The notes below the pieces were generated by a model. It had not been told where the DNA came from. It was given only the letters and a program-made list of their open reading frames with translations, and did not search any database. Shown one piece after another: positions 1 to 64,000 of a stretch of 64,000 nucleotides of DNA (positions within the stretch are counted from its first letter, which is position 1; each line of letters opens with the position of its first letter). The stretch is taken from NCBI GenBank assembly GCA_022710975.1, contig JAKLGA010000001.1, forward strand, positions 62,001 through 126,000, in the 5' to 3' direction. The DNA is from Myxococcota bacterium (GTDB lineage Bacteria; Myxococcota; B64-G9). Made by a program: the position numbers and the translations under genes.

Positions 1-1634
1 CCCTGGATCCCGAGGGGGATGCCGTCGGCTACCAGCTCGAGTGGCAGCGGGGCGGGGAGATCCGGCAGCTCGGCTCGGGCCACGCCTGGCGCCTGCCGGC
101 CTCGGAGACGCGCAAGGCAGAGCGCTGGCGGGTGCGGGTGACCCCGCGCGACGCGTCCGCGGCCGGGCCGGCCGGGGAGGCGGAGTGCGTGATCGCCAAC
201 AGCCCGCCCGCGGCCCCGCTGGCCAGGGCCGTGCAGCCCAGGCCGCACGCCGGCGAGGATCTGGTGGTGGCCCTCGAGCGGCCGGCCCGGGATCCGGACG
301 GAGACCCGGTCTCGCTGGAGGTGGTGTGGTCCGAGGCGGGCCGCGAGCTGGCGCGAGGGCGCGAGCTGCTGCGGCTCCCGGCCACCAGGGTCCGCAAGCA
401 CGGGCTGGTCACCGCGCGGCTCACGCCCTCGGACGGAGCGGCCGCCGGGCCGGCCGTGGAGGTGGGCTTCGAGGTCCAGAACAGCCCACCCGCCGCCTGC
501 CAGGTGGCCATCGAGCCCGCCCAGCCCAGGACGGGCGACGGGCTCCGGGCGCGGGTGGCGGTTCGCCCGGCCGATCCCGACGGGGACGCGGTGGAGCTGC
601 GCTACGCCTGGAGCCGGGATGGCCAGAGCCTGCCCGCAGCCGCCGGGTCCGGGGAGGCCGTGGCCGGCCAGGAGGTGCGCCGGGGCCAGCGCTGGGTGCT
701 GCGCGCGGTGCCGTTCGACGGCGAGGTGGAGGGGCCCGCCTGCCAGGCCGAGGCCGTGGTGGTCAACCAGCCGCCGCTCCCGCCCCAACCCCAGCTCGCG
801 CCGGCCGCCCCGCGCGCCACGGAGGCCCTGGTGCTGCGCTTCGCCGCGCCGCCCCGGGATCCGGACGGGGATCCCGTCCAGCTCACCACCCGCTGGAGCC
901 TGGACGGTCAGCCCGTCCCGGGGGGCGTGGACCCGGGCGGCCTGCCAGCCGGCGTGCTGCGCAAGGGGCAGCGCTGGGCCGTGGAGGTCGTGGCCAGCGA
1001 CGGCGAGCTGGCCAGCCCCGTCGCGCGCGCCGAGGCCATGGTGGCGAACTCGCCCCCGGCCATCCCCGCGCTGGCCATCCGGCCGGAGTCGCCGACGTCG
1101 GCGGACGAGCTCGAGTGCGTGCTCCGCCAGGCCACCCCGGACCCGGACGGAGACGCCGCCGAGCACACCTTCGCCTGGTACCTGGTCACGGCGGAGCCCA
1201 GGGCCGCGCCGACCGGTGAGCCGCGGCTGCGCGGCGCCCGGCTGCCGGCCAGCGCCAGCGAGAAGGGCCAGCGCTGGGTGTGCGTGGGCGTGGCCACGGA
1301 CGGCGCGCTGGCAGGGGAGCCGGGCTGGGTCGGGGCGGGGATCGGCAACGCCCCGCCCGGACAGGCCGAGGTGGATCTCCAGCCCTCCAGCCCGGGGGAC
1401 GACGACGGGCTGCGCTGCGCTCTGGTGAAGCCGGCCGTCGATCCGGATGGGGACGCCTTGCGCTACAAGGTGCGCTGGACCAAGGACGGGGTGGTGCAGC
1501 CCTTCGCCGAGGAGACCGAGGTGGTGCCCGCCCGGCTGACCCGCTCCCGGGACATCTGGCAGTGCTCGCTCGTGGCGACCGATGGCCAGGCCGAAGGCCC
1601 GGCCACGTTCAGCCCGGAGGTCATCATCCGGTGA
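1..1634 (+). CDS. Ig/PKD-like tandem repeat protein, 3' part (5' end outside window)
   Basis: The reading frame is already open at base 3 and runs to TGA at 1632-1634, so the N-terminus lies upstream. It consists of about six tandem repeats of 85-100 residues. Each has a DPDGD (once DPEGD) calcium-site-like core, a W-x3-G strand, a GQRW or similar motif, an [AV]xDG turn and a closing NSPP linker. This arrangement resembles the Ig-like/PKD/cadherin-like repeats of surface or secreted proteins in Myxococcota. No enzymatic motif is visible. It ends directly after the last repeat, with no C-terminal anchor or sorting signal. It is probably a cell-surface or secreted structural or adhesive protein. 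The substrate or partner is unknown. Confidence 0.8.
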   Translation, partial: LDPEGDAVGYQLEWQRGGEIRQLGSGHAWRLPASETRKAERWRVRVTPRDASAAGPAGEAECVIANSPPAAPLARAVQPRPHAGEDLVVALERPARDPDGDPVSLEVVWSEAGRELARGRELLRLPATRVRKHGLVTARLTPSDGAAAGPAVEVGFEVQNSPPAACQVAIEPAQPRTGDGLRARVAVRPADPDGDAVELRYAWSRDGQSLPAAAGSGEAVAGQEVRRGQRWVLRAVPFDGEVEGPACQAEAVVVNQPPLPPQPQLAPAAPRATEALVLRFAAPPRDPDGDPVQLTTRWSLDGQPVPGGVDPGGLPAGVLRKGQRWAVEVVASDGELASPVARAEAMVANSPPAIPALAIRPESPTSADELECVLRQATPDPDGDAAEHTFAWYLVTAEPRAAPTGEPRLRGARLPASASEKGQRWVCVGVATDGALAGEPGWVGAGIGNAPPGQAEVDLQPSSPGDDDGLRCALVKPAVDPDGDALRYKVRWTKDGVVQPFAEETEVVPARLTRSRDIWQCSLVATDGQAEGPATFSPEVIIR

Positions 1635-1690
1635 GCCGGCGAGGGGTTCCCGACCCCGTGATCCCGGTCACATACCCGGGGTGAAAAGGG

Positions 1691-1719
1691 TTGCAGAGAT
1701 ATTCAGGACGAAGTATTAG
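1691..1719 (+). promoter_or_regulatory. Possible sigma70-type promoter for the export gene group
   Basis: TTGCAG (1691-1696) and TATTAG (1714-1719) are separated by 17 bp, in a locally AT-richer stretch about 62 bp before the first gene of the 1.78-5.4 kb group. Both hexamers are weak matches, so this is only a candidate. Confidence 0.3.
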
Positions 1720-1780
1720 GACTTTACGCGTCCGATGCTTTAGGCTAGGCTGGATTCGCCCGAGGGACGGAGGTGCGACG

Positions 1781-2332
1781 ATGCGCCAGATGATGACGAT
1801 GGTGCTGACCCTGGTCCTGGTGGCCCCGGCGGCCTGGGCCGCGGACGGGGCCAAGAAGGGCGAAGTGGACTTCGAGCAGGCCGCCAAGCTCGGGGACTCC
1901 CAGAAGCTCAGCCTGGCCACCGAGTACCTCTCCGAGATGCGTGATCTCCTGTCGTCCACCCTGGCCTTGCTCAAGGAGGCGCGCGAGGAGAAGGACGTCA
2001 TCAAGATCAACTGCGTGAACGAAAAACTTACCAGCATCAAGGGGTTGCTGAGGATCTCGGAGCAGGCCGACGTGGCCCTGCAGGAGGCCGTGGCCAAGAA
2101 CGAGAAGGACACCGCGACCCACGAGTTCCACAAGGTGTCCATCTCCCACCAGAAGGTGAAGGCTCTACAGGCCGAGGCCGAGCAGTGCGTGGGCGAGCTG
2201 GCCTTCGCCGTGGGCAAGACCACGGTGGAGGTCGAGGTGGATGGGGACGCGGTGCCCGAGGCCGATCCGACCAACGTGGACCTGCCTGACACGCCGGTGG
2301 TGCGTCCACCGGCGGCCAGCCCCTACATCTGA
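1781..2332 (+). CDS. Small periplasmic helical protein, first gene of polysaccharide-export group
   Basis: 183 residues. ATG at 1781 is chosen because GGAGG (1769-1773) sits 7 nt upstream and the product then begins with a clean signal peptide ending near AAWAADG. The mature part is strongly helical and charged (EYLSEMRDLLSSTLALLKEAREEKD region), with two cysteines, followed by a short valine/proline-rich tail. I do not recognise the family. It lies 114 bp before an outer-membrane barrel gene and an OPX-type lipoprotein gene in the same direction. It is therefore likely a periplasmic accessory of that export system, but this rests on position only. Confidence 0.7.
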   Translation: MRQMMTMVLTLVLVAPAAWAADGAKKGEVDFEQAAKLGDSQKLSLATEYLSEMRDLLSSTLALLKEAREEKDVIKINCVNEKLTSIKGLLRISEQADVALQEAVAKNEKDTATHEFHKVSISHQKVKALQAEAEQCVGELAFAVGKTTVEVEVDGDAVPEADPTNVDLPDTPVVRPPAASPYI

Positions 2333-2446
2333 AAAAGTTTGGCATCCCGGGGAAGAATCTGATAGAAATCCGCCACCCGCTGGATGGGTGGAGGGCTTTC
2401 GAGGGACCGGCATCGCCGGGACCTATCTGGGGTGGGACCAGGGAAG

Positions 2447-3703
2447 ATGGCATCACGCGTGGGCAGCATCGGGCAGCACGTCCTGGCCGCGATTGCGGTG
2501 TGGGCCATGCTGTGTGCGGCGGCTGTGCCCGCCGGCGCCCGCGGTGATGGCATCAAGGCCGGCCCCGGCCGGCTTCACCTCGGGCTGGACCTCGACCTGG
2601 TCTACGAGACCAACGCCAACTACGCGGCCAGCGACGGCGCGGTCGGCGACCTGATCCTGCGCATGCGCCCCGGCCTGACCCTGGACTTCCCCTCGGACGT
2701 GGTGTCGTTCCTGCTGAACGGCAAGGTGGGCTACGACTACTACTTCGGCATCGAGGAATCCGATACCAGCGACCTGTCGAGCGTGGTGGGCTCGGCCGAC
2801 ATGACCGTGGGCTTCAACCCGAACGGCGTGTTCGCCGTGTTCCTGGAGGACCAGCTCTCGCGCACCGGCGACCCGCGCTACACCTCGCTGGCCGGCAAGT
2901 TCGACCGGACCGACAACGAGGCCAAGCTGCGCTTCCAGATCCGCCCCACGGGCGGCGCGCTGCAGTTCGACCTGGCCTACGGCTTCTTCCTCGACTGGTT
3001 CGACGACCTCGAGGGGATGTCGAGCTACGGGCACCGCTGCTACTTCTCGGGCAAGTGGCGCTTCTTCCCCAAGACCGCCCTGGTGATCGACTTCGACGCG
3101 GACCTGCGCCGCTACCCGAACAGGTACGAGAGCGGGGCGCACAACCCGGACATCAACGGCATCCGCTCCTACGTCGGGCTGCTCGGCCAGATCACCTCGA
3201 GCCTGAGCATCGTGGCCAAGGTCGGGTACGGGGACACGCTCCTCGAGGGCGGCACCAACCTGGACGGCACCCCTTACGCGGGCGGGGACTTCCGCTCGGC
3301 CGTGGCCCAGGTGGAGGCCTCGCTGCGTTTCGCCACCACCTTCCTCCAGCTCGGCTACTCGCGCAACTTCCAGCCGGTGATCAACTTCGGCTGGTTCGGC
3401 ACGGACAAGCTCTACCTGCGCTTCCAGCAGCAGTTCCTGGGCAAGCTCAACCTGGGCGCCGACTTCGCCTTCGACATGCTGGCCTACGGCAAGCCGATCA
3501 ACTCGACCGCCACCGACCGCGAGGACTACCTGCTCTACGGCGGCGCCTCGGCCGACTACATGATCCTCGACTGGCTGTCGCTGGGGCTCGCCTACCAGTT
3601 CCAGGTGCTGCTGACCGACTGGACGGATCCGACCGCCGTGGGCAGCACCGAGCTCGACTACACCAAGCACGCCGTCATCTTCCGGGTCGTCCTGGACTAC
3701 TGA
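2447..3703 (+). CDS. Outer-membrane beta-barrel, putative polysaccharide translocon porin
   Basis: 418 residues from ATG 2447, giving a signal peptide that ends around PAGARG. The mature protein is a run of alternating amphipathic strands rich in Tyr, Phe, Asp and Gly (for example LHLGLDLDLVYETNANY near the start). It ends with an aromatic strand, VIFRVVLDY, whose terminal aromatic residue is typical of BamA-inserted barrels. An in-frame ATG at 2384 would bury the signal peptide. The next gene encodes a short Wza-like protein without a C-terminal outer-membrane helix. In myxobacteria such short OPX proteins pair with separate beta-barrels to form a composite export channel, and this gene fits the barrel role. 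The exact polysaccharide cannot be told. Confidence 0.75.
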   Translation: MASRVGSIGQHVLAAIAVWAMLCAAAVPAGARGDGIKAGPGRLHLGLDLDLVYETNANYAASDGAVGDLILRMRPGLTLDFPSDVVSFLLNGKVGYDYYFGIEESDTSDLSSVVGSADMTVGFNPNGVFAVFLEDQLSRTGDPRYTSLAGKFDRTDNEAKLRFQIRPTGGALQFDLAYGFFLDWFDDLEGMSSYGHRCYFSGKWRFFPKTALVIDFDADLRRYPNRYESGAHNPDINGIRSYVGLLGQITSSLSIVAKVGYGDTLLEGGTNLDGTPYAGGDFRSAVAQVEASLRFATTFLQLGYSRNFQPVINFGWFGTDKLYLRFQQQFLGKLNLGADFAFDMLAYGKPINSTATDREDYLLYGGASADYMILDWLSLGLAYQFQVLLTDWTDPTAVGSTELDYTKHAVIFRVVLDY

Positions 3704-3777
3704 TGCCCATGGGGCCCGGGCCAGGGGTTGATCCGGGTACGACAGGGAGTAGAATGGGCAGGGCGCGAGGGTCCCCG

Positions 3778-4374
3778 ATGAGGAAGCTGACTCCATTTCT
3801 GGTGCTGTGGCTGGTGCCCGGGCTGGGCTGCTGGTGGCAGACCGCGCCCGAGACGCCCGAGCCCCCACCCCAGGCCTTCATGCCCGCCTCCACCCTCGGG
3901 GCGGGCGACGTGTTCGAGGTCAAGGTCTACGACGAGCCCGAGCTGAGCGGCGTGTACCGGGTCTCCTCGGCCGGCTCCATCACCTTCCCGCTGGTGGGCC
4001 AGATCGCCGTGGACGGCCTGTCCAGCACGGACGCCGCCGCCGAGTTGCAGCGCCTGCTGGGCGCCAAGTACCTGCGCGATCCCCAGGTGAGCATCTTCAT
4101 CCGGGAGTACAACTCGAAGAAGGTGTCGGTGTTCGGCGAGGTGACCAAGCCCGGCATCTTCAAGTTCGAGGACGGCATGACCGTCATCCAGGCCGTCAGC
4201 CAGGCGGGCGGCTTCACCGCCATGGCGTCCAAGGACAGCACCAACGTGACCCGGCTGATCGACGGCTCGGAGCAGAAGTACCCGGTCCCGGTGGAGGCCA
4301 TCGCCCAGGGCAAGGCCAAGAACTTCTTCCTCCAGCCCGGCGACATCGTGTACGTGCCGCGCAGCATCTGGTGA
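3778..4374 (+). CDS. Short OPX (Wza-like) polysaccharide export lipoprotein
   Basis: 198 residues. The N-terminus MRKLTPFLVLWLVPGLGC is a lipoprotein signal with Cys18 as the likely lipidated residue. A Poly_export (PES) domain begins at LGAGDVFEVKVYDEPELSG and an SLBB-type domain follows at KVSVFGEVTKPGIFKFEDG. The protein ends at PGDIVYVPRSIW, so it lacks the C-terminal amphipathic helix with which classical Wza spans the outer membrane. An in-frame ATG at 3754 with GGGAG 5 nt upstream is an alternative start. It is coupled to the upstream barrel gene and the downstream SIS gene (4-bp gap). It probably forms the periplasmic part of a composite OPX/barrel translocon. Confidence 0.9.
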   Translation: MRKLTPFLVLWLVPGLGCWWQTAPETPEPPPQAFMPASTLGAGDVFEVKVYDEPELSGVYRVSSAGSITFPLVGQIAVDGLSSTDAAAELQRLLGAKYLRDPQVSIFIREYNSKKVSVFGEVTKPGIFKFEDGMTVIQAVSQAGGFTAMASKDSTNVTRLIDGSEQKYPVPVEAIAQGKAKNFFLQPGDIVYVPRSIW

Positions 4375-4378
4375 GCGC

Positions 4379-5416
4379 GTGACCCAGCTCGAGCGCGAGA
4401 TCGCGGCCCAGCCCGAGGTCCTCGAGCGCCTGCTGGCGGGGGAGCGCGTCCGCGTGGAGCGCCTGGCCCGCGCCGTCAAGCGGGCCGGGGTCCACACCGT
4501 GCTGGTGGTGGCCCGTGGCTCGTCGGACAACGCGGGGCTGTACGGCAAGTACCTGCTGGGGGCGCGCAACGGGCTGCTGGTGGCCCTGGCCGCGCCCTCG
4601 CTGGTGACCCTGTACCGCCGTCCGCCCCGGCTGGCCGGGGTGCTGGTGCTGGCCATCTCCCAGTCGGGGGCCTCGGAGGATCTGCGCCAGGTGGTGGCCG
4701 AGGCGCGGCGCCAGGGTGCGCCCAGCCTGGTGCTGACCAACCGCACCCGCAGCCCGCTGGCGAACGAGGCGGACGAGGTCCTGCCGCTGCACGCGGGCCT
4801 CGAGCGCAGCATCGCCGCCACCAAGACCTACACCGCCGAGCTGCTGGCGCTGGCCATGCTGAGCGTGGCGCTCGACGGCGGGCGGGCCGAGCGGGAGGCG
4901 TTGCGGCGGGTGCCGGCGGCCGTGGCCGCGGCCCTGGAGGCGGCCCGGGGGGTCGAGGCCCAGGCCGCCCGCTACCGCTACGCCGAGCGGCTGGCGGTGA
5001 TCGGCCGGGGCTTCAACTACGCCACCGCCTTCGAGCTGGCGCTGAAGCTCAAGGAGCTGGCCTACGTGACGGCCGAGCCGTCCTCCTCGGCCGACTTCCG
5101 GCACGGGCCGATCGCCGTGGTCCAGGAGGGCTTCCCCGCGCTGCTGGTGGCCCCGCGGGGGCGCACCGCCCGGGACATGCAGGCGCTGGCTGCCGAGCTC
5201 GCGACCCGCCGGGCCGAGACGATCATCATCTCCGACGTGCCCGGGCTGCTGCGCCGGGCGCGGACCCCGCTGCGGCTCCCGCTGGGGGTGCCCGAGTGGC
5301 TGAGCCCCATCTCGGCCGTGGTGCCCGGGCAGCTCTTCGCCCGCCACCTGGCCGGCGCCAAGGGCTGCCCCGTGGATCGACCGCGCGGGCTGCGCAAGGA
5401 GACCATCACCCGCTGA
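4379..5416 (+). CDS. SIS-domain sugar isomerase/deaminase-like protein (GlmS C-terminal half)
   Basis: 345 residues from a GTG 4 bp after the preceding stop. It has two SIS domains, about 30-170 and 195-340. The first carries VVARGSSDNAGLYGKYLL and the phosphate loop AISQSGASEDL. The second carries SSSADFRHGP, the GlmS/AgaS catalytic HGP region. The C-terminus DRPRGLRKETITR matches the GlmS end pattern. The glutaminase domain of GlmS is absent, so this is not a full glucosamine-6-phosphate synthase. It is more likely a ketose/aldose amino-sugar-phosphate isomerase or deaminase (AgaS/NagB-II type). Its place directly behind an OPX gene suggests a role in making or tuning amino-sugar precursor for the exported polysaccharide. 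Confidence 0.8.
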   Translation: MTQLEREIAAQPEVLERLLAGERVRVERLARAVKRAGVHTVLVVARGSSDNAGLYGKYLLGARNGLLVALAAPSLVTLYRRPPRLAGVLVLAISQSGASEDLRQVVAEARRQGAPSLVLTNRTRSPLANEADEVLPLHAGLERSIAATKTYTAELLALAMLSVALDGGRAEREALRRVPAAVAAALEAARGVEAQAARYRYAERLAVIGRGFNYATAFELALKLKELAYVTAEPSSSADFRHGPIAVVQEGFPALLVAPRGRTARDMQALAAELATRRAETIIISDVPGLLRRARTPLRLPLGVPEWLSPISAVVPGQLFARHLAGAKGCPVDRPRGLRKETITR

Positions 5417-5437
5417 GCCCGTCCGTGGGGCCGGGGC

Positions 5438-6484
5438 TCAGTCCTGATCCGCCGGGCCCGGCTGGCGCTCGTGCGCCTGGAGCATGGCGTGGATGGCGCC
5501 CAGGAGCTCGGGCAGGCCCTGGCCGGTGACGGCCGAGAAGGCCACCACCTCGCCCTCCTGGCCGCGCGCGGCCAGGGCGGCCTTGAAACCGGGCAAGGCG
5601 GCCTGCACCTCGGGCAGGTCGAGCTTGGAGACCCCCACCAGGCGCGGCTTGGCGGCCAGCTCGGGGCTGTAGCGGGCCATCTCGCGCTCCAGCACGTCCA
5701 GCTTGTCCAGCATGGCCTCGGGCTCGGGGGGATCACCCGGCAGCAGGCAGGTCAGCTCCACCAGCACCCGGCAGCGCTCGACGTGGCGCAGGAAGCGGTG
5801 CCCCAGGCCGGCGCCCTCCGAGGCGCCCTCGATCAGCCCGGGCACGTCCGCCATCACGAAACCGTCGTGGTCGCCCACCGCCACCACGCCGAGCGTGGGC
5901 ACCAGGGTGGTGAACGGGTAATCGGCGATCTTGGGTCTGGCCCGGGACATGCGCGAGATCAGGGTGGACTTGCCGGTGTTGGGGTAGCCGACCACGCCGA
6001 CGTCCGCCAGCAGCTTCAGCTCCAGGCGCAGCCGGCGGCTCTCGGCTGGCTCGCCGGGCTCGGCCTTGCGCGGGGCCTGCTGGGTGGAGCTCTTGAAGTG
6101 GATGTTGCCCCGGCCGCCCTTGCCCCCGCGGGCCGCCACCAGCTCGGCCCCGGGGCGGTCCAGGTCGCCCAGCGGCTCGTCCGTCTCGGCGTCGTAGACC
6201 AGCGTCCCCACGGGCACCGGCAGCACCACGTCCTCGCCCGCGGCGCCGTAGCAGTCGCTGCCCTCGCCGGGGCGGCCGTTGTCCGCCCGGACGATGCGCA
6301 TGAACTTGTAGTCGAGCAGGGTGGCGAGCTGCGGGTCGGCGCGCAGGATCACGCTCCCCCCGCGGCCGCCGTCGCCGCCGCTGGGGCCACCCATGGGGCG
6401 GTACTTCTCCCGGCGGAAGGCGATGCAGCCGTCCCCGCCCTTGCCCGAGTGGACCTCGAGGGTGACCTCGTCGACGAACTTCAT
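5438..6484 (-). CDS. obg: GTPase ObgE/CgtA, ribosome assembly
   Basis: 348 residues starting MKFVDEVTLEVHSGKGG, with GAGG 6 nt upstream of ATG 6484. Residues 1 to about 158 form the glycine-rich Obg fold (GGPSGGDGGRGG, RGGKGGRGN). A G domain follows with G1 GYPNTGKST, switch DYPFTTLVPTLG and G3 DVPGLIEGA. The G4 motif is SKLD rather than NKxD. There is no C-terminal OCT domain, as in many short Obg proteins. Obg binds the 50S subunit and couples GTP level to ribosome maturation. It lies downstream of rplU-rpmA, the classical arrangement, but a strong hairpin separates it from rpmA and may uncouple its expression. Confidence 0.97.
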   Translation of the reverse strand: MKFVDEVTLEVHSGKGGDGCIAFRREKYRPMGGPSGGDGGRGGSVILRADPQLATLLDYKFMRIVRADNGRPGEGSDCYGAAGEDVVLPVPVGTLVYDAETDEPLGDLDRPGAELVAARGGKGGRGNIHFKSSTQQAPRKAEPGEPAESRRLRLELKLLADVGVVGYPNTGKSTLISRMSRARPKIADYPFTTLVPTLGVVAVGDHDGFVMADVPGLIEGASEGAGLGHRFLRHVERCRVLVELTCLLPGDPPEPEAMLDKLDVLEREMARYSPELAAKPRLVGVSKLDLPEVQAALPGFKAALAARGQEGEVVAFSAVTGQGLPELLGAIHAMLQAHERQPGPADQD

Positions 6485-6495
6485 GGTGCCCTCAA

Positions 6496-6528
6496 AAGGA
6501 AAGGGCCACGGTGGCTGCACCGTGGCCC
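6496..6528 (-). terminator. Hairpin with T-tract between rpmA and obg
   Basis: A perfect 11-bp stem, GGGCCACGGTG (6503-6513) against CACCGTGGCCC (6518-6528), with a 4-nt loop. Read on the minus strand it is followed by TTTCCTTTT, ending only about 12 nt before the obg start. This has the form of an intrinsic terminator or attenuator for rplU-rpmA transcripts. Confidence 0.75.
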
Positions 6529-6558
6529 GCCTGGGGACCGTGCCTGGAGGGCGGGGCC

Positions 6559-6828
6559 CTACGCGCTCGGCTTGGCCGCCGCCACCACCCACGCCTGCTG
6601 CCGGAAGCGGCCCAGGCGGCCGTACTGCACGATGCCGTCCACGAGGGCGTACAGGGTGAAGTCGCGGCCCAGGCCGACGTTGCGCCCGGGGTGGATGCGG
6701 GTGCCCACCTGGCGGACCAGGATGTTGCCCGCCTTGACCACCTGCCCGCCGAAGATCTTCACGCCACGGCGCTGGGGGTTCGAGTCCCGTCCGTTGCGAG
6801 TGGCGCCCTGACCTTTCTTGTGTGCCAT
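6559..6828 (-). CDS. rpmA: 50S ribosomal protein L27
   Basis: 89 residues, the usual length, starting [16 protein letters not shown] with the conserved [11 protein letters not shown] and the basic N-terminal tail that reaches the peptidyl-transferase centre. There is no N-terminal extension of the kind cleaved in Firmicutes. ATG 6828 is preceded by AAGGAGCAGATC, a good ribosome-binding site. It lies 39 bp after rplU and is co-transcribed with it from the promoter at 7255-7283. The hairpin at 6503-6528 closes the unit before obg. Confidence 0.98.
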
Positions 6829-6867
6829 GATCTGCTCCTTGACGTCTTGCGAGGCGGCCGACCTGCC

Positions 6868-7188
6868 TCAGCCCTTGGGCCCGGCGATGTCGGTGATCTC
6901 CACCCGGGTGAAGGACTGACGGTGGCCCTGGGTCTTGAGGTAGCCCTTGCGGCGCCGGAACTTGACCACCAGCACCTTCTTCGAGCGGTCCTGCTCCACG
7001 ATCTTGGCCGCGACCTTCGCGCCGGACACCCTGGGCCGGCCGATGTCCACCGCCTCGCCGCTGCCGACCAGCAGGATCTCGTCGAAGCTCACCGTGTCGC
7101 CCACGGCGCCAGCCAGCTTCTCCAGCTTGACTTTCTGGCCCACGGCCACCCGGTACTGCTTGCCGCCGCTCTTGATGACTGCGTACAT
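6868..7188 (-). CDS. rplU: 50S ribosomal protein L21
   Basis: 106 residues from [14 protein letters not shown], the canonical L21 start. GGAG lies 8 nt upstream of ATG 7188, and the in-frame ATG three codons earlier is less likely. The [21 protein letters not shown] region near the C-terminus is the typical rRNA-binding tail. L21 binds 23S rRNA. It is the first gene of the rplU-rpmA unit. Confidence 0.97.
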
Positions 7189-7254
7189 GACCAGCACTCC
7201 TTCGTCCGTCTCGCGCCTCGCGGCGCCCTCCGGATCGGTTCCCGGAGGGGCTAC

Positions 7255-7283
7255 AACCTATGGAAGCAGAGGAAAGATGTCAA
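7255..7283 (-). promoter_or_regulatory. Strong sigma70-type promoter for rplU-rpmA
   Basis: On the minus strand TTGACA (7283-7278) and TAGGTT (7260-7255) are spaced by exactly 17 bp, with the start codon about 67 bp downstream of the -10. The -35 is a perfect consensus, and the surrounding sequence is the most AT-rich of the area, as expected for a ribosomal protein operon. Confidence 0.75.
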
Positions 7284-7341
7284 GCATTTTCACCGCTCTG
7301 GCGCGGGGCGGCGGGCCGCGCTTCGGGCGAGGGCTGATTTT

Positions 7342-8400
7342 TCATTCAAATCCGCGATCTCCGGGCCTGGCAAGCCGGCGCAGGCCGGCCGCCAGATCCG
7401 GCCCGTGGATCACGCCGCGCTCGGTCACCAGGGCGGTGATCAGCTCGGCCGGGGTCACGTCGAAGGCCGGGTTCCACACCCGCACCCCGGCCGGCGCGAA
7501 GGGCACGCCCTGCGGGCAGGTCACCTCCTCGGGCGCGCGCTCCTCGATGGGGATGCCGGCCCCGTCCGCGACGGACAGGTCCACGGTGGTGAAGGGCGCG
7601 GCGACGTAGAAGGGCACCGCGTGGCGCCTGGCCAGCACGGCCAGGCCGTAGGTGCCGATCTTGTTGGCCGCGTCCCCGTTGCGGGCGATTCGATCGGCGC
7701 CCACCACGCAGGCGGACACCCCGCCGCGGCCGAGCAGCGCGCCGGCCATGTTGTCGCAGATGAGCGTCACCTCCAGCCCGTCCCGCATGAGCTCCCAGGC
7801 GGTCAGGCGCGCCCCCTGCAGGAGCGGCCGGGTCTCGTCGGCGAACACCCGCACCCGCTTGCCGGCCGCGACCGCGGAGCGGATCACCCCCAGCGCGGTG
7901 CCGTGGCCCGCGGTGGCCAGCGCGCCCGCGTTGCAGTGGGTCAGCACCGTGGCGTCCTGGGGGAGCAGCGCGGCGCCGTGGGCGCCGATGGCCTGGCAGG
8001 CGGCCAGATCCTCCTGGCGGATGGACTCGGCCTCCGCCAGCAGGGCCTGGCGGATGGCCCCGGCGGGCTGCCCCACCAGGCTGGCCAGCCGCCGCCGCAT
8101 GCGCTCGAGCGCCCAGAAGAGGTTGACCGCGGTCGGCCGGGTGGCGGCGAGCTGGTCGGCCGCCCGGGCGACCGCCGCCCGCAGCCGCTCGGCGTCGTCC
8201 CCGGCGAAACGGTGGGCGGCCAGGGCGCAACCCAGGGCCGCGGCCACGCCGATGGCCGGGGCGCCGCGCACGCGCAGCGCGCGGATGGCCTCGTCCAGGG
8301 CGTCCACCTGCTCGAGCTCCAGCCACACCTCCGCGGCCGGCAGGCGGGTCTGGTCGAGGATGCGCACACGGCCGGCGTTCCACATGACGGGCGAGAGCAT
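7342..8400 (-). CDS. mtnA: S-methyl-5-thioribose-1-phosphate isomerase
   Basis: 352 residues, eIF2B-like fold. Visible family signatures are RVRGAPAIGVAAALG near the N-terminus, the catalytic cysteine in LTHCNAGALATAGHGTALG, and the catalytic aspartate with substrate loop in GADRIARNGDAANKIGTYG. ATG 8400 has GGAGGAAGG just upstream. The enzyme converts methylthioribose-1-phosphate to the ribulose form in methionine salvage. No other mtn gene is in the window, so the pathway context is not visible. Ribose-1,5-bisphosphate isomerase is the main alternative, but the HCNAG...GHGTALG pattern favours MtnA. It is transcribed away from the crotonase gene from overlapping promoters. Confidence 0.93.
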   Translation of the reverse strand: MLSPVMWNAGRVRILDQTRLPAAEVWLELEQVDALDEAIRALRVRGAPAIGVAAALGCALAAHRFAGDDAERLRAAVARAADQLAATRPTAVNLFWALERMRRRLASLVGQPAGAIRQALLAEAESIRQEDLAACQAIGAHGAALLPQDATVLTHCNAGALATAGHGTALGVIRSAVAAGKRVRVFADETRPLLQGARLTAWELMRDGLEVTLICDNMAGALLGRGGVSACVVGADRIARNGDAANKIGTYGLAVLARRHAVPFYVAAPFTTVDLSVADGAGIPIEERAPEEVTCPQGVPFAPAGVRVWNPAFDVTPAELITALVTERGVIHGPDLAAGLRRLARPGDRGFE

Positions 8401-8420
8401 GTTCCTTCCTCCGGGCGGAG

Positions 8421-8450
8421 AGGATACCCTCCCTGGCCGCGCCTTGCCAA
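8421..8450 (-). promoter_or_regulatory. Candidate mtnA promoter
   Basis: On the minus strand TTGGCA (8450-8445) and TATCCT (8426-8421) are 18 bp apart, about 20 bp before the mtnA start. Its -35 overlaps the -35 of the divergent crotonase promoter, both being read from the palindromic TTGCCAA. Confidence 0.45.
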
Positions 8451-8473
8451 GCGCCGTCCGGCTCTGGTAGCGT
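8444..8473 (+). promoter_or_regulatory. Candidate crotonase-gene promoter
   Basis: TTGCCA (8444-8449) and TAGCGT (8468-8473) are 18 bp apart, 33 bp before the ATG at 8507. It shares its -35 bases with the mtnA promoter on the other strand. Confidence 0.4.
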
Positions 8474-8506
8474 GGGCCGCACTTTTCACGAGGGAGGCGG
8501 AGCGCG

Positions 8507-9292
8507 ATGAGCGAGTTCCAGAACCTGCTGCTCGAGCGTCAGGGGGCGGTGGCCGTGCTGACCCTGAACCGGCCCAAGGTGCTGAACGCGTTGAACCGGC
8601 AGACCCTGGACGAGCTGGCGCGGGCGTTCGGCGAGCTGGGGGCGGACCAGGACGTCCGCGCGGTGATCTTCACCGGGGCGGGCGAGAAGGCCTTCATCGC
8701 CGGCGCGGACATCAACGAGCTGGCCACCTACGGGCCCGGCGACGGCGTGCAGTTCGCCCACAAGGGCCAGGCGGTGCTCGGGCTGATCGAGGGGCTCGGC
8801 AAGCCGGTCATCGCCGCCATCAACGGGTTCGCCCTGGGCGGGGGCTGCGAGATCGCCATGGCCTGCCACCTGCGCCTGGCGGCCGCGACGGCCAAGCTCG
8901 GCCAGCCGGAGATCAACCTGGGCATCATCCCGGGCTTCGGCGGCACCCAGCGCCTGGCGCGCCTGGTGGGCGAGGGCCGGGCCATGGAGCTCGTGCTGTG
9001 CGGGGACGCCATCTCGGCCGAGGAGGCCTGGCGCATCGGCCTGGTGAACAAGGTGGTGCCCGCGGCCGAGCTCCTGGCCGCGGCCCGCGCGCTGGCCGAG
9101 AAGCTGGCCGGCAAGAGCGCGCCGGTGGTGCGCTACTGCATGCAGGCGGTCCACCACGGGCTCGAGGGCAGCCTGGCCGAGGGCCTCAACCTGGAGGCCC
9201 ACCTGTTCGGCCTGTGCTGCGCCACCGAGGACAAGCGCGAGGGCACCCAGGCCTTCCTGGCCAAGCGGCCCGCCAAGTTCCAGCACCGCTGA
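8507..9292 (+). CDS. Enoyl-CoA hydratase/isomerase family protein (crotonase)
   Basis: 261 residues, the standard length. It shows the oxyanion-hole segment FIAGADINELA and the second one in FALGGGCEIAMA. Both catalytic glutamates are present, in GGGCEIA and in GQPEINLGIIPGFGGTQRL, which together predict true enoyl-CoA hydratase chemistry (water addition to trans-2-enoyl-CoA). GGAGGCGGA precedes ATG 8507. It stands alone between mtnA and a convergent protease, so the pathway (fatty acid, amino acid or butyryl-CoA related) cannot be assigned from context. Confidence 0.93.
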   Translation: MSEFQNLLLERQGAVAVLTLNRPKVLNALNRQTLDELARAFGELGADQDVRAVIFTGAGEKAFIAGADINELATYGPGDGVQFAHKGQAVLGLIEGLGKPVIAAINGFALGGGCEIAMACHLRLAAATAKLGQPEINLGIIPGFGGTQRLARLVGEGRAMELVLCGDAISAEEAWRIGLVNKVVPAAELLAAARALAEKLAGKSAPVVRYCMQAVHHGLEGSLAEGLNLEAHLFGLCCATEDKREGTQAFLAKRPAKFQHR

Positions 9293-9379
9293 GCCAGGCC
9301 CTCGGGCCCGGGTGTCCGGCGGCGCTTCCTTCGATGGCTCGTTCGGAGCGGGGGGCGGGGGGCAGGCGGGGCAGACGGC

Positions 9380-10519
9380 TCAGCGGCCGCCGCGCTTCAT
9401 GATCTCGCCGTCCAGGTCGTCGAAGGCCTCCTTGGCGCGCGCCCGGACCTTGTCCACCTCGGTGAACAGCTTGGTGAAGGTGTAGGGGCGCGGCGGCAGC
9501 CGGTACTGCTTGGCGAAGCGCTCGGGTTTCCGGCCCTTGACCGCGGTCGGGCGGTTGACCTGGGTCTCCTGGACCGGGGCGGGCGCCTCGACCTCCTCGC
9601 CCTCGTCGGCGCTGGCCGCGGCCGCGACCTCGCCCTCGCCCGCCTCCACGGTCAGCGAGCCCTGGCCAGCGGGATCGCGGTGCGTCTCGCCAGGGCCGGC
9701 CGCCGGGGGCGCCTCGCGGGCAGGCTCCGCCGCCGCCACGCGGGTGTCCGCGGCCGCTGGCTCGCGGCCGTAGGCCAGCGTGACCCGGTTCTTCTCCAGC
9801 CACTTCTTGGCCACGCTGGCCTTGAGGGCGAAGTTCACGCCGGTGATGGCGATGCCGCCCTGGCCCTGGCGGGCGATGGCGGTGTTCACCCCCACCTGGA
9901 AGCCGCGCACGTCGAACAGCGGGCCGCCCGAGTTGCCGCGGTTCAGGCTGGTCTCCATCTGGAACACGTCCTTGCCGGGCACGCCCTTGAAGTCGGCGAA
10001 CTCGGCGCCGATCACGCCGGTGGTGATGGTCCACAGGCCGCCCTGCTCGGGGTGGCCGATGGCGATGGTGTCGTCGCCGGGGCCGACCTCCTCGGGATCG
10101 CCGAGCGAGATGACCGGGGCGTCGCCGGGCGCGTCCTTCATGCGCAGCAGCGCGAGGTCCAGGGTCGGGTCGTGGGCCACCAGCTCCGCGGCGAAGTGCC
10201 GGGTGAGGTCGCGGTTCATGTCGCCGGTCACCCGCTCGGGCTTCATGAAGATGTGGATCACGGGGAAGGGCGCCTTGGCCGTGGCGTCGAAGACCACGTG
10301 GCTGTTGGTGATGACCAGGGCGTCCTTGCCCTCCCGGGCGACGATCGAGCCCGTACCGGCCGAGGCCGAGGAGGAGCCTTCCTGGGAGGCCACGATCAGC
10401 ACCACGCCGTTGGCCTTCGCCTTGTAGATCTCCCGGGGCGTCATGCGAGCCAGGGACGCGCTGGGCGCCAGGAAGGCGGCGATCGTCAGCAACCCGAGGA
10501 TTCGATTGACTTTCTGCAT
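9380..10519 (-). CDS. Secreted trypsin-like serine protease, HtrA-type catalytic domain without PDZ
   Basis: 379 residues with a signal peptide ending near PSASLA. The catalytic triad is visible: His in VITNSHVVF, Asp in PTLDLALLRM and Ser in LNRGNSGGPLFD. After the protease domain (about 30-245) comes an Ala/Glu/Pro-rich low-complexity linker. A short basic/helical C-terminus (AKQYRLPPRPYTFTKLF and onwards) follows, where DegP-type proteins would carry PDZ domains. It is a periplasmic or extracellular protease. The missing PDZ argues against DegP-like cage assembly. It is divergent from glmU across closely overlapping promoters and convergent with the crotonase gene. Confidence 0.88.
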   Translation of the reverse strand: MQKVNRILGLLTIAAFLAPSASLARMTPREIYKAKANGVVLIVASQEGSSSASAGTGSIVAREGKDALVITNSHVVFDATAKAPFPVIHIFMKPERVTGDMNRDLTRHFAAELVAHDPTLDLALLRMKDAPGDAPVISLGDPEEVGPGDDTIAIGHPEQGGLWTITTGVIGAEFADFKGVPGKDVFQMETSLNRGNSGGPLFDVRGFQVGVNTAIARQGQGGIAITGVNFALKASVAKKWLEKNRVTLAYGREPAAADTRVAAAEPAREAPPAAGPGETHRDPAGQGSLTVEAGEGEVAAAASADEGEEVEAPAPVQETQVNRPTAVKGRKPERFAKQYRLPPRPYTFTKLFTEVDKVRARAKEAFDDLDGEIMKRGGR

Positions 10520-10554
10520 GGGCTTCCTCCCTGCGCAGGTGACGCTACCTGAAC

Positions 10555-10583
10555 TTGGACGGGCATTATACCACCTTTATTCT
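10555..10583 (+). promoter_or_regulatory. Candidate glmU promoter
   Basis: TTGGAC (10555-10560), a 17-bp spacer, then TATTCT (10578-10583), 90 bp before the glmU start. It overlaps the divergent protease promoter. Confidence 0.5.
10565..10573 (-). promoter_or_regulatory. Extended -10 promoter of the protease gene
   Basis: On the minus strand TGG followed directly by a perfect TATAAT (10570-10565) forms an extended -10 element. There is no good -35, as expected for that class. It lies 46 bp before the protease ATG at 10519. Confidence 0.6.
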
Positions 10584-10672
10584 CCCTCACCAGGGGGGCG
10601 GGGAGCTCCCCGGGAGGTTGCGGGGCCGGGGGGCCTGCCGTACACTCCCCCCGAATTCGCCTGGAGGTTCCG

Positions 10673-12055
10673 ATGAAGGCGGCCTGTGTCATCCTGGCGG
10701 CCGGCCAGGGCAAGCGGATGCGCTCGCAGCGGGTCAAGGTGCTGCACCCGGTCTGCGGGCGCCCGATGATCGACTACCCGGTGTCCCTGGCGCTCGCGCG
10801 CCGCTACGCGCCCGTGGTGGTGGTGGTGGGCCGCCAGGCCGCCGAGGTGCAGGCCCACCTGGGCGAGCGCTTCGGCAGGCGGGTGCGCTTCGCCCTGCAG
10901 GATCCGCCGCGCGGCACGGGCCACGCGGTGCTGTGCGCGACCGAGGCCCTGGCCGGCGTCCGCGGCAAGCTCGTCATCCTGTCGGGCGACGTGCCGTTGC
11001 TGACCGGGGCGGAGCTCGGGGCCCTGGAGCGGGCCGGCCGCCGCGCGGCGGTGGCCTTCCTGACCTGCCGGCTCGACGACCCGCGCGGCTACGGCCGGGT
11101 GGTGCGCGACCGGCGCGGGGCCGTCGAGCGCATCGTGGAGCAGGCCGACGCCAGCCCGGCCGAGCGCCGCCTGGACGAGATCAACACCGGCATCTACCTG
11201 GTGGACGCGGCCTTCGCCCTCCGGGCGCTCCGGCGGGTGCGGCGCGCGAACGCCCAGGGCGAGTACTACCTGACCGATCTCGTCCGCGCGGCCCGCCGCG
11301 CCGGGCTGGCGGTGGCGGGGGTCGAGCTGGGCGGTGGGGCGGCCGCGGCCGTGCTCGGGGTGAACGATCGGGCCGAGCTCTCCCGGGCCGGGCGCGATCT
11401 CAACCGCCGGCTGCTGGCTGCGTTGATGGCCCGCGGGGTGAGCGTGGTGGATCCGGACACCACCTGGGTCGAGGCGGGCGTGCGGGTGGGCCAGGACAGC
11501 GTGCTGCTGCCCGGCTGCACGCTGAGCGGGGACACGCGCGTGGGCAGGGGCTGCCGGCTCGGCCCGGGCGCGGTGCTCCACGACGCGCGCCTGGCCGACG
11601 GCGTCGAGGTGCGCGCCTACTCGGTGCTCGAGGGCTGCCGGATAGGCCGGCGGGCCCAGGTCGGACCCTTCGCCCGGCTGCGGCCCGGCAGCGTGCTCGA
11701 GGCGGAGGTGCGGGTGGGCAACTTCGTCGAGGTGAAGAAGTCGCGCCTGGGGCGCGGCACCAAGGCCAGCCACCTGAGCTACCTGGGCGACGCCACCATC
11801 GGCCGGGAGGTCAACGTGGGCGCCGGCACCATCACCTGCAACTACGACGGAGAGCGCAAGCTGCCGACCGAGATCGGGGACGGGGCCTTCATCGGCTCGG
11901 ACACCCAGCTCGTGGCGCCGGTCCGGGTGGGCACGGGGGCGTACGTGGGGGCGGGCACGACCGTGACCATCGACGTGCCGGACGAGGCCCTGGCCATCTC
12001 GCGGGTCAGGCAGCGCAACATCCCCGGCTACGCCCTGCGGCGCCCCGGCCGCTGA
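10673..12055 (+). CDS. glmU: Bifunctional GlmU: GlcNAc-1-P uridyltransferase / GlcN-1-P acetyltransferase
   Basis: 460 residues. The N-terminal nucleotidyltransferase has LAAGQGKRM (8-16), followed by DPPRGTGHAVLC and LSGDVPLL. The C-terminal half is a left-handed beta-helix of hexapeptide repeats with the GNFVEVKKSRLG and NYDGERKLPTEIGDGAFIGSD segments of the acetyltransferase site. GGAGG lies 7-8 nt before ATG 10673. It makes UDP-GlcNAc for peptidoglycan, LPS and exopolysaccharide. It is followed 18 bp later by a DNA methyltransferase gene, an unusual operon partner. Confidence 0.96.
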   Translation: MKAACVILAAGQGKRMRSQRVKVLHPVCGRPMIDYPVSLALARRYAPVVVVVGRQAAEVQAHLGERFGRRVRFALQDPPRGTGHAVLCATEALAGVRGKLVILSGDVPLLTGAELGALERAGRRAAVAFLTCRLDDPRGYGRVVRDRRGAVERIVEQADASPAERRLDEINTGIYLVDAAFALRALRRVRRANAQGEYYLTDLVRAARRAGLAVAGVELGGGAAAAVLGVNDRAELSRAGRDLNRRLLAALMARGVSVVDPDTTWVEAGVRVGQDSVLLPGCTLSGDTRVGRGCRLGPGAVLHDARLADGVEVRAYSVLEGCRIGRRAQVGPFARLRPGSVLEAEVRVGNFVEVKKSRLGRGTKASHLSYLGDATIGREVNVGAGTITCNYDGERKLPTEIGDGAFIGSDTQLVAPVRVGTGAYVGAGTTVTIDVPDEALAISRVRQRNIPGYALRRPGR

Positions 12056-12073
12056 CCTCCGGGGAGGGGCCGC

Positions 12074-12916
12074 TTGGGCACCATCGCGCTCGGCGACAAC
12101 ATGCAGGTGCTGCCGGGCCTGCGCTCGCGCTCGGTGGACCTCATCACCATCGACCCGCCCTTCAACACCGGGCACGCCCAGGCCCGCACGCGCCTGCGCA
12201 CGGTGCGCGACCCGCAGGGCGATCGGGTGGGGTTCGGCGGCCGCCGCTACCGCACCGAGCGCCTGGGCCGCATGGCCTTCGCGGACGACTTCGACGATCT
12301 GCCGCGCTTCCTCGAGCCGCGCCTGCGCGAGGCGCACCGGCTGCTCGCGCCCCACGGCAGCCTGTTCGTCCACCTGGACGCGCGCGAGGTGCACTACGTC
12401 AAGGTGCTGCTGGACGGCATCTTCGGCCGGGACTGCTTCCAGAACGAGATCATCTGGGCCTACGACTACGGCGCCCGCAGCCGCAGCCGCTGGCCGGCCA
12501 AGCACGACAACATCCTGTGGTACTCCCGCCACCCCACGCGCTTCACCTTCCGCTACGCGGACATCGATCGCATCCCCTACCTGGCCCCGGGGCTGGTCGG
12601 GGAGGAGAAGGCCCGGCGGGGCAAGACCCCGACCGACGTGTGGTGGCAGACCATCGTGCCCACCCGCGGCCGGGAGCGCACCGGCTACCCCACCCAGAAG
12701 CCGCTGGCCATCCTGCGGCGCATCGTGCGGGTGCACTCCAACCCGGGCGAGCTGGTGCTGGACTTCTTCGCCGGCAGCGGCACGGCCGGAGAGGCCGCGG
12801 CCCGGGAGGGGCGCGACTTCTACCTGATCGACAGCCAGCCGGAGGCCGTCCAGGTGATGGCCCGCAGGCTCCGCTTCGCGGAGCCGGTGTGCGTCGGCTT
12901 CCGCCCGGGGCGCTGA
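12074..12916 (+). CDS. Orphan DNA methyltransferase (DPPF-type amino-methylase)
   Basis: 280 residues from a TTG start with GGGGAGGGG just upstream. The product opens TIALGDNMQVL, typical for this family. The catalytic motif IV DPPF is at residues 27-30. The SAM-binding motif I VLDFFAGSGT lies near residue 230, with GYPTQKPLAIL before it. This IV-then-I order is the beta-class arrangement of adenine-N6 or cytosine-N4 methylases. No restriction endonuclease is nearby, so it is probably a solitary, regulatory-type enzyme. Its recognition sequence is unknown. It is transcriptionally coupled to glmU. Confidence 0.9.
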   Translation: MGTIALGDNMQVLPGLRSRSVDLITIDPPFNTGHAQARTRLRTVRDPQGDRVGFGGRRYRTERLGRMAFADDFDDLPRFLEPRLREAHRLLAPHGSLFVHLDAREVHYVKVLLDGIFGRDCFQNEIIWAYDYGARSRSRWPAKHDNILWYSRHPTRFTFRYADIDRIPYLAPGLVGEEKARRGKTPTDVWWQTIVPTRGRERTGYPTQKPLAILRRIVRVHSNPGELVLDFFAGSGTAGEAAAREGRDFYLIDSQPEAVQVMARRLRFAEPVCVGFRPGR

Positions 12917-12935
12917 GGCGCGGGGCTCCCCCCGG

Positions 12936-12954
12936 CGCCGGGCCGCGCCCGGCG
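12936..12954. terminator. GC-rich hairpin between convergent genes
   Basis: An 8-bp stem CGCCGGGC / GCCCGGCG with a 3-nt loop sits in the 48-bp gap between the convergent methyltransferase and secreted-protein genes. There is no U-tract on either side, so termination activity is only possible. Confidence 0.3.
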
Positions 12955-12964
12955 GGCGGTGCGG

Positions 12965-14257
12965 TCAGGGCAACTCGAGCACGTACAGCCCCTGCTCGGT
13001 GCCGAAGCCGTACTCGTCCGCGGGCGGCACCACCGCGAAGCGGCGGTCGAGGGTGAGGCAGGTCCGCTCGGCGTCCAGGGCCGGCGTGCCCGGCAGCAGC
13101 TTGGAGACCTGCAGGCTGGCCTTCAGCTTGAGGCTGGCGAGGTCCCGCAGCTCCAGGGCCCTGCCGCGCGGGAAGAGGATGAGCTGCTTGCCGTCGCGGC
13201 TGAGCGCGGCTTGGTGGACCCGGGAGGGCGCGCCGACCTCGCGCACCTGGGCGCGCTTCTCGAGGTCGTAGAGCGTGAGCTTGCGATCCTGGCTCGAGGC
13301 CACCACCAGGCTGCGGTTGGCCGCGTCCATGACCAGCCCGTAGGGCGTGTGGCGCACCGGCAGGCGCAGGTGGCTCTTGCCGGCGATGCTCACCACGTAG
13401 AGGGAGGGCGGCGGCTCGTACACCACGCCGTCCTCCTCGCTGTACTCGGCCAGCACCAGGTGGGCGCCGTCCGGGCTGAAGGCCCAGCGGTAGCTCGAGT
13501 AGACGTTCTTGTTGTTGCTGACCGGCGTGTCGAAGGTGTAGCGCCAGTCCACCTGCAGGCTGTCGAGATCCAGGCGCGAGAGCTCCAGCCGGCCGGCGGC
13601 CCGCCCGGGCTGCTCCTCCGAGGGCAGCGCCTGCATGGACGCGAAGTACTGGTAGCGGCCGGTGGGGTCCGGCCCCAGCTCGACGAAGAACTTGAGGTAG
13701 CGCTCCGCCTTGGTGCCCGCGTCCTCGCGCAGCAGCACCTCCCGGCCCAGGCGGTCCTCGGCCGGATCCCAGGCCAGGTACAGCCAGCGGTTGCGCCAGG
13801 AGTCGTCCGCGCGATCCCAGGCGGTGTTGTCCACCAGCACCCCCGCGCGCTTGCGCCCAGGGTCGTAGGCCAGGAGCTTCACCCGGAAGGTCGGGAAGGA
13901 CTGGCCGTGCTTGTTCTGCCAGGTGGCCTGCCCGTCGAGCAGCGCGGCGGCGCGCTCACCGTAGAGCGCCTGCAGCCCCACGCGGAGCCTGGCCGTCTCC
14001 AGCGTGGAAAGATCGAGGATCGTCGGCAGCAAGGCGTCCAGGGTGAAGCTGGGCTCCGCGCCCGTCTCGCGCTCCTCGCGCACCTGGACGTAGCGGTCCG
14101 GGTTCAGCAGGCGGAAGTTGCGGTCGGTGGTCACCTCGAGCCGCTTGACCAGTCGGGGCGGGCCCGCCGCGGGCGGCGCGGCCACGGGCGGCGCCGCTCC
14201 GGCCGGAGCCGCCAGGGACAGCATCGCCACCAGGCAGGACAGGGCGCGTGCGTGCAT
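12965..14257 (-). CDS. Secreted beta-propeller-like protein of unknown function
   Basis: 430 residues from ATG 14257, preceded by GGAGGACC. The N-terminal signal peptide ends at AGAAP and is followed by an Ala/Pro-rich linker. The first half of the mature protein has no recognised domain. The second half (about 230-430) reads like WD40/TolB-type blades, for example SYRWAFSPDGAHLVLAEYS, PYGLVMDAANRSLVVASS and VHQAALSRDGKQLILFPRG. This suggests a periplasmic or surface beta-propeller that binds a partner rather than a known enzyme. It is convergent with the methyltransferase gene and 47 bp from the CDF exporter gene end. Confidence 0.7.
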   Translation of the reverse strand: MHARALSCLVAMLSLAAPAGAAPPVAAPPAAGPPRLVKRLEVTTDRNFRLLNPDRYVQVREERETGAEPSFTLDALLPTILDLSTLETARLRVGLQALYGERAAALLDGQATWQNKHGQSFPTFRVKLLAYDPGRKRAGVLVDNTAWDRADDSWRNRWLYLAWDPAEDRLGREVLLREDAGTKAERYLKFFVELGPDPTGRYQYFASMQALPSEEQPGRAAGRLELSRLDLDSLQVDWRYTFDTPVSNNKNVYSSYRWAFSPDGAHLVLAEYSEEDGVVYEPPPSLYVVSIAGKSHLRLPVRHTPYGLVMDAANRSLVVASSQDRKLTLYDLEKRAQVREVGAPSRVHQAALSRDGKQLILFPRGRALELRDLASLKLKASLQVSKLLPGTPALDAERTCLTLDRRFAVVPPADEYGFGTEQGLYVLELP

Positions 14258-14304
14258 GCAGGGTCCTCCTCTCGCGGCCATCCTAGCAGAGTCCGGCCCC
14301 GGGC

Positions 14305-15261
14305 TCAGTCATCCGGCGCGGCGACCTCCGGGTTGCTCATGGCGCAGGCCGCGCCGGCCGAGCCGGGGGCGCACCACTCGAAGGTGGCGTGGTGGATGCC
14401 GAGCTCGTCCCGCAGGCGCGCCTTGAGCGTCTGGGAGGCCGCGTCCAGCTCGGGCAGCGCGGTGCGGTCCGTGACCAGCACCGCGGTCAACACGACCTGG
14501 CCGGCGTCGATCTGCCACAGGTGCAGGTCGGCCACGCTGCACACGGGCGGGCTCTGGGTGAGGAGCGCGCGCAGGCGCTCGAGGTCGAGGTGGCCCGGGG
14601 TGCCCTGCAGCAGCACCCGGATCGTGTCCCGCAGCAGCGGCCAGGTGGACACGATCAGCAGCAGGCCGATGCCCGCGGAGATCAGCGGATCGATGGGCGC
14701 CCAGCCCGTGGCGAGCAGCACCAGCGCGGCCGCGATGACCCCCATGGAGCCCAGCGCATCGGCGAACAGGTGCAGCATGGCCCCGCGGACGTTGAGGCTC
14801 CGGTCCGCCGAGCGGTGCAGGTACCAGGCCGACACCAGGTTCACCCCCAGGCCCGCCACCCCGGCCGCCAGCACGGGCCAGCCCGGCACGGGCGGCGGGG
14901 CCAGCATGCGCTGGTAGGCCTCCGCCAGGACCAGCGCCGCGATGATCAGCAGGCTGAGCGCGTTGCCGAGCGCTCCCAGCACGGGCACCCGCCGGAGCCC
15001 GAAGGTGAAGCCAGGCCCGGGCACGGCGCGGGCCAGGCGCTGGGCGACCAGCGCCAGCGCCAGCGCGGCCACGTCGCTCGTCATGTGGCCCGCGTCGGAC
15101 AGCAGGGCCAGCGAGTTGGCCAGCAACCCGACCACGAGCTCGACCACCAGGAAGCTCGCGTTGAGCAGGAGCGCCACCCACAGGGCCCGCTCCGCGGTCG
15201 GCCGACCGGGGGCGGGCTCATGTCCGGGTGCGTGGGCGTGCCCGTGGTGCTCGTGGACCAT
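14305..15261 (-). CDS. Cation diffusion facilitator (Zn/Co/Mn efflux)
   Basis: 318 residues with a His-rich N-terminus (MVHEHHGHAHAPGH) and six predicted membrane helices. The metal-site motifs are HMTSD in helix 2 (SDAGHMTSD) and HLFAD in helix 5. A cytosolic C-terminal domain (about 230-318) contains DLHLWQID. These are signatures of the CzcD/ZitB subfamily of H+-coupled metal exporters. ATG 15261 is preferred. The best -10 hexamer ends only 7-8 nt upstream, so the mRNA may be leaderless. It is divergent from mntP across a 97-bp gap, a paired metal-efflux module. Confidence 0.9.
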   Translation of the reverse strand: MVHEHHGHAHAPGHEPAPGRPTAERALWVALLLNASFLVVELVVGLLANSLALLSDAGHMTSDVAALALALVAQRLARAVPGPGFTFGLRRVPVLGALGNALSLLIIAALVLAEAYQRMLAPPPVPGWPVLAAGVAGLGVNLVSAWYLHRSADRSLNVRGAMLHLFADALGSMGVIAAALVLLATGWAPIDPLISAGIGLLLIVSTWPLLRDTIRVLLQGTPGHLDLERLRALLTQSPPVCSVADLHLWQIDAGQVVLTAVLVTDRTALPELDAASQTLKARLRDELGIHHATFEWCAPGSAGAACAMSNPEVAAPDD

Positions 15262-15268
15262 CCCGGCC

Positions 15269-15296
15269 AGTGTAACCTCGGGCCCGGCCCAGTCAA
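15269..15296 (-). promoter_or_regulatory. Promoter of the CDF gene, predicted leaderless
   Basis: On the minus strand TTGACT (15296-15291), a 16-bp spacer, then TACACT (15274-15269). Transcription would be expected to start at about 15262, the first base of the ATG or one before it. Confidence 0.6.
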
Positions 15297-15310
15297 CCCG
15301 GACCGGGCCC

Positions 15311-15339
15311 TTGCGGTCTCGGGGCGGCCCGGGTAGGTT
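15311..15339 (+). promoter_or_regulatory. Candidate mntP promoter
   Basis: TTGCGG (15311-15316), a 17-bp spacer and TAGGTT (15334-15339) lie 20 bp before the mntP start. The -10 hexamer is the same as that of the rplU promoter. Confidence 0.5.
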
Positions 15340-15358
15340 GCCAGGCGGAGGTGCCTGG

Positions 15359-15919
15359 ATGGGCGTCGTGGAGGTGCTCCTGCTGGCGCTCGCCCTGGCG
15401 CTCGACGCGCTCACCGTGGGCGCGGCCGTGGGTCTCAGGGCCTGCAACCCGCGCCAGGTCTTCCGCCTGTCCTTCCACTTCGGCGTGTTCCAGGCGCTCA
15501 TGCCCGTCCTGGGCGCGCTGCTCGGCCGGGCCGTGGTCGGCTGGATCGCGGGTTTCACCCACTGGGTGGCCTTCGGGCTGCTGCTGGCGGTCGGCGGCAA
15601 GATGATCTGGGGCGCCCTGCGGAAGCGAGACGAGTGCGCCGAGGTGTGCGCGCCGGGCGATCCGACCAGGGGCTGGAGCCTGGTCATGCTGTCGCTGGCC
15701 ACCTCCATCGACGCGCTCGGGGCGGGGGTGGGCATGGGCGTGCTGATGGGATGGCTCGAGCTGGCCTGGGCCGTGGCGGTCATCGGCGTGGTGGCGGGCC
15801 TGGCCACCTGGCTGGGCATGCGGGCCGGAGGCGCCCTGGTCTGCCGCCTGGGCCGCAAGGCCGAGGCCCTGGCCGGCCTGGTGCTGGTGGGCCTGGGCGT
15901 CCGCATGCTGCTCGGCTAG
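15359..15919 (+). CDS. mntP: Putative manganese efflux pump MntP
   Basis: 186 residues, six short membrane helices, the usual family length. It carries the paired DUF204 half-repeats. The first has ALALALDALTVGAAVG and the second ATSIDALGAGVGMG, each with the intramembrane aspartate needed for Mn(II) transport. Between them is a cysteine-containing cytosolic loop (KRDECAEVCAPGD) that is not typical. GCGGAGG lies 7 nt before ATG 15359. It exports excess Mn(II). No room exists for a yybP-ykoY riboswitch in the 97-bp divergent region. A radical SAM gene follows 24 bp later. Confidence 0.92.
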   Translation: MGVVEVLLLALALALDALTVGAAVGLRACNPRQVFRLSFHFGVFQALMPVLGALLGRAVVGWIAGFTHWVAFGLLLAVGGKMIWGALRKRDECAEVCAPGDPTRGWSLVMLSLATSIDALGAGVGMGVLMGWLELAWAVAVIGVVAGLATWLGMRAGGALVCRLGRKAEALAGLVLVGLGVRMLLG

Positions 15920-15943
15920 CCTGGGCAGGGAGGCGAGGCAGGC

Positions 15944-16873
15944 ATGGCGCGTGAGCTCGTCTACGGCCCGGTGCCCTCGCGGCGCTACGGCCTGTCGCTG
16001 GGCGTGGACCTGCTGCCGCGCAAGATCTGCAGCTACGATTGCGTGTACTGCCAGGTGGGTCCCACCCAGGAGCTGTGCGTGGAGCGTCGCGACTTCGTGC
16101 CGCCCGAGGCGGTCGAGCAGGCGGTGGCGCACGCGCTCGAGCGCGGGCCGCGGCCCGAGGTGCTCACCCTGGCCGGCTCGGGCGAGCCCAGCCTGGTCCT
16201 GTCCCTGGGGCGGCTGATCGAACGGCTGAAGCGCCTGAGCGGCGTGCCGGTGCTGCTGCTGACCAACGGCTCGCTGCTGTGGCGAGAGGACGTGGCCGCG
16301 GACGCCAGCCGCGCGGACATCCTGGCCCCCTCGCTGGACGCCCCGGACGAGGCCACCTTCGCGGCCATCAACCGGCCCCACCCGGGAGTCGACTTCGGGC
16401 GCATGCTGGCGGGGCTGCGCCAGGCCTGCGCCCGCCACCCGGGCACGGTGCGCCTGGAGGTGATGCTGGCCGCGGGCTGGAACGACGACGAGGAGCGGCT
16501 GGAGGCATTCGGCCGCGTCCTGCGGGGCATCCGCGCCGAGGTGGTGGACATCAACACGCCGGTCCGGCCGGCGCCCGGACGGAGCATCCAGGCCTGCAGC
16601 CCAGAGCGGCTGGAGTGCGCCCGGGCGCGCTTCGGCCCGGGGGCCCTGCTGGTGGGAGGCTTCCGCGGAGGTGCGGCCACGCCGGTCGCCCTGGCTGACG
16701 CCGAGCGCGTGGTGCTGGAGCTGCTGGCGCGGCGGCCCTGCACCCAGGCCGATCTGCGGGTCTGCCTGGGCCTGGGGGACGAGGTGCTGGCGGACATCCT
16801 GCGCCGGGCGCGCGAGGCCGGTCGGGTGCGCGCGGAGGCGCGTCCCTCGGGGCTGTACTTCTTCGCGGGCTGA
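15944..16873 (+). CDS. Radical SAM protein
   Basis: 309 residues. The N-terminal VYGPVPSRRYGLSLGVDLLP is followed by the cluster motif CSYDCVYCQ (Cys29, Cys33, Cys36), so a [4Fe-4S]/SAM radical enzyme is certain. LAGSGEPSL is the SAM-binding GGE-like motif. After the TIM-barrel part (to about residue 230) a small winged-helix-like C-terminal domain is suggested by AERVVLELLARRPCTQADLRVCLGLG. This architecture belongs to the uncharacterised VPSRRYGxSLG group, whose substrate is not known. It is probably co-transcribed with mntP. Confidence 0.85.
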   Translation: MARELVYGPVPSRRYGLSLGVDLLPRKICSYDCVYCQVGPTQELCVERRDFVPPEAVEQAVAHALERGPRPEVLTLAGSGEPSLVLSLGRLIERLKRLSGVPVLLLTNGSLLWREDVAADASRADILAPSLDAPDEATFAAINRPHPGVDFGRMLAGLRQACARHPGTVRLEVMLAAGWNDDEERLEAFGRVLRGIRAEVVDINTPVRPAPGRSIQACSPERLECARARFGPGALLVGGFRGGAATPVALADAERVVLELLARRPCTQADLRVCLGLGDEVLADILRRAREAGRVRAEARPSGLYFFAG

Positions 16874-16875
16874 GC

Positions 16876-17067
16876 TCAGTCCTTGAGCTCGATGGCTTCC
16901 TCGGGGCAACCGTCCTCGCACGCTCCGCACTCGATGCAGGCGTCGGGGTTGGCCACGCGGGCCTTGGCCGGGGTGCCGTCCACCTCGAACACGTTCGGCT
17001 CGGACGGGCAGACGTCCTTGCAGTCGCCGCAGCCCGTGCACTTGCTCTGGTCGATCACCGGCTTCAT
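16876..17067 (-). CDS. 2[4Fe-4S] ferredoxin
   Basis: 63 residues from MKPVIDQSK, GGAGGAAGG upstream of ATG 17067. Cluster I ligands are Cys10, 13, 16 and 20, and cluster II ligands are Cys44, 47, 50 and 54, both in CxxCxxCxxxCP spacing. An insertion of several residues between the two cluster halves (SEPNVFEVDGTPAKAR) makes it slightly longer than clostridial ferredoxin. It is a soluble low-potential electron carrier. It ends 2 bp from the convergent radical SAM gene and follows hcp on the same strand with its own promoter, so it may feed electrons to either. Confidence 0.93.
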   Translation of the reverse strand: MKPVIDQSKCTGCGDCKDVCPSEPNVFEVDGTPAKARVANPDACIECGACEDGCPEEAIELKD

Positions 17068-17134
17068 GGTGCCTTCCTCCGGGTTTGCCCGCCGCGCCGC
17101 TCCCCGGGGAGCAGAGAGGGGGACCGATGGCGCC

Positions 17135-17163
17135 CTTTTAGACAATGGCGCGGCCGAGGTCAA
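17135..17163 (-). promoter_or_regulatory. Ferredoxin gene promoter
   Basis: On the minus strand TTGACC (17163-17158) and TAAAAG (17140-17135) are separated by 17 bp, 68 bp before the ferredoxin ATG and just downstream of the hcp stop codon. Confidence 0.65.
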
Positions 17164-17179
17164 GGAAGTTCTGGGTGGC

Positions 17180-18829
17180 TCAGGCGGTCTTCAGCAGGGC
17201 CTTCAGGTCGGCCTCGGGCGTGGTGACCGGCGCGATGCCGAACTTCTCGACCAGGACGCCCAGCACGGCCGGGGTGACGAAGGCCGGCAGGCTGGGGCCC
17301 AGGCGGATGTTGCGGATGCCGAGGTGCAGCAGGGTCAGCAGGATGGCGACCGCCTTCTGCTCGTACCAGGACAGCACCAGGCTCAGGGGCAGCGAGTTGA
17401 CGTCGGTCTGGAAGGCCTGCGCCAGGGCCAGCGCGATCTGGATGGCCGAGTAGGCGTCGTTGCACTGGCCGACGTCTAGGAGGCGGGGGATGCCGCCGAT
17501 GTCGCCGAACTCCAGCTTGTTGAAGCGGTACTTGCCGCAGGCCAGCGTCAGGATGAGCGTGTCCGCGGGCGCCTGCTGGGCGAACTCGGTGTAGTAGTTG
17601 CGGCCTGGCTTGGCGCCGTCGCAGCCGCCCACCAGGAAGAAGTGCCTGATCTTCCCGGCCCGGACCGCCTCGACCACCTGGCCGGCCACGCCCAGCACGG
17701 CCTGCCTGGCGAAGCCCACCAGGATGCGCCGCTCGGGCTCGTCGGCCGCGAAGCCCGGGGCCTCGCGCGCGGCCCGGATCACCGGTCCGAAGTCCTTGTC
17801 CGCTACGTGCGCGACGCCCGGGAAGGCCACCAGGCCGGTGGTGAAGATGCGGCCCTTGTAGCTATCCCTCGGCCTCTGGATGCAGTTGGTGGTCATCAGC
17901 ACCGCGCCCGGGAAGGCCTCGAACTCCTTCTGCTGATCCTGCCAGGCGCCGCCGTAGTTGCCGACCAGGTGGGGGTACTTCTTCAGCCCCGGGTAGGCCA
18001 GCGCGGGCAGCATCTCGCCGTGGGTGTAGATGTTCACCCCCTGGCCCTGGGTCTGCTGGAGCAGTAGCTCGAGGTCCCTGAGGTCGTGGCCGGAGACCAG
18101 GATGGCCTTGCCCTCGACCGCGCTCACCCGCACCGAGGTCGGCTCGGGGTGTCCGTAGGTGCCGGTGTTGGCCCGGTCGAGCAGCTCCATCGCCTTGAGG
18201 TTGTGGGCGCCGACCTCGAGGCTCAGGCCGACCAGCTCCCCGAGCTCCGGCTCGGAGGCCAGGAGATCGAGCGCGGCGTGGAAGAAGGCGTACAGGCCCT
18301 CGTCCTCCTGCCCCAGCACCAGGGCGTGGTCGACGTAGGCCGCGGCGCCCTTCAGCCCGTAGAGCGCCAGCTCCAGGACGCCCGCGCGATCGTCGCCCAG
18401 GCGCTCCCTGCGCGCCTGGATGCCCAGGGCAGGCGCCTGGGCCGCGAGCCCCTGGCGATCGCCGGCCGGCTGGAAGTCGACCGGACCGGACAGCGCCTCG
18501 GGGGCGCGTCCGGCCTGCTGGCAAGCGGCCTCGTACAGCCCGCGGGCTCGGGCGCGCACCTCGACGCCCCGGCGGATCAACCCCTCCAGCCGCTGGGCGT
18601 CGAAGTTGACGTTGGTCACCGTGGTGAAGAGCGCCTCCACCACGAAGCGGTCCACCGCCGGGTCACGGACCCCGCCGAGCTGGCGGGCCCGGTGGGCCAG
18701 CATGGCCACCCCCTTGGCCAGGTGGGTGAGCACGTCCTGCAGGTCCGCGCTGGTGCCGTCCTTGCCGCACACGCCCGCCTTGGTGCAGCCGCTGCCCTTG
18801 GCCGTCTGTTCACACTGGTAGCAGAACAT
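17180..18829 (-). CDS. hcp: Hydroxylamine reductase / hybrid cluster protein
   Basis: 549 residues from [14 protein letters not shown], the canonical Hcp start. The N-terminal ligands Cys3, Cys6, Cys15 and Cys21 give CxxC-x8-C-x5-C, the class I pattern for a [4Fe-4S] cubane. Hybrid-cluster ligand regions are visible, including [29 protein letters not shown] and [10 protein letters not shown]. Hcp reduces NO or hydroxylamine and protects against nitrosative stress. It is the last gene of a tight operon: Rrf2 regulator, 4Fe-4S protein, hcp, with a 1-bp gap before hcp. Control is expected from the Rrf2 promoter at about 20.04 kb. Confidence 0.97.
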
Positions 18830-18830
18830 G

Positions 18831-19583
18831 TCAGCACTCCTCCTTGCGTCGGGGCGCGGGCTCAGCCTCGCGCGTGTCGTGGAGAACCCGTCCATCCAGG
18901 CCGATCTCGACCCGGTGGAGGGGGATCTTCTTGCCCGAGGCCACGAGGGCCCGCGCGGCCAGCTCCAGGTAGCCGTGGCAGCAGGGCACCTGCATGTGGA
19001 CCACGGTCAGGCTGCGTACGTCCTGGCACGCCAGGATGGCGGTCAGCCGTTCGAGCGCCGGCCCGGGCTCGTCGAACTTGGGGCAACCGATGAGCACGGC
19101 CCGGCCAGGCAGGATGTCGCGGTGCATGGCCGGGTAGGCGAAGGGCACGCAGTCGGCCGCCAGCACCAGCTCCACGTCCCGCAGGAACGGGGCGTGGGGC
19201 GGCACCAGCCGGAGCTTGACCGGCCAGTGGCCCAGCGCGGAGTCGAGCTCCCCGGCCGGCGCGCGGGCGGGGGCGAGCGCCTCGGCGGGGCGGAGTTGGA
19301 CCAGGCGGGCGGAGGGGCAGCCGCCCTCCCGATGGGCGTGGAGACCGGCTGGGGGCGGGGCCGGCGGCGCGGCCTCGTCGTGCTCTTCCGCCTCGCGTTC
19401 GACGATGTGCAGCGCGTCCTGGGGACACTCCCCCAGGCAGGCCCCGAGCCCGTCGCAGTGCCTGTCGCTCACCAGCCGGGCCTTGCCGTCCACGATGCGG
19501 ATGGCGCCCTCGGCGCAAGCGGGCACGCACAGCCCGCAGCCGTTGCACCTGGCCTCGTCGATCTGGATGATCTTGCGTTTCAC
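18831..19583 (-). CDS. 4Fe-4S protein, probable electron donor to Hcp
   Basis: 250 residues from GTG 19583, which overlaps the Rrf2 stop by 4 bp (GAGGAG upstream). The N-terminus carries two ferredoxin motifs. The first is complete (Cys13, 16, 19, 23). The second reads [12 protein letters not shown], with Leu in place of the usual middle cysteine. Residues 80-250 form a separate domain with its own cysteines ([32 protein letters not shown]), suggesting a further metal or redox site. Similar proteins accompany hcp in anaerobes. The operon position argues for electron transfer to Hcp. The function of the C-terminal domain is unknown. Confidence 0.8.
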
Positions 19584-20002
19584 GCGCTCCTCACCTCTCC
19601 CCCGAAGCCCTGGCACATGTCGGCCAGGCGGGTGCTCTGCAGGCGCGCGCGCGCCTGCTGGTCCAGCTCCTGGATGGCGCTGCCCAGCGCGCAGCAGCGG
19701 CCGTCGCAGACCGGTCGCGGCAGCAGGCAGCCCCGGGACTTCCACGGCCCCTCGATGGCCTCGAGGATGTCGAGCAGGCGGATGTCCGTGGCCGGGCGAC
19801 CGAGGTGGAAGCCGCCGGCGGGCCCCCGCCGGGAGGTGGCCAGGCCGACCCGGACCAGCCGCTGCATGACCTTGGCCAGGTGGGTCCCGGACACCCCCAG
19901 CCGGTCGGCCATGCGCGTCACCGTGAGCTCCGCCTCGGCCGTGGAGGCCAGCAGGGCCATCGCGTGCATGGCCAGGTTGGCGGCGTCGGAGACTCGAAAC
20001 AT
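19580..20002 (-). CDS. Rrf2-family Fe-S regulator (NsrR/IscR-like) of the hcp operon
   Basis: 140 residues. N-terminal winged helix (about 1-75) with the Rrf2 signature VSGTHLAKVMQRLVRVGL and the wing RRGPAGGFHLGRP. A cysteine group follows: Cys92, Cys99, Cys103 and Cys104. Cys92 and Cys104 match the IscR ligand positions, so a redox or NO-sensing Fe-S cluster is likely. As first gene of the hcp operon it probably represses its own promoter. A dyad overlaps the -10 at 20014-20044. In anaerobes and proteobacteria Rrf2 proteins such as NsrR control hcp in response to NO. Confidence 0.9.
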   Translation of the reverse strand: MFRVSDAANLAMHAMALLASTAEAELTVTRMADRLGVSGTHLAKVMQRLVRVGLATSRRGPAGGFHLGRPATDIRLLDILEAIEGPWKSRGCLLPRPVCDGRCCALGSAIQELDQQARARLQSTRLADMCQGFGGEVRSA

Positions 20003-20013
20003 CGGATGGCTCC

Positions 20014-20060
20014 ATTTCCTATTCTGGAACCCGAATACCGGAATGCGGCGAAGGTGTCAA
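20014..20060 (-). promoter_or_regulatory. Promoter and probable operator of the Rrf2-hcp operon
   Basis: On the minus strand TTGACA (20060-20055), a 17-bp spacer and TATTCG (20037-20032). Overlapping the -10 is an imperfect dyad: TTCC..TATTC on one arm and GAATA.GGAA on the other (20016-20043), with an 8-nt centre. Position and form fit a repressor site for the Rrf2 protein encoded just downstream. Confidence 0.6.
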
Positions 20061-20162
20061 GAGATTTATGGATACACGTTATCGGCTGTTCTGCCTCCAG
20101 AACCCAACCAGCTGGCTAAGCGTCGAAATCGGTTGAATGCCTTGGAGTTGTCAGGCGGCGGA

Positions 20163-20191
20163 TTGACCGTCGGGGCCCGTGGTGTTAAGGT
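20163..20191 (+). promoter_or_regulatory. Promoter of the TonB-like gene
   Basis: TTGACC (20163-20168), a 17-bp spacer and TAAGGT (20186-20191), about 43 bp before the ATG at 20234. Confidence 0.55.
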
Positions 20192-20233
20192 TGCGATGCG
20201 GAGAGCGATCCAGGCTCGCTGCGGTTGGATGGC

Positions 20234-21547
20234 ATGCAAGTACGAAAGAACGACACGGACTGGAAGCCCCTGGGGCTCGCGGCGCTGGCCGTCGTGCTGC
20301 TCCACCTCCAGCTCGTGCTGTCCGACTGGCTGCCCGCGGCGCTGCGCTACTGGCAGGAGCTGGTGCCGCCGCCGCAGCACACGGCGCCCACCCGGGTGGA
20401 CTTCATGCCGCTGTCGAAGGCGGAGTTCGCCCAGCTCGCGCGGGAGGCCCGCACCCGCAGCCCGGACGGTTACCAGCCGCCGAAGCGCGCGCCGGGCGAC
20501 CGCCCGGAGGAGCTCGCCCAGGCGCCGGAGCCGAAGGAGCCGGAGCCCCCGAAGCCGCCGGAGCCGCCCAAGAAGGAGAACTGGTCCGGCCAGGTGGTCG
20601 ACGTGGCCCCCACCCCGGACGACCGGCCGCCCGAGGACGCCCGGTTCCTGTCGGAGCACAACACGCGGGTGGAGAAGGAGACCATCAGCCGCGACAGGCG
20701 GCCCGACTACAACGTGGCCCAGCCGCGACCCACCGTGGCCAAGGAGCTCTTCCGGCAGGTGGAGGCGGCCGAGGCCACGCCGGGCCGGGATCTGGTCGCG
20801 CTCCACATGCGCAAGCGCGGCGAGCGCCTGCCCGAGCCGCCGGCCGAGCCGGCCGAGTCGCGCCTGGAGATCCCGGACCGCAACCCGCGCGAGGCGCTGA
20901 AGCTGCAGCTCGATCTCGACTTCGGCTCGCTGGCCAGCTACGCGGGCAGCGAGGGCTCGCAGGGCAACTCGGACAGGCTGCGCCTGCAGCTCGGCCGCGC
21001 CGGCCAGCCCGCCGAGGGCGCGTCCGAGAGCGGTGACGGCGGGGCGGACGAGCAGACCCTGTCCCTGCTGAAGAAGCCCTCGCTCGACGCGCTGTCCATG
21101 GTGACCGGCGCGCCGGCCAACGATCACGTGGAGGACGTGCCCCAGGGCGCCGAGACCCTGCTCAACAGCCGCGAGTTCAAGTACGCGACCTTCTTCAACC
21201 GGGTGAAGCGCGGAGTGAGCGAGACCTGGAGCCCGCGGGTGACCGAGGAGTACCTGCGGCGCGATCCCTACGGCAACGTCTACGGGGTGTCCGACCGCTA
21301 CACGCTGCTCAACGTGGCCCTCGACCTGGAGGGCAAGGTGGGGGAGATCAGCGTGCAGCGCTCGAGCGGGGTGTCGTTCTTCGACGACGTGGCGGTGGAG
21401 GCCTTCCAGGCTGCTTCGCCCTTCCCCAACCCGCCCCGCGCCCTGGCCGACCCGGACGGCATGATCCGCTTCCAGTTCGGTTTCTTCTTCCAGATCGGCG
21501 AGCGCCCGATGCTGCGCGCCTTCCGCTTCGACTCGCGCGACTTCTGA
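20234..21547 (+). CDS. TonB-like energy-transducer family protein
   Basis: 437 residues from ATG 20234. A TTG three codons upstream is possible, and neither start has a strong Shine-Dalgarno. A single membrane helix near residues 10-30 (LGLAALAVVLLHLQLVLSDW) is followed by a Pro/Glu-rich periplasm-spanning region with PEPKEPEPPKPPEPPKKE. A C-terminal domain of TonB_C type covers about 350-437: DLEGKVGEISVQRSSGVSFFDDVAVEAFQAASPFPNPP. This is the classical TonB/TolA layout. No ExbB/ExbD or receptor gene is adjacent, so its partner is unknown. It is divergent from the Rrf2 operon and convergent with gcvPB (7-bp gap). Confidence 0.75.
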   Translation: MQVRKNDTDWKPLGLAALAVVLLHLQLVLSDWLPAALRYWQELVPPPQHTAPTRVDFMPLSKAEFAQLAREARTRSPDGYQPPKRAPGDRPEELAQAPEPKEPEPPKPPEPPKKENWSGQVVDVAPTPDDRPPEDARFLSEHNTRVEKETISRDRRPDYNVAQPRPTVAKELFRQVEAAEATPGRDLVALHMRKRGERLPEPPAEPAESRLEIPDRNPREALKLQLDLDFGSLASYAGSEGSQGNSDRLRLQLGRAGQPAEGASESGDGGADEQTLSLLKKPSLDALSMVTGAPANDHVEDVPQGAETLLNSREFKYATFFNRVKRGVSETWSPRVTEEYLRRDPYGNVYGVSDRYTLLNVALDLEGKVGEISVQRSSGVSFFDDVAVEAFQAASPFPNPPRALADPDGMIRFQFGFFFQIGERPMLRAFRFDSRDF

Positions 21548-21554
21548 GCGGGGC

Positions 21555-23087
21555 TCAGCAGGTCCGGCGGGGCTCGGCGCTCTTCGCCTCGGGCGCGTGC
21601 GGGCTCGACTGGGAGGCACGCCAGCGCAGCACGGGCTGGCGCGCCGCGCGCACCTCGTCCAGCCGGCCGAGGATCGTGCGGTGCGGGGCGCCCTTGACCT
21701 GCTCCGGCGCCGTCCTGGCCTCGGCCGCGATGGCCTGCATGGCGGCGATGAACTCGTCCAGGGTCTGCACCGACTCGCTCTCGGTGGGCTCGATCATGAT
21801 GGCGCCGTGCACCACCAGCGGGAAGTACACCGTGGGCGGGTGGAAGCCGTGGTCGATGAGCCGCTTGGCCACGTCCATGGTGGTCACGCCCGTGGCCTCC
21901 AGATCGTGGTCGGAGAAGATCACCTCGTGCAGCGACCGGCGCGGGTAGGGCAGGTGGTAGGTGCCCTCCAGGCCGGCCCGCACGTAGTTGGCGTTCAGCA
22001 CGGCCATCTCGGTGGAGCGCTTGAGCCCCTCGGCGCCGAGCTCGCGCACGTAGGCGTAGGCGCGCAGCATGACCGCGAAGTTGCCGTAGAAGCCCTTCAT
22101 CCGTCCGATGCTGCGCGGGCGGTCGCTCGCCAGGGTGTAGCGCTCGCCCACCTTCTCCACCACGGGCACGGGCAGGAAGGGCTCGAGCGCGGCGCAGACG
22201 CCCACCGGGCCGGAGCCCGGGCCGCCGCCGCCGTGGGGCGTGGCGAAGGTCTTGTGCAGGTTGAACTGCATCACGTCCACGCCCATGTCCCCGGGCCGGG
22301 CGATGCCCATCAGCGAGTTCAGGTTGGCGCCGTCGCAGTACAGCAGCCCGCCCCGCTCGTGCAGGATGCGGGCGATCTCCCCGACGTGCTGCTCGAACAG
22401 CCCCAGCGTGTTGGGGTTGGTCATCATCAGCGCGGCCACGTCCTCGTCCATGGCCGCGGCCACGGCCGCCGGCTCCAGGATGCCGTCCGGCCCGCTGTGG
22501 ACCTCGACCACGTCGTAGCCCGCCAGGGTGGAGGAGGCCGGGTTGGTGCCGTGGGCCGTGTCGGGCACCAGCACCTTGGAGCGCGGCCGGCCCCGGGACA
22601 CGTGGTAGGCGCGCACCATCTTCATGCCCGTCAGCTCGCCGTGCGCTCCGGCCGCGGGCTGCAGCGTGACCCGGGCGAAGCCGGAGATCTCCGCCAGGAG
22701 CCGGGCGAGCTCGTACATGAGCCCGAGCGCGCCCTGGGCGTGCTCCTCGGGCGCGTAGGGGTGCAGGCGGGCGAAGCCGTCCAGGCGCGCCACGCGCTCG
22801 TTCACCCGCGGGTTGTACTTCATGGTGCAGGAGCCCAGCGGGTAGAAGCCGAGGTCGAGGCCGTGGTTCCAGGTAGACAGCCGGGTGAAGTGGCGCACCA
22901 CGCTCGGCTCGTCCACCTCGGGCAACTCGGGCGGGGCGCTGCGCAGCAGGGCGGCCGGGATGTCCGCGCCGGCCTGCGGCGTGTCTCCGAAGGAGCGGGG
23001 CAGGGAGTGCCCGTGGCGGCCGGGGACGCTGCGCTCGAACAGGAGCGGCTCGGCGTGGCTGAGACCGCTGCGACCTGAGGATTCCAT
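21555..23087 (-). CDS. gcvPB: Glycine dehydrogenase (decarboxylating) subunit 2
   Basis: 510 residues, the C-terminal half of split P-protein. Signatures: LGFYPLGSCTMKYNPR, LQPAAGAHGELTG, DTAHGTNPAS and the PLP-lysine motif FNLHKTFATPHGGGGPGSG. It acts with GcvPA, GcvH and a T-protein to cleave glycine to CO2, ammonia and methylene-THF. It is last in the gcvH-gcvPA-gcvPB unit, 15 bp after gcvPA. AAAGGA precedes ATG 23087. The tail beyond residue 480 is rich in Arg, Ala and Ser and not conserved. Confidence 0.97.
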   Translation of the reverse strand: MESSGRSGLSHAEPLLFERSVPGRHGHSLPRSFGDTPQAGADIPAALLRSAPPELPEVDEPSVVRHFTRLSTWNHGLDLGFYPLGSCTMKYNPRVNERVARLDGFARLHPYAPEEHAQGALGLMYELARLLAEISGFARVTLQPAAGAHGELTGMKMVRAYHVSRGRPRSKVLVPDTAHGTNPASSTLAGYDVVEVHSGPDGILEPAAVAAAMDEDVAALMMTNPNTLGLFEQHVGEIARILHERGGLLYCDGANLNSLMGIARPGDMGVDVMQFNLHKTFATPHGGGGPGSGPVGVCAALEPFLPVPVVEKVGERYTLASDRPRSIGRMKGFYGNFAVMLRAYAYVRELGAEGLKRSTEMAVLNANYVRAGLEGTYHLPYPRRSLHEVIFSDHDLEATGVTTMDVAKRLIDHGFHPPTVYFPLVVHGAIMIEPTESESVQTLDEFIAAMQAIAAEARTAPEQVKGAPHRTILGRLDEVRAARQPVLRWRASQSSPHAPEAKSAEPRRTC

Positions 23088-23102
23088 GGGCGCACCGTCC
23101 TT

Positions 23103-24464
23103 TCAGCCCTGCAGGGCCCGGCCGAGCGCCGCGGCGTGGCGCTCGACATCGTCCTGGGTGTGGAGCTCGGTCACGCACACCAGCAGGTGATCGGCGAGCT
23201 CGGGGTAGAAGCGCGCGAGCGGCAAGCCGCCCAGGATGCCCTCGGCGGCCAGGGCCGTCAGGGCGCGCTCCAGGCTGCCCCCGGGCAGGCGCAGGGCGAA
23301 CTCGTTGAAGAAGGGCCCGGGGAAGGCGCGCGACACGCCCTTGACCCGGCACAGGCGCGCGGCGGCCGCGCGCGCGTTGGCCGCGTTCGTGCGGGCGAGC
23401 TCGGTGAAGCCCTGCTTGCCCAGCAGCCCCAGGTGGATCGCGGCGGCCAGGGCGCACAGCCCCTCGTTGCTGCAGATGTTGGACGTGGCCCGCGCCCGGC
23501 GGATGTGCTGCTCGCGGGTGGACATGGTCAGCACGTAGCCGGCCTGGCCGCGTGCGTCGACCGTCTGGCCCACCAGCCGGCCGGGCATCTGCCAGACCGC
23601 CTTGGACGAGGCGCCGAACAGGCCCAGGCCGGGGCCGCCGAAGTTGAGCCCCGTGCCCAGCCCCATGCCCTCGCCGGTCACGATGTCGGCCCCCAGCGCC
23701 CCGGGGGACTGGAGCAGGCCCAGGCTGACCGGCTCGAGCACCACCACCACGAGCTGGGCGCCCTTGCCGTGCGCCAGGGCGGCCAGCCTGTCCAGCGGCT
23801 CGAGGCAGCCCAGCGCGTTCGGCTGCTGCACCACCACGGCCGCCACCCGCTCGTCCAGCGCGCGCTCCAGGGCCGCGAAGTCGGTCAGCCCGTCGGGCCC
23901 CAGGCCCACTTCCTCGAGCGGCGGCTCGAGCTCGCTGGTGTAGGTGCGGCAGGTGGCGCGCACCTCGGGGTGCACGGCCCGGCTGAGCAGCACCCGGCTG
24001 CGCTTGCGCGCGACCCGCAGCGCCATCAGCACGGCCTCGGCCGTGGCCGTGGCCCCGTCGTACATGGAGGCGTTGACCACGTCGACCCCCAGCAGCTCGG
24101 CCATCATCGACTGGTACTCGAAGATGGCCTGCAGCGTGCCCTGCCCGACCTCGGGCTGGTAGGGGGTGTAGGCGGTGAAGAACTCCCCGCGCAGCAGGAG
24201 CTGGTCCACGGCCGCGGGGACGTGGTGCGCGTAGGCGCCCGCGCCCAGGAACACGCTCATGCGGTCGGCCGAGCCCGTGTTGCGGGCCGAGAGCTCGGCC
24301 AGGTGGCGCGTCAGCGAGTCCTCGTCGAGCGGGGCGGGCAGGGCGAGCGGCCGGTGAAGCCGCAGGGCCTCGGGGATGCAGGCGAAGAGGCTGTCCACCG
24401 CCTCCACCCCCACCGCCGCCAGCATCCTGCGAACGTCATCTTCCGTGTGGGGGATGTAGCGCAT
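23103..24464 (-). CDS. gcvPA: Glycine dehydrogenase (decarboxylating) subunit 1
   Basis: 453 residues starting MRYIPHTEDDVRRML, the standard GcvPA beginning, with AAGGGG before ATG 24464. Family motifs include FLGAGAYAHHVPAAVDQL, YTPYQPEVGQGTLQAIFEYQ and SNICSNEGLCALAAAIHL. It is the N-terminal half of the PLP-dependent P-protein and forms a heterotetramer with GcvPB. It lies 15 bp downstream of gcvH. No gcvT is present on either side, so the T-protein must be encoded elsewhere. Confidence 0.97.
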   Translation of the reverse strand: MRYIPHTEDDVRRMLAAVGVEAVDSLFACIPEALRLHRPLALPAPLDEDSLTRHLAELSARNTGSADRMSVFLGAGAYAHHVPAAVDQLLLRGEFFTAYTPYQPEVGQGTLQAIFEYQSMMAELLGVDVVNASMYDGATATAEAVLMALRVARKRSRVLLSRAVHPEVRATCRTYTSELEPPLEEVGLGPDGLTDFAALERALDERVAAVVVQQPNALGCLEPLDRLAALAHGKGAQLVVVVLEPVSLGLLQSPGALGADIVTGEGMGLGTGLNFGGPGLGLFGASSKAVWQMPGRLVGQTVDARGQAGYVLTMSTREQHIRRARATSNICSNEGLCALAAAIHLGLLGKQGFTELARTNAANARAAAARLCRVKGVSRAFPGPFFNEFALRLPGGSLERALTALAAEGILGGLPLARFYPELADHLLVCVTELHTQDDVERHAAALGRALQG

Positions 24465-24479
24465 GGTGGACCCCTTTCG

Positions 24480-24869
24480 TTACTTGGACTCCTCCTCGAC
24501 GTACTTGGTGTACGCCGCGGCGTCCATGAGGCCGTCTAGCTCGGCGGGCTTGCTCATCTCGATGCGCACCATCCAGCCGTCGTCGTACGGCTCGGCGTTG
24601 ATCGTCTCGGGCGAGTCCATCAGCGGCTCGTTGACCTCGACCACCTTGCCGGACACGGGCGCGAACACCTCGCTGGAGGCCTTGACCGACTCCACGGCGG
24701 CGAAGCTGTCTTCCTTGGTCACCAGATCGCCCTCGCTGGGGAGCTCGATGTTGACGATGTCGCCGAGCTCCTCCTGGGCGTAGTCGGTGATGCCGATGGT
24801 GGCGCGCTTGCCGTCGACGCGCACCCACTCGTGGTCCTTCGTGTACTTCAAGGTCGCCGGAATGTTCAT
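24480..24869 (-). CDS. gcvH: Glycine cleavage system H protein
   Basis: 129 residues with the complete lipoyl fold. The lipoylated lysine is Lys63 in AAVESVKASSEV, followed by SGKVVEVNEPLMDSPETIN. It shuttles the aminomethyl group between P-, T- and L-proteins. GGGAGG lies about 9 nt before ATG 24869. It is first gene of the gcvH-gcvPA-gcvPB operon, with a candidate promoter at 24951-24978. The roughly 80-nt leader shows no glycine-riboswitch core. Confidence 0.98.
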   Translation of the reverse strand: MNIPATLKYTKDHEWVRVDGKRATIGITDYAQEELGDIVNIELPSEGDLVTKEDSFAAVESVKASSEVFAPVSGKVVEVNEPLMDSPETINAEPYDDGWMVRIEMSKPAELDGLMDAAAYTKYVEEESK

Positions 24870-24950
24870 CGTTCTGGCCTCCCGAAAGGCTGTGGCTCCA
24901 CGCGGTCATCCGCTCTGGTTACGGGCAGTTGGCGGCGCCCGTCGGGTGGT

Positions 24951-24978
24951 ATCGTACTGGATCAAACCCGGTCGTCAA
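24951..24978 (-). promoter_or_regulatory. Candidate gcv operon promoter
   Basis: On the minus strand TTGACG (24978-24973), a 16-bp spacer and TACGAT (24956-24951), about 80 bp before gcvH. Confidence 0.5.
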
Positions 24979-25106
24979 GGGAAAACTCTGTCCGCCCGGC
25001 GGGGCCTTGGTCCTTGCAACTTGGGGGGCGGGGACGTACAGTGACCGTGCGCTCGCGCTCGCGGCGGGGCAGGCTACTCGACCCGAGGGGGGTGGAGAGC
25101 CGGCAC

Positions 25107-27206
25107 GTGTCTGAGATCGTCAGGAAGCTGGCCGCGCTGAACCAGGCTGCCCGTGCCATGAACTCGGTCCTCGACCCGGACCGGCTCCTGGACACGATCC
25201 TGCAGCTGGTCGAGGACGTCTTCTCGCTGGACACCTGCGCGCTGCTGCTGTTCGACCCGGAGGCCGGGTCGCTCGGCATCCGCGCGGCGCGCGGCTACAA
25301 GCCCGACGTGGTCAAGACCTTCAGGGCCCGCCCGGGCCAGGGCATCACCGGCCAGGTTTACGAGTCCGGCGACCCGCTGGTGGTCAACGACGTGCGCGCC
25401 TGGCCGGGCTACATCCAGGGGGTCACGGGGGCGCGCTCGGAGATGGCCGCGCCGCTGCGCATCGACGACAAGGTGATCGGGGTGCTGGACGCCGAGACCC
25501 GGCGGCCCAATGCGTTCCTCGAGTCGGATCTCGATCTGTTCCGCATCTTCGCCAACCAGGCGGCCACCGCCATCAACAACGCCCGCCTGGTGAAGCGCCT
25601 CGAGGAGCGCACCTCCGAGCTCGAGAAGTCGGTCTCCGAGCTGGCGCTGCTGCAGCGCCTGGGCCGGCAGGTGAACTCGACCCTGTCGCTGGACGCCCTG
25701 CTGCAGGAGGTGCTCGGGCTGGCGCAGAAGGCGCTGCGCTTCGATCACTGCGCGGTGCTGCTCAAGGAGCCCGAGCCTGGCGGCCAGCCGGTGCTGGTGG
25801 TGCGCGCGGCGCTGGGCTACCGCGAGGAGGTCGCCGCGGGGCTGCGCATCCGCACCGGCGAGGGCATCACCGGGCGGGTGCTGACCACCGGCGAGCCCAT
25901 CCTGGTGCCAGACGTGAAGATGAACGGCCGCTACATCCAGGGCGTGGTGGGTGGGCGCTGCGAGATGGCCGCGCCGCTCATCGTGCGGGACGAGGTGATC
26001 GGCGTCCTGGACGCGGAGTCGGTCGAGCCCAACGCCTTCGACGAGGCGGACCTGCAGCTCTTCGCCACCTTCGCCTCCTCGGCCGCAGTGGCGCTGCACA
26101 ACGCCGAGATCCACTCCCGCCTGGAGCAGAAGCGCGTGCAGCTCGACCGCATGAACCTCGAGCTGCGGGAGTACGCCACCCGCATCGAGCAGGGCAACCG
26201 CGATCTGCAGCGGCGGGTGCGCGAGCTGGAGACGCTGCAGGCGGCCTCGCGGGCCATCACCTCCAGCCTGGATCTCGGCGAGACGCTGTCGTCCATCGTG
26301 CGCATGACCCGCGAGATCGTGGAGTCCTCGGGCTGCGCCATCCGCCTGCTGGACGAGGAGAGCAAGGAGGTCCGCACGCTGGCGGGCAGCGGCGAGGCGC
26401 CCGTCCAGACCGGCGCGGACACGACCGCCCCGGTCGCCCCGGCGCGCACCACGCTGGCGGTGCCGCTCAAGGTGGGCAGCCGGCTGATCGGCTACTTCGA
26501 GATCCGCGCCCAGGGCGAGGGCGACTTCAGCCCCGCCGACCAGCGGGTCCTGCAGGTGCTGGCCAGCCAGGCGGCCATCGCCATCGAGAACGCCCGGCTG
26601 TTCGAGAGCACGCAACAGACCTACTACGAGACCATCCGCGGGCTGGCCCAGGCGCTGGAGGCGCGCGACAGCTACACCAAGGGCCACTCCGAGCGGGTGA
26701 CGCGCTACTCGCTGGCCATCGCCGATCAGCTGGGGCTCGACCCCCACAGCCGCAAGGTGCTGCACTACGCCGGGCTGCTGCACGACATCGGGAAGATCGG
26801 CATCGCCGACTCCATCCTGCACAAGCGCCTGGACCTGTCCGACGAGGAGTGGCAGTCCATCCGCAACCACCCGCTGTTCGGCGACGCCATCCTGGGGCCG
26901 ATCCGCTTCCTGTCGGACGCGCAGAAGATCGTGCTCAGGCACCACGAGCGGTACGACGGCTCGGGCTACCCCGGCAACCTGCGCGGCGAGGAGATCCCGC
27001 TCGAGGCCCGCATCATCGCCGTGGCCGACGCCTACGACGCCATGACCTCCGACCGGCCCTACCGGCAGGCGCTGGCCCACGAGGTGGCGCTCGCGGAGCT
27101 GGTCAAGTCCTCCGGCCAGCAGTTCGACCCCCGGGTGGTCGAGGCCTTCGTGGCGGTGGTCGGGCAGGTGCGGCCGGAGCTCGGGCCCTCGGCGCGCAGC
27201 TCTTGA
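25107..27206 (+). CDS. Triple-GAF HD-GYP c-di-GMP phosphodiesterase
   Basis: 699 residues from GTG 25107 (GGAGAG 7-8 nt upstream). Upstream in-frame starts would add an Arg-rich, unlikely N-terminus. GAF domains lie at about 20-165, 190-340 and 375-490, separated by helical linkers. The first two contain near-identical blocks (RxGxGITGxV, YIQGVxGxRxEMAAPL, VIGVLDAE), suggesting internal duplication. The third is more divergent. The HD-GYP domain (about 505-690) has GHSERVTRYS, HDIGKIGI and HHERYDGSGYPGNL, all residues needed for a c-di-GMP-degrading enzyme. No membrane helix is seen, so it should be a cytosolic receptor integrating small-molecule signals with c-di-GMP breakdown. Confidence 0.92.
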   Translation: MSEIVRKLAALNQAARAMNSVLDPDRLLDTILQLVEDVFSLDTCALLLFDPEAGSLGIRAARGYKPDVVKTFRARPGQGITGQVYESGDPLVVNDVRAWPGYIQGVTGARSEMAAPLRIDDKVIGVLDAETRRPNAFLESDLDLFRIFANQAATAINNARLVKRLEERTSELEKSVSELALLQRLGRQVNSTLSLDALLQEVLGLAQKALRFDHCAVLLKEPEPGGQPVLVVRAALGYREEVAAGLRIRTGEGITGRVLTTGEPILVPDVKMNGRYIQGVVGGRCEMAAPLIVRDEVIGVLDAESVEPNAFDEADLQLFATFASSAAVALHNAEIHSRLEQKRVQLDRMNLELREYATRIEQGNRDLQRRVRELETLQAASRAITSSLDLGETLSSIVRMTREIVESSGCAIRLLDEESKEVRTLAGSGEAPVQTGADTTAPVAPARTTLAVPLKVGSRLIGYFEIRAQGEGDFSPADQRVLQVLASQAAIAIENARLFESTQQTYYETIRGLAQALEARDSYTKGHSERVTRYSLAIADQLGLDPHSRKVLHYAGLLHDIGKIGIADSILHKRLDLSDEEWQSIRNHPLFGDAILGPIRFLSDAQKIVLRHHERYDGSGYPGNLRGEEIPLEARIIAVADAYDAMTSDRPYRQALAHEVALAELVKSSGQQFDPRVVEAFVAVVGQVRPELGPSARSS

Positions 27207-27232
27207 TGCGCCGCGTCGCCAGGGCGTACAAT
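27203..27232 (+). promoter_or_regulatory. Promoter of the first MopE-like lipoprotein gene
   Basis: TTGATG (27203-27208), overlapping the HD-GYP stop codon, an 18-bp spacer and TACAAT (27227-27232), 54 bp before ATG 27287. Confidence 0.5.
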
Positions 27233-27286
27233 ACCCAGCCTGAACAGGAGATGCGCCGGGCCCGGACCCGGCAGGAGGAGCCTGCG

Positions 27287-28798
27287 ATGCGTGGCCTCGG
27301 CGTGTGCGTGCTGACCGGTCTGGCCCTCGGCGTGCTGGCGTTCGCGGCCGCGGGCTGCGGCGACGAGGGCTGCGTGGCCAAGACCGAGACCTGCGACACC
27401 CTGGACAACGACTGCAACGGGATCATCGACGACGGGTTGCAGCGCCTGTGCCAGACCGACTGCGGCACCGGCGTCGAGGTGTGCGAGGCCGGCCAGTGGC
27501 TGGGCTGCACCGCGCGCCAGCCCGCGGCCGAGGAGTGCAACGGGCGGGACGATGACTGCGACGGCTACTTCGACGAGGGCGCCAGCGGGCCCCAGCCCCT
27601 GGAGCGCGCCTGCTCGAGCGTTTGCGGCCAGGGCACCGAGCACTGCCAGCTCGGGCAGTGGGAGGGCTGCACCGCGCAGCAGCCGGTCGACGAGAGCTGC
27701 AACACCCTGGACGACGACTGCGACGGCCAGACCGACGAGGGCCTGGACATCGACGGGGACCACGACGGCCACTACACGCCGGAGTCCTGCGCCGCGCCCC
27801 ACGACGACTGCCTGGACAACGACGCGGCCGTCTTCCCCGGCCACGCCGAGGACTGCAACGGCAAGGACGACAACTGCAACGGGCAGATCGACGAGGGCTG
27901 CTCCTGCACCGTGCCCGACACCCAGCCCTGCGGCGCCACCCAGGGCGTGTGCGTGGCCGGCAACCAGGCCTGCCAGGCCGGCGGCGCCTGGGGCCCCTGC
28001 CTGGACGGCGACAACCTGCCGGTCACCCTGCCCAACACGCTGGCCGAGGCCTGCGACGGGCTGGACAACGACTGCGACGGCCAGGTGGACGAGGGCAACC
28101 CGGGCGGCGGCGGGGAGTGCGGCGTGGACACGGGCGAGTGCCAGAAGGGCACCGAGACCTGCGTGACCGTCGGCCAGACCGCCAGCCTCGAGTGCCGCGG
28201 GCTGTACATCGGCGAGGCCGCCGAGACGTTGACCGGCTGCGACGGGCTGGACAACGACTGCGACGGCCAGGTCGACGACGGGCTGCCGGGGGACGGCTAC
28301 GAGACCAACGAGGCATGCGCCAACCCGGCCGTGCTGACCGATCTCGAGGAGCTCGAGGAGTTCGCTCCGCTGCTGACCGGCGCCACCCTCTACCCGGGCG
28401 GCGACGTGGACTGGTACCAGGGCCAGGCGGTCGAGGCCAGCCACATCGATCCGAACTGCGTGAACTTCCCGGTCCCGGACCAGTACTTCGGGTTCCAGGT
28501 GAACTTCACCCCGCCGGCCTCAGCCGTCCCCGGCTACTGGGAGCAGTACCAGCTGTGCGTGGTGTTCGAGACCTGCGGCGATCCCGACGTCTACTGCACC
28601 GACCCCGACACCGACTGGCAGGCCGGCGCCGGCTACTACGCCATCGCCTTCCAGCTCATCGGCACCTGCGGCCTGGACGACTCCTTCCGCTACTACCTCC
28701 AGGTGCGCAGCGCCGACCAGGCCTCGCCGACCAGCGACTGCCACGACTATCAACTCGAGGCCCTGCTGTACTACTGCAGCACCTCGCCCTGCTCCTGA
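27287..28798 (+). CDS. MopE-like cysteine/aspartate repeat lipoprotein
   Basis: 503 residues from ATG 27287, GGAGGAG upstream. The lipoprotein signal ends FAAAGC. The N-terminal 330 residues contain at least six repeats of the form C[DN]xxDDDC[DN]GxxDEG or LDNDCDG, each with a following Cys-rich spacer. This is the motif of Myxococcota putative metal-binding proteins related to the copper-binding region of methanotroph MopE. The C-terminal 170 residues form a distinct domain without the repeats ([16 protein letters not shown] and onwards), resembling a jelly-roll or carbohydrate-binding-like module. It is probably anchored to the outer membrane and exposed. The ligand (Ca or Cu) is not established. 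Confidence 0.85.
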
Positions 28799-28812
28799 GA
28801 GGCGCGGCCGGC

Positions 28813-30234
28813 TTGGCAGGCAAGCTGAAACTCGTCTCGATCCTGGTCCCGCTCTACAACGAGCGGGCCTACCTGCGGCGGCTCGTGGAGCGAGTGCTGG
28901 CCGCCCCCCTGCCCAAGGGGCTGGCGCGCGAGGTGGTGGTGGTGGACGACGCCTCCACCGACGGCGGCGGGGCGCTGCTCGACGAGCTGGCGGCCTCGCA
29001 CGCGGGCGTGCTGCGCGCCTTCCACCAGCCCGAGAACCAGGGCAAGGGCGCGGCCATCGCCCGGGCCATCCAGGAGATGCGCGGGGACCTGGCCATCTTC
29101 CAGGACGCCGATCTGGAGTACGACCCGCGCGACTACGCCCGCCTGCTCACCCCCATCCTGGAGGGACACGCGGACGTGGTGTACGGCTCGCGTTTCGGCA
29201 ACGCCGGCAGCCGGCGGGTGCTCAACTTCCACCACGAGATGGGCAACCGGGTGCTGACGCTCCTGTCCAACCTGACCACGGGCCTGAACCTGACCGACAT
29301 GGAGACCTGCTACAAGGCCTTCCGGGCCGACATCCTGCGCACCATCCCGCTGCGCTCGCGCCGCTTCGGCATCGAGCCCGAGATCACCGCCAAGGTGGCC
29401 AAGCGCGAGTGCGTGGTGTACGAGGTGCCCATCTCCTACCACGGCCGCTCCTACGCCGAGGGCAAGAAGATCACCTGGCGGGACGGCCTCGAGGCCCTGT
29501 GGCTGATCGGCAAGTACGCGGTGCTGGACGACTGCTTCGAGGAGCGTTTCGGGCACGAGGTGCTGCGCTCGCTCTCCAGCACCCGGCGCTTCAACCGCTG
29601 GATGTCCGAGGCCATCGAGCCCCACCTGGGGCAGCGCATCCTCGAGGTGGGCGCGGGCATGGGCAACCTCTCGCGCCTGCTGCCCAAGCGCGAGTGGCTG
29701 ACGGTGTCCGACAAGGACCCCGAGTACGTGCGGCTGCTCACCCAGGCCTTCGCCGACTTCGACTGCGTGGACGTGGCCAAGCTCGACCTCGACTCGGACG
29801 CGGACTTCGCGCGCCTGCGGCGCCGCTACGACACGGTGGTGTGCCTGAACGTACTCGAGCACATCCAGGACGACCGGGCGGCCGTCGCCCGCATGGCCGG
29901 CGCGCTGGAGCCGGGCGGGCGGCTGGTGGTGCTGGTGCCGCAGCACCCCTTCCTCATGTCCGCCATGGACCGCGAGCTCGGCCACCACCGGCGCTACGAC
30001 CGGGGGGCGCTGCGCGCGGCGCTGGAGGCGGCCGGGCTCGAGCTCGAGTCGCTCGAGCAGTTCAACAGCCTGGCCATCCTGGGCTGGCTGGTGAACGCGC
30101 GCCTGCTGGGCCGCAAGGATCTCGGCAAGCTCCAGCTCAAGGCCTACGACAGCCTGGTGCCGGCGCTCAAGCGCGTGGAGTCCACGCTCAGCCTGCCCGG
30201 CATCTCGCTGGTCGCCGTCGGCCGCAAGCCCTGA
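28813..30234 (+). CDS. Fusion of GT2 glycosyltransferase and SAM methyltransferase
   Basis: 473 residues from TTG 28813, 14 bp after the preceding stop. GAGAGG sits about 11 nt upstream. Residues 5-245 are a GT-A family 2 domain: [26 protein letters not shown] and the DxD-type [15 protein letters not shown]. It resembles dolichyl/undecaprenyl-phosphate mannosyl- or glucosyltransferases. Residues 250-473 are a class I methyltransferase: [24 protein letters not shown] and [13 protein letters not shown]. No frameshift is needed, so both activities are on one chain. The fusion is a known architecture in which a lipid-linked or glycan product is probably both glycosylated and methylated. Substrate unknown. 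Confidence 0.88.
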
Positions 30235-30267
30235 GCTGCTCGACATGGGCTTGGCGGGTTCGAGGGG

Positions 30268-31533
30268 ATGCTGCGACCGGTGGAGAAGTCCGAGGGGCGG
30301 TTGAGGTTCAGGGACGTCTTCCTTTTGGGGAAGGCCATGCTCAACCAGTGCCGGGTCGCTCGGCCTGGATCCACGTGGAGGCTGGTTTTGGGGCATGGTT
30401 GCGGGATGCTCCTCCTCGGGGTCTGCGCTGTCGGCGCGCTGGTGGCTTGCCCGGCCGATCCCCCGGAGACTGGCGTCGCCGTCTCCAAGCAGGCGCCTGA
30501 GGCGGTAGACGCGGGGAGCGTCACCTTGGTGACGATGTTCCAGTGGAAAGAGGTCAACGATCAGGCCGCGGAGCTCTACAAGCAGGGGGAGTATGCCCAG
30601 GCCGTGGTCATGGCAGCCAGGGCCGTGCAGCTCGCCGAGCGAGCCTTCGGGCCTTACGCCCTGCAGGCGGCCACCAGCCTGAACAACCTGGGTACGATCC
30701 AAAACAACCTCGGCAGGTATGCGGAGGCCGAGCCGGTCCTCCGGCGCGCCCTGGCGATCAGGGAGAAACGGTTGGGCAAGGCGCATCCGTTGGTCGGCAT
30801 CTGCCTCCACAACCTCGCGCTGCTCTACGAGGATCTCGAGCGCAACGAGGAAGCGCTGGAGTGCATCCTGCGCTCGATCGCCATCGCCGAGCAGGTCTCC
30901 GGGCCAGAGCACCCCGACGTGGCTCTCCGGCTGAACGTCTTGGCGAGTATCCACCGGAGCCATCGCCGGCTTGCAGAGGCCGAGCAGGTCTACCTGCGCG
31001 CGCTGGCCATCCAGGAGAAGGCGCTAGGTCCTGAGCATCGGGACGTCGCCACCACCCTGCACAACCTCGCTGGCTGCTACAACGAGCTGGGCCATTTTGC
31101 GAAGGCCGAGCCCCTCTACCTGCGTGCCCTCAAAGTGTGGGAAAAGGAGCTCGGCCCGGACCACCCCAACCTGGCCTCCAGCTACGGCGCCATCGCGGAT
31201 GTCTTTGTCCTGCGGGGCCGTCTTGACCAAGCGGAGGTGCTACTCAAGCGCGCGCTGGCGATTGACCGACGGGTCGCCGGTCCAGATCACCCGCTGGTCG
31301 CGTCTGACCTCAGCAGCCTGGGGTTTGTTTTCCTCCTTCAGGGACGGCTCGAGGATGCTGAACTCTATCTCAAGCTTGCGCTGGCCATCCGAGAGAAGAC
31401 CCTGGGGCCTGATCACCCTGACCTCGTGGGCACCCTCAAGCCGCTGGCACTGCTCTTTCGGAAGACCGGTCGAGAGGCCAAGGCCAAGTCCCTCGAGGCC
31501 CGTGCGGAGTCCATCCAGGGGGTCGAGCGCTGA
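30268..31533 (+). CDS. TPR (kinesin-light-chain-type) lipoprotein
   Basis: 421 residues from ATG 30268. An in-frame ATG at 30337 (GGGGAAGG upstream) would give 398. A hydrophobic segment ends in a lipobox, VGALVAC. From about residue 95 there are seven 42-residue TPR units of the KLC/TPR_10/12 type, each with a LYxRALAIxEKxLGPxHPxVA-like core. Such repeats make protein-protein scaffolds. The first 24 codons are strikingly similar to those of the membrane-protein gene at 31843. Base composition is less GC-rich than the flanks. It is unrelated in sequence to the big TPR protein at 36.7-41.9 kb. Confidence 0.85.
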   Translation: MLRPVEKSEGRLRFRDVFLLGKAMLNQCRVARPGSTWRLVLGHGCGMLLLGVCAVGALVACPADPPETGVAVSKQAPEAVDAGSVTLVTMFQWKEVNDQAAELYKQGEYAQAVVMAARAVQLAERAFGPYALQAATSLNNLGTIQNNLGRYAEAEPVLRRALAIREKRLGKAHPLVGICLHNLALLYEDLERNEEALECILRSIAIAEQVSGPEHPDVALRLNVLASIHRSHRRLAEAEQVYLRALAIQEKALGPEHRDVATTLHNLAGCYNELGHFAKAEPLYLRALKVWEKELGPDHPNLASSYGAIADVFVLRGRLDQAEVLLKRALAIDRRVAGPDHPLVASDLSSLGFVFLLQGRLEDAELYLKLALAIREKTLGPDHPDLVGTLKPLALLFRKTGREAKAKSLEARAESIQGVER

Positions 31534-31599
31534 GCCATTCCCGCCTTCTCCTGCCTCTGTTTCGATGAATGCCCCGCCCCCGCTGATAGGTGCTCGCTG
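31534..31599. other. Start of a gene-free stretch (31534-31842)
   Basis: No gene is supported between the TPR gene and the small membrane protein gene (309 bp). The stretch is occupied by the repeat at 31600-31792 and the hairpin at 31798-31817. The remaining bases show nothing recognisable. Confidence 0.6.
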
Positions 31600-31792
31600 A
31601 AAGGTGCCAGCCACCCATAGAATGGGTGCCGTGTCCGGGTGTTGGCCGATCCCGCGTGTGTGAATCGCCCCGGGCAGTCCCTCGAGAGGGGAGGACAGGG
31701 GAAGGTCAGGAGGGCGGCCCAGCCTGGCTCTCGCCTTCCCTCACATCCTCGAAGAATGCCCGGAGCGATCCACACACGGGGGGTCTGCCAAC
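31600..31792. repeat. Inverted-repeat element, full copy A
   Basis: The core 31641-31792 is 152 bp long and roughly 90% identical to the copy at 36070-36221. It begins GTTGGCC and ends GCCAAC. The arms continue as imperfect inverted repeats: CGTGTGTGAATCGC near the left end is matched by GCGATCCACACACG near the right. The whole unit can fold into one long hairpin. Just upstream, AAGGTGCCAGCCACCC and a perfect 7-bp hairpin (CACCCAT/ATGGGTG, 31612-31628) are also shared in part with copy B. No open frame inside looks like a gene. Confidence 0.8.
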
Positions 31793-31797
31793 GTCTG

Positions 31798-31817
31798 CTC
31801 CGGGGGTTTGCCCGGAG
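31798..31817. repeat. Hairpin following element copy A
   Basis: CTCCGGG / CCCGGAG, a 7-bp stem with a 6-nt loop, 5 bp beyond the element end. The other full copy is also followed immediately by a hairpin of different sequence. Confidence 0.55.
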
Positions 31818-31842
31818 GGCAGGGCAGGCGTAGGGTCGGGGC

Positions 31843-32289
31843 ATGCTGCGGCCGGCGGAGAAGCCCGAAGGGTGGCTGAGGTTCCGGGACGCCGTGCGGC
31901 TGGGGCAGGCGCTCGTCATCCAGGTCTGCCTGTTCTTGCTGGCGGCCTTCCTGCTCTCCCTCCTCCACAAGTGGCCGAGCGGGGTGTTCGGGCTGGACCT
32001 CGTGCTGTGGCTGTTCGCGCTCGCGGGCTCCAGCCTGGGGCTGGCGGCCGTGTGCCTGGGCGTGCGCCGGGCGCGCTTCGGCGGCCTCCAGGACGGCGCC
32101 CGCCACGCGCGGACCCATGTGCTCGCCATGAGCGGCAACCTGGTGCTGGGGCTGTTGCTGCTCGCGAGCTTCGTGCCGCTGCTCGGGGATGAGAAGAACC
32201 GGATCGCCTGGGTGCTGCTGGTGGGGGTGGGCGGTGTGCTGGCGCTCTTCGCCCTCCTGCGGCTCGGCCTCTACCTGCTCCGGTCCTGA
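31843..32289 (+). CDS. Small integral membrane protein of unknown function
   Basis: 148 residues with four predicted membrane helices (about 25-45, 55-75, 95-115, 122-145) and a short Arg-rich loop. I do not recognise the family. Its first 22 residues (MLRPAEKPEG, then LRFRDAVRLGQA) closely match the first residues of the TPR lipoprotein at 30268, although the remainder is unrelated. The start codon is the only early one in frame, and the Shine-Dalgarno (GGGTCGGGGC) is weak. It lies between an inverted-repeat element and a second TPR lipoprotein. Confidence 0.65.
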   Translation: MLRPAEKPEGWLRFRDAVRLGQALVIQVCLFLLAAFLLSLLHKWPSGVFGLDLVLWLFALAGSSLGLAAVCLGVRRARFGGLQDGARHARTHVLAMSGNLVLGLLLLASFVPLLGDEKNRIAWVLLVGVGGVLALFALLRLGLYLLRS

Positions 32290-32356
32290 GAGTGAACGTG
32301 GTACCATCGTGGCTGGTTTGGGGGGAGGGGCGAGAAGCGACATGAGGAGCGGGGCG

Positions 32357-34267
32357 ATGGGCTGGCGAATCACGGGCGTGGTGTTGATTGGCCTAGCCTG
32401 TTTGGAGCCGGGGTGCATTGCCACCTCGGACTGGGCGTTCAGTCCGGGAGGTGCGGTGCTCGGTCTCGCCTCTGAGCACCTGCGGGTCCGTGAGGCCAAG
32501 CTCGCAAAGCACCAGGGCACCTTGCCCACCACCGGCGCCTGCGCCGATGGGGAAATGGGGGATGGGTTGGCATTGCGCTTGGCTGAGGCCAGCCTCCTGG
32601 TCATGCAGGCACGCTTCCCGGAGGCTCGCCAGGCAGAGGAACTCTTGCTCGCTCGGCTGGCAGCCTGTGAGGTGAGTGGTCCGGGCATGGTGCTCGTGCT
32701 GCTCACCCTGGCCGAGTTGGCGCGCATCCAGGACCGCCACCAGGATGCCCTCGGGTTCCTGCGCCGCGGCTTGCTGGAGCTGGGTCCCGAGACCTCTGCC
32801 ACGGGCCGCGGCTTCAGGGTGCAGCTCCACATGTCCATGGCCGCCAGCATGATGGCCAGGGGACAGCTTCGGGAAGCTCTCGAGGAAGCCGACTCCGCGC
32901 TCGAGCTGGTGGAGAGCTACCATGACGACGGTTCTTCCAGGTTCGATGAATGCAGCCGCTATCTCGGTGCGATCCAGCTGCACGCGGTCATGGCGGATCT
33001 CTTGCGTAGGCTCGGTCGCTCGGCTGAGGCCCGACACCACGAGTCCACCCTGGAGGAGTTGCTCGGCGCCCGAAGTCGTGGCGCCACGTGCTCGTCGGGG
33101 CGCGATTCTACACCCGTCGAGCTGGCGTCTCGGCTCCTGTCGGAGGACGGACCGCCTGACTGCGATCCCGCCAGGGCATACCTGGAGGCGCACGGGCAAG
33201 GCTTCTTCGAGGAGCCGGAGAGTGTCCTGGATGCCCTCCAGGCCGTACTCAAGTGCGCTGAGAGGCATGAGCGGCACGTCGATGCAATGCTCTGGGGAGG
33301 GCGCTGGATGGCGATCGCGGCTGCTCTATTCGGCCCTGACTCTCTCGAGGGTGCAAGGGCTGAACTGGATTACGCCGTTGTCGAATTCCGCCTGGACAGG
33401 CCCGCGCAGGCGATCACCAGGCTGGAGTCGTTGCGCCAGCGAATGCAGGCTCGGATGGGCGGAGAGCACTCCCTTCTGGCAGCCATACTCGACTGGCAGT
33501 CCTACCTGAGCTGGCAGGAGGGGAGGATCGAGGAGGCTGTGGCTCTCGGTCGTGCAGCCTGGGGGATGTACCGACGGGTTCTGGGAGACATTCACGAGAA
33601 GACGACCGAAACACTCGGACGCCTGGTGAACCTGGCCAGCCAGTCGAAGCGGAGCCCAGAAGCTGCCTACTTCCTTCGCGAGCAGCGCCGCGTTTGGCTG
33701 GCGGACGTGACGAAGACCAAAGCCGAGTTGGCTGCCCAGGCCGACCTGCTCGCCGCGTGGGAGTGTCAGGCCGGCAACTGCGCGGGCTGCGAGGCCGCGC
33801 TGCATGACGCCTTCTCCGCGGGGGACGAGGCCGGACAGATCGACGCCAGGACGCGCGCCGAAGGCTGGTACCGCCTGGTCAGTTGCCAGATGCGCAACGC
33901 CCCTTTCCCCGATCCTGTCCCCGCGGCCCAGCGATGCCTGGAGGCGGGTGGCGACGGAGCGCTCGAGACCTGGCAAGCGCTCGATTGCCTCTACACCATT
34001 GTCAACGCGCGGCTGGGCACGAGGGATGGCCAGGCCGCCCTGGATCTGCTGGACACCTGGGCGCCGAAGGTGATCGAAAAGATGTCCCCCGCGCAGTTGA
34101 AGAGGTGGCACCAGACCCGCGCCTTCACCCTGCGCGCCCTGACCAGGTTCAACGAGGCAGCACAGGAAGACGAGCTGGCCGGAAGACTGCCCGAGAGCGA
34201 TGGCGCGCCACCACCCACCCCGGCGCCCGCCGATGCCCCAGGCCTGTCGGGACCTCCCCCTCGATGA
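32357..34267 (+). CDS. TPR-like lipoprotein
   Basis: 636 residues from ATG 32357, chosen for AGGAG 7 nt upstream. An ATG 15 bp earlier is possible. The N-terminus MGWRITGVVLIGLACLEPGC reads as a lipoprotein signal, with Cys20 as the likely modified residue. The rest is almost all helical, with degenerate TPR/SEL-like pairs, for example FPEARQAEELLLARLAACE, GQLREALEEADSALELVE and GRIEEAVALGRAAWGMYRR. The tail is Pro-rich. Several cysteines (CSSGRD, CQAGNCAGCE) suggest periplasmic disulfides. No enzymatic motif is visible. Codon use is less GC-biased than the chromosomal neighbours. It probably acts as an assembly scaffold with the other TPR lipoprotein at 30.3-31.5 kb. Confidence 0.8.
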   Translation: MGWRITGVVLIGLACLEPGCIATSDWAFSPGGAVLGLASEHLRVREAKLAKHQGTLPTTGACADGEMGDGLALRLAEASLLVMQARFPEARQAEELLLARLAACEVSGPGMVLVLLTLAELARIQDRHQDALGFLRRGLLELGPETSATGRGFRVQLHMSMAASMMARGQLREALEEADSALELVESYHDDGSSRFDECSRYLGAIQLHAVMADLLRRLGRSAEARHHESTLEELLGARSRGATCSSGRDSTPVELASRLLSEDGPPDCDPARAYLEAHGQGFFEEPESVLDALQAVLKCAERHERHVDAMLWGGRWMAIAAALFGPDSLEGARAELDYAVVEFRLDRPAQAITRLESLRQRMQARMGGEHSLLAAILDWQSYLSWQEGRIEEAVALGRAAWGMYRRVLGDIHEKTTETLGRLVNLASQSKRSPEAAYFLREQRRVWLADVTKTKAELAAQADLLAAWECQAGNCAGCEAALHDAFSAGDEAGQIDARTRAEGWYRLVSCQMRNAPFPDPVPAAQRCLEAGGDGALETWQALDCLYTIVNARLGTRDGQAALDLLDTWAPKVIEKMSPAQLKRWHQTRAFTLRALTRFNEAAQEDELAGRLPESDGAPPPTPAPADAPGLSGPPPR

Positions 34268-34351
34268 GACCTGCGCCTCCCGGAAGGGCGCCAGCCCACT
34301 GCAGCGAGCGGGCGCCTGCCGCCTCGGCTGCCCGCCCTTCACCCTCCAGGC

Positions 34352-34389
34352 GATGCCCTGAGCGATCCACACACGCATGCTCGGCCAAC
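34352..34389. repeat. Inverted-repeat element, partial copy D (right arm)
   Basis: GATGCCCTGAGCGATCCACA continues to GGCCAAC at 34389 and matches the right terminus of the 152-bp element (compare 36184-36221). The left arm is absent or diverged beyond recognition. Confidence 0.65.
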
Positions 34390-34453
34390 GCGCGTTCTTC
34401 GTCGGGAGGGGGGCGGTGGATCAGCCCGGTTCGCTTCGCTCACCGGACAAGCA

Positions 34454-34487
34454 GGACTCTCAGCGCGCCTCCGGCGCTTGAAAGTCC
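34454..34487. repeat. Hairpin with GCGCGCC...GCGCTTG core (first of two)
   Basis: GGACTCTC (34454-34461) pairs with GAAAGTCC (34480-34487), with one mismatch, around an inner GCGC/GCGC stem and a TCC loop. The core matches the hairpin at 36241-36272 while the outer arms differ, yet stay complementary. Confidence 0.65.
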
Positions 34488-34518
34488 AGTCTTCGCCTTG
34501 GGAAACAGGCTCGAATAT

Positions 34519-34842
34519 CTAGTGCAGGCGGGTGACCGGATCCCCGGAACGGACCGTGGCCAGATCCGTCTTCAGCTCGGACACGTCCCGCTTCAGGACG
34601 CGCACGTCGCCCGCCAGGTCGAGCACCGCCTGCTCGATGCGGTCCATGCGACCTTCCATCCGTTCCATGCGACCGTCCAAGCGGTCCATGCGACCTTCCT
34701 GGCGATCCATCCGTAGCTCGAGCTGGTCGAAGCGGGCGTCGTGCCTCGTGAGGTGCTCGTTGGCCATGACCACGCCGTCGGCGACGGCCTGGATGGTGGA
34801 CTTGAGATCCTCGATCATCACACCGAGGTCGTTCAGCTCCAT
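34519..34842 (-). CDS. Small heptad-repeat coiled-coil protein
   Basis: 107 residues from MELNDLGVMIEDLKS, with GGAGG 5 nt before ATG 34842. The middle consists of four 7-residue repeats of the form [MG]RMDR[LQM][ED]G, encoded by an obvious 21-bp DNA repeat at about 34641-34715. Helical segments with heptad spacing (VLDLAGDVRVLKRDVSELKTDL) lie on either side. It should form a long parallel coiled coil or trimer. No other domain is visible. Similar small proteins are scattered in bacterial genomes without assigned function. It sits alone in a repeat-rich, otherwise gene-poor tract, and its last codons overlap a GTGACCGGA repeat. Confidence 0.7.
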   Translation of the reverse strand: MELNDLGVMIEDLKSTIQAVADGVVMANEHLTRHDARFDQLELRMDRQEGRMDRLDGRMERMEGRMDRIEQAVLDLAGDVRVLKRDVSELKTDLATVRSGDPVTRLH

Positions 34843-34990
34843 GGCGCCTCCAGGGTAGGGGACCACGCGGCGGAAAGCAACCGCCAGGTGACTGCGATTC
34901 GTCGGCTCATCCGTGCAAGCGAGATGCCAAGGCGCAGAGACAGAGATTCCGGGGTGTTGCATGGGAGCTCGACCCGGGACGAACAGTCGC
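34843..34990. other. Start of a gene-free stretch (34843-35218)
   Basis: No gene is supported between the coiled-coil gene and the broken NYN gene (376 bp). The first 150 bp hold nothing recognisable beyond a possible weak promoter for the coiled-coil gene. The rest is palindromes and a truncated copy of the inverted-repeat element. Confidence 0.5.
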
Positions 34991-35031
34991 GTGACCGGAT
35001 TTCCCGGACACCGTGCCCGGATTCCGGACAC
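34991..35031. repeat. Paired GTGACCGGA-type palindromes, copy 1
   Basis: GTGACCGGATTTCCCGGACAC is followed at once by CGTGCCCGGATTCCGGACAC, two related dyads in tandem. A comparable pair lies at 35996-36035, and a half-copy GTGACCGGATCC at 34532-34543. Confidence 0.6.
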
Positions 35032-35061
35032 AGCGCCCGGAGGGTACTGTCGCCCCGCAGG

Positions 35062-35183
35062 GAAGGTGCCATCCACCCGCGGCCGTGTCCTGGGCCTTGG
35101 CCGATCCCGCGTGTGTGAATCGCCCCGGGCAGTCCCTCGAGAGGGGAGGACAGGGGATGATCAGCAGGGCGGTCCAGCCTGGC
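35062..35183. repeat. Inverted-repeat element, partial copy B (left half)
   Basis: It shares AAGGTGCCA.CCACCC and then the left arm of the element with copies A and C up to about 35183, after which similarity stops abruptly. The right arm is missing. The break lies 36 bp from the end of the frameshifted NYN gene. Confidence 0.7.
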
Positions 35184-35218
35184 GCGGCACCGGACTGCGG
35201 GGGGCTGGTACCAGTCAG

Positions 35219-35744
35219 CTACCGATAGTCGACTGGGTCGATGCAGGCGTCGTAGGTCCCGCGATCGAGTCGGATCCAATCGGTGCCGTTGATGCCCCGC
35301 CTGTTGTGGTACGTGGGGCTCACAGGGACTACGCTGGCGACCTTGAGCCAGCGCTGATGCTCGATGGAGATGGCCCGCACCTCGTCCGCGACCTCGGACA
35401 GATCCTGGTCCCTGGCTGAAGAGCACGGCCACCTCGAACTCTCGTCGGCTGGCGAGGCGGATGACGTCGAGGGCGAGGCGCACGTCGACGCCCTTCTCCC
35501 GGCCGACCAGCACCGACCTCTCGAGCCCGTCGACGATGGCCACCTCGTTCCGGTACCGCAGGGGTCGGGTGAAGGACCAGATGCCCCTCGTTCCCATGAC
35601 CGCCAGCTTGCGCTGCCAGAAGGAGTGCCAGCGAGGATTCACCTCCCGGTCCGGGACCCCGGTGTAGAACCTGATCTGGCTGAGCCTCCAGTCCCTCTGT
35701 CTGCAGATCGCCAAGGCCAGCGAGCCCACGTCCCACCCTCCGAG
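35219..35744 (-). pseudogene. NYN/LabA-like (DUF88) gene remnant, N-truncated and frameshifted
   Basis: Read on the minus strand, the frame begins just after TAG with LGGWDVGSLALAICRQ and continues through RIRFYTG-like QIRFYTGVPDREVNPRW, RNEVAIVDGLERSVLVGREKGVDVRL and ALDVIRLA to EVAVLFSQ. There a GGG (35410-35412) in place of GG shifts the frame. Removing one G restores DQDLSEVADEVRAISIEHQ and so on to PVDYR and TAG at 35219-35221. This is the NYN (PIN-like nuclease) family of predicted RNases. The N-terminal strand with the first catalytic Asp (typically FIDGxN) is absent and is replaced by a terminator. Both lesions argue for a dead gene. A sequencing error could explain only the frameshift. 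Confidence 0.75.
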
Positions 35745-35745
35745 C

Positions 35746-35792
35746 TAGAAACACAAAACCCCGCTGGAGGCCTCGCGGCTGATCCAGCGGGG
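35746..35792 (-). terminator. Strong intrinsic terminator upstream of the NYN remnant
   Basis: On the minus strand CCCCGCTGGA (35792-35783) pairs perfectly with TCCAGCGGGG (35768-35759). GCC/GGC pairs inside the loop, and TTTTGTGTTT follows. It would end transcripts coming from about 35.8-35.9 kb. It lies directly behind a tRNA-like sequence. Confidence 0.75.
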
Positions 35793-35840
35793 AGCAGATG
35801 GTGCAAGTATCCAACCTGCGATGACCGGAGTCAACTCCTG
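35793..35840 (-). pseudogene. Possible tRNA 3'-half relic
   Basis: On the minus strand AGTTGACTC is followed shortly by GGTCATCGCAGGTTGGATAC and TTGCACC. GCAGG-TTGGATA-CTTGC has the size and stem of a tRNA T-arm, with loop consensus TTCGAAT changed at C56. The upstream letters resemble the anticodon/variable part of bacterial tRNAs with a deletion. No matching 5' half or acceptor strand was found, so it is at most a relic. Confidence 0.3.
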
Positions 35841-35995
35841 CCCCCTCTCGTCCTCTAGCCCAGCAAACTTCGGGCCAAGCGGCCGGTCCTTCTGCAGGGC
35901 GCGCGAAGATGCACGCAGCCCCTCGGAATCACGACGGTCCTGGGCGCGAAGGGCGAGGTGCCAGGCCCAGGGCGTGCTGGCCCTCGGGTCGGCGG

Positions 35996-36035
35996 GTGAC
36001 CGGAATCCGGTCACGGTGTCCGAGAAAACCGGACA
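35996..36035. repeat. Paired GTGACCGGA-type palindromes, copy 2
   Basis: GTGACCGGA-A-TCCGGTCAC (35996-36014) is a perfect 9-bp dyad around one base. TGTCCG...CGGACA (36017-36035) follows. It is equivalent in layout to the pair at 34991-35031. Confidence 0.65.
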
Positions 36036-36069
36036 TGTGCAAGGGACCAGGTGCTGGTGGCGCCGGAGA

Positions 36070-36221
36070 GTTGGCCAATCTCGCGTGTGTGAATCGCCCC
36101 GGGCAGTTCCTGGAGATGGGAGGGCAGGGGATGATCAGCAGGGCGGCCCAGCCTGGCTCTCGCCTTCCCTCACATCCTCGAAGAATGCCCTGAGCGATCC
36201 ACACACGGGGGGTCTGCCAAC
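36070..36221. repeat. Inverted-repeat element, full copy C
   Basis: 152 bp, exactly the length of copy A core, from GTTGGCC to GCCAAC, with the same inner arms GTGTGTGAATCGC and GCGATCCACACAC. Most differences from copy A are in the left arm (36108-36140). The right arm is nearly identical. No open frame looks coding. Confidence 0.8.
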
Positions 36222-36223
36222 GT

Positions 36224-36236
36224 CCCCCTTCGGGGG
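36224..36236. repeat. UUCG-type tetraloop hairpin after element C
   Basis: CCCCC-TTCG-GGGG gives, in RNA, a C(UUCG)G tetraloop on a 4-bp GC stem, 3 nt after the element end. Such loops are favoured in RNA, hinting that the element is transcribed. Confidence 0.5.
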
Positions 36237-36240
36237 CTAA

Positions 36241-36272
36241 GTTTCCTGCGCGCCCCAGGGGCGCTTGGAAAC
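36241..36272. repeat. Hairpin with GCGCGCC...GCGCTTG core (second of two)
   Basis: GTTTCC (36241-36246) pairs with GGAAAC (36267-36272). Inside, GCGC pairs with GCGC and CCC with GGG around a CA loop, and TT is bulged on the 3' side. Core and bulge match the hairpin at 34454-34487, and the outer stem does not. Confidence 0.7.
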
Positions 36273-36389
36273 CTGGCCCCCCCATGCGCGGGTCCCCCTC
36301 GAGGAGAACAGCGAGTCCGGCCACTGACGAAGTCCGCGGGATCAGGGACGGCGCGGGGCGCGTGCGTCGAGGAACCTCTCCTGGAGGAA

Positions 36390-36740
36390 TCAAAGCAGCC
36401 TGACCAGGGCGGAGATCAGGGCGGCGATCGCCAGCAGGCCCGACAGCAGGATCACCGGGAAGGGCCAGCCGGGCAGATCGTCCGTGTCCACGCTCACCCC
36501 CTCCGGGGCGAGCTCGGCCGCCCGGGCGCGGGCCTCCTCGGGCGGCACCCCGCGCGCGGCCTGTTCGGCCAGGAACTGCCTGGCCGCCAGCGCCACCTTG
36601 CAGCGCCGCAGGTAGAGGGTCAGCAGGAGCGCCAGCGGGCTCAGGCCCGCGGCCACCCCCGCGACGATCCAGGCCTGGCCCAGGGCGTAGAGCCCCGCGG
36701 CCGCGAGCCACAGCGCGCCGATGACGAGGGGGACGATCAT
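36390..36740 (-). CDS. Small membrane protein downstream of the giant TPR gene
   Basis: 116 residues with two hydrophobic helices near the N-terminus (MIVPLVIGALWLAAAGLYAL, then WIVAGVAAGLSPLALLLTLYL) and one at the C-terminus (PVILLSGLLAIAALISALVRLL). An Ala/Glu/Arg-rich soluble stretch (about 50-90) lies between them. I do not recognise the family. It begins 9 bp after the stop of the 1,727-residue TPR gene, so the two are almost certainly co-transcribed. It may anchor or recruit the TPR protein at the inner membrane, which is inference from position only. Confidence 0.65.
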   Translation of the reverse strand: MIVPLVIGALWLAAAGLYALGQAWIVAGVAAGLSPLALLLTLYLRRCKVALAARQFLAEQAARGVPPEEARARAAELAPEGVSVDTDDLPGWPFPVILLSGLLAIAALISALVRLL

Positions 36741-36749
36741 GCGCTCACG

Positions 36750-39700
36750 TCAGCTCAGGATGGTCAGCTTCAGGCGGGTGCGCAGGTTGAAGTACTCCTC
36801 GCTGACCGCGAAGCGGAAGAGCTCGCTGATGACCGGCTGGGGGGTGAAGGCCGCCACCATCTCGGCCGTGCTGGCGAAGCGCCGGCCGGCCAGATCCGAG
36901 CGCTCGCGGCTGAGGTGCATGACGGCGTTCGGCAGGTCGGCCGAGAGCGCCAGGCCGGCCCGCACCGCCGAGTGCTCCACCCCGCGCAGGTACGCGTCGT
37001 AGTCCGGCCGGCGCTGCAGCGCGGCCTGCTGGCCCGGGCTCGAGAGCAGCTCCTCGACGGCCTTCCTGGCCTTGCGCGAGATGGCCTTCTGTACGCGCTT
37101 GGCGAAATCCGCGGACAGCTGACCCGGGAAGGTGGCCAGGGCCGAGCCGGAGGCGGTGGGCTGGACCAGCGCGGCGATGAGCTGGGGCAGGTCGCGTGGC
37201 CCGAGCTTGGACGCCAGGAACGAGCCGTCCACCAGGCGTTTCAGCGCCCGCGCCAGGGCGAAGCGCTGCTCCTTGACGTTGGTGTGCTTGACCAGGCTGT
37301 CGCCCACCACGATGGAGAGTGGATCGGTGTTCTCCACGAACACCAGGTGGGTCGGCTTGGTGGAGCGGTACAGCTCGTACTCGAGCGTCCCCAGGGTGGC
37401 GAGCAGGCTGTCGCACAGGGTGCGCAGCGGGTCGTCGGGCCGCACGCGGTCGGCCTTGCCCACCCCATGCTGAGCCAGATCGCCCGGGAAGAGCTTGCAG
37501 AACTCCTTGCCCGCGAGCTGCAGGATGGAGCGCACCGGGCCGCGCTCCTCGGGGTGCACGACGAGCCGCTCCACCTCCTCGGCCGAGAGCCGCTCGCTGG
37601 TGCGCTCGGGCAGCTTGGCGGCGTTCTCCCCGTAGAAGAACTCCTCGTTCTGATCGGCCGCGCGCAGGTGGTGCAGCACGGCGCACACGGCGAACACCTT
37701 GTCGTGGGCGCGCTGCTCGTCGAAGATGCGGCGCATCTCGTGCAGCGACTCCAGCCGGAAGGGCTGGAGCGCCAGCAGCCTGCGGTGCACCTCGACGGCG
37801 TTGGCGTAGTACAGGCCGGTCTTGCCGTACAGCGCGGCCAGGGCCACGTGGGCCTCGGCGTGGCTGGGATCGAGCTCGAGCACCCGCTTGTACTCCAGGA
37901 TGGCCTTGTCGGCGGCGCCGAGCTTCTCTGCCTGGAGCTGGCCCATCTGCATGTGCAGCGCGATGGCGTCCGCCGTCCGCTCGGGCGGCAGCAGGCCCAC
38001 GGCCGACTGCAGGGAGGCCACCAGATCGGCCCAGCGCTCCAGGCGCGCGTACAGGCCGCCCAGGCGCTGGACCACGTCCAGGTTGCCCGGCTGGAGCTGG
38101 TGGATGCGCTGGTAGGTGGCCACGGCCTGGGCCGCGTCGCCCAGCCCGACCTCGTGCACCTGGGCGAGATCGAGCAGGTAGACGATCTGGTTGGCCGGGT
38201 CGGCCGCGGCCATGCGCTCGAGGATGCCGGCCACCTCGGGCCACTGCTGACGGGCGGTGTGGATGGCCCGCAGGCGGGTGAGCGCCTCGGGGTGATCGGG
38301 ATCCCGGTTGAGCACCTGGCGCAGGTGGTGCACCGCGCGATCGAGATCGGGCCGCTTCTCCTGGAAGATGACGCCCAGCCGCAGGTGGGCCGCCAGCCCC
38401 GCGGTCGGCTCGATCGGCAGCTCCAGCAGCCGGCTGATCAGCGTCACCGCCTCGTCCCAGCTCTGCAGCTCGAAGGTCAGCTCCGACAGCGCCGTGAGCG
38501 CTGCCAGGTGCCCGGGCACCAGGCGCAGCACCTCGCGGTAGTGGGCCGAGGCCTCCTCGGGCCGCTTGAGCTGGGTGCGCAGCAGGCCGCCAAGCTTCGA
38601 GTTGAAGTCGAGCTGGCTCGGGGTGTCCTCGGCCACCTGCAGCCGCAGCTGGTAGAGCTCCACCAGCCGGGCCCAGTCCTGCTGGGCGATCAGCAGGGGC
38701 TCGAGCTGGGTGTAGGCCTGGGCCTCGCGCGGGTTGCGCTGCAGCACCTGGAAGAAGCACTCGATGGCCTGGGGCGTGGCCTGGAACTGGTCGCGGTACA
38801 CCTGGCCGGCCAGCAGGAGGTTGGCGATGGCCTGGTGCGGGTCGTGCGTGAGCTGGCCCTCGCGGTTCAGCATGTCGATGGTGGCCTGGGCGTTGCCCAT
38901 GGCCTGGTAGAGCCGCTTCAGCGCCTTGACCGCCGGCAGGCTGTCTTGCTGGAGCCGGAGCGCCTCCTGGCAGTAGTGCACCGCCGCGGCCGGGAGGTTG
39001 AGCCGGGTCTCGGCCAGGTCCGCGATGCGCAGGCACAGATCGGCCGCCTCGTCCGCGCCGTGCACGAAGGCGAGCTCGCGCTCGTACAGCATGCGCAGCC
39101 CGTGCCAGGTGCCGAACTTGTGGTACAGGATGTCGAGCGCGCGGGCCGCCTCGAGGTTGCCGGGCTCCAGGTGGAGGAGCTTCAGGTAGTGGCTGGAGGC
39201 GTTCTGCGGCGGCTGGACCCGGTTCTCCTTCAGGTCCGCCAGGCGGGACTGCAGGGCGGCCTGGAAGCGCCCGTCGGCCACCCGCGCGGACTGGGCCTCG
39301 TACACCCGCAGCAGGGCGGCGTAGTTGCGCTGCTGGAGGTAGATGCGCTCGAGGGCCTCCAGGGTCGGCATGTGCCCCGCGTCCAGCGTCAGGATGCGCT
39401 CGTAGCACTCAGCCGCGCGCACCAGATCGTTCAGCTCGCCCGCGTACAGGTCGGCCATGCGGTACAGCAGCTCCACCTGGCGCGCGGCGGAGGTGGCGGC
39501 CTTCAGCTCCCGCTCGTGCAGGCCGAGCAGCTCCCGCCAGGCCCGGGTCTGGGAGTAGAGGCGCACCAGGGCGTGGGTGGTCGGGCCGTGCTCCGGGATG
39601 AGCGTCAGGATGCGCTGGTAGGCGTCCACCGCCCGGTTCACCTGGCCCAGCTTGTGCTCCCAGATCTCGGCCGACTGGAACAGCGCCAGGGCCTTCTGGG

Positions 39701-41933
39701 CCGGGTCCTCGAGGGTGTTGGCCTCCTGCTCGATGGCCTCGATGAGCCCCTCCCAGTCGCCGCGCTTGCGGTGGATGCGCCGCAGCGCCTTGAGGGCCGG
39801 GAAGTGCCCCGGCAGCAGGCGCAGCACCTCGCGGTAGGAGCCGACGGCCTGGTCGATCTCGTTCAGCCGGTCCTCGTACAGCTCGCCGATCTTGAACAGC
39901 AGGGTGACCTGCTGGGCGGGGTTCTGGGTGACCTCCATCTCCTGGCGGTACATGGCGATCAGCTCGACCCAGCGCCCCTTGACGAAGTACAGCCGGCCCA
40001 GGCTCTGCAGGGCCGGCAGGTAGGAGGGCGACAGCACCAGGGCCTGCTGGTACAGCTCGATGGCCTTGTCCTTGTCGTTCAGCTTCTCCTCGTAGATCTC
40101 GCCGTTGCGGTGCAGCAGCGCCACGACCTGCTTCTGGTCGTTGACCAGCTGGCCCTCGAGCTCGTTGATGCGCACCATGTCGGCCCAGCGGTCGACCCGC
40201 GAGTACAGCTTCCCCAGCGCCCGGATGGCCGGCACGTGGTTGGGGCTGACCTCCAGGATGCGCTGGTAGGTCTCGATGGCCTTGTCGACGTTGTTGAGCT
40301 TCTCCTCCCACAGGGCCCCGACCTTGTCCAGCAGGAACACCACCTGATCGTGGTCCTGGTTCCCGGCCAGCTCGCGCTCGTACATCTGGATGAGCGCCTC
40401 CCAGCGGCTGAACTTGGTGTACAGGCGGCTCAGGGCCTGGATGGCGGGCAGGAAGCCCGGGTTGTGCTCCAGGCAGCTCTCGTAGCGCTGGATGGCCTCG
40501 TCGTGGCGCCCCAGGCGCTCCTCGAGGATCTCGGCCAGCTTGTAGGTGCGGTTGACGCGCTGCTTGGGATCCTGGGCCTCGCGGACCTCCACCTCGTACA
40601 TGCCCACCAGCTGGGCCCACATGCCCTTGCGGTAGAAGAGCTTGCCCAGGGCCTGCAGCGCGGGCAGGTAGGCGGGGTCGAGCTCGACCACCCGCTGGTA
40701 ACAGGGGATGGCCTGGTCCTCGTTGAAGAGCTTCCCCTCCCACAGGGTGCCGAGCTTGAAGTGCAGGGCCACCAGCTCCTGGCGGTCGGTGATGACCTGC
40801 ACCTGGCGCTGGATGATGGGGATGAGCTCCTGCCAGCGCATCAGCCCCTCGAGCGTGAGGGCCAGCTCGGCCAGCACCATGTGGTCGCCCGGGCTGAGCT
40901 CCAGCGCCTTCTGCAGCGCCTGGATGGCCCGCTCGTCGTCCCCGAGCTGATCCTTGAGCAGGCGCGCGGCCCGGTACATGCGCTCGCTGGCCGCGCCCGG
41001 CTCCTCCAGGGTGGCCGCCTCGGCCAGCAGGAGCCCCACCAGCGGCTCCCAGTTGCTCGCCTCGGTGTACAGGCGTCGGAGCGCCTGCATGGCGATGGGG
41101 TTGCGGGGATCGCGGGCCAGCACCTGGCGGTACAGCTCCTCCGCGCCGGCCGCGTCCTTGCCCTGGCCGAGCCGCATGCGGGCCAGGCTGAGCAGCAGCT
41201 GGACGGCAACCTGCGGGTCGGAGGCGCGCTCCAGCAGGAGCTCGCGGAGCTCCACGACCCGGCCCCAGTCGCTGGCCGCGATGGCCAGCCGCTCGAGCTG
41301 CCGGAGCACCTCCACGTGGCCCGGGCTCTCCTTGAGCGCCGCCTCGTAGGCCGCGCGCGCGTCGTCCACCCGGCCGAGCTTCTCCTCCAGGATCCGTCCG
41401 CGGGTGTGCAGCAGGTGGGCGCGCAGGCTCGGGTCCGCGACCGCGCCCAGCTCGGAGTCGATGATCTGCACGGCCACGTTCCAGTTGCCCACCTGGGAGG
41501 CCAGGCGGCGGGCGGCCCGGATGTTGGGCAGGTAGCCGGGCTGGAGCTGGAAGGCGCGGTTGTAGCACTGCCAGGCGTTGCGCGGCTGGGCCAGCTTCTC
41601 CTCCCAGATGCGCCCGCACTCGTAGTACAGCCGGGCCGCCTCGGGCAGCTCGCCCAGGGTGGCGATCTCGCGCTCGTACTCGGCGATCAGCGCCTGCCAG
41701 GTGGGCGCCTGGCGCGGGTCGTAGGGCGCGGGCTGGCTGCCCGGACCGCCCGCGAGCGGCAGGCTCTCGGCCGGCGCGGGGCTGTCCTCGGCCAGGTGCA
41801 CCTCGATGGCCGGAGGCAGGGACTCCACCGACACTTCGATGCCCGAGGCGGGCGGCTCGGAGACCTGCACCTCGGGGGCCGGGGCGGCGCCTGGCGCCTG
41901 GGGGTTCCGGAGGTCCTGGGGATCCTGGCTCAT
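36750..41933 (-). CDS. Giant TPR-repeat protein (1,727 residues)
   Basis: Starts MSQDPQDLRNP at ATG 41933 with GGAGGG about 8 nt upstream. There is no signal peptide. The first 90 residues are Pro/Glu-rich and disordered. From about 95 to 1,400 the chain is a regular array of TPR pairs with a period near 73-75 residues. Each pair contains forms of LYxEKLNDxDKAIExYQRxLxLxPxHxPALxALxRLY. A conserved-looking C-terminal domain of about 280 residues follows (EEVERLVVHPEERGPVRSIL to LRTRLKLTILS), without repeats or known motifs. Cytoplasmic TPR proteins of this size occur in Myxococcota without known role. The membrane protein behind it may be its anchor. Confidence 0.88.
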   Translation of the reverse strand: MSQDPQDLRNPQAPGAAPAPEVQVSEPPASGIEVSVESLPPAIEVHLAEDSPAPAESLPLAGGPGSQPAPYDPRQAPTWQALIAEYEREIATLGELPEAARLYYECGRIWEEKLAQPRNAWQCYNRAFQLQPGYLPNIRAARRLASQVGNWNVAVQIIDSELGAVADPSLRAHLLHTRGRILEEKLGRVDDARAAYEAALKESPGHVEVLRQLERLAIAASDWGRVVELRELLLERASDPQVAVQLLLSLARMRLGQGKDAAGAEELYRQVLARDPRNPIAMQALRRLYTEASNWEPLVGLLLAEAATLEEPGAASERMYRAARLLKDQLGDDERAIQALQKALELSPGDHMVLAELALTLEGLMRWQELIPIIQRQVQVITDRQELVALHFKLGTLWEGKLFNEDQAIPCYQRVVELDPAYLPALQALGKLFYRKGMWAQLVGMYEVEVREAQDPKQRVNRTYKLAEILEERLGRHDEAIQRYESCLEHNPGFLPAIQALSRLYTKFSRWEALIQMYERELAGNQDHDQVVFLLDKVGALWEEKLNNVDKAIETYQRILEVSPNHVPAIRALGKLYSRVDRWADMVRINELEGQLVNDQKQVVALLHRNGEIYEEKLNDKDKAIELYQQALVLSPSYLPALQSLGRLYFVKGRWVELIAMYRQEMEVTQNPAQQVTLLFKIGELYEDRLNEIDQAVGSYREVLRLLPGHFPALKALRRIHRKRGDWEGLIEAIEQEANTLEDPAQKALALFQSAEIWEHKLGQVNRAVDAYQRILTLIPEHGPTTHALVRLYSQTRAWRELLGLHERELKAATSAARQVELLYRMADLYAGELNDLVRAAECYERILTLDAGHMPTLEALERIYLQQRNYAALLRVYEAQSARVADGRFQAALQSRLADLKENRVQPPQNASSHYLKLLHLEPGNLEAARALDILYHKFGTWHGLRMLYERELAFVHGADEAADLCLRIADLAETRLNLPAAAVHYCQEALRLQQDSLPAVKALKRLYQAMGNAQATIDMLNREGQLTHDPHQAIANLLLAGQVYRDQFQATPQAIECFFQVLQRNPREAQAYTQLEPLLIAQQDWARLVELYQLRLQVAEDTPSQLDFNSKLGGLLRTQLKRPEEASAHYREVLRLVPGHLAALTALSELTFELQSWDEAVTLISRLLELPIEPTAGLAAHLRLGVIFQEKRPDLDRAVHHLRQVLNRDPDHPEALTRLRAIHTARQQWPEVAGILERMAAADPANQIVYLLDLAQVHEVGLGDAAQAVATYQRIHQLQPGNLDVVQRLGGLYARLERWADLVASLQSAVGLLPPERTADAIALHMQMGQLQAEKLGAADKAILEYKRVLELDPSHAEAHVALAALYGKTGLYYANAVEVHRRLLALQPFRLESLHEMRRIFDEQRAHDKVFAVCAVLHHLRAADQNEEFFYGENAAKLPERTSERLSAEEVERLVVHPEERGPVRSILQLAGKEFCKLFPGDLAQHGVGKADRVRPDDPLRTLCDSLLATLGTLEYELYRSTKPTHLVFVENTDPLSIVVGDSLVKHTNVKEQRFALARALKRLVDGSFLASKLGPRDLPQLIAALVQPTASGSALATFPGQLSADFAKRVQKAISRKARKAVEELLSSPGQQAALQRRPDYDAYLRGVEHSAVRAGLALSADLPNAVMHLSRERSDLAGRRFASTAEMVAAFTPQPVISELFRFAVSEEYFNLRTRLKLTILS

Positions 41934-42035
41934 CGGGCAACCCTCCGCATCCGAGTGGCAACGAACTGTCACGAATTCCGGAACTTTCGAATACCACAGG
42001 GGCCGGGAGGGGGCAAGGGCCCACGCGGGGCGGAG

Positions 42036-42527
42036 CTACCTCTTCTCGACGATCAGGGTGAAGCGCGGGCCCTCCTCCTTGGTCACCCCGAAGCCGAACT
42101 GGAGGCTGCCCTGCCCGAGCCCGAACACCTCGCCCAGCGCCCCGGGCTCGTGGGCCGCGGCCCAGCGCTTGCCGTCCCTGCTCACCAGCAGGGCGGCGTG
42201 GTCCGGGTCCATGGACACGTACAGGAACAGGTCCTCGGCGAAGGCGACGAAGTCCTGGCCGGTCTCCAGCGCGATCGGCCCGATCGCGGCGCGGAGCTCG
42301 AGCGGGATCCGGTCGCCCTTCTTGATCTCGACCACGAACGCCTTCGGGCCCGCGGCCACGGCCTGGCCCACGGTCTGGTCGGGTTGGGCGCTGAGCTCCG
42401 CGAGGGTGAAGGCGGGCACGCCCGAGACGTCCATGCTCCGGACCGTGGCGCACCCGGCGGCGAGCGCCGCGCAGCACGCGCAGGTGGCGAGGAAGAGGGG
42501 GACGGGCAGCGTGTGGGTGGAACGCAT
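42036..42527 (-). CDS. Hypothetical lipoprotein
   Basis: 163 residues with a lipoprotein signal whose lipobox is LAAGC. GGAGC lies about 9 nt before ATG 42527. The mature part is a mixed alpha/beta domain with no recognised family and no catalytic pattern (VEIKKGDRIPLELRAAIGPIA, LFLYVSMDPDHAALLVSRDG). The similar length and position pattern KKGDxIxLE also appears in the secreted protein at 45305-45856 (RKGDEIRLEPDKMKDGW), so the two may be distant relatives. It is divergent from the MopE-like gene at 42704. The protein is probably periplasmic; its role is unknown. Confidence 0.65.
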   Translation of the reverse strand: MRSTHTLPVPLFLATCACCAALAAGCATVRSMDVSGVPAFTLAELSAQPDQTVGQAVAAGPKAFVVEIKKGDRIPLELRAAIGPIALETGQDFVAFAEDLFLYVSMDPDHAALLVSRDGKRWAAAHEPGALGEVFGLGQGSLQFGFGVTKEEGPRFTLIVEKR

Positions 42528-42638
42528 GAGTCGGTGCTCCTCGTGGTCGCGCGCCGGAGCGCCTGGGCGTCCCGGGAAGAGGTTGGGCGGAGGGGGTCTC
42601 CCTGCCGCGGCCCGTCAACCGGAGGGAACGGGCGGGGA

Positions 42639-42667
42639 TTCCCGGGGGGCTCTCGCAGGGGTACAAT
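42639..42667 (+). promoter_or_regulatory. Candidate promoter of the second MopE-like gene
   Basis: TACAAT (42662-42667) in a GGGGTACAAT context, with TTCCCG 17 bp upstream (42639-42644), 36 bp before ATG 42704. The same -10 context occurs at 59504-59513. Confidence 0.4.
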
Positions 42668-42703
42668 GCCTGCTGACGCCACCCGGACCACACAGGAGGG
42701 ACG

Positions 42704-45262
42704 ATGTTGGGGATCCGCAGGATCGCGACACGCGCGGGCTCGTCCGTCGCCTCCCTCGTCCTGGCCCTCGCCGCCTTCTCGGTCGCGGCCGGATGCGGTG
42801 ACAGCGGGCCGTGCGCGGCCGCGTGCGGCGACGGCGTGGTCTCCTGCCAGGAGCAGTGCGACGACTGGAACCTCGAGGACGGCGACGGCTGCTCGTCGAG
42901 CTGCCTGATCGAGCCCTGCCGGGACGAAGATCGCGACGGTCACCCGGCCGCGGGCTGCGGAGGGGACGACTGCGACGACTTCCAGCCGGCCATCCACCCG
43001 GGCACTCCGGAGTCCCTCGACAAGAGCGGTTGCGACGACGGTCTGGACAACGACTGCGACGGGTTCACCGACGCCCTGGACCTAGGCTGCTGGCCCTGTT
43101 TCTCCGACGCCGAGTGCGACGACCTGGACACCTGCAACGGGGAGGAGCGCTGCGCCTCGGGCGCCTGCCAGTCGGGCACGCCGCTCGCCTGCGACGACGG
43201 GCTCTTCTGCGACGGCGTCGAGGTGTGCGACCCGGTGTCTGGTTGCGGTCCTGGCGTTTTGCCGTGCCCGGACGAGGGAGGGTGTGTCCGCTGCCGGGAG
43301 GACGTCGACTCCTGCTTCGAGGACCCGGGGACCCCGTGTGGCGGTCCGGCGGACAGCGTCTGCGACCACCCGGATCTGTGCGACGGGCAGGGCGGGTGCG
43401 CGCCGTCCCTCGCGGAGGACGGCACGCTGTGTGACGACCTGGATCCGTGCTCGACGCATGACTCCTGCCTCGGCGGGGTGTGCGCGGCCGGCCTGCTCGA
43501 CCTCGACGAGGACGGAGACGGCTACGTCGCGGCGGCTTGCGGCGGGGAGGACTGCGACGACCAGGACGCGGCCGTGAGCCCCGCGGCCACCGAGTGGCTG
43601 GTTGACGCGAGCTGCGGAGACGGCATCGACAACGATTGCGATGGGACCATCGACGAGGTGGATCCGGAGGGAGGAGGCCCGTGCGACACCGGGGAGTCCG
43701 GCTCCTGCGCCCTGGGAAGCTGGCGATGCGTGGAGGCCGTGCCTGTCTGCGTGCGCGATCAGGAGCCGGGCCTGGAGGTGTGCAACGGCATCGACGACGA
43801 CTGCGATGGCTCTGCCGACGAGGACGACCCTGGCTGGGGCGAGCCGTGCAACACCGGGCAGGGCGGCTCCTGCGAGGCAGGCCAGATGCGGTGCCGGGGC
43901 TCCGAGCTTCGGTGTGTCGCCCTCCTCGCGGAGGAGCCGGACCTCTGCAACGGCCTGGACGACAACTGCGACGGCTTCATCGACACGACCTGCCCGACCT
44001 TGATGTGGAGCAGGCTCCTCGACAGGCCGACCGGCGATTCGGCCATGGCCCTCGGGAACCTGGACGAGGACAGCGACCTGGAGGTAGTGCTTGGCACTTC
44101 AGAAGGATCCGTCATCTATCCAGGAATGCTCTATGCCCTCAACCCGGACGGGACCGACCTGCCGGGCTGGCCACTCGCCATCAAGGGACTTCCCACCGCC
44201 CCGGCCATCGTGGATCTGGACGAGGATCAGGCGAGTGAGCTTGTCTACTTCAACGTGCGCCCCTACACGGAATGGCCGCCCCCGTATGGAGAGCTGTCGG
44301 CGATGGAGGTCGACGGCACACTCCTGCCAGGGTGGCCTGCCCTACAGGAGTTGACGTACTCCTCTCCCGCGGTCGGCGACGTAAATGGAGGCGGTCATCT
44401 CGAAGTATTCATAGGCGAAGCCAACTCGTGCATGGGCGGAAGTGGCGCGATCATTGGACTGAGCCGTGATGGAGCTCCACTCCCGGGATGGCCGAAACAG
44501 GTTGCAGGACAGTACTGCCACCAGACTCCTGCTCTCGGGGATCTCGACGGCGACGGCCTGGAGGATATTGTCGTCGGTTGCCAAGATGACAGGATGCAGG
44601 CGTGGAACCACGCCGGGCAGGATATCGAGGGCTGGCCTTCGGCTGTTCTGCAGGCCTCGAGGGTACCTCCTGTCCTCGGTGACCTCGACAGCGATGGCAT
44701 GCTCGAGGTCGTCACTGTGGGTCACCCCGATGGCTCGCCCTCTGACAGCTACCTTTACGTGCTCGAGTCGGACGGCCGGATCAAGGAGGGATGGCCCGTG
44801 CCGGTGTTTCGGGAGAACCTTTCGTCGTGCATCGCCCTCGGGCATATCGATGGCGACGGGTTCCTCGACGTGGTGTACGGTGGCTATGCCCTGGACAGGA
44901 ATGGGGCGAGCCTTCCCGGCTGGCCTCTGGTGCCTGGGTTGAGTCAATGCAGTGTTCTCCTCGACATCGACAACGACGACCTCAGCGAGATCATCCAGAA
45001 GTGCGACGGCGGGGATAGTATCTGCATGTACGACGGGGACGGCCGGTTGCTCCCGGGGGGATCGATTTGGGTCGGATCACAAATCGATTTCCTCGCCGCG
45101 GGAGATCTGGACGGCGACGGCAGGCTCGAGATCATCGCCTCGAGCTACAACTCCACGACCCTGGTCGCCTACAGGCTCGGACCGGGGAGCTACAACCCGG
45201 AAATGCTCGAGTGGCCGATGTTCCAGCACGATTCGAGGCACTCGGGGACCTATCCTCCGTGA
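42704..45262 (+). CDS. MopE-like lipoprotein fused to FG-GAP/VCBS-type propeller
   Basis: 852 residues, GGAGGGACG before ATG 42704. A lipoprotein signal ends VAAGC. Residues 25-430 are Cys/Asp-rich. An initial CGDGVVSCQEQCDD...DGDGCSSSC unit (DUF4215-like) is followed by LDNDCDGF, GIDNDCDG, GIDDDCDG and LDDNCDGF motifs of the Myxococcota metal-binding type. Residues about 430-850 form seven or so blades with ALGNLDEDSDLEVVLG, ALGDLDGDGLEDIVVG and AAGDLDGDGRLEII, the FG-GAP/VCBS calcium-binding propeller pattern. Codon use in the propeller (44.0-45.1 kb) is clearly less GC-rich than the first half. This suggests the two parts have different histories. It is probably a large exposed outer-membrane protein. 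Confidence 0.88.
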   Translation: MLGIRRIATRAGSSVASLVLALAAFSVAAGCGDSGPCAAACGDGVVSCQEQCDDWNLEDGDGCSSSCLIEPCRDEDRDGHPAAGCGGDDCDDFQPAIHPGTPESLDKSGCDDGLDNDCDGFTDALDLGCWPCFSDAECDDLDTCNGEERCASGACQSGTPLACDDGLFCDGVEVCDPVSGCGPGVLPCPDEGGCVRCREDVDSCFEDPGTPCGGPADSVCDHPDLCDGQGGCAPSLAEDGTLCDDLDPCSTHDSCLGGVCAAGLLDLDEDGDGYVAAACGGEDCDDQDAAVSPAATEWLVDASCGDGIDNDCDGTIDEVDPEGGGPCDTGESGSCALGSWRCVEAVPVCVRDQEPGLEVCNGIDDDCDGSADEDDPGWGEPCNTGQGGSCEAGQMRCRGSELRCVALLAEEPDLCNGLDDNCDGFIDTTCPTLMWSRLLDRPTGDSAMALGNLDEDSDLEVVLGTSEGSVIYPGMLYALNPDGTDLPGWPLAIKGLPTAPAIVDLDEDQASELVYFNVRPYTEWPPPYGELSAMEVDGTLLPGWPALQELTYSSPAVGDVNGGGHLEVFIGEANSCMGGSGAIIGLSRDGAPLPGWPKQVAGQYCHQTPALGDLDGDGLEDIVVGCQDDRMQAWNHAGQDIEGWPSAVLQASRVPPVLGDLDSDGMLEVVTVGHPDGSPSDSYLYVLESDGRIKEGWPVPVFRENLSSCIALGHIDGDGFLDVVYGGYALDRNGASLPGWPLVPGLSQCSVLLDIDNDDLSEIIQKCDGGDSICMYDGDGRLLPGGSIWVGSQIDFLAAGDLDGDGRLEIIASSYNSTTLVAYRLGPGSYNPEMLEWPMFQHDSRHSGTYPP

Positions 45263-45304
45263 TCGGACCTCTCCGGGCCGCACCCTGCCGGCGTCGCCCC
45301 CCGT

Positions 45305-45856
45305 TCAGAACGTCCCGGGCTCGCCGTCCTCGAACATGTCCGTGAGCCGCAGGAACGGCGCTCCAGGGATCTTCAGGCGGAACTCGCGGCCGGCCTGGCG
45401 GCAGCCGCCGCTGCAGCCGATCCAGTCCCACTGCTGGACGAGGACCCGGGTCGCCGGCTGCCCGGTGGCGATCACCACGAGCCCCGCCTTGCCCTCCTCG
45501 AGCAGCCTGGCTGCCGCGAACAGGACCGCGTTGGCGAGCCAGCCGTCCTTCATCTTGTCCGGCTCCAGGCGGATCTCGTCGCCCTTCCGGGACGCGAGCA
45601 GCGCGATCAGGTCCCTGTCGTTCCGGGCCTTCGCGGCCTCCTCGAAGGCCGACAGCCCGAAGGTCATCCTCACGCCCTCGCGTTCGAGGACCACCCGGCG
45701 CGCGTCGCCGGGCGCGACCAGGGACACCTCCTTGCAGCGCGGGTCCTTGTCCGGGCAGCCGCCCTCCGCGGCGCGGGCCCGGGCCGCCGGGGCGAGGCAA
45801 GCCAGGAGAGCGCACAGCCCGAGCGCCTTCGCCGCGAGATCGATCTCGTTCCTCAT
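45305..45856 (-). CDS. Secreted hypothetical protein
   Basis: 183 residues from MRNEIDLAAKAL at 45856, with a signal peptide ending near AARARAAEG. No strong Shine-Dalgarno is seen, so the start is uncertain. The mature part contains two Cys pairs (GGCPDKDPRC, GCSGGC) suited to disulfides and reads VMLEREGVRMTF-like beta segments. No family is recognised. RKGDEIRLEPDKMKDGW recalls the lipoprotein at 42036-42527. It is convergent with the MopE-like propeller gene (42-bp gap), and 88 bp separate it from the hydrolase gene end. Confidence 0.6.
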   Translation of the reverse strand: MRNEIDLAAKALGLCALLACLAPAARARAAEGGCPDKDPRCKEVSLVAPGDARRVVLEREGVRMTFGLSAFEEAAKARNDRDLIALLASRKGDEIRLEPDKMKDGWLANAVLFAAARLLEEGKAGLVVIATGQPATRVLVQQWDWIGCSGGCRQAGREFRLKIPGAPFLRLTDMFEDGEPGTF

Positions 45857-45944
45857 GCCCCGAGGGTAGCGCCTGCCGCCCGTCACCTCAAGCCGGACTG
45901 GCCGTCGCGCGGGTGGCTGGCACCAGCGCGAGAGGCGGAAAGTG

Positions 45945-47024
45945 TCAGCTGCCGGCGTCTGGCGCCGCTCCCTCCGCTGCTCGCACCTCCGCACGTGAGC
46001 GGAAGGACCTGGCGGGGAGGGGCTGCCCGTCGAGGAACGCGTTCAGCGTGCCGAAGAAGAGCGCGGGCTCCTCCTCCATCGCGTTGTGGCCGCTCTCCTC
46101 GAAGATGACGAGCCGCGCATCCGGCAGGTTGTCGAGCAGGTAGAGCAGCCGCTCTTGCGGTGAAGGCTCGCAGCGCCCCCAGGTGAGGAGGGCGGGTGCC
46201 TTCACCAGCGCGAGCTTCCGGGCGAAGGCGGCCCGATCGAAGGCGCCGAGATACCGGTTCACGCCCTGGCTCGCCCAGAAGCCGGCCCGCCCCTGGGCCG
46301 CGCCCGGGCCGGTCGCCGGGCGCTGGCAGTACAGGGACGGGAACATGACCTCGGCGACCTGGAGGAAGAGGCGATCGAGCTCGTCCTGCGGCGCGCCTCT
46401 CCCCACGGCCTCCTGGAGCCCGGCCAGCCCCTGTTGCGCGCGCGCCTTCTCCTCGTCCGTGAGCCTGGCGAAGTGGGCCTTGCTCTTCAGCTTCGAGAGC
46501 GGCTCGTCCTCCGGCCCACCCGAGTAGACGACCAGCTTCTCGACGTGCTCGGGATGGGCCGCGGCGTAGAGGACGGCCAGCCCGGCTCCCCACGAGTGGC
46601 CGACGAGGGTGATCCGGTCCTGGCCCGCCCGCTGCCGGAGGGCCTCCAGATCCTCGACGTTCTCCTCCATCGAGAGGGTCGCGAGATCCGCCTCGGAGGC
46701 GACCTGGAAGCGGTCCGACTCCCCGGTGCCCCGCTGATCGTAGAGGATCACGCGGAAGCGCGGGGCCAGCGCCTCGAGGGCGCGCAGGCTCAGGTGGTTG
46801 CCGCCGGGCCCGCCATGGACGACGACCACGACCGGCGCCGTCTCGGGCCCGACGTCTCGCACGAAGAGCCGGGTGCCCCGGATCTCCCAGCGGCCCTCGC
46901 GGACCGGCTGCGCCTGGGCGCCCGGCGCGGCCCCCGGTCGCGGCTGGGCCACGTGGGTGGCCGAGCAGCCGAGCAGCACGCCCATGGCAGCGCAACCGAG
47001 CACGATCCATCCTCTGGAGTTCAT
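45945..47024 (-). CDS. Alpha/beta hydrolase lipoprotein, proline-iminopeptidase-like (S33)
   Basis: 359 residues from ATG 47024. The N-terminus MNSRGWIVLGCAAMGVLLGC is a lipoprotein signal. The hydrolase core has HGGPGGNHLSL (oxyanion region), ILYDQRGTGESD, the nucleophile elbow GHSWGAG and the catalytic His in EESGHNAMEEEP, all typical of peptidase family S33. The acid position usually seen as GRYD reads GRCE here, so Glu may replace Asp. It is probably a periplasmic or surface-anchored aminopeptidase or esterase. The Shine-Dalgarno is weak. Upstream sequence remains open for about 200 codons but has no plausible start or signal. Confidence 0.82.
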   Translation of the reverse strand: MNSRGWIVLGCAAMGVLLGCSATHVAQPRPGAAPGAQAQPVREGRWEIRGTRLFVRDVGPETAPVVVVVHGGPGGNHLSLRALEALAPRFRVILYDQRGTGESDRFQVASEADLATLSMEENVEDLEALRQRAGQDRITLVGHSWGAGLAVLYAAAHPEHVEKLVVYSGGPEDEPLSKLKSKAHFARLTDEEKARAQQGLAGLQEAVGRGAPQDELDRLFLQVAEVMFPSLYCQRPATGPGAAQGRAGFWASQGVNRYLGAFDRAAFARKLALVKAPALLTWGRCEPSPQERLLYLLDNLPDARLVIFEESGHNAMEEEPALFFGTLNAFLDGQPLPARSFRSRAEVRAAEGAAPDAGS

Positions 47025-47334
47025 GCCGGGGTAGGTATCATCTTTCCGCCCGCCTGTCTCCGGGGGGCTCCGTCCTCGCCGTCGCTGCTCCCGCAGCGCG
47101 AACGCGCCGCCCTGGCACGAAGCGGCTAGCACCTGGGCCGAGGCACCTGCGAGGAGCGTGGCCTCACTCGTGGTATCCTCTTCGATATCCAGGACCCGGG
47201 AGTAGGGTGGCACCGCCCGGCCAGCCAGGACGTGAAGCCCTGAGGGGTGGAGGAAGGGGCATCGGGGCGCGCGGGGTCGTGCACCCCCATTGTCATTCCG
47301 AAGCCGGCCTGAGGCCGGAGAGCGGGAGCAGGAC
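47025..47334. other. Intergenic stretch with no supported gene
   Basis: 310 bp between divergent genes. On the minus strand the hydrolase frame stays open through a protein-like stretch (LHVLAGRAVPPYSRVLDIEED and onward), possibly a decayed coding piece, but no start, family or partner is visible. A small hairpin CCGGCC-TGA-GGCCGG lies at 47304-47318. Confidence 0.4.
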
Positions 47335-48384
47335 ATGACCACGGTGAGGAGCCTCCTCGCGCTCGGCGCCGCGCTCGCCCTCGGCCTGGCGGGACCGGGC
47401 TGCGACGCGGCGGGCGCGCCCGATGGCGGCGCGGACGGCGCCACGGACGGCGGGGCGTTCCGGGTGGTGGGCTTCACGGACCTCCCGAGCGCGGACCCGC
47501 GGAGCCACGAGCTCTCCGGGCTCGGCTGGGACGAGGGCGCGCAGACCCTGTGGGCCGTGACCAACGGCGCGGCGCGGCTCCACCGGCTCCTGCCGGACGC
47601 GGACTTCACCGGCTTCACCCTCGCGGACGGCCTCGCCGTCACCGGCGCGGGCCCATGGGACGGCGAGGGGCTCGCGCGCGCGGCCGCGGGGTTCTACTGC
47701 GCGAACGAGCTCGGCCCGGCCGTGCTGCCCGTGGACGGGGCCGGCGCGGCCGGGGCCGGGATCGCGCTCCCCGCCCACTTCGCCCAGGCGCGCAGCAACA
47801 AGTCGCTCGAGTCGCTCTCGCTCTCGCCGGACGGCCGCACCCTGTTCACCATGAACGAGGCCGCGCTCTCGTCGGATGGCCCGCTGGCCACCGCGACCGG
47901 GGGCACGCGCCTGCGCCTGCTGCGCGTCGAGCTGACGACCGGCGCGCAGACCGAGCGCGCCTACCTCACCGATCCCCTGCCCGGCGCGGGCGGCGGCTCG
48001 CTCGGGGTGAGCGACATAGCCGCGCTCTCCGCCACCCGCGTAATCGTGATGGAGCGCGGGTTCGAGCCGGGCGTGGGCAACTCGGCGCGGCTCTTCCGGG
48101 TGGACATCGACCAGGGCCCGGAGGTGATCGCCGAGGCCGCGCTCTCGGACGCGATCGCGGTCCTGCCCAAGGAGCTGCTCCTGGACCTGGCCGCGCTCCC
48201 CGGGCAGGGCTTCCCCGAGCCGCCCGAGCCCCAGCCCACCCGGGTGCTCGCCAACTACGAGGGGATCGCGCTCGGGCCGACCCTGGCCGACGGCACGCGG
48301 CTCCTCTTCCTGGTGTCCGACGACAACTCGCGCTCCAGCCAGCTCGCGCGGGTGCTCGTGCTCGGCACCGCCGCCGGGCTCTGA
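47335..48384 (+). CDS. Phytase-like esterase domain lipoprotein
   Basis: 349 residues from MTTVRSLLALGAALALG, with a lipoprotein signal ending AGPGC and an Asp/Gly-rich linker. The mature domain matches the pattern of esterase-like activity of phytase proteins (PF13449-type propeller): HELSGLGWDEGAQTLWAVTN, WDGEGLARAA, SLESLSLSPDGRTLF, ALSATRVIVMERGF and NYEGIALGP. Members are secreted and of poorly defined phosphoesterase function. The alternative start 15 codons upstream gives a non-signal N-terminus. GGAGCAGG precedes ATG 47335. No phosphate-uptake gene is adjacent. Confidence 0.78.
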   Translation: MTTVRSLLALGAALALGLAGPGCDAAGAPDGGADGATDGGAFRVVGFTDLPSADPRSHELSGLGWDEGAQTLWAVTNGAARLHRLLPDADFTGFTLADGLAVTGAGPWDGEGLARAAAGFYCANELGPAVLPVDGAGAAGAGIALPAHFAQARSNKSLESLSLSPDGRTLFTMNEAALSSDGPLATATGGTRLRLLRVELTTGAQTERAYLTDPLPGAGGGSLGVSDIAALSATRVIVMERGFEPGVGNSARLFRVDIDQGPEVIAEAALSDAIAVLPKELLLDLAALPGQGFPEPPEPQPTRVLANYEGIALGPTLADGTRLLFLVSDDNSRSSQLARVLVLGTAAGL

Positions 48385-48418
48385 CCCCCGCGCCGGCCCC
48401 CCGGGGAAGGTGCCCAGG

Positions 48419-48488
48419 GGAAGGTGCCAGCCGATCTCAGCCCCCGGGGGAACAAGGCCCGCCGGAAGGTGCCAGCCGATCTCAACCC
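48419..48488. repeat. Tandem direct repeat with GGAAGGTGCCAGCC motif
   Basis: GGAAGGTGCCAGCCGATCTC occurs twice, 43 bp apart, each followed by [AG]-rich CCC, between convergent genes. The AAGGTGCCA.CC core also opens the inverted-repeat elements at 31601 and 35063, and it occurs reversed as GGTGGCTGGCACC at 45912-45924. Confidence 0.65.
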
Positions 48489-48570
48489 GATGAGGAGAAA
48501 GGAGTCCTCCCGGGCGAGGCGCGCTTCCTGCGGGGAGGAAGGGAGGTCTTGCGAGGCGGCTGCTGGCCGC

Positions 48571-49515
48571 TCACGGGCTCCACGGGCTGAGCGGCGGGGG
48601 CGGCTCGTCGTCCGCGGGCTCGGCGCCGGCCCCGCGCATGAGCAGCGCCAGCCGCCGGGCGCGGCGCCGGCGCAGGAAGACCGCGCCCATGAGGGCGGCC
48701 ACCAGGGCCCACACGGCGCCCGCGCCGGTCAGCAACGGGATCCAGGTGGCGCGGCGCTCGAGGTCGGTGCGCCAGCGGCGCTCCAGGCCGGCCAGGCTCG
48801 CGTCGTAGGCCTCCTCCAGGGCGTCGGGCAGCGCCCAGCCCTCGCCCAGCAGACCGATCAGCCGCTGGAAGGCCGGCCGGCCCTGGGTGCCGAGCAGGTA
48901 GCCGACGAAGTCGATGCTCTCGGCGTAGGCCAGCTCGGCCTGGGCGGGGTCCTCGGGGAAGCTGTCCACCAGCGCCTCCAGGGAGAACAGCCTCCCGGAC
49001 AGGGCCGCGTGGGCCAGCGTGGCCGCCCGGCCGAAGGAGAACTCCCCGGCCGCGTACACCGCGAAGCCCTCGTGGAACCAGCGCGGGAGCGGCCGGAGCC
49101 GGGTGGCCCGGGCCAGGCACAGGTGGGCCAGCTCGTGGGACAGGATGCGCTCGAGCCCGTCGAGGCCCTCAACCCGGGCGTCGAGCCGCAGGAGCAGCAG
49201 GCGCTCCCGGGGGAAGGCCAGCCCGGCCGCCCAGGAGGGGGGCGCCCGGCCCGGGGGCGCGAGGCGCTTCATCTCGGCGAAGTCCTCGGCCAGGCCGATC
49301 TCGATCGCGCCCGGCCCCTGGCCGAGCTCGCGCCCCAGCCTGACGAGGTCGCGCTCGGCTTGCTCCAGGAACGCCTGACCCGCGCGCTCCCGGCCCGCGG
49401 GGAAGGTCACCCACAGCTCGCCGCGGCGGGTCTCCCCGCGCGCGGCGGCCAGGACCGCCGGCGCCGTCGCCAGGAGCAGGAGCAGGGCGCAGAGGATGCG
49501 GGTCAGGCTGCGCAT
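48571..49515 (-). CDS. Secreted gluzincin metallopeptidase-like protein with C-terminal membrane anchor
   Basis: 314 residues. A signal peptide ends near VLAAARG. The zinc site HELAH (ILSHELAHL) with a downstream glutamate in RWFHEGFAVYAAGE fits the peptidase MA-like (gluzincin) family. A membrane helix near 265-285 (PLLTGAGAVWALVAALMGAVFL) with RRRRARR just after it anchors the protein with the catalytic domain outside the cytoplasm. A Pro-rich tail follows. It may process envelope proteins; the substrate is unknown. It lies 46 bp downstream of divIVA and on the same strand, so it may be part of the maf-divIVA transcript. Confidence 0.8.
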   Translation of the reverse strand: MRSLTRILCALLLLLATAPAVLAAARGETRRGELWVTFPAGRERAGQAFLEQAERDLVRLGRELGQGPGAIEIGLAEDFAEMKRLAPPGRAPPSWAAGLAFPRERLLLLRLDARVEGLDGLERILSHELAHLCLARATRLRPLPRWFHEGFAVYAAGEFSFGRAATLAHAALSGRLFSLEALVDSFPEDPAQAELAYAESIDFVGYLLGTQGRPAFQRLIGLLGEGWALPDALEEAYDASLAGLERRWRTDLERRATWIPLLTGAGAVWALVAALMGAVFLRRRRARRLALLMRGAGAEPADDEPPPPLSPWSP

Positions 49516-49561
49516 CCCGTCAAGGTGGGGTCTGCGCGGGGGAAGGCAACCCCCCCCGGCC

Positions 49562-50377
49562 TCAGGCCGAGCCGTCCTTGGCGGACTTCTCGAGTCCGTC
49601 CTTCTCGGCCGGCGCCGGGGCGGCCTTGTCCTCGGGCTTGCGGAGCACGCGCACGGTGTCCTCGACCCCGTGGCCGCGGGCGCCCTTCTCGGCCTCCTCG
49701 CGCGCCTCCAGCATCTTGGAGTGGGTGTCGATGGCGCCCTGCAGGCGGGAGACCAGGTTGGTCTGGAGCGCGCGCAGGCGCTCGACCTCCTCGCGCAGCC
49801 CGTCCACCTCCTTGTCGCGCTCCAGCCCGAGCAGATCGGCGTGGGCCCCCAGCAGCGCCTGGATCTCGGCGTGCAGCCGGCTGCGGCGCTGGCGCAGCTC
49901 CTCGACGCTCAGGAACAGCCCCTCGGCCAGCTCCTCGTGGACCTCGTGGAGCTGCTTGCGGTGGGCCTCGATCACCCCGCCCAGGTTGGCCTGGAGCTGA
50001 TCCCGCTGGCGCCGCATCTCGTGGATGTCCTCGATCACCTTGACCAGCCGGTCGTTGGCCGCGTGGATGATCTTCTCGGCCTGGATCTCGGCCCGCGAGA
50101 TGATCACCTCGGCCTCCTTGCGCGCGTTCTCCTTGATGTCGTCGGTGATGCGCTGGGCGGTGATCATCGTCTCCTTGAGGGCCCGCTCGCGCTCGCGGTA
50201 CTCGTCCACGATGCGCTGGGTGCGCATCAGCTCGTCCTTGAGCTTGTTGTTGTCCCGGAGCAGCCCCTCCAGCTCGTCGCCGATCAGGTTGAGGAAGGAG
50301 TCCACCTCGCGCGCGTCCAGGCCGCGCAGCGCGCGGCGGAACTGCTGCTGGCGGATGTCGATGGGGGTGATCTTCAT
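49562..50377 (-). CDS. DivIVA-domain coiled-coil protein
   Basis: 271 residues. The N-terminus MKITPIDIRQQQFRRALRGLDAREVDSFL is the DivIVA membrane-curvature-binding domain, with the usual Phe and Arg. A long coiled coil follows (about 30-225), then a charged Lys/Ala/Glu tail. DivIVA proteins mark negatively curved membrane at poles or septa and recruit partners. In Gram-negative Myxococcota such DivIVA-domain proteins are widespread but little studied. Its start overlaps the maf stop by 4 bp (ATGA), so it is translationally coupled to Maf, a septum-related nucleotide pyrophosphatase. Confidence 0.9.
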   Translation of the reverse strand: MKITPIDIRQQQFRRALRGLDAREVDSFLNLIGDELEGLLRDNNKLKDELMRTQRIVDEYRERERALKETMITAQRITDDIKENARKEAEVIISRAEIQAEKIIHAANDRLVKVIEDIHEMRRQRDQLQANLGGVIEAHRKQLHEVHEELAEGLFLSVEELRQRRSRLHAEIQALLGAHADLLGLERDKEVDGLREEVERLRALQTNLVSRLQGAIDTHSKMLEAREEAEKGARGHGVEDTVRVLRKPEDKAAPAPAEKDGLEKSAKDGSA

Positions 50378-50973
50378 GTCGCACCTCCGGCGCGGGAGAA
50401 CGCGGCGAACAGCCCGGCGCGCTCCAGGAGCAGCACCGTCTCGCCCAGCGGCAGGCCCACCACGTTGGTGTACGAGCCCTGGATGCCCGCCACCAGCAGC
50501 CCGCCCAGGCCCTGGATGCCGTAGGCCCCGGCCTTGTCCATGGGCTCCCCGCTGTCCAGGTAGCCCTCGATCCAGCCCTCCGCCAGAGGGCGGAAGGTCA
50601 CGGCCGTCTCGGCGGCGAACGACTCGCTCCGCCCGCTGGGCGCCGCCACCAGCGCCACCCCGGTGATCACCCGGTGGGTGCGGCCCGAGAGCAGCCGCAG
50701 CATGCGCTGGCCGTCCCGCCGGTCGCGGGGCTTCCCCAGCACCTCGTCGTCGGCCACCACCACCGTGTCGGCGCCGAGCACCCAGGTGCCCGCCGGGCAG
50801 CCCTGCGCGACCGCCCGGGCCTTGTCCTGGGCGGCCCGCTCGGCGAAGCCCGCCGGCGTCTCCCCGGGCGCGCGCCGCTCGTCGATCGCGCTCGGCTGCA
50901 CCCGGTGGGGCACGCCGGCCAGCGCGAGCAGCTCCCGCCGGCGCGGCGAGGCCGATGCCAGCACGATTTCCAC
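50374..50973 (-). CDS. maf: Maf-family nucleotide pyrophosphatase
   Basis: 199 residues from GTG 50973 (VEIVLASASPRRRELL). Family motifs: SASPRRREL, GADTVVVADDEVLGKP and YMDKAGAYGIQG-like EPMDKAGAYGIQGLGG. Maf proteins hydrolyse non-canonical or UTP/dTTP-type nucleotides and are linked to septation arrest. The best promoter (50981-51009) ends about 8 nt before the GTG, and there is no Shine-Dalgarno, so the transcript may be leaderless. It is coupled to divIVA by a 4-bp overlap and divergent from the GAF-GGDEF gene. Confidence 0.95.
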   Translation of the reverse strand: MEIVLASASPRRRELLALAGVPHRVQPSAIDERRAPGETPAGFAERAAQDKARAVAQGCPAGTWVLGADTVVVADDEVLGKPRDRRDGQRMLRLLSGRTHRVITGVALVAAPSGRSESFAAETAVTFRPLAEGWIEGYLDSGEPMDKAGAYGIQGLGGLLVAGIQGSYTNVVGLPLGETVLLLERAGLFAAFSRAGGAT

Positions 50974-50980
50974 AGCCGTG

Positions 50981-51009
50981 ATGCTACCGCCGGCGGCGCG
51001 CACGGTCAA
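50981..51009 (-). promoter_or_regulatory. Promoter of maf-divIVA, predicted leaderless
   Basis: On the minus strand TTGACC (51009-51004), a 17-bp spacer and TAGCAT (50986-50981). A start site 7 nt downstream falls at or beside the GTG start codon (50973). Confidence 0.6.
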
Positions 51010-51026
51010 ATACGCGTTCTTGGCGG

Positions 51027-51056
51027 TTGACGGGCGATCGGGTGGCCTGCTACACT
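51027..51056 (+). promoter_or_regulatory. Promoter of the GAF-GGDEF gene
   Basis: TTGACG (51027-51032), an 18-bp spacer and TACACT (51051-51056), 58 bp before ATG 51115. Confidence 0.6.
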
Positions 51057-51114
51057 CCAACTCCTTGATTCCGTGGGACGAACCTCGCCCCGCGCGGCGG
51101 GAGGCCGCAGGCTG

Positions 51115-52212
51115 ATGGACCGCGAAGACCTGGTCAAGGAGATGTCGCGCACGATCGCGGAGCTGCGCGCCTTCAACCTCATCGGCAAGTCGCTCACCTC
51201 GACGCTCGATCTGCGCGAGGTCTTGAACGGCATCATGCTGAAGGTCAGCGAGCTGCTCAGGCCCACCAACTGGTCGCTGCTGCTCATGGAGCCGGACGGC
51301 GCGCACCTGCGTTTCGAGGTGGCCGTGGGCGACGGCGCCGAGAAGCTGAAGGATCTCCGCCTGCCGGTGGGGGAGGGCATGGTGGGCTGGGTGGCGCGCG
51401 AGGCCCGGCCGCTCCTGGTCGACGACGCCCAGGCCGACGAGCGCTGGTGCAAGCGCATGGACGGGGTGACCAAGTTCCAGACCCGCTCGGTGCTGTGCGT
51501 GCCGCTGCTGGCCCACGGCAGCGTGCTGGGGGTGATCGAGCTGGTCAACTCGACGCCGCACACCTTCGGGGACCCGGATCTGCGGCTGCTGCAGTCGCTG
51601 GCGGACTTCGCCGCCATCGCCATCGAGAACGCGCGCAACTACCAGCGCGTGCGCGAGCTGACGGTGACCGACGACGTGACGCGCCTGTACAACTCCCGCT
51701 TCCTGCACGAGGCCCTGCAGCGCGAGTTCGACCGCTCGCGGCGCTACGGCCACCAGTTCGGCCTGGTGTTCTTCGACCTCGATCGCTTCAAGAGCGTCAA
51801 CGACACCTACGGGCACCTGCGCGGCTCGCGCTTGCTGCGGGAGGTGGGCGAGCTGCTGCTGGGCAGCCTGCGCTCGGTGGATCTGGCGGTGCGCTACGGC
51901 GGGGACGAGTTCGTGGTGATCCTGCCGCAGACCTCCAAGGAGCAGGCCTTGCACGTGACCCGGCGCATCCGGCTGGCGCTGAACGAGGCCGTGTTCCTGC
52001 GCTCCGAGGGGCTGGAGGTGCGCCTGACCGCCTCCTTCGGAGTGGCCGCCTACCCGGAGGACACCGGCGAGCGCGAGGATCTCCTGCGCCTGGCGGACGA
52101 GGCCATGTACCGGGTGAAGGACACCACCCGGGACGGCATCATGATCGCCGAGCCGCGCCCGGCCCTGGCCCCCACCCCCGTGGCGGTGCCCTCCGCGCCC
52201 ACGTCCGGCTGA
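51115..52212 (+). CDS. GAF-GGDEF diguanylate cyclase
   Basis: 365 residues from MDREDLVKEMSRTIAE. The 14 codons before this ATG are Arg/Gly-rich and unlikely. A GAF domain covers about 25-175 (WSLLLMEPDGAHLRFEV, GEGMVGWVAR, RSVLCVPLL). The GGDEF domain covers about 185-345 with an intact active site YGGDEF. An inhibitory I-site RSVD lies five residues upstream, so product feedback is expected. No membrane helix is present. It makes c-di-GMP in response to a GAF-bound signal. The GAF domain resembles those of the HD-GYP protein at 25.1-27.2 kb in general layout. The C-terminus is Ala/Pro-rich. Confidence 0.94.
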   Translation: MDREDLVKEMSRTIAELRAFNLIGKSLTSTLDLREVLNGIMLKVSELLRPTNWSLLLMEPDGAHLRFEVAVGDGAEKLKDLRLPVGEGMVGWVAREARPLLVDDAQADERWCKRMDGVTKFQTRSVLCVPLLAHGSVLGVIELVNSTPHTFGDPDLRLLQSLADFAAIAIENARNYQRVRELTVTDDVTRLYNSRFLHEALQREFDRSRRYGHQFGLVFFDLDRFKSVNDTYGHLRGSRLLREVGELLLGSLRSVDLAVRYGGDEFVVILPQTSKEQALHVTRRIRLALNEAVFLRSEGLEVRLTASFGVAAYPEDTGEREDLLRLADEAMYRVKDTTRDGIMIAEPRPALAPTPVAVPSAPTSG

Positions 52213-52245
52213 GGCGTTCGGGGAGGAGCGGACGGGGCGGGGCCC

Positions 52246-53391
52246 TCAGCCGATGCTGAAGGTCTCCTTCTGCACCTCTCCGCGCTTGAAGCGCCCGAGG
52301 TCGTAGCGCTGGAACAGGGCGTGGTCGGCCTTGCGCAGGATCCACTCGGCCGCCAGCTTCCCCACGATGGGCGCGAGCATCATGCCGTGCCCGCCGAAGC
52401 CGTGGAGCTGGATGAAGCCGTCCACCTCGTCCACGCGGCCGAGGATGGGCTGGCCGTCCGGGGTCTCGTCGTAGAACCCGGCCCACTGGCGCATGACGCG
52501 CACGTTGGCGAGCGTGGGCACCACCCGCACCATGGCGCGGCACATGCGCTCCAGGAAGCGCAGGGAGGAGCGCGTCTCCATGGAGGAGGGCTCGGCCGGA
52601 TCGGACACGCCGCCGCAGATCTCGCCCCGCATGGTCTGGCTGAAGTAGGTGCCGTCCGACAGATCGGACACCATCGGATCGAGGAAGGGCTTCAGCGGCT
52701 CGCTGATCAGGATCTCGTGCCGGTAGGGCTTGTTGGGCAGCTCCACCCCCAGCAGCCGCGCCACCTGCACCGACCAGGCCCCGGCCGCGTTGACCACGCG
52801 GTTGGTGGCGATCGCCCCGCGGTCGGTGACCACCTTGACGATCTGCCGGCCGCGCGCCTCGATGGCGGTGACGCGGGTGAAGGTCTCGACCGCCACGCCG
52901 AGCTGGGTGGCGGCCCGGGCCATGCCCCACACGGCCGGGAAGGGGAACAGCACCCCGTCGGTGGGGTTGTAGGCGCACACCTGGATGCCGGCCGGGGCGA
53001 GCCCCGGCACCACCCGCTGGGCCTCGGCCGGGGAGATCAGCCGGGTGGGCACGCCGCAGCGGTTCTGCAGCTTGACGTTGGCCTCCAGGCCCTGGGCGCT
53101 GGCCGCGTCGCGGGCCAGGAACAGGTAGCCGCCCTGGCGGAACCAGACGTTGTAGCCGGTCTCGGAGGAGAGCCGGCGGAACATCTGCACGCTCTCCTTC
53201 ATGAGCTGGATGTTCTCCTCGGTGGACCACTGCTGGCGCACGCCGCCGCCGTTCCTGCCCGAGGCCCCGAAGCACAGGTAGCCCTGCTCCAGCACCACCA
53301 CGTCGGTGAAGCCCAGGCGGGCCAGGTGGTAGGCCAGCGACAGGCCCACCACGCCGCCGCCGATGATGACCAGATCGGCGCGGTCCCTCAT
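52246..53391 (-). CDS. DadA-type FAD amine oxidase, beta subunit of a three-part dehydrogenase
   Basis: 381 residues from MRDRADLVIIGGGVVGLSLAYHLA, a DAO-family N-terminal FAD site. FGASGRNGGGVRQQW follows. The C-terminus carries DGQPILGRVDEVDGFIQLHGFGGHGMMLAP, the typical second FAD contact of glycine/sarcosine/D-amino-acid oxidases. It overlaps the upstream BFD-type 2Fe-2S gene by 4 bp and follows an FAD/2Fe-2S protein gene. This three-gene set is the layout of HcnABC, hydroxyproline or opine dehydrogenases. The amine substrate cannot be read from the sequence. Confidence 0.88.
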   Translation of the reverse strand: MRDRADLVIIGGGVVGLSLAYHLARLGFTDVVVLEQGYLCFGASGRNGGGVRQQWSTEENIQLMKESVQMFRRLSSETGYNVWFRQGGYLFLARDAASAQGLEANVKLQNRCGVPTRLISPAEAQRVVPGLAPAGIQVCAYNPTDGVLFPFPAVWGMARAATQLGVAVETFTRVTAIEARGRQIVKVVTDRGAIATNRVVNAAGAWSVQVARLLGVELPNKPYRHEILISEPLKPFLDPMVSDLSDGTYFSQTMRGEICGGVSDPAEPSSMETRSSLRFLERMCRAMVRVVPTLANVRVMRQWAGFYDETPDGQPILGRVDEVDGFIQLHGFGGHGMMLAPIVGKLAAEWILRKADHALFQRYDLGRFKRGEVQKETFSIG

Positions 53392-53690
53392 TTCTGGCCC
53401 TCCCGGGAGGCGGGCGAGGCGGACAGCTCCTCCGGGCCCGCGAAGCAGGAGATCGGGGTGGGCTGCAGCAACGGGCGGGTGCGGGGCGGATCCGCGGCCG
53501 CCTCGTCGCCGCCCTTCAGCGCGGCCAGGAAACGCGCCGCGTGCGCGATGCAGCACTTGCCCTGGCACAGGCCGGTGGCCAGCCCCGTGTAGCGCTTGAG
53601 GGACTCGAGATCGCGGAAGCCCTGCTCGAAGGCGTCCTCGAGGTCGCCCTGGGTGACGTCCTCGCACTGGCACACGATGGTCTTGCCCAT
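53388..53690 (-). CDS. BFD-type (2Fe-2S)-binding subunit
   Basis: 100 residues. Cys7 and Cys9 (IVCQCED) with Cys42 and Cys46 (LCQGKCC) form the [2Fe-2S] site of the bacterioferritin-associated-ferredoxin-like domain, in the CQGxC form seen in HcnB and opine-dehydrogenase relatives. The C-terminal 40 residues are low-complexity (DPPRTRPLLQPTPISCF). In many homologues this domain is fused to the FAD protein, but here it is separate. It links the large FAD/2Fe-2S protein (13 bp upstream) and the DadA-like subunit (4-bp overlap) and probably carries electrons between their flavins. Confidence 0.88.
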   Translation of the reverse strand: MGKTIVCQCEDVTQGDLEDAFEQGFRDLESLKRYTGLATGLCQGKCCIAHAARFLAALKGGDEAAADPPRTRPLLQPTPISCFAGPEELSASPASREGQK

Positions 53691-53703
53691 GGCTCCTCCC
53701 GAC

Positions 53704-55149
53704 CTAGGCCTTCAGCGCCGCGAGCCGTTGGCGCAGCCCGGGTTCGTCCTTCAGGCCGAGCGCGCAGGCCAGCCCGGCCCGCTGTCCCTGGAGCCGGGCC
53801 TCCTCGGCCGAGCCCGCCCCGGCGCAGTGGCCCGCGGCCAGCACCTGGCCATGGGAGGTGTGCCCCTCAGCGTCCGTCTGCACCAGGTGCCCCAGGGCCG
53901 AGCGGAAGACCACCCGGCAGCCGGCGTGGTGCGCGAGCTCGAAGGCCGGCGCGGCCGGCGCCTCGGCCGCCACCAGCCCGCAGTCGAGCACCAGATCAGG
54001 CGTCTCCCTGCCGGCCGGCGCCAGCTCCACCCGCTGCACCCAGCGCCCGCCCCGGGCCCGCAGGATGCGGTGGCCGGCCACGCGCGGCACCTTGGCGGTG
54101 CGCAGCTGCGCCGGCAGCTCGGGCTCCGGGCGATCGGTCACCAGACCGGCCAGGGCGATCCCGCGCTCGACGAGCGCGGCCGCGAGCTCGAGCGTCTCCT
54201 GAGCGTCGCCCGCGATCAGCACGGGCTCCCCGGGCAGCACGCCATGGCCGCAGACCAGGCGATCCAGCGCGCGCGGGCCGAGCACCCCCGGCAGGTCGTT
54301 GTCCTCGAACTGGGGCAGCGGCGCGTAGGCCCCGGTCGCCACCACCAGGCGCTGGGGCTCGAGCGCCAGGGTCTCGTCCGGGCCGGCCGCCAGCACCTGC
54401 AGCACGGCCTGGTCACCGTAGACCGCCAGCGCCGGCGTGCCGAGCCTGAGCTCCACCCCGGGTAGCGCGCTCAGGCGCGAGAGCAGCTCGCGCCGCGCAG
54501 CCCAGCCGGTCGCGCCCGCGAGCTTGCAGCTCGCGTCGCACAGCCGCCCGCCGGCCAGCTCCTCCGCCTCCAGCACGACCACCCGGTGGCCCGCCTGGCC
54601 GAGCTCCACGGCCGCGTGCAGGCCGGCCAGGCCGGCGCCGATCACTACGGCCGGGACGCTCATCCGGCGCTTGGGCGCGGGCGGGCCGGGCTCGGCGGTC
54701 GGCGGGTGGCCGAAGCCGGCCATCTTGCGCACGAAACCCATGGCCATGCGCGCCAGCGTGCCGCTCGAGGTGAGCAGGCTGTGGTGATCCAGGCGCTCGC
54801 CGTACACCCAGTCGAGCGTGCGGAAGAGGTCCCGGCCGCTGCCGGGCCAGCCGAGCTGCCGCTCGACCTGCATCCCGGCCCGCAGCGCGGTACGGCAGGA
54901 CCGCACGTTGGGGAGGCCGTCCACGCGCAGCAGGCAGCCGGAGCAGTGGCCGTGCAGGCAGAAGGGGCTGCGGGGCCGGTGGTACTTGATGCTGCGGCCG
55001 AAGATGCGCACCCCGCCCGCGAGCAGCGCGACGGCCAGCGGCTCCCCGGCCTGGCCCAGCATGGGCCGGCCCTCGTACTGGAACTCCACCTGCTCGCCGT
55101 GCGGGTACGGGTTGTCGCTGGAGCGGTCGAGCCTGCGGGCGCGCGCCAT
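53704..55149 (-). CDS. FAD oxidoreductase with N-terminal 2Fe-2S (Fer2) domain, alpha subunit
   Basis: 481 residues. Residues 18-100 are a Fer2_4-type domain with four cysteines (Cys64, 69, 72 and 85) in FCLHGHCSGCLLRVDG...SC, so the plant-type [2Fe-2S] site is intact. GRSIKYHRPR precedes it, as in sarcosine-oxidase alpha. Residues 165-460 are a two-dinucleotide-binding flavoprotein: VIGAGLAGLHAAVELGQAG, VVATGAYAPLPQFEDND and VLAAGHCAGAGSAEEA. It is the first gene of the Fer2/FAD-BFD-DadA operon, reading away from lexA. Oxidation of an amine by the DadA subunit with electron exit through Fe-S to a quinone is the likely scheme. Confidence 0.87.
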   Translation of the reverse strand: MARARRLDRSSDNPYPHGEQVEFQYEGRPMLGQAGEPLAVALLAGGVRIFGRSIKYHRPRSPFCLHGHCSGCLLRVDGLPNVRSCRTALRAGMQVERQLGWPGSGRDLFRTLDWVYGERLDHHSLLTSSGTLARMAMGFVRKMAGFGHPPTAEPGPPAPKRRMSVPAVVIGAGLAGLHAAVELGQAGHRVVVLEAEELAGGRLCDASCKLAGATGWAARRELLSRLSALPGVELRLGTPALAVYGDQAVLQVLAAGPDETLALEPQRLVVATGAYAPLPQFEDNDLPGVLGPRALDRLVCGHGVLPGEPVLIAGDAQETLELAAALVERGIALAGLVTDRPEPELPAQLRTAKVPRVAGHRILRARGGRWVQRVELAPAGRETPDLVLDCGLVAAEAPAAPAFELAHHAGCRVVFRSALGHLVQTDAEGHTSHGQVLAAGHCAGAGSAEEARLQGQRAGLACALGLKDEPGLRQRLAALKA

Positions 55150-55187
55150 GGTCTCCTCGCGGATCGTCTCCCCCCGAAACCGGGACT

Positions 55188-55216
55188 AACAAAGCGCATC
55201 GATCCGGACCTGTCAA
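55188..55216 (-). promoter_or_regulatory. Candidate promoter of the amine-oxidase operon
   Basis: On the minus strand TTGACA (55216-55211) and, after 17 bp, TTTGTT (55193-55188). TTGTTA and TGTTAG at 18 and 19 bp are alternatives. The -35 is perfect and the -10 is weak. Confidence 0.4.
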
Positions 55217-55254
55217 GGCGAGAGGCCCCCGGGCAGACCGCGCGGCCGGGTTGC

Positions 55255-55283
55255 TTGACATCTGCACGCGCGTTCAGTACCCT
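55255..55283 (+). promoter_or_regulatory. lexA promoter with Myxococcus-type LexA box
   Basis: TTGACA (55255-55260), a 17-bp spacer and TACCCT (55278-55283). The spacer contains CTGCACGCGCGTTCAGT (55262-55278), matching 16 of 17 positions of the CTRHAMRYBYGTTCAGS consensus reported for Myxococcus xanthus LexA. Only the last base differs. A bound repressor would block polymerase directly. Confidence 0.82.
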
Positions 55284-55314
55284 GGGATCGTCTTCCAGGC
55301 AGGGGAGGCCGGGC

Positions 55315-55947
55315 ATGCGCGAACTGACCGAGCGACAGCGGAAGCTCCTGGAGTTCATCGAGGCCCACCTCGAGGAGCACGGCTACCCGCCGTCCATCCG
55401 CGAGATGGCAGAGGCCATGGGCATCCACTCGACCAACGGGGTGAACGATCACCTCAAGGCGCTCGAGAGGAAGGGGCTCATCGCGCGCGACGCCGGGCCG
55501 AAGTCGCGGGCCATCACGGTGATGCGCCCGCGCCGCGCGGGCCGGCGGGCGGAGCCGCCGGGCATCCCCGTCCTGGGCCGGGTGGCCGCCGGCCTGCCGC
55601 TGCTGGCCGAGGAGAACCTCGAGGGCCACCTGCAGCTCGAGCGCGACGTGCGCGCCCAGCAGGACGGCGTGTTCGCCCTGCGGGTGCGCGGCGACTCCAT
55701 GCAGGGCGCGGGCATCCTGGACGGCGATCACGTGCTGGTGCGCCCCCAGGCGACCGCCCGCCCGGGGGAGATCGTGGTGGCGCTGATCGACGGCGAGGCC
55801 ACGGTCAAGACCTTCCGGCCGTCGGGCCAGGGCCTGACCCTCGAGGCGGCCAACCCGGCCTTCGCCCCCATCGTGGTCCGGGCGGACGAGGGCCGCGACG
55901 TGCGCCTGTGCGGCGTGGTGGTGGGCGTGCTGCGCCTGCTGAAGTGA
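55315..55947 (+). CDS. lexA: LexA repressor of the SOS response
   Basis: 210 residues, GGGGAGG 7 nt before ATG 55315. The N-terminal winged helix (1 to about 70) has the family signature GYPPSIREMAEAMGIHSTNGVNDHLKALE. The autocleavage site Ala-Gly is visible in GRVAAGLPLL. The serine of the Ser-Lys dyad is in RVRGDSMQGAGI and the lysine in GEATVKTF. DNA damage with RecA filaments should trigger self-cleavage. The promoter carries a LexA box, so it is self-regulated. It is divergent from the amine-oxidase operon. Confidence 0.97.
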   Translation: MRELTERQRKLLEFIEAHLEEHGYPPSIREMAEAMGIHSTNGVNDHLKALERKGLIARDAGPKSRAITVMRPRRAGRRAEPPGIPVLGRVAAGLPLLAEENLEGHLQLERDVRAQQDGVFALRVRGDSMQGAGILDGDHVLVRPQATARPGEIVVALIDGEATVKTFRPSGQGLTLEAANPAFAPIVVRADEGRDVRLCGVVVGVLRLLK

Positions 55948-56076
55948 TCCGACTCTGCGGACGTCGACGCGTGGGGGCGGCCGGCCTCGGCTCCCTTCCC
56001 CCGGGATGCAATCCGGGCCCACTGAGGTTACACTCTTGCGGTCCCGGGGCGGAGGAAGGTCCGTGGTGAAGGGCGC

Positions 56077-56946
56077 ATGGGCGGCAGACGGCTGAAGTCA
56101 CACTGGGGCTGGCACGCGCTGGGTGGCGCTTCGGTGGCCGGCTGGCTCTGGGTGCTGGCCGTGATGCTGTGGCCCGTCCCGGACAGCGAGGCCGGCGCGC
56201 TGCTCGGCCCGGCGGAGCTGTCCGGGGCCATCCGGCCCGGCGAGTGGTGGCTGGGCGCCTACCGCGACGGGCGGAAGATCGGCTGGTTCCACACCCGGGT
56301 GGAGCTCGCGGCGCACGGCTCCAGCCTGACGCAGGAGTCCCAGGTCCTGGTCAAGGTGGGTGGTTTCTCCCAGGCCATGGACTCCAGGCTCGCGGTCCGC
56401 CTGGACCCCGCGGGCCGCCTGCTGGACCTCGACTTCGGCCTGCAGGCCGGCCCGGTGAGCGTCTCCGCCCGGGGGCGGATGGACCAGGCGGGCCTGGCGC
56501 TCGAGCTCGATCTGGGCGGCCAGCGCTCGGCCAGCCGGCTGGCCCTGGCGGAGGCCCCGCTGTTCGACCTGGCCCTGCCCTACGCCATCCTGGCCCGCGA
56601 TCCCCAGGCGGGCGACCGCTTCCGGGCGGTGGTGTTCGATCCCCAGACGCTCTCCAACCGCGAGACCACCATCGAGGTGGTGGGGCCGGACGCGCTGAGC
56701 CTGGGCGGGGCCATGCGGCCGGCCTACCACCTGCGGCGCAGCGCCGCGGGCCTGACCATGGATAGCTGGATCGACGTGGGCGGGGCCGTGCTCAAGGAGG
56801 AGCTGCCCGGCGGGCTCGTGCTGCAGCGCGAGGACGCGGACTGGGTGAAGCGGGGCGTCGAGGGGCTGGTGGCGCCGCCAGGCGGCCTGCCCCCGCTGTG
56901 GCCGGAGCTCGACCTGGGCGGGGAGGGAGGTCGGCGGACGCCGTGA
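56077..56946 (+). CDS. Membrane-anchored protein of unknown function in ABC exporter operon
   Basis: 289 residues with one N-terminal membrane helix (about 13-33, LGGASVAGWLWVLAVMLWP). The periplasmic domain is rich in beta-strands: GEWWLGAYRDGRKIGWFHTRVE, LTQESQVLVKVGGFSQAMDS and LDLDFGLQAGPVSVSARGRM. The pattern of long strands and an ester-like FDPQTLSNRETTIEV segment recalls DUF3108/DUF6134-type lipid-contact domains, but this is only a resemblance. Its stop overlaps the ABC ATPase start by 4 bases (GTGA), so it is translationally coupled and probably serves as a substrate- or envelope-binding partner of the ABC system. Confidence 0.72.
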   Translation: MGGRRLKSHWGWHALGGASVAGWLWVLAVMLWPVPDSEAGALLGPAELSGAIRPGEWWLGAYRDGRKIGWFHTRVELAAHGSSLTQESQVLVKVGGFSQAMDSRLAVRLDPAGRLLDLDFGLQAGPVSVSARGRMDQAGLALELDLGGQRSASRLALAEAPLFDLALPYAILARDPQAGDRFRAVVFDPQTLSNRETTIEVVGPDALSLGGAMRPAYHLRRSAAGLTMDSWIDVGGAVLKEELPGGLVLQREDADWVKRGVEGLVAPPGGLPPLWPELDLGGEGGRRTP

Positions 56947-57704
56947 TCCAGATCGAGGGCCTGACCAAGTTGTTTGGCGACTTCGCCGCCGTCCAGGATC
57001 TCGAGCTGCACGTGCGGCGCGGGGAGGTGTTCGGCTTCCTCGGCCCCAACGGGGCGGGCAAGACCACGACCATGAAGATCCTGGTCGGCCTGGCGCGCCC
57101 GACCCGCGGCCGCGTGCTGGTGGGCGGCGTGGACGTGGTGCGCGAGCCCATCCGCGCCCGGCAGATCGTGGGCTACGTGCCCGACCGGCCCTACCTGTAC
57201 GAGAAGCTGACCGCGCGGGAGTTCCTGGCCTTCGTGGCCGGGCTGTACGGGCTGCGCTTCCCGGATCTGGCCGCCCGGGCGCAGGAGCTGCTGGAGCTGT
57301 TCGATCTCAAGGCCTGGGCGGACGAGCTGGTGGAGAGCTACTCCCACGGCATGAAGCAGCGGCTGACCATGGCCGCGGCCCTGCTGCACAGGCCCGAGCT
57401 GCTGGTCGTGGACGAGCCCATGATCGGCCTCGACCCGCGCGGGGCGGTGCTGGTCAAGTCGCTGCTGCGCCGGCTGGCCGCCGACGGCCGCAGCACCGTG
57501 TTCCTGTCCACCCACACCCTGGAGGTGGCCGAGGAGCTGTGCGACCGGGTGGCCATCCTGCACCGGGGGCGGATGATCGCGCTGGGGACGCTGGCCGATC
57601 TCCGCGCCCAGGTGGGCGACAGCGGCGGGCGACTCGAGGAGCTGTTCCTGCGCCTGACCGGCGGGGTGGACGTGGGGGCGGTGCTCGAGGAGTTCCACCT
57701 GTGA
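56943..57704 (+). CDS. ABC transporter ATP-binding protein
   Basis: 253 residues from GTG 56943 overlapping the preceding stop. Walker A GPNGAGKTTT, signature YSHGMKQR (SHG in place of SGG), Walker B LLVVDEPMIGLD and the H-loop STHTLEVAEE are all present, so it is a working ATPase of the ABC-2/DRA family. The C-terminal extension after residue 205 (DSGGRLEELFLRLTGG) is typical of exporters. It energises the 576-residue permease encoded 24 bp downstream. Confidence 0.94.
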   Translation: MIQIEGLTKLFGDFAAVQDLELHVRRGEVFGFLGPNGAGKTTTMKILVGLARPTRGRVLVGGVDVVREPIRARQIVGYVPDRPYLYEKLTAREFLAFVAGLYGLRFPDLAARAQELLELFDLKAWADELVESYSHGMKQRLTMAAALLHRPELLVVDEPMIGLDPRGAVLVKSLLRRLAADGRSTVFLSTHTLEVAEELCDRVAILHRGRMIALGTLADLRAQVGDSGGRLEELFLRLTGGVDVGAVLEEFHL

Positions 57705-57728
57705 GCCCGCCTCCGGGGAGCGCGTCGC

Positions 57729-59459
57729 GTGCTTGACGCCCTGCGCGATCTGGGTGTGCTGCTCAGGCCCAAGTGGCTGGGCCTGGGACGGCACCTCAGC
57801 GGCGCGAACCGCCGCGCGAGCCTGCGGCCGCTCCTGTACGCGGCCCTGGCGCTGACGTTCGCCTGGGGCATCTTCGCACTGTCGACCTGGTTCCTGCGCC
57901 AGGTGATGGCCGTCGAGCTGGTGGGCCAGCTCATCCCGCGGAAACTCATGTCGCTGGTGCTGCTGGTGCTGCTGGGCGTGCTGCTCCTGTCCACCACCAT
58001 CGCCTCCTTCTCGGTCTTCTTCCTGTCGGACGATCTGGGGCTGCTCATGGCGGCGCCCGTGCCCACCGGGGCGCTGTTCTTCGCCCGTCTGCTGGAGATG
58101 GTCGTCTACTCCTCCTGGATGGTGCTGGGCTTCGGCCTGCCCATCTTCCTGGCCTTCGGCGTCGCCTACCAGGCTCCCTGGAGCTACTACCTGGCGGTGC
58201 TGGGCCTGTTCCCGCCGCTGGTGCTCATCCCCGGGGCGCTGGGCGCGATCGTGGCCGTGTCGCTCACGCGCGCCTTCTCCGCCAGGCGCTCGCGCGACCT
58301 CATCGTGGTGCTGGCCGTGCTGGGTTTCGTGGCGCTGTACCTGATCATCCGCCTGCTGCAACCCGAGCGGCTGCTGCAGCCCGACTCCTTCGGCACCATG
58401 GTGGAGTTCATGCAGCTCGTGGGCGGGCAGGAGTCGCGCCTGCTGCCGCACCAGTGGCTGACCGACTTCCTGTTCCCCCTGCTGCAGGGCCGGGGGGTGG
58501 CCTCCTGGCTGCCGGCGCTGGCGGTGTGGACCACGGCGGCCGGCCTGCTGGCGCTCGCGGGCTGGCTGGGCAGCGGGCTCATGCGCGCCGCCTACGACCG
58601 CGCCCAGCGCGGCCGGGTGCGCCACGGCGACGCGCTGGCCGACTCCCCGGGCGTGGGCGCGGGCCCGGCCAGGGGCCGCCGCGCGTTCGGGCGCTGGCTG
58701 GACCGCCTGGCCCTGTCCGCCCCCGGGCTGACCGCGCCGCTGCTGCTCAAGGACGGCCGGGTGTTCCTGCGCGATCCCAACCAGTGGCTGCAGCTGCTGC
58801 TGCTGGGCGCGCTGGCCGCGGTGTACCTGCTCAACTTCTCCTACCTCAAGCTGGCCGAGTTCGGCTGGTTCACCCTGTACACGGTCAACCACGTCATGGT
58901 GGGCCTGGTGCTGGCGGGGGTGGCGGTGCGCTTCGTCTTCCCGGCGGTCAGCCTGGAGGGCCGGGCCTGGTGGATCGTGCGCACCGCGCCCGTGCAGCTC
59001 GCAGCCTTCATGCACTCGAAGCTGCTGATCGCCTACCTGCCGCTGGCCGGCCTGGGGCTCTGCCTGGCGCTGCTGTCCTGCGCGGTGATCGACGTGCCGG
59101 CGGTCTTCTACCTGTTCACCGTGGCGCTGGTGCTGGTGATGAGCCTGGTGATCTGCGCCCTGGGGGTGGGACTGGGGGCGATCTTCCCCAACTTTCACGC
59201 CGAGAACCCGGCCAAGATCCCGGCCGGCGTCGGGGGCGTGACCTACATGATCCTGAGCATGGGCTTCGTGCTCGTGTTCCTGCTGGCCAGCGTCTACCCC
59301 ACCTACCTGGCCTTCCAGCTCCCGCACCAGCTCAACCACCCCTTCGGGCGCGTGAGCTGGCTGGCGAGCTCGCTGGGGGCGCTGCTCGTCCTGGGCGTCG
59401 GCGGGAGCTGGCTGCCGATGTGGCTCGGCCGCTTCATGCTGTCCCGGCGAGAGGATTGA
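57729..59459 (+). CDS. ABC-2-type permease
   Basis: 576 residues from GTG 57729, with about twelve hydrophobic helices in two groups separated by a hydrophilic loop (about 285-340, RGRVRHGDALADSPGVG). The length suggests a full two-half permease in one chain. It resembles putative exporters of the ABC-2 superfamily and has no binding motif for a defined substrate. With the ATPase and the anchored periplasmic protein it makes a three-gene transporter operon. A role in lipid, polysaccharide or peptide export is possible but undetermined. Confidence 0.85.
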   Translation: MLDALRDLGVLLRPKWLGLGRHLSGANRRASLRPLLYAALALTFAWGIFALSTWFLRQVMAVELVGQLIPRKLMSLVLLVLLGVLLLSTTIASFSVFFLSDDLGLLMAAPVPTGALFFARLLEMVVYSSWMVLGFGLPIFLAFGVAYQAPWSYYLAVLGLFPPLVLIPGALGAIVAVSLTRAFSARRSRDLIVVLAVLGFVALYLIIRLLQPERLLQPDSFGTMVEFMQLVGGQESRLLPHQWLTDFLFPLLQGRGVASWLPALAVWTTAAGLLALAGWLGSGLMRAAYDRAQRGRVRHGDALADSPGVGAGPARGRRAFGRWLDRLALSAPGLTAPLLLKDGRVFLRDPNQWLQLLLLGALAAVYLLNFSYLKLAEFGWFTLYTVNHVMVGLVLAGVAVRFVFPAVSLEGRAWWIVRTAPVQLAAFMHSKLLIAYLPLAGLGLCLALLSCAVIDVPAVFYLFTVALVLVMSLVICALGVGLGAIFPNFHAENPAKIPAGVGGVTYMILSMGFVLVFLLASVYPTYLAFQLPHQLNHPFGRVSWLASSLGALLVLGVGGSWLPMWLGRFMLSRRED

Positions 59460-59483
59460 GCTGGCTCGACAGGGACTCCGCCC

Positions 59484-59513
59484 TTCCCCCTGACGGACCC
59501 CGCGGGGTACAAT
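59484..59513 (+). promoter_or_regulatory. Candidate promoter of the MuiA-like pair
   Basis: TACAAT (59508-59513) in a GCGGGGTACAAT context with TTCCCC about 18 bp upstream, 37 bp before ATG 59550. Confidence 0.4.
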
Positions 59514-59549
59514 CCGGCCCCGGCCCGGACGGGCCGCGAGGGAGGCGGG

Positions 59550-61913
59550 ATGAGCGAAGCCCACGGACCCCTGGAGCTCGTATCGCGCATCGCGCGGGTG
59601 GACGTCTACCGCGGCCAGGCCCTGGTCACCCGGGAGGCTGCGCTGCCGGCCGGCGCCGGCGGAGCGCTGTCGGTGCGGATCGCGGGCCTGCCGCTCCGGC
59701 TGCTGGACGACTCGCTCCGGGTGCGGGTGCTCTCGGGCCAGTCCGGGGTCGCGCCGCGCGCCGGCGATCTGTCGCTGGAGTGGAGCCTGGTCGCGCGCGA
59801 GGCGGCGGTGCGCACCGACGGGGCCGAGCTGCTGCACGCCCTGGAGCGCCAGCGGGCGGCGCTGGAGGTCGAGCGCAAGCGCTGGCTCGATCGGGCGGCC
59901 ACGCTGGAGGGGTTGGCGCCCGCCGAGGTGGGCGCGGCGGAGCTGCCCGAGGAGCTGGCCTACAGCCCGCGCCACCCCATGCAGGCCTGGCTGGAGCTGG
60001 CCCGCTTCGCGCGCGAGGGGCTGGATCGGGCCTGGGCCGAGGTGGGCCGGCTCGACCGGGAGCTGCGCGCCGTCGACGATCGCCTGACCGGCCTGGAGCA
60101 CGAGCTGACCCGGCAGTCGAGCGCCGAGGCGGAGGCCCTGGGGACCTGCCGCAAGGCGGCCCGCCTGGCCCTGGAGCTGCCCGCGGGGACGTCCGCAGCC
60201 CGCCTGGAGCTCAGCTACCTGGTGCCGCTGGCCCGCTGGGTGCCCGAGTACGAGCTGCGGGTCGCGGCCGACCTGGGCCGGGCCGAGCTGGTGCTGAAGG
60301 CCCTGGTGGCCCAGCGCACGGGCGAGGACTGGGACGGGGCGGCGCTGGCCTTCTCGACCGCCGATCTGCGCCGCTCGACCGAGCTGCCCGAGCTGGACTC
60401 CTGGCGCATCGGCAAGGCGCAACCGCCGCGGCCCTCGGGCTGGAGGCCGCTGCCCGAGGGCCTGGAGGAGCTGTTCGAGGGGTACGACCGCGGGCGGCGC
60501 AGCCTGCCCGGCCCGCCTAGCCTGAGCGCCCCCTCGCTGCCGCAGCCCGAGCGGCTGGGCGGCAAGCGGAAGGCCGCCGCGGGGCGCAAGGACGCCGCGC
60601 CCGGGTTGGCCCAGGTGCTGGGCGCCCTGGCCGCGAGCGCCCCTCCGCCACCGCCGGCCGCGTCGCCGATGCCCGTGTGCGAGCCCGCGCCGCAGGCGGA
60701 GGCGGATGACGATCTGGGCGCGGACGAGGGCTCGGTCCACTGCGCCGACGGAGACGTGGATGGCTTCGCCGCCGTCCCCTGCGCCCCGCCCGCCAGCGTG
60801 GCCATGGCGAGCTCGCGCCCGCGCCCGCCACCCGCGCCGGGGCGGGCCGGGGGCGGCGGGCGGGCCGTGGCCAAGAAGGAGGCGCGGCGCGCGTCCGCGC
60901 CCATGCAGCCGCGTGCCCGCCTGGCCGAGCGGGAGGAGGCCGAGGAGTGCAAGTCGGTGTGCGCGGACTCGTGCGAGCCCCCGTGCCCGGACGACGCCGC
61001 GCCCGCCCTGGCCCTGTCGGAGGCCAGCCGCGAGGCCCTGGGCTACGAGAGCCTGCGCATGGAGGGCCCGGACACCGCCGGCCGCGGGCAGCTCCGCGCG
61101 GTGGGCGCGGCCGAGCGGCTGGTGGAGCAGCTGGCCGGGCGGGCGTCCGCCGGCGGGCTCCAGGGGCTGGCCGGGGAGCTCGGGCGCGCGCTGCTCGAGC
61201 CGGAGCGCCTCGCGCTCGGCCGCCTGGCGTTGCCCTCGCACGCCGTGGCGGTGGAGCAGTCGGCCGGACACTTCGCGCTGCGCTACCCCATGGACGGCGC
61301 CGGGCGGGTGCTGTCCGACGGCCAGTTCCACGCCCAGGCGCTGCTGCGCCGGGAGGGGGAGGTCCGCAGGGTGTACCGCTGCGTGCCGCTCCTGGACGAG
61401 CAGGTCTACCTGGTGGCCGAGTTTCCCAACCCGCTCGAGCTGCCGCTGCTGGCCGGCCCGGTGCGGGTGTACCGGGGCGGCGACTTCCTGGTCAGCGCGC
61501 CGCTCGAGACCACCCCGCCCGGCAAGGCGCTGGTCGTCAACATGGGCGTCGAGCCGGCCATCCGCGTGGCCCGCAACACCTCCTTCCAGGAGAGCAGCGG
61601 GGGGTTGTTCGGCGGCGACGCGGTGCTGGACCACAAGGTGGAGATCGAGGTGCGCTCCCGCCTGGCCGCCCCGGCCCAGGTGGAGATCTTCGAGCGGGTG
61701 CCGGTCAGCCACGAGGACGGGGTCAAGGTGGAGGTGGTGCGCGCCAGCCCCGAGCCCGAGGTGTACGAGCAGCTCGAGCGCGGCCGCCCGGTGCGCGGGG
61801 GGCGCCGCTTCCGGCTGGCGCTGGCCCCCGGGGAGGTGGCCACCTGCCAGCTCGCCTACCGCGTGACCATCCCCAGCAAGCGGGTCATCCAGGGAGGGAA
61901 CCGCCGTGTCTGA
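59550..61913 (+). CDS. MuiA/DUF4139-family protein with Cys-rich insertion
   Basis: 787 residues, GGGAGGCGGG before ATG 59550, no signal peptide. A DUF4140-type N-terminal domain (IARVDVYRGQALVTREA, about 12-110), a coiled-coil stretch (about 90-205) and a DUF4139 domain (about 210 onward: LELSYLVPLARWVPEYELRV, AQRTGEDWDGAALAFSTADL). The DUF4139 domain is interrupted by roughly 220 residues (about 290-510). This insertion is low-complexity Pro/Ala sequence with seven cysteines, including ECKSVCADSCEPPC. The family includes mucoidy inhibitor A, of unknown biochemistry, linked to exopolysaccharide control. It overlaps the start of a second family member by 8 bp. Confidence 0.85.
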   Translation: MSEAHGPLELVSRIARVDVYRGQALVTREAALPAGAGGALSVRIAGLPLRLLDDSLRVRVLSGQSGVAPRAGDLSLEWSLVAREAAVRTDGAELLHALERQRAALEVERKRWLDRAATLEGLAPAEVGAAELPEELAYSPRHPMQAWLELARFAREGLDRAWAEVGRLDRELRAVDDRLTGLEHELTRQSSAEAEALGTCRKAARLALELPAGTSAARLELSYLVPLARWVPEYELRVAADLGRAELVLKALVAQRTGEDWDGAALAFSTADLRRSTELPELDSWRIGKAQPPRPSGWRPLPEGLEELFEGYDRGRRSLPGPPSLSAPSLPQPERLGGKRKAAAGRKDAAPGLAQVLGALAASAPPPPPAASPMPVCEPAPQAEADDDLGADEGSVHCADGDVDGFAAVPCAPPASVAMASSRPRPPPAPGRAGGGGRAVAKKEARRASAPMQPRARLAEREEAEECKSVCADSCEPPCPDDAAPALALSEASREALGYESLRMEGPDTAGRGQLRAVGAAERLVEQLAGRASAGGLQGLAGELGRALLEPERLALGRLALPSHAVAVEQSAGHFALRYPMDGAGRVLSDGQFHAQALLRREGEVRRVYRCVPLLDEQVYLVAEFPNPLELPLLAGPVRVYRGGDFLVSAPLETTPPGKALVVNMGVEPAIRVARNTSFQESSGGLFGGDAVLDHKVEIEVRSRLAAPAQVEIFERVPVSHEDGVKVEVVRASPEPEVYEQLERGRPVRGGRRFRLALAPGEVATCQLAYRVTIPSKRVIQGGNRRV

Positions 61914-63504
61914 CACACCCCTGACGGTCCAGCCCGCGCCGGCCGGGCAGATCCTCGAGGCGCCGGTGGCCGAGGTGCTGATCATGGAGGATCGGGCCCA
62001 GGTGCTGCGCCGCGCGCGCGTGGAGCTCAGGCCCGGCCGCCTGGCGCTCCGGCTCGGTCCGTGCACCCCGCTGCTCGCGGATCGCACGCTGCGCTGCCGG
62101 GTGCGCTCGGCGGGCGCGGACGACGCCCCGGCCAAGGTGCTGGACTGGCGGGTGACGCGCGCGTACGTGGTGCGCGCCGCCCGGCCCGAGCGCGAGCAGG
62201 AGCTGGTCCAGGCCTTGGAGGGTCTGGTGGCCGAGTACCTGCAGGAGAACCAGCGGGCCGCGGTGCGCCTGCACGAGCGCGGCCGGGTGGCCCAGGCCGT
62301 GCGCGATCTCGCCCGGCACGTGGGCGAGCGGGTGGTGATCGGGCCCTTCGAGCCTGCCTGGGCCGAGGAGCTCGAGGCGGCCTTCGGGCGGCGCGGCGAG
62401 CTGGAGGAGGAGCTGCTCGACCTGCAGTGGGCGCAGGACGACCGCCGGGCGCGGGTGGAGCGGCTGGTCCAGGAGCGGCGCGCGGCGTTGACCCCGGTCT
62501 CGGACTACCGGGCCGAGGTCGGCCTGGAGGCGGTCATCGAGCGCGCCGGGACCTACCTGGTAGAGGTGGAGTACCAGGCGCCCTGCGCGCTGTGGCGCCC
62601 GACCTACACCGCCGAGCTGGCGCCCGACGGCGCCGGGCTCGCCTGGGCCTCGGCCGGCATGGTGTGGCAGCTGACCGGCGAGGACTGGACCGGCGTGGAG
62701 CTCGCCTTCTCCACCGCCCGGCCGAGCCTGGGGGCCGAGCTGCCCCTGCTCGAGGACGACTGGCTGTCCACCCGGGAGAAGACCGAGGTGGAGCGGAAGG
62801 TGGTCGAGGTGGCCTCGCGTGACCAGGTCATCGCCACCACCGCCTCGGCCCCGCAGGGCCGCAGCAGCGACACGCCGCCCGGGCTGGACGACGGCGGCGA
62901 GGCGCGCCTGTTCCGCGTCCCGGGCCGGGTGGACGTGCCCTCGGACGGGCGACCGCACAGGCTGGAGTTCGAGCGCTGGCAGGCGCCGACGGAGTGCGAG
63001 TACGTGTGCCTGCCGGAGAAGGCCGAGTTCGTCTTCCTGCGCTCCCTGCAGACCTACCCTGGCGCCCAGCCGCTGCTGGCCGGGCCGGTGGCGCTCATGC
63101 GCGACGGCGGCTACACCGGCCGCGGGCGCATCCGCTTCGTGGCGCCGGGGGAGCGCTTCGGGCTGTCGTGGGGCTCGGAGGACGGGCTGCCGGTCCACCG
63201 CGAGCAGCACCAGGAGTTCGAGGAGACGGGGCTGCGCAAGCGGCGCCAGCACGACTTCCGCGTGGAGCTGTACCTGGCCAACCAGTCCGGCGCCCCGCGC
63301 AGGGTGCGCGTGTCCGAGCGGGTGCCGGTGGCCGAGCTGGAGGCGGTGGAGGTGGAGATCCTGGCCAAGGAGACCAGCCCCGGGTACTCCCGGGACGCCC
63401 AGGGCCTGGTGACCTGGGCGCTCGAGCTCAAGCCGGGTGCGGACGCCCGGCTGAAGCTGGCCTACCGGGTGAGCATGCCGAGCCAGGTGATCTGGCGCGG
63501 CTGA
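61906..63504 (+). CDS. Second MuiA/DUF4139-family protein
   Basis: 532 residues from GTG 61906, inside the end of the first member, so translation is coupled. The DUF4140-like N-terminal domain is VAEVLIMEDRAQVLRRARVEL, a helical section covers about 90-190, and a DUF4139 core follows with VEVEYQAPCALWRPTYTAEL, TGEDWTGVELAFSTARP and VRVSERVPVAELEAVEVEIL. It lacks the Cys-rich insertion of its partner. Two different paralogues in tandem suggest a hetero-oligomer. Its 3' end overlaps, tail to tail, the frame of the cysteine-rich protein on the other strand by 77 bp. Confidence 0.85.
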   Translation: MSDTPLTVQPAPAGQILEAPVAEVLIMEDRAQVLRRARVELRPGRLALRLGPCTPLLADRTLRCRVRSAGADDAPAKVLDWRVTRAYVVRAARPEREQELVQALEGLVAEYLQENQRAAVRLHERGRVAQAVRDLARHVGERVVIGPFEPAWAEELEAAFGRRGELEEELLDLQWAQDDRRARVERLVQERRAALTPVSDYRAEVGLEAVIERAGTYLVEVEYQAPCALWRPTYTAELAPDGAGLAWASAGMVWQLTGEDWTGVELAFSTARPSLGAELPLLEDDWLSTREKTEVERKVVEVASRDQVIATTASAPQGRSSDTPPGLDDGGEARLFRVPGRVDVPSDGRPHRLEFERWQAPTECEYVCLPEKAEFVFLRSLQTYPGAQPLLAGPVALMRDGGYTGRGRIRFVAPGERFGLSWGSEDGLPVHREQHQEFEETGLRKRRQHDFRVELYLANQSGAPRRVRVSERVPVAELEAVEVEILAKETSPGYSRDAQGLVTWALELKPGADARLKLAYRVSMPSQVIWRG

Positions 63505-64000
63505 TCCGCCTGCCCCGCAGCCCGAGGAGCAGCAGGCCGAGGAGCAGGCTGCAGCCGGGGCCTGCGCCCGCACCGCCCGCGCTGGCGCAGCCGCTGTCCC
63601 CCTCGGCGCACAGGTCCTGCACCGGCACGCAGTTGCCCCCGCGGCAGGCGTCCCCGGCGGTGCAGGCGTCGCCGTCGTCGCAGGGGGTGCCGTCCGCCCT
63701 GGACAGCGCCTGGCAAGTGCCCGAGGCCGCGTCGCAGCTGCCCTGGCTGCAGACCCCGTCCAGCCAGGAGCAATCGCGGGGCGTGCCCATGCACTGGGCG
63801 GCGGAGCAGGTGTCGCCCTCGGTGCAGGGGTTCGAGTCGTCGCAGGGATCGGAGCTGTGCAGGTGGCCGCAGCTGCCGTCCGGGCGGCACTCGTCCGTGC
63901 TGCAGGGGTTCTGGTCGTCGCAGGAGAAGGGCGTGCCGTGGCAGGCGCCCGCGGCGTCGCACAGGTCCGGGTAGGTGCACGGGTCCAGATCGTCGCAGCC
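63428..64000 (-). CDS. Cys-rich repeat surface protein with MYXO-CTERM-like tail (5' end outside window)
   Basis: The frame is open from the window end to TGA at 63428. It contains about five repeats of the form CDDxxPCTxxDxC...GxC (for example CDDQNPCSTDECRPDGSC, CDDGDACTAGDACRGGNC), a pattern of disulfide-bonded extracellular proteins in Myxococcota. Near the C-terminus comes GDSGCASAGGAGAGPGC, a hydrophobic helix SLLLGLLLLGLRGRR, and then 25 further residues. Cys-Gly/Ala region, helix and Arg cluster are the MYXO-CTERM sorting pattern. Such tails normally stop soon after the arginines. The extra tail may be real or reflect a small frame error near 63500. Confidence 0.75.
   Translation of the reverse strand, partial: GCDDLDPCTYPDLCDAAGACHGTPFSCDDQNPCSTDECRPDGSCGHLHSSDPCDDSNPCTEGDTCSAAQCMGTPRDCSWLDGVCSQGSCDAASGTCQALSRADGTPCDDGDACTAGDACRGGNCVPVQDLCAEGDSGCASAGGAGAGPGCSLLLGLLLLGLRGRRISRARSPGSACSPGRPASAGRPHPA

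Follow-up and report, generated by a model that had tools for sequence, protein, structure and literature searches.

A lineage-restricted family of intergenic 42-bp repeats, probably of REPIN/MITE type, in a Myxococcota genome

Copies of the repeat in the window

The window is the whole 64,000-nucleotide stretch analysed here, C1:62001-126000 of a host genome of 7.13 Mb (29 contigs, 98.6% complete). Between a TPR gene ending at 31533 and a small membrane-protein gene (31843-32289) it carries a 152-bp element with inverted-repeat ends, which recurs in full, truncated and solo form alongside a separate palindromic repeat, here called motif C.

31641..31792, + strand: full paired element 1 (left arm 31641-31680, spacer 31681-31751, right arm 31752-31793)
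34349..34390, + strand: solo right-arm unit, 82 bp past the stop of the second TPR gene
34992..35031, no strand: palindromic motif C, separate repeat family (GTGCCCGGATTCCGGACAC core at 35013-35031), 64 bp from the truncated element
35096..35183, + strand: truncated element with left arm and partial spacer, right arm absent
35996..36035, no strand: palindromic motif C, separate repeat family (GTGACCGGAATCCGGTCAC core at 35996-36014), ~55 bp from element 2
36070..36221, + strand: full paired element 2 (left arm 36069-36110, right arm 36181-36222)

Repeat and genome searches recovered, in their places, all four copies (two full, one left half, one right end) that a sequence-only reading of this DNA had described. 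The full copies, judged by eye to be about 90% identical, proved to be 94% identical over 155 bp (repeat family D1, 31641-31795 and 36070-36224, with a third copy from 35096); the truncated copy (35097-35183) aligns at 92% in the genome search, and the right end at 34353-34390 (repeat family D5) is 84-87% identical to the remaining right ends. The complementary ends noted in that reading are confirmed in the sequence, the termini being GTTGGCC...GCCAAC followed by the arms GTGTGTGAATCGC and GCGATCCACACAC, and the long hairpin that it proposed folds far beyond dinucleotide-shuffled controls on both strands (z of -5.0 on the + strand and -5.6 on the - strand, with 0 of 200 shuffles as good).

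Two further features of the segment may be recorded. The window ORFs at 30268 (TPR protein) and 31843 (small membrane protein) have similar N-terminal peptides, MLRPVEKSEGRLRFRDVFLLGKA and MLRPAEKPEGWLRFRDAVRLGQA, and are unlike in the remainder. The region 34833-35858, between the truncated and the second full element, resembles the remnant of a broken gene, and its frame 34833-35729 has no Pfam match.

The replicated unit and its copies in the host genome

A 161-bp query matches 51 places in the host genome, and most of these matches cover just one end of the element. An iterative profile built on the fetched loci identifies the replicated unit as the 42-bp arm of the hairpin, with sharp edges and unconserved flanks, the one exception being a pyrimidine-rich stretch of ~15 bp immediately inside the unit. 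The consensus of the arm, AGAATGCCCKGRGCGATYCACACACGSRGGRTCTGCCAACG, has its AAC end facing outward and is not self-complementary; column statistics and mutual information over 57 units reveal no paired columns, so that the single unit, in contrast to the 20-40-bp palindromes of REPs, is not a palindrome and the hairpin is formed only by two units together. With a 44-position profile, a sequence-only model built from 46 arms, 86 genome matches are obtained at E<=0.1, of which about 56 are strong, and the family occupies ~50 loci with unrelated flanks across most contigs. Hence, the fixed 152-bp unit of the sequence-only reading stands insofar as paired copies exist, but the 42-bp arm, found solo, paired in inverted orientation or tandemly arrayed, gives a better account of the repeat. 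The search of the host genome which that reading had suggested thus yields many further copies, and its statement that all copies lie within 5 kb is false genome-wide.

A handful of positions distinguish left-type from right-type arms, and a diverged subfamily is present on contigs C5 and C8. The possibility of cluster-specific sequence subfamilies was considered and dropped, there being only a weak trend (identity 0.737 versus 0.715, with 154 of 2000 permutations as high).

Arrangement and genomic context

Units occur as roughly 37 solos, as outward inverted pairs of the 152-bp type and as a few tandem arrays. Solos outnumber pairs in the host genome: complementarity searches detect clear outward pairs and a further set of weaker outward ones, and leave ~40 arms unpaired within 300 bp. 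Strong close pairs comprise 7 outward, 4 direct and 1 inward, and inverted (outward) pairs are therefore over-represented. The diverged C5 subfamily also forms outward pairs, of about 150-165 bp, and direct arrays with 46-48-bp spacing are found on C5, C17 and C24. Mean identity is 0.819 for paired units and 0.780 for solos.

The context of the units was analysed in 666 kb of fetched regions picked around them, so that all comparisons are within-sample; a codon-based caller written for this analysis predicts 543 genes there, at 87% coding. Despite this coding density, all 64 scored units are intergenic, with no gene overlap. Convergent intergenic regions are enriched, making up 15 of the 48 regions that hold units versus 39 of 270 in the sample, whereas divergent regions account for 8 of 48 versus 78 of 270. 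Loci also cluster along the genome, 31 of 49 having a neighbour within 10 kb when random placement gives a mean of 6.2 and a maximum of 21 in 2000 trials; the local clustering of copies noticed in the window is thus real, and only its restriction to 5 kb is incomplete. An abundance of paralogous gene families beside units was also considered and rejected (paralogues within the sample exist for 24 of 85 adjacent genes, versus 144 of 458 others), and the enrichment of a palindromic motif B (GGTGCCAGCCACC-like) adjoining units is only mild. At one locus (L041 2609-5280, C10:50.6-53.3 kb), xerC-hslVU adjoin three units and short, poorly conserved genes.

Distribution in related genomes and sequence collections

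The 42-bp family is absent from all 8 genomes of the same family, and 49 genomes of the same phylum give no credible match, the 20-bp partial matches near threshold in two of them being read as chance; the comparison with relatives proposed beforehand thus points to a narrow distribution. A 21-base exact pattern hits one unrelated contig in 84,980 GTDB species genomes (the host genome is possibly not among them) and none in IMG/VR, and plasmid and phage collections contain no match to the repeat.

Every window copy lies in a lineage-specific segment of ~8 kb (28813..36740). In one genome of the same family (G002), window genes 25092-27206 and 36750-41933 have adjacent orthologues, as do 27206-28798 and 36750-41933 in another (G006), and hence the copy-bearing segment is absent from both. 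Since the nearest genomes compared belong to other genera, these junctions do not amount to an empty site.

RAYT-like genes and motif C

Five Y1_Tnp (RAYT-like) genes are encoded in the host genome; the four that were tested against the RAYT model all fall below its cut-off. The palindrome of motif C (GTGACCGGAATCCGGTCAC), exact or diverged, lies 160-340 bp upstream of all five (L036 9463, L037 6782, L044 8570, L045 8840 and L046 8905), and the ~250-bp region upstream of a RAYT-like gene recurs in L036 without the gene. Motif C has about 27 loci in the genome, none of them within coding sequence in the sample, and is probably the REP family of these five genes. The RAYT-like genes were thus discarded as owners of the 42-bp unit, given that they carry motif C upstream instead, though two of them lie within about 2 kb of units. 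Five copies of motif C are found within 180 bp of a 42-bp unit, always on its outer side, which hints at, and does not prove, a shared insertion space or shared machinery.

As the sequence-only reading had it, the element has no transposase gene of its own: Pfam detects no transposase in about 25 proteins encoded between or beside units. Target-site duplications, which it had recommended looking for, receive no support: among 14 paired elements, duplications of 2-10 bp do not occur consistently. IS200/IS605-type and REPIN elements are likewise not known to carry target-site duplications, and their absence here is hence not decisive.

Nature and origin of the repeat family

Alignment of 12 paired elements exposes bipartite conserved blocks at both ends (CGTTkGC...CGTGTG), and only 3 of 19 consensus pairs have a compensatory double change in any sequence, with a covariation term of -0.14 kcal/mol. 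The arms conserve their sequence, almost without compensatory change, which argues for DNA-level terminal repeats and against a structured RNA, and points to arms that would be recognised as sequence. On this evidence it is probable that the repeats constitute a non-autonomous intergenic family of the REPIN/MITE type with the 42-bp arm as its basic unit, most likely small parasitic DNA elements unable to move alone. Of the three options that the sequence-only reading had left side by side, MITE or REP-like element is therefore upheld, by a family that is dispersed, intergenic in every scored copy and hairpin-forming where copies are paired, with no transposase of its own, and structured RNA is not, for want of compensation and of an Rfam family.

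We infer that the family works like a REPIN. A putative transposase would bind the arms as terminal repeats, and the paired form would be the one that moves, folding into a hairpin when single-stranded. Most solo arms would then represent remnants or one-sided derivatives, and an arm already in place might grow into a tandem array by slippage or by successive insertions. A candidate enzyme is a RAYT-like (Y1) transposase acting in trans; alternatively, the arms may derive from an extinct source element.

Bacterial MITEs are short, non-autonomous, intergenic elements with terminal inverted repeats. The present element shares with them its short, non-coding and intergenic nature and its terminal inverted repeats, but solo ends predominate, and because the analysis yielded no target-site duplication and no parental transposon, it does not count here as a proven MITE. 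With the REPIN/REP system and its RAYT (Bertels and Rainey 2011, PMC3116915) it has in common an intergenic and dispersed location, inverted hairpin pairs, solos and tandem clusters, as well as paired units slightly better conserved than solos, a trait of REPINs (PMC3116915). It departs from that system in its unit of 42 bp, in which no GTAG/CGTC tag is seen by eye, and in a majority of solos, whereas REPIN pairs dominate over solos in P. fluorescens (PMC3116915); since its unit lacks palindromic symmetry and flanks no RAYT gene, it is not classed among the REPs. The TIR families with TIRYT transposases (PMC3733652) resemble it in their longer, non-REP terminal repeats and in their single, dimeric and grouped copies, but the unit was not found to flank a cognate tyrosine transposase gene here. 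Most published REPs are situated downstream of genes (PMC3733652), and for this reason the enrichment of units in convergent regions is counted in favour of the REPIN/MITE type. The family is thus a new, lineage-restricted one of a familiar kind, and not a new kind of element.

Other readings of the same data must be weighed against this one. A larger transposon that has escaped notice, with terminal inverted repeats of ~40 bp, could have left the units behind as its decayed ends, and internal deletion could have turned it into the 152-bp pairs, which would then be classical MITEs. The distinct left-type and right-type arms, the bipartite end blocks and the conservation of arm sequence over pairing would all fit such an origin, but we hold it to be unlikely, given that about 25 proteins encoded between or beside units have no Pfam transposase match, that target-site duplications are absent and that solo ends and 46-48-bp tandem arrays are atypical of MITEs. 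Still less probable is a hairpin acting as a structured RNA or as a transcript-end element, that is, an mRNA terminator or stabiliser. It would account for the strong fold on both strands and for the surplus between convergent genes; nonetheless, most copies are solo arms lacking a partner, compensatory change is nearly nil, units between tandem genes take both orientations about equally (19 the same, 17 opposite), and the Rfam search of the window yields no family at cut-off, with nothing but sub-threshold animal microRNA models when the region is scanned permissively.

The two remaining readings retain hardly any credence. In an integron-like cassette system, units would be recombination sites and direct units would part segments of one or two genes; neighbouring loci within clusters on C24, C27, C17 and C29 do tend to share orientation, and one cluster starts 77 bp from a tyrosine recombinase gene. 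That recombinase, however, is XerC beside HslVU, no integron integrase scores above cut-off, the unit ends (GTT...AAC) are the reverse of attC (RYYYAAC...GTTRRRY), genes do not take the orientation of the units, and adjacent genes are no richer in paralogues, so that this reading is largely refuted. Simple segmental duplication of one intergenic segment, with no mobility, had been named beforehand as an outcome that would undo the mobile-element view, and the high identity of the window copies, together with the long flanks common to some clusters (e.g. the identical 55 bp upstream of three C24 units), is in line with it. As a source of the whole family it is refuted by the ~50 loci on most contigs, with their unrelated flanks, and by the flanking genes, which are not duplicated, but it may be the source of individual neighbouring units.

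The present data thus add an orphan family of small, putatively mobile repeats, restricted to one lineage, to a poorly studied high-GC bacterial family; its end sequence is unlike that of classical REPs and it has no obvious enzyme. Apart from this family and from the heptamer coupling described below, the findings are ordinary genome biology.

Heptamer arrays beside the unit

Among the short tandem repeats of the intergenic DNA analysed, period 7 is the most frequent, and (GTTCCNN)3+ arrays number 32 genome-wide. Ten of them lie within 40 bp of a unit, all on its inner side and on the same strand (three of the units concerned are weak profile matches), when about 0.1 arrays would be expected by chance within 100 bp of a unit. 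The regions picked around units had suggested a near-exclusive association, which was scaled back once the genome scan placed the remaining 22 elsewhere, many of them on C23:497-535 kb and frequently paired in inverted orientation.

Xanthomonas and Nostoc are known to possess intergenic heptamer repeats (PMC4692102), and the available extract of that report describes 7-bp tandem arrays that are mainly intergenic and in some cases form inverted pairs, as they do here. It contains no mention of heptamers coupled to a repeat unit, whereas in the host genome some (GTTCCNN)n arrays abut the 42-bp unit on one fixed side. One may conceive of a composite selfish element, a 42-bp terminal unit carrying its own 7-bp satellite, with the solo form [heptamer arrays]-[C-rich linker]-[42-bp unit]; a mechanism able to create or lengthen heptamer arrays on the unit's inner side would assemble and propagate both parts as one. 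We regard this, however, as a doubtful proposition. The fixed-side coupling itself offers a testable lead on the origin of bacterial intergenic heptamer repeats.

Distant from any 42-bp unit, the stretch C23:497525-535337 of the host genome (G000) holds a dense group of (GTTCCNN)n arrays with many closely spaced inverted pairs. A palindromic heptamer layout, (GGTATCG)n-GTTTAAAC-(CGACACC)n, surrounds GTTTAAAC at 14910-14983 of locus L053.
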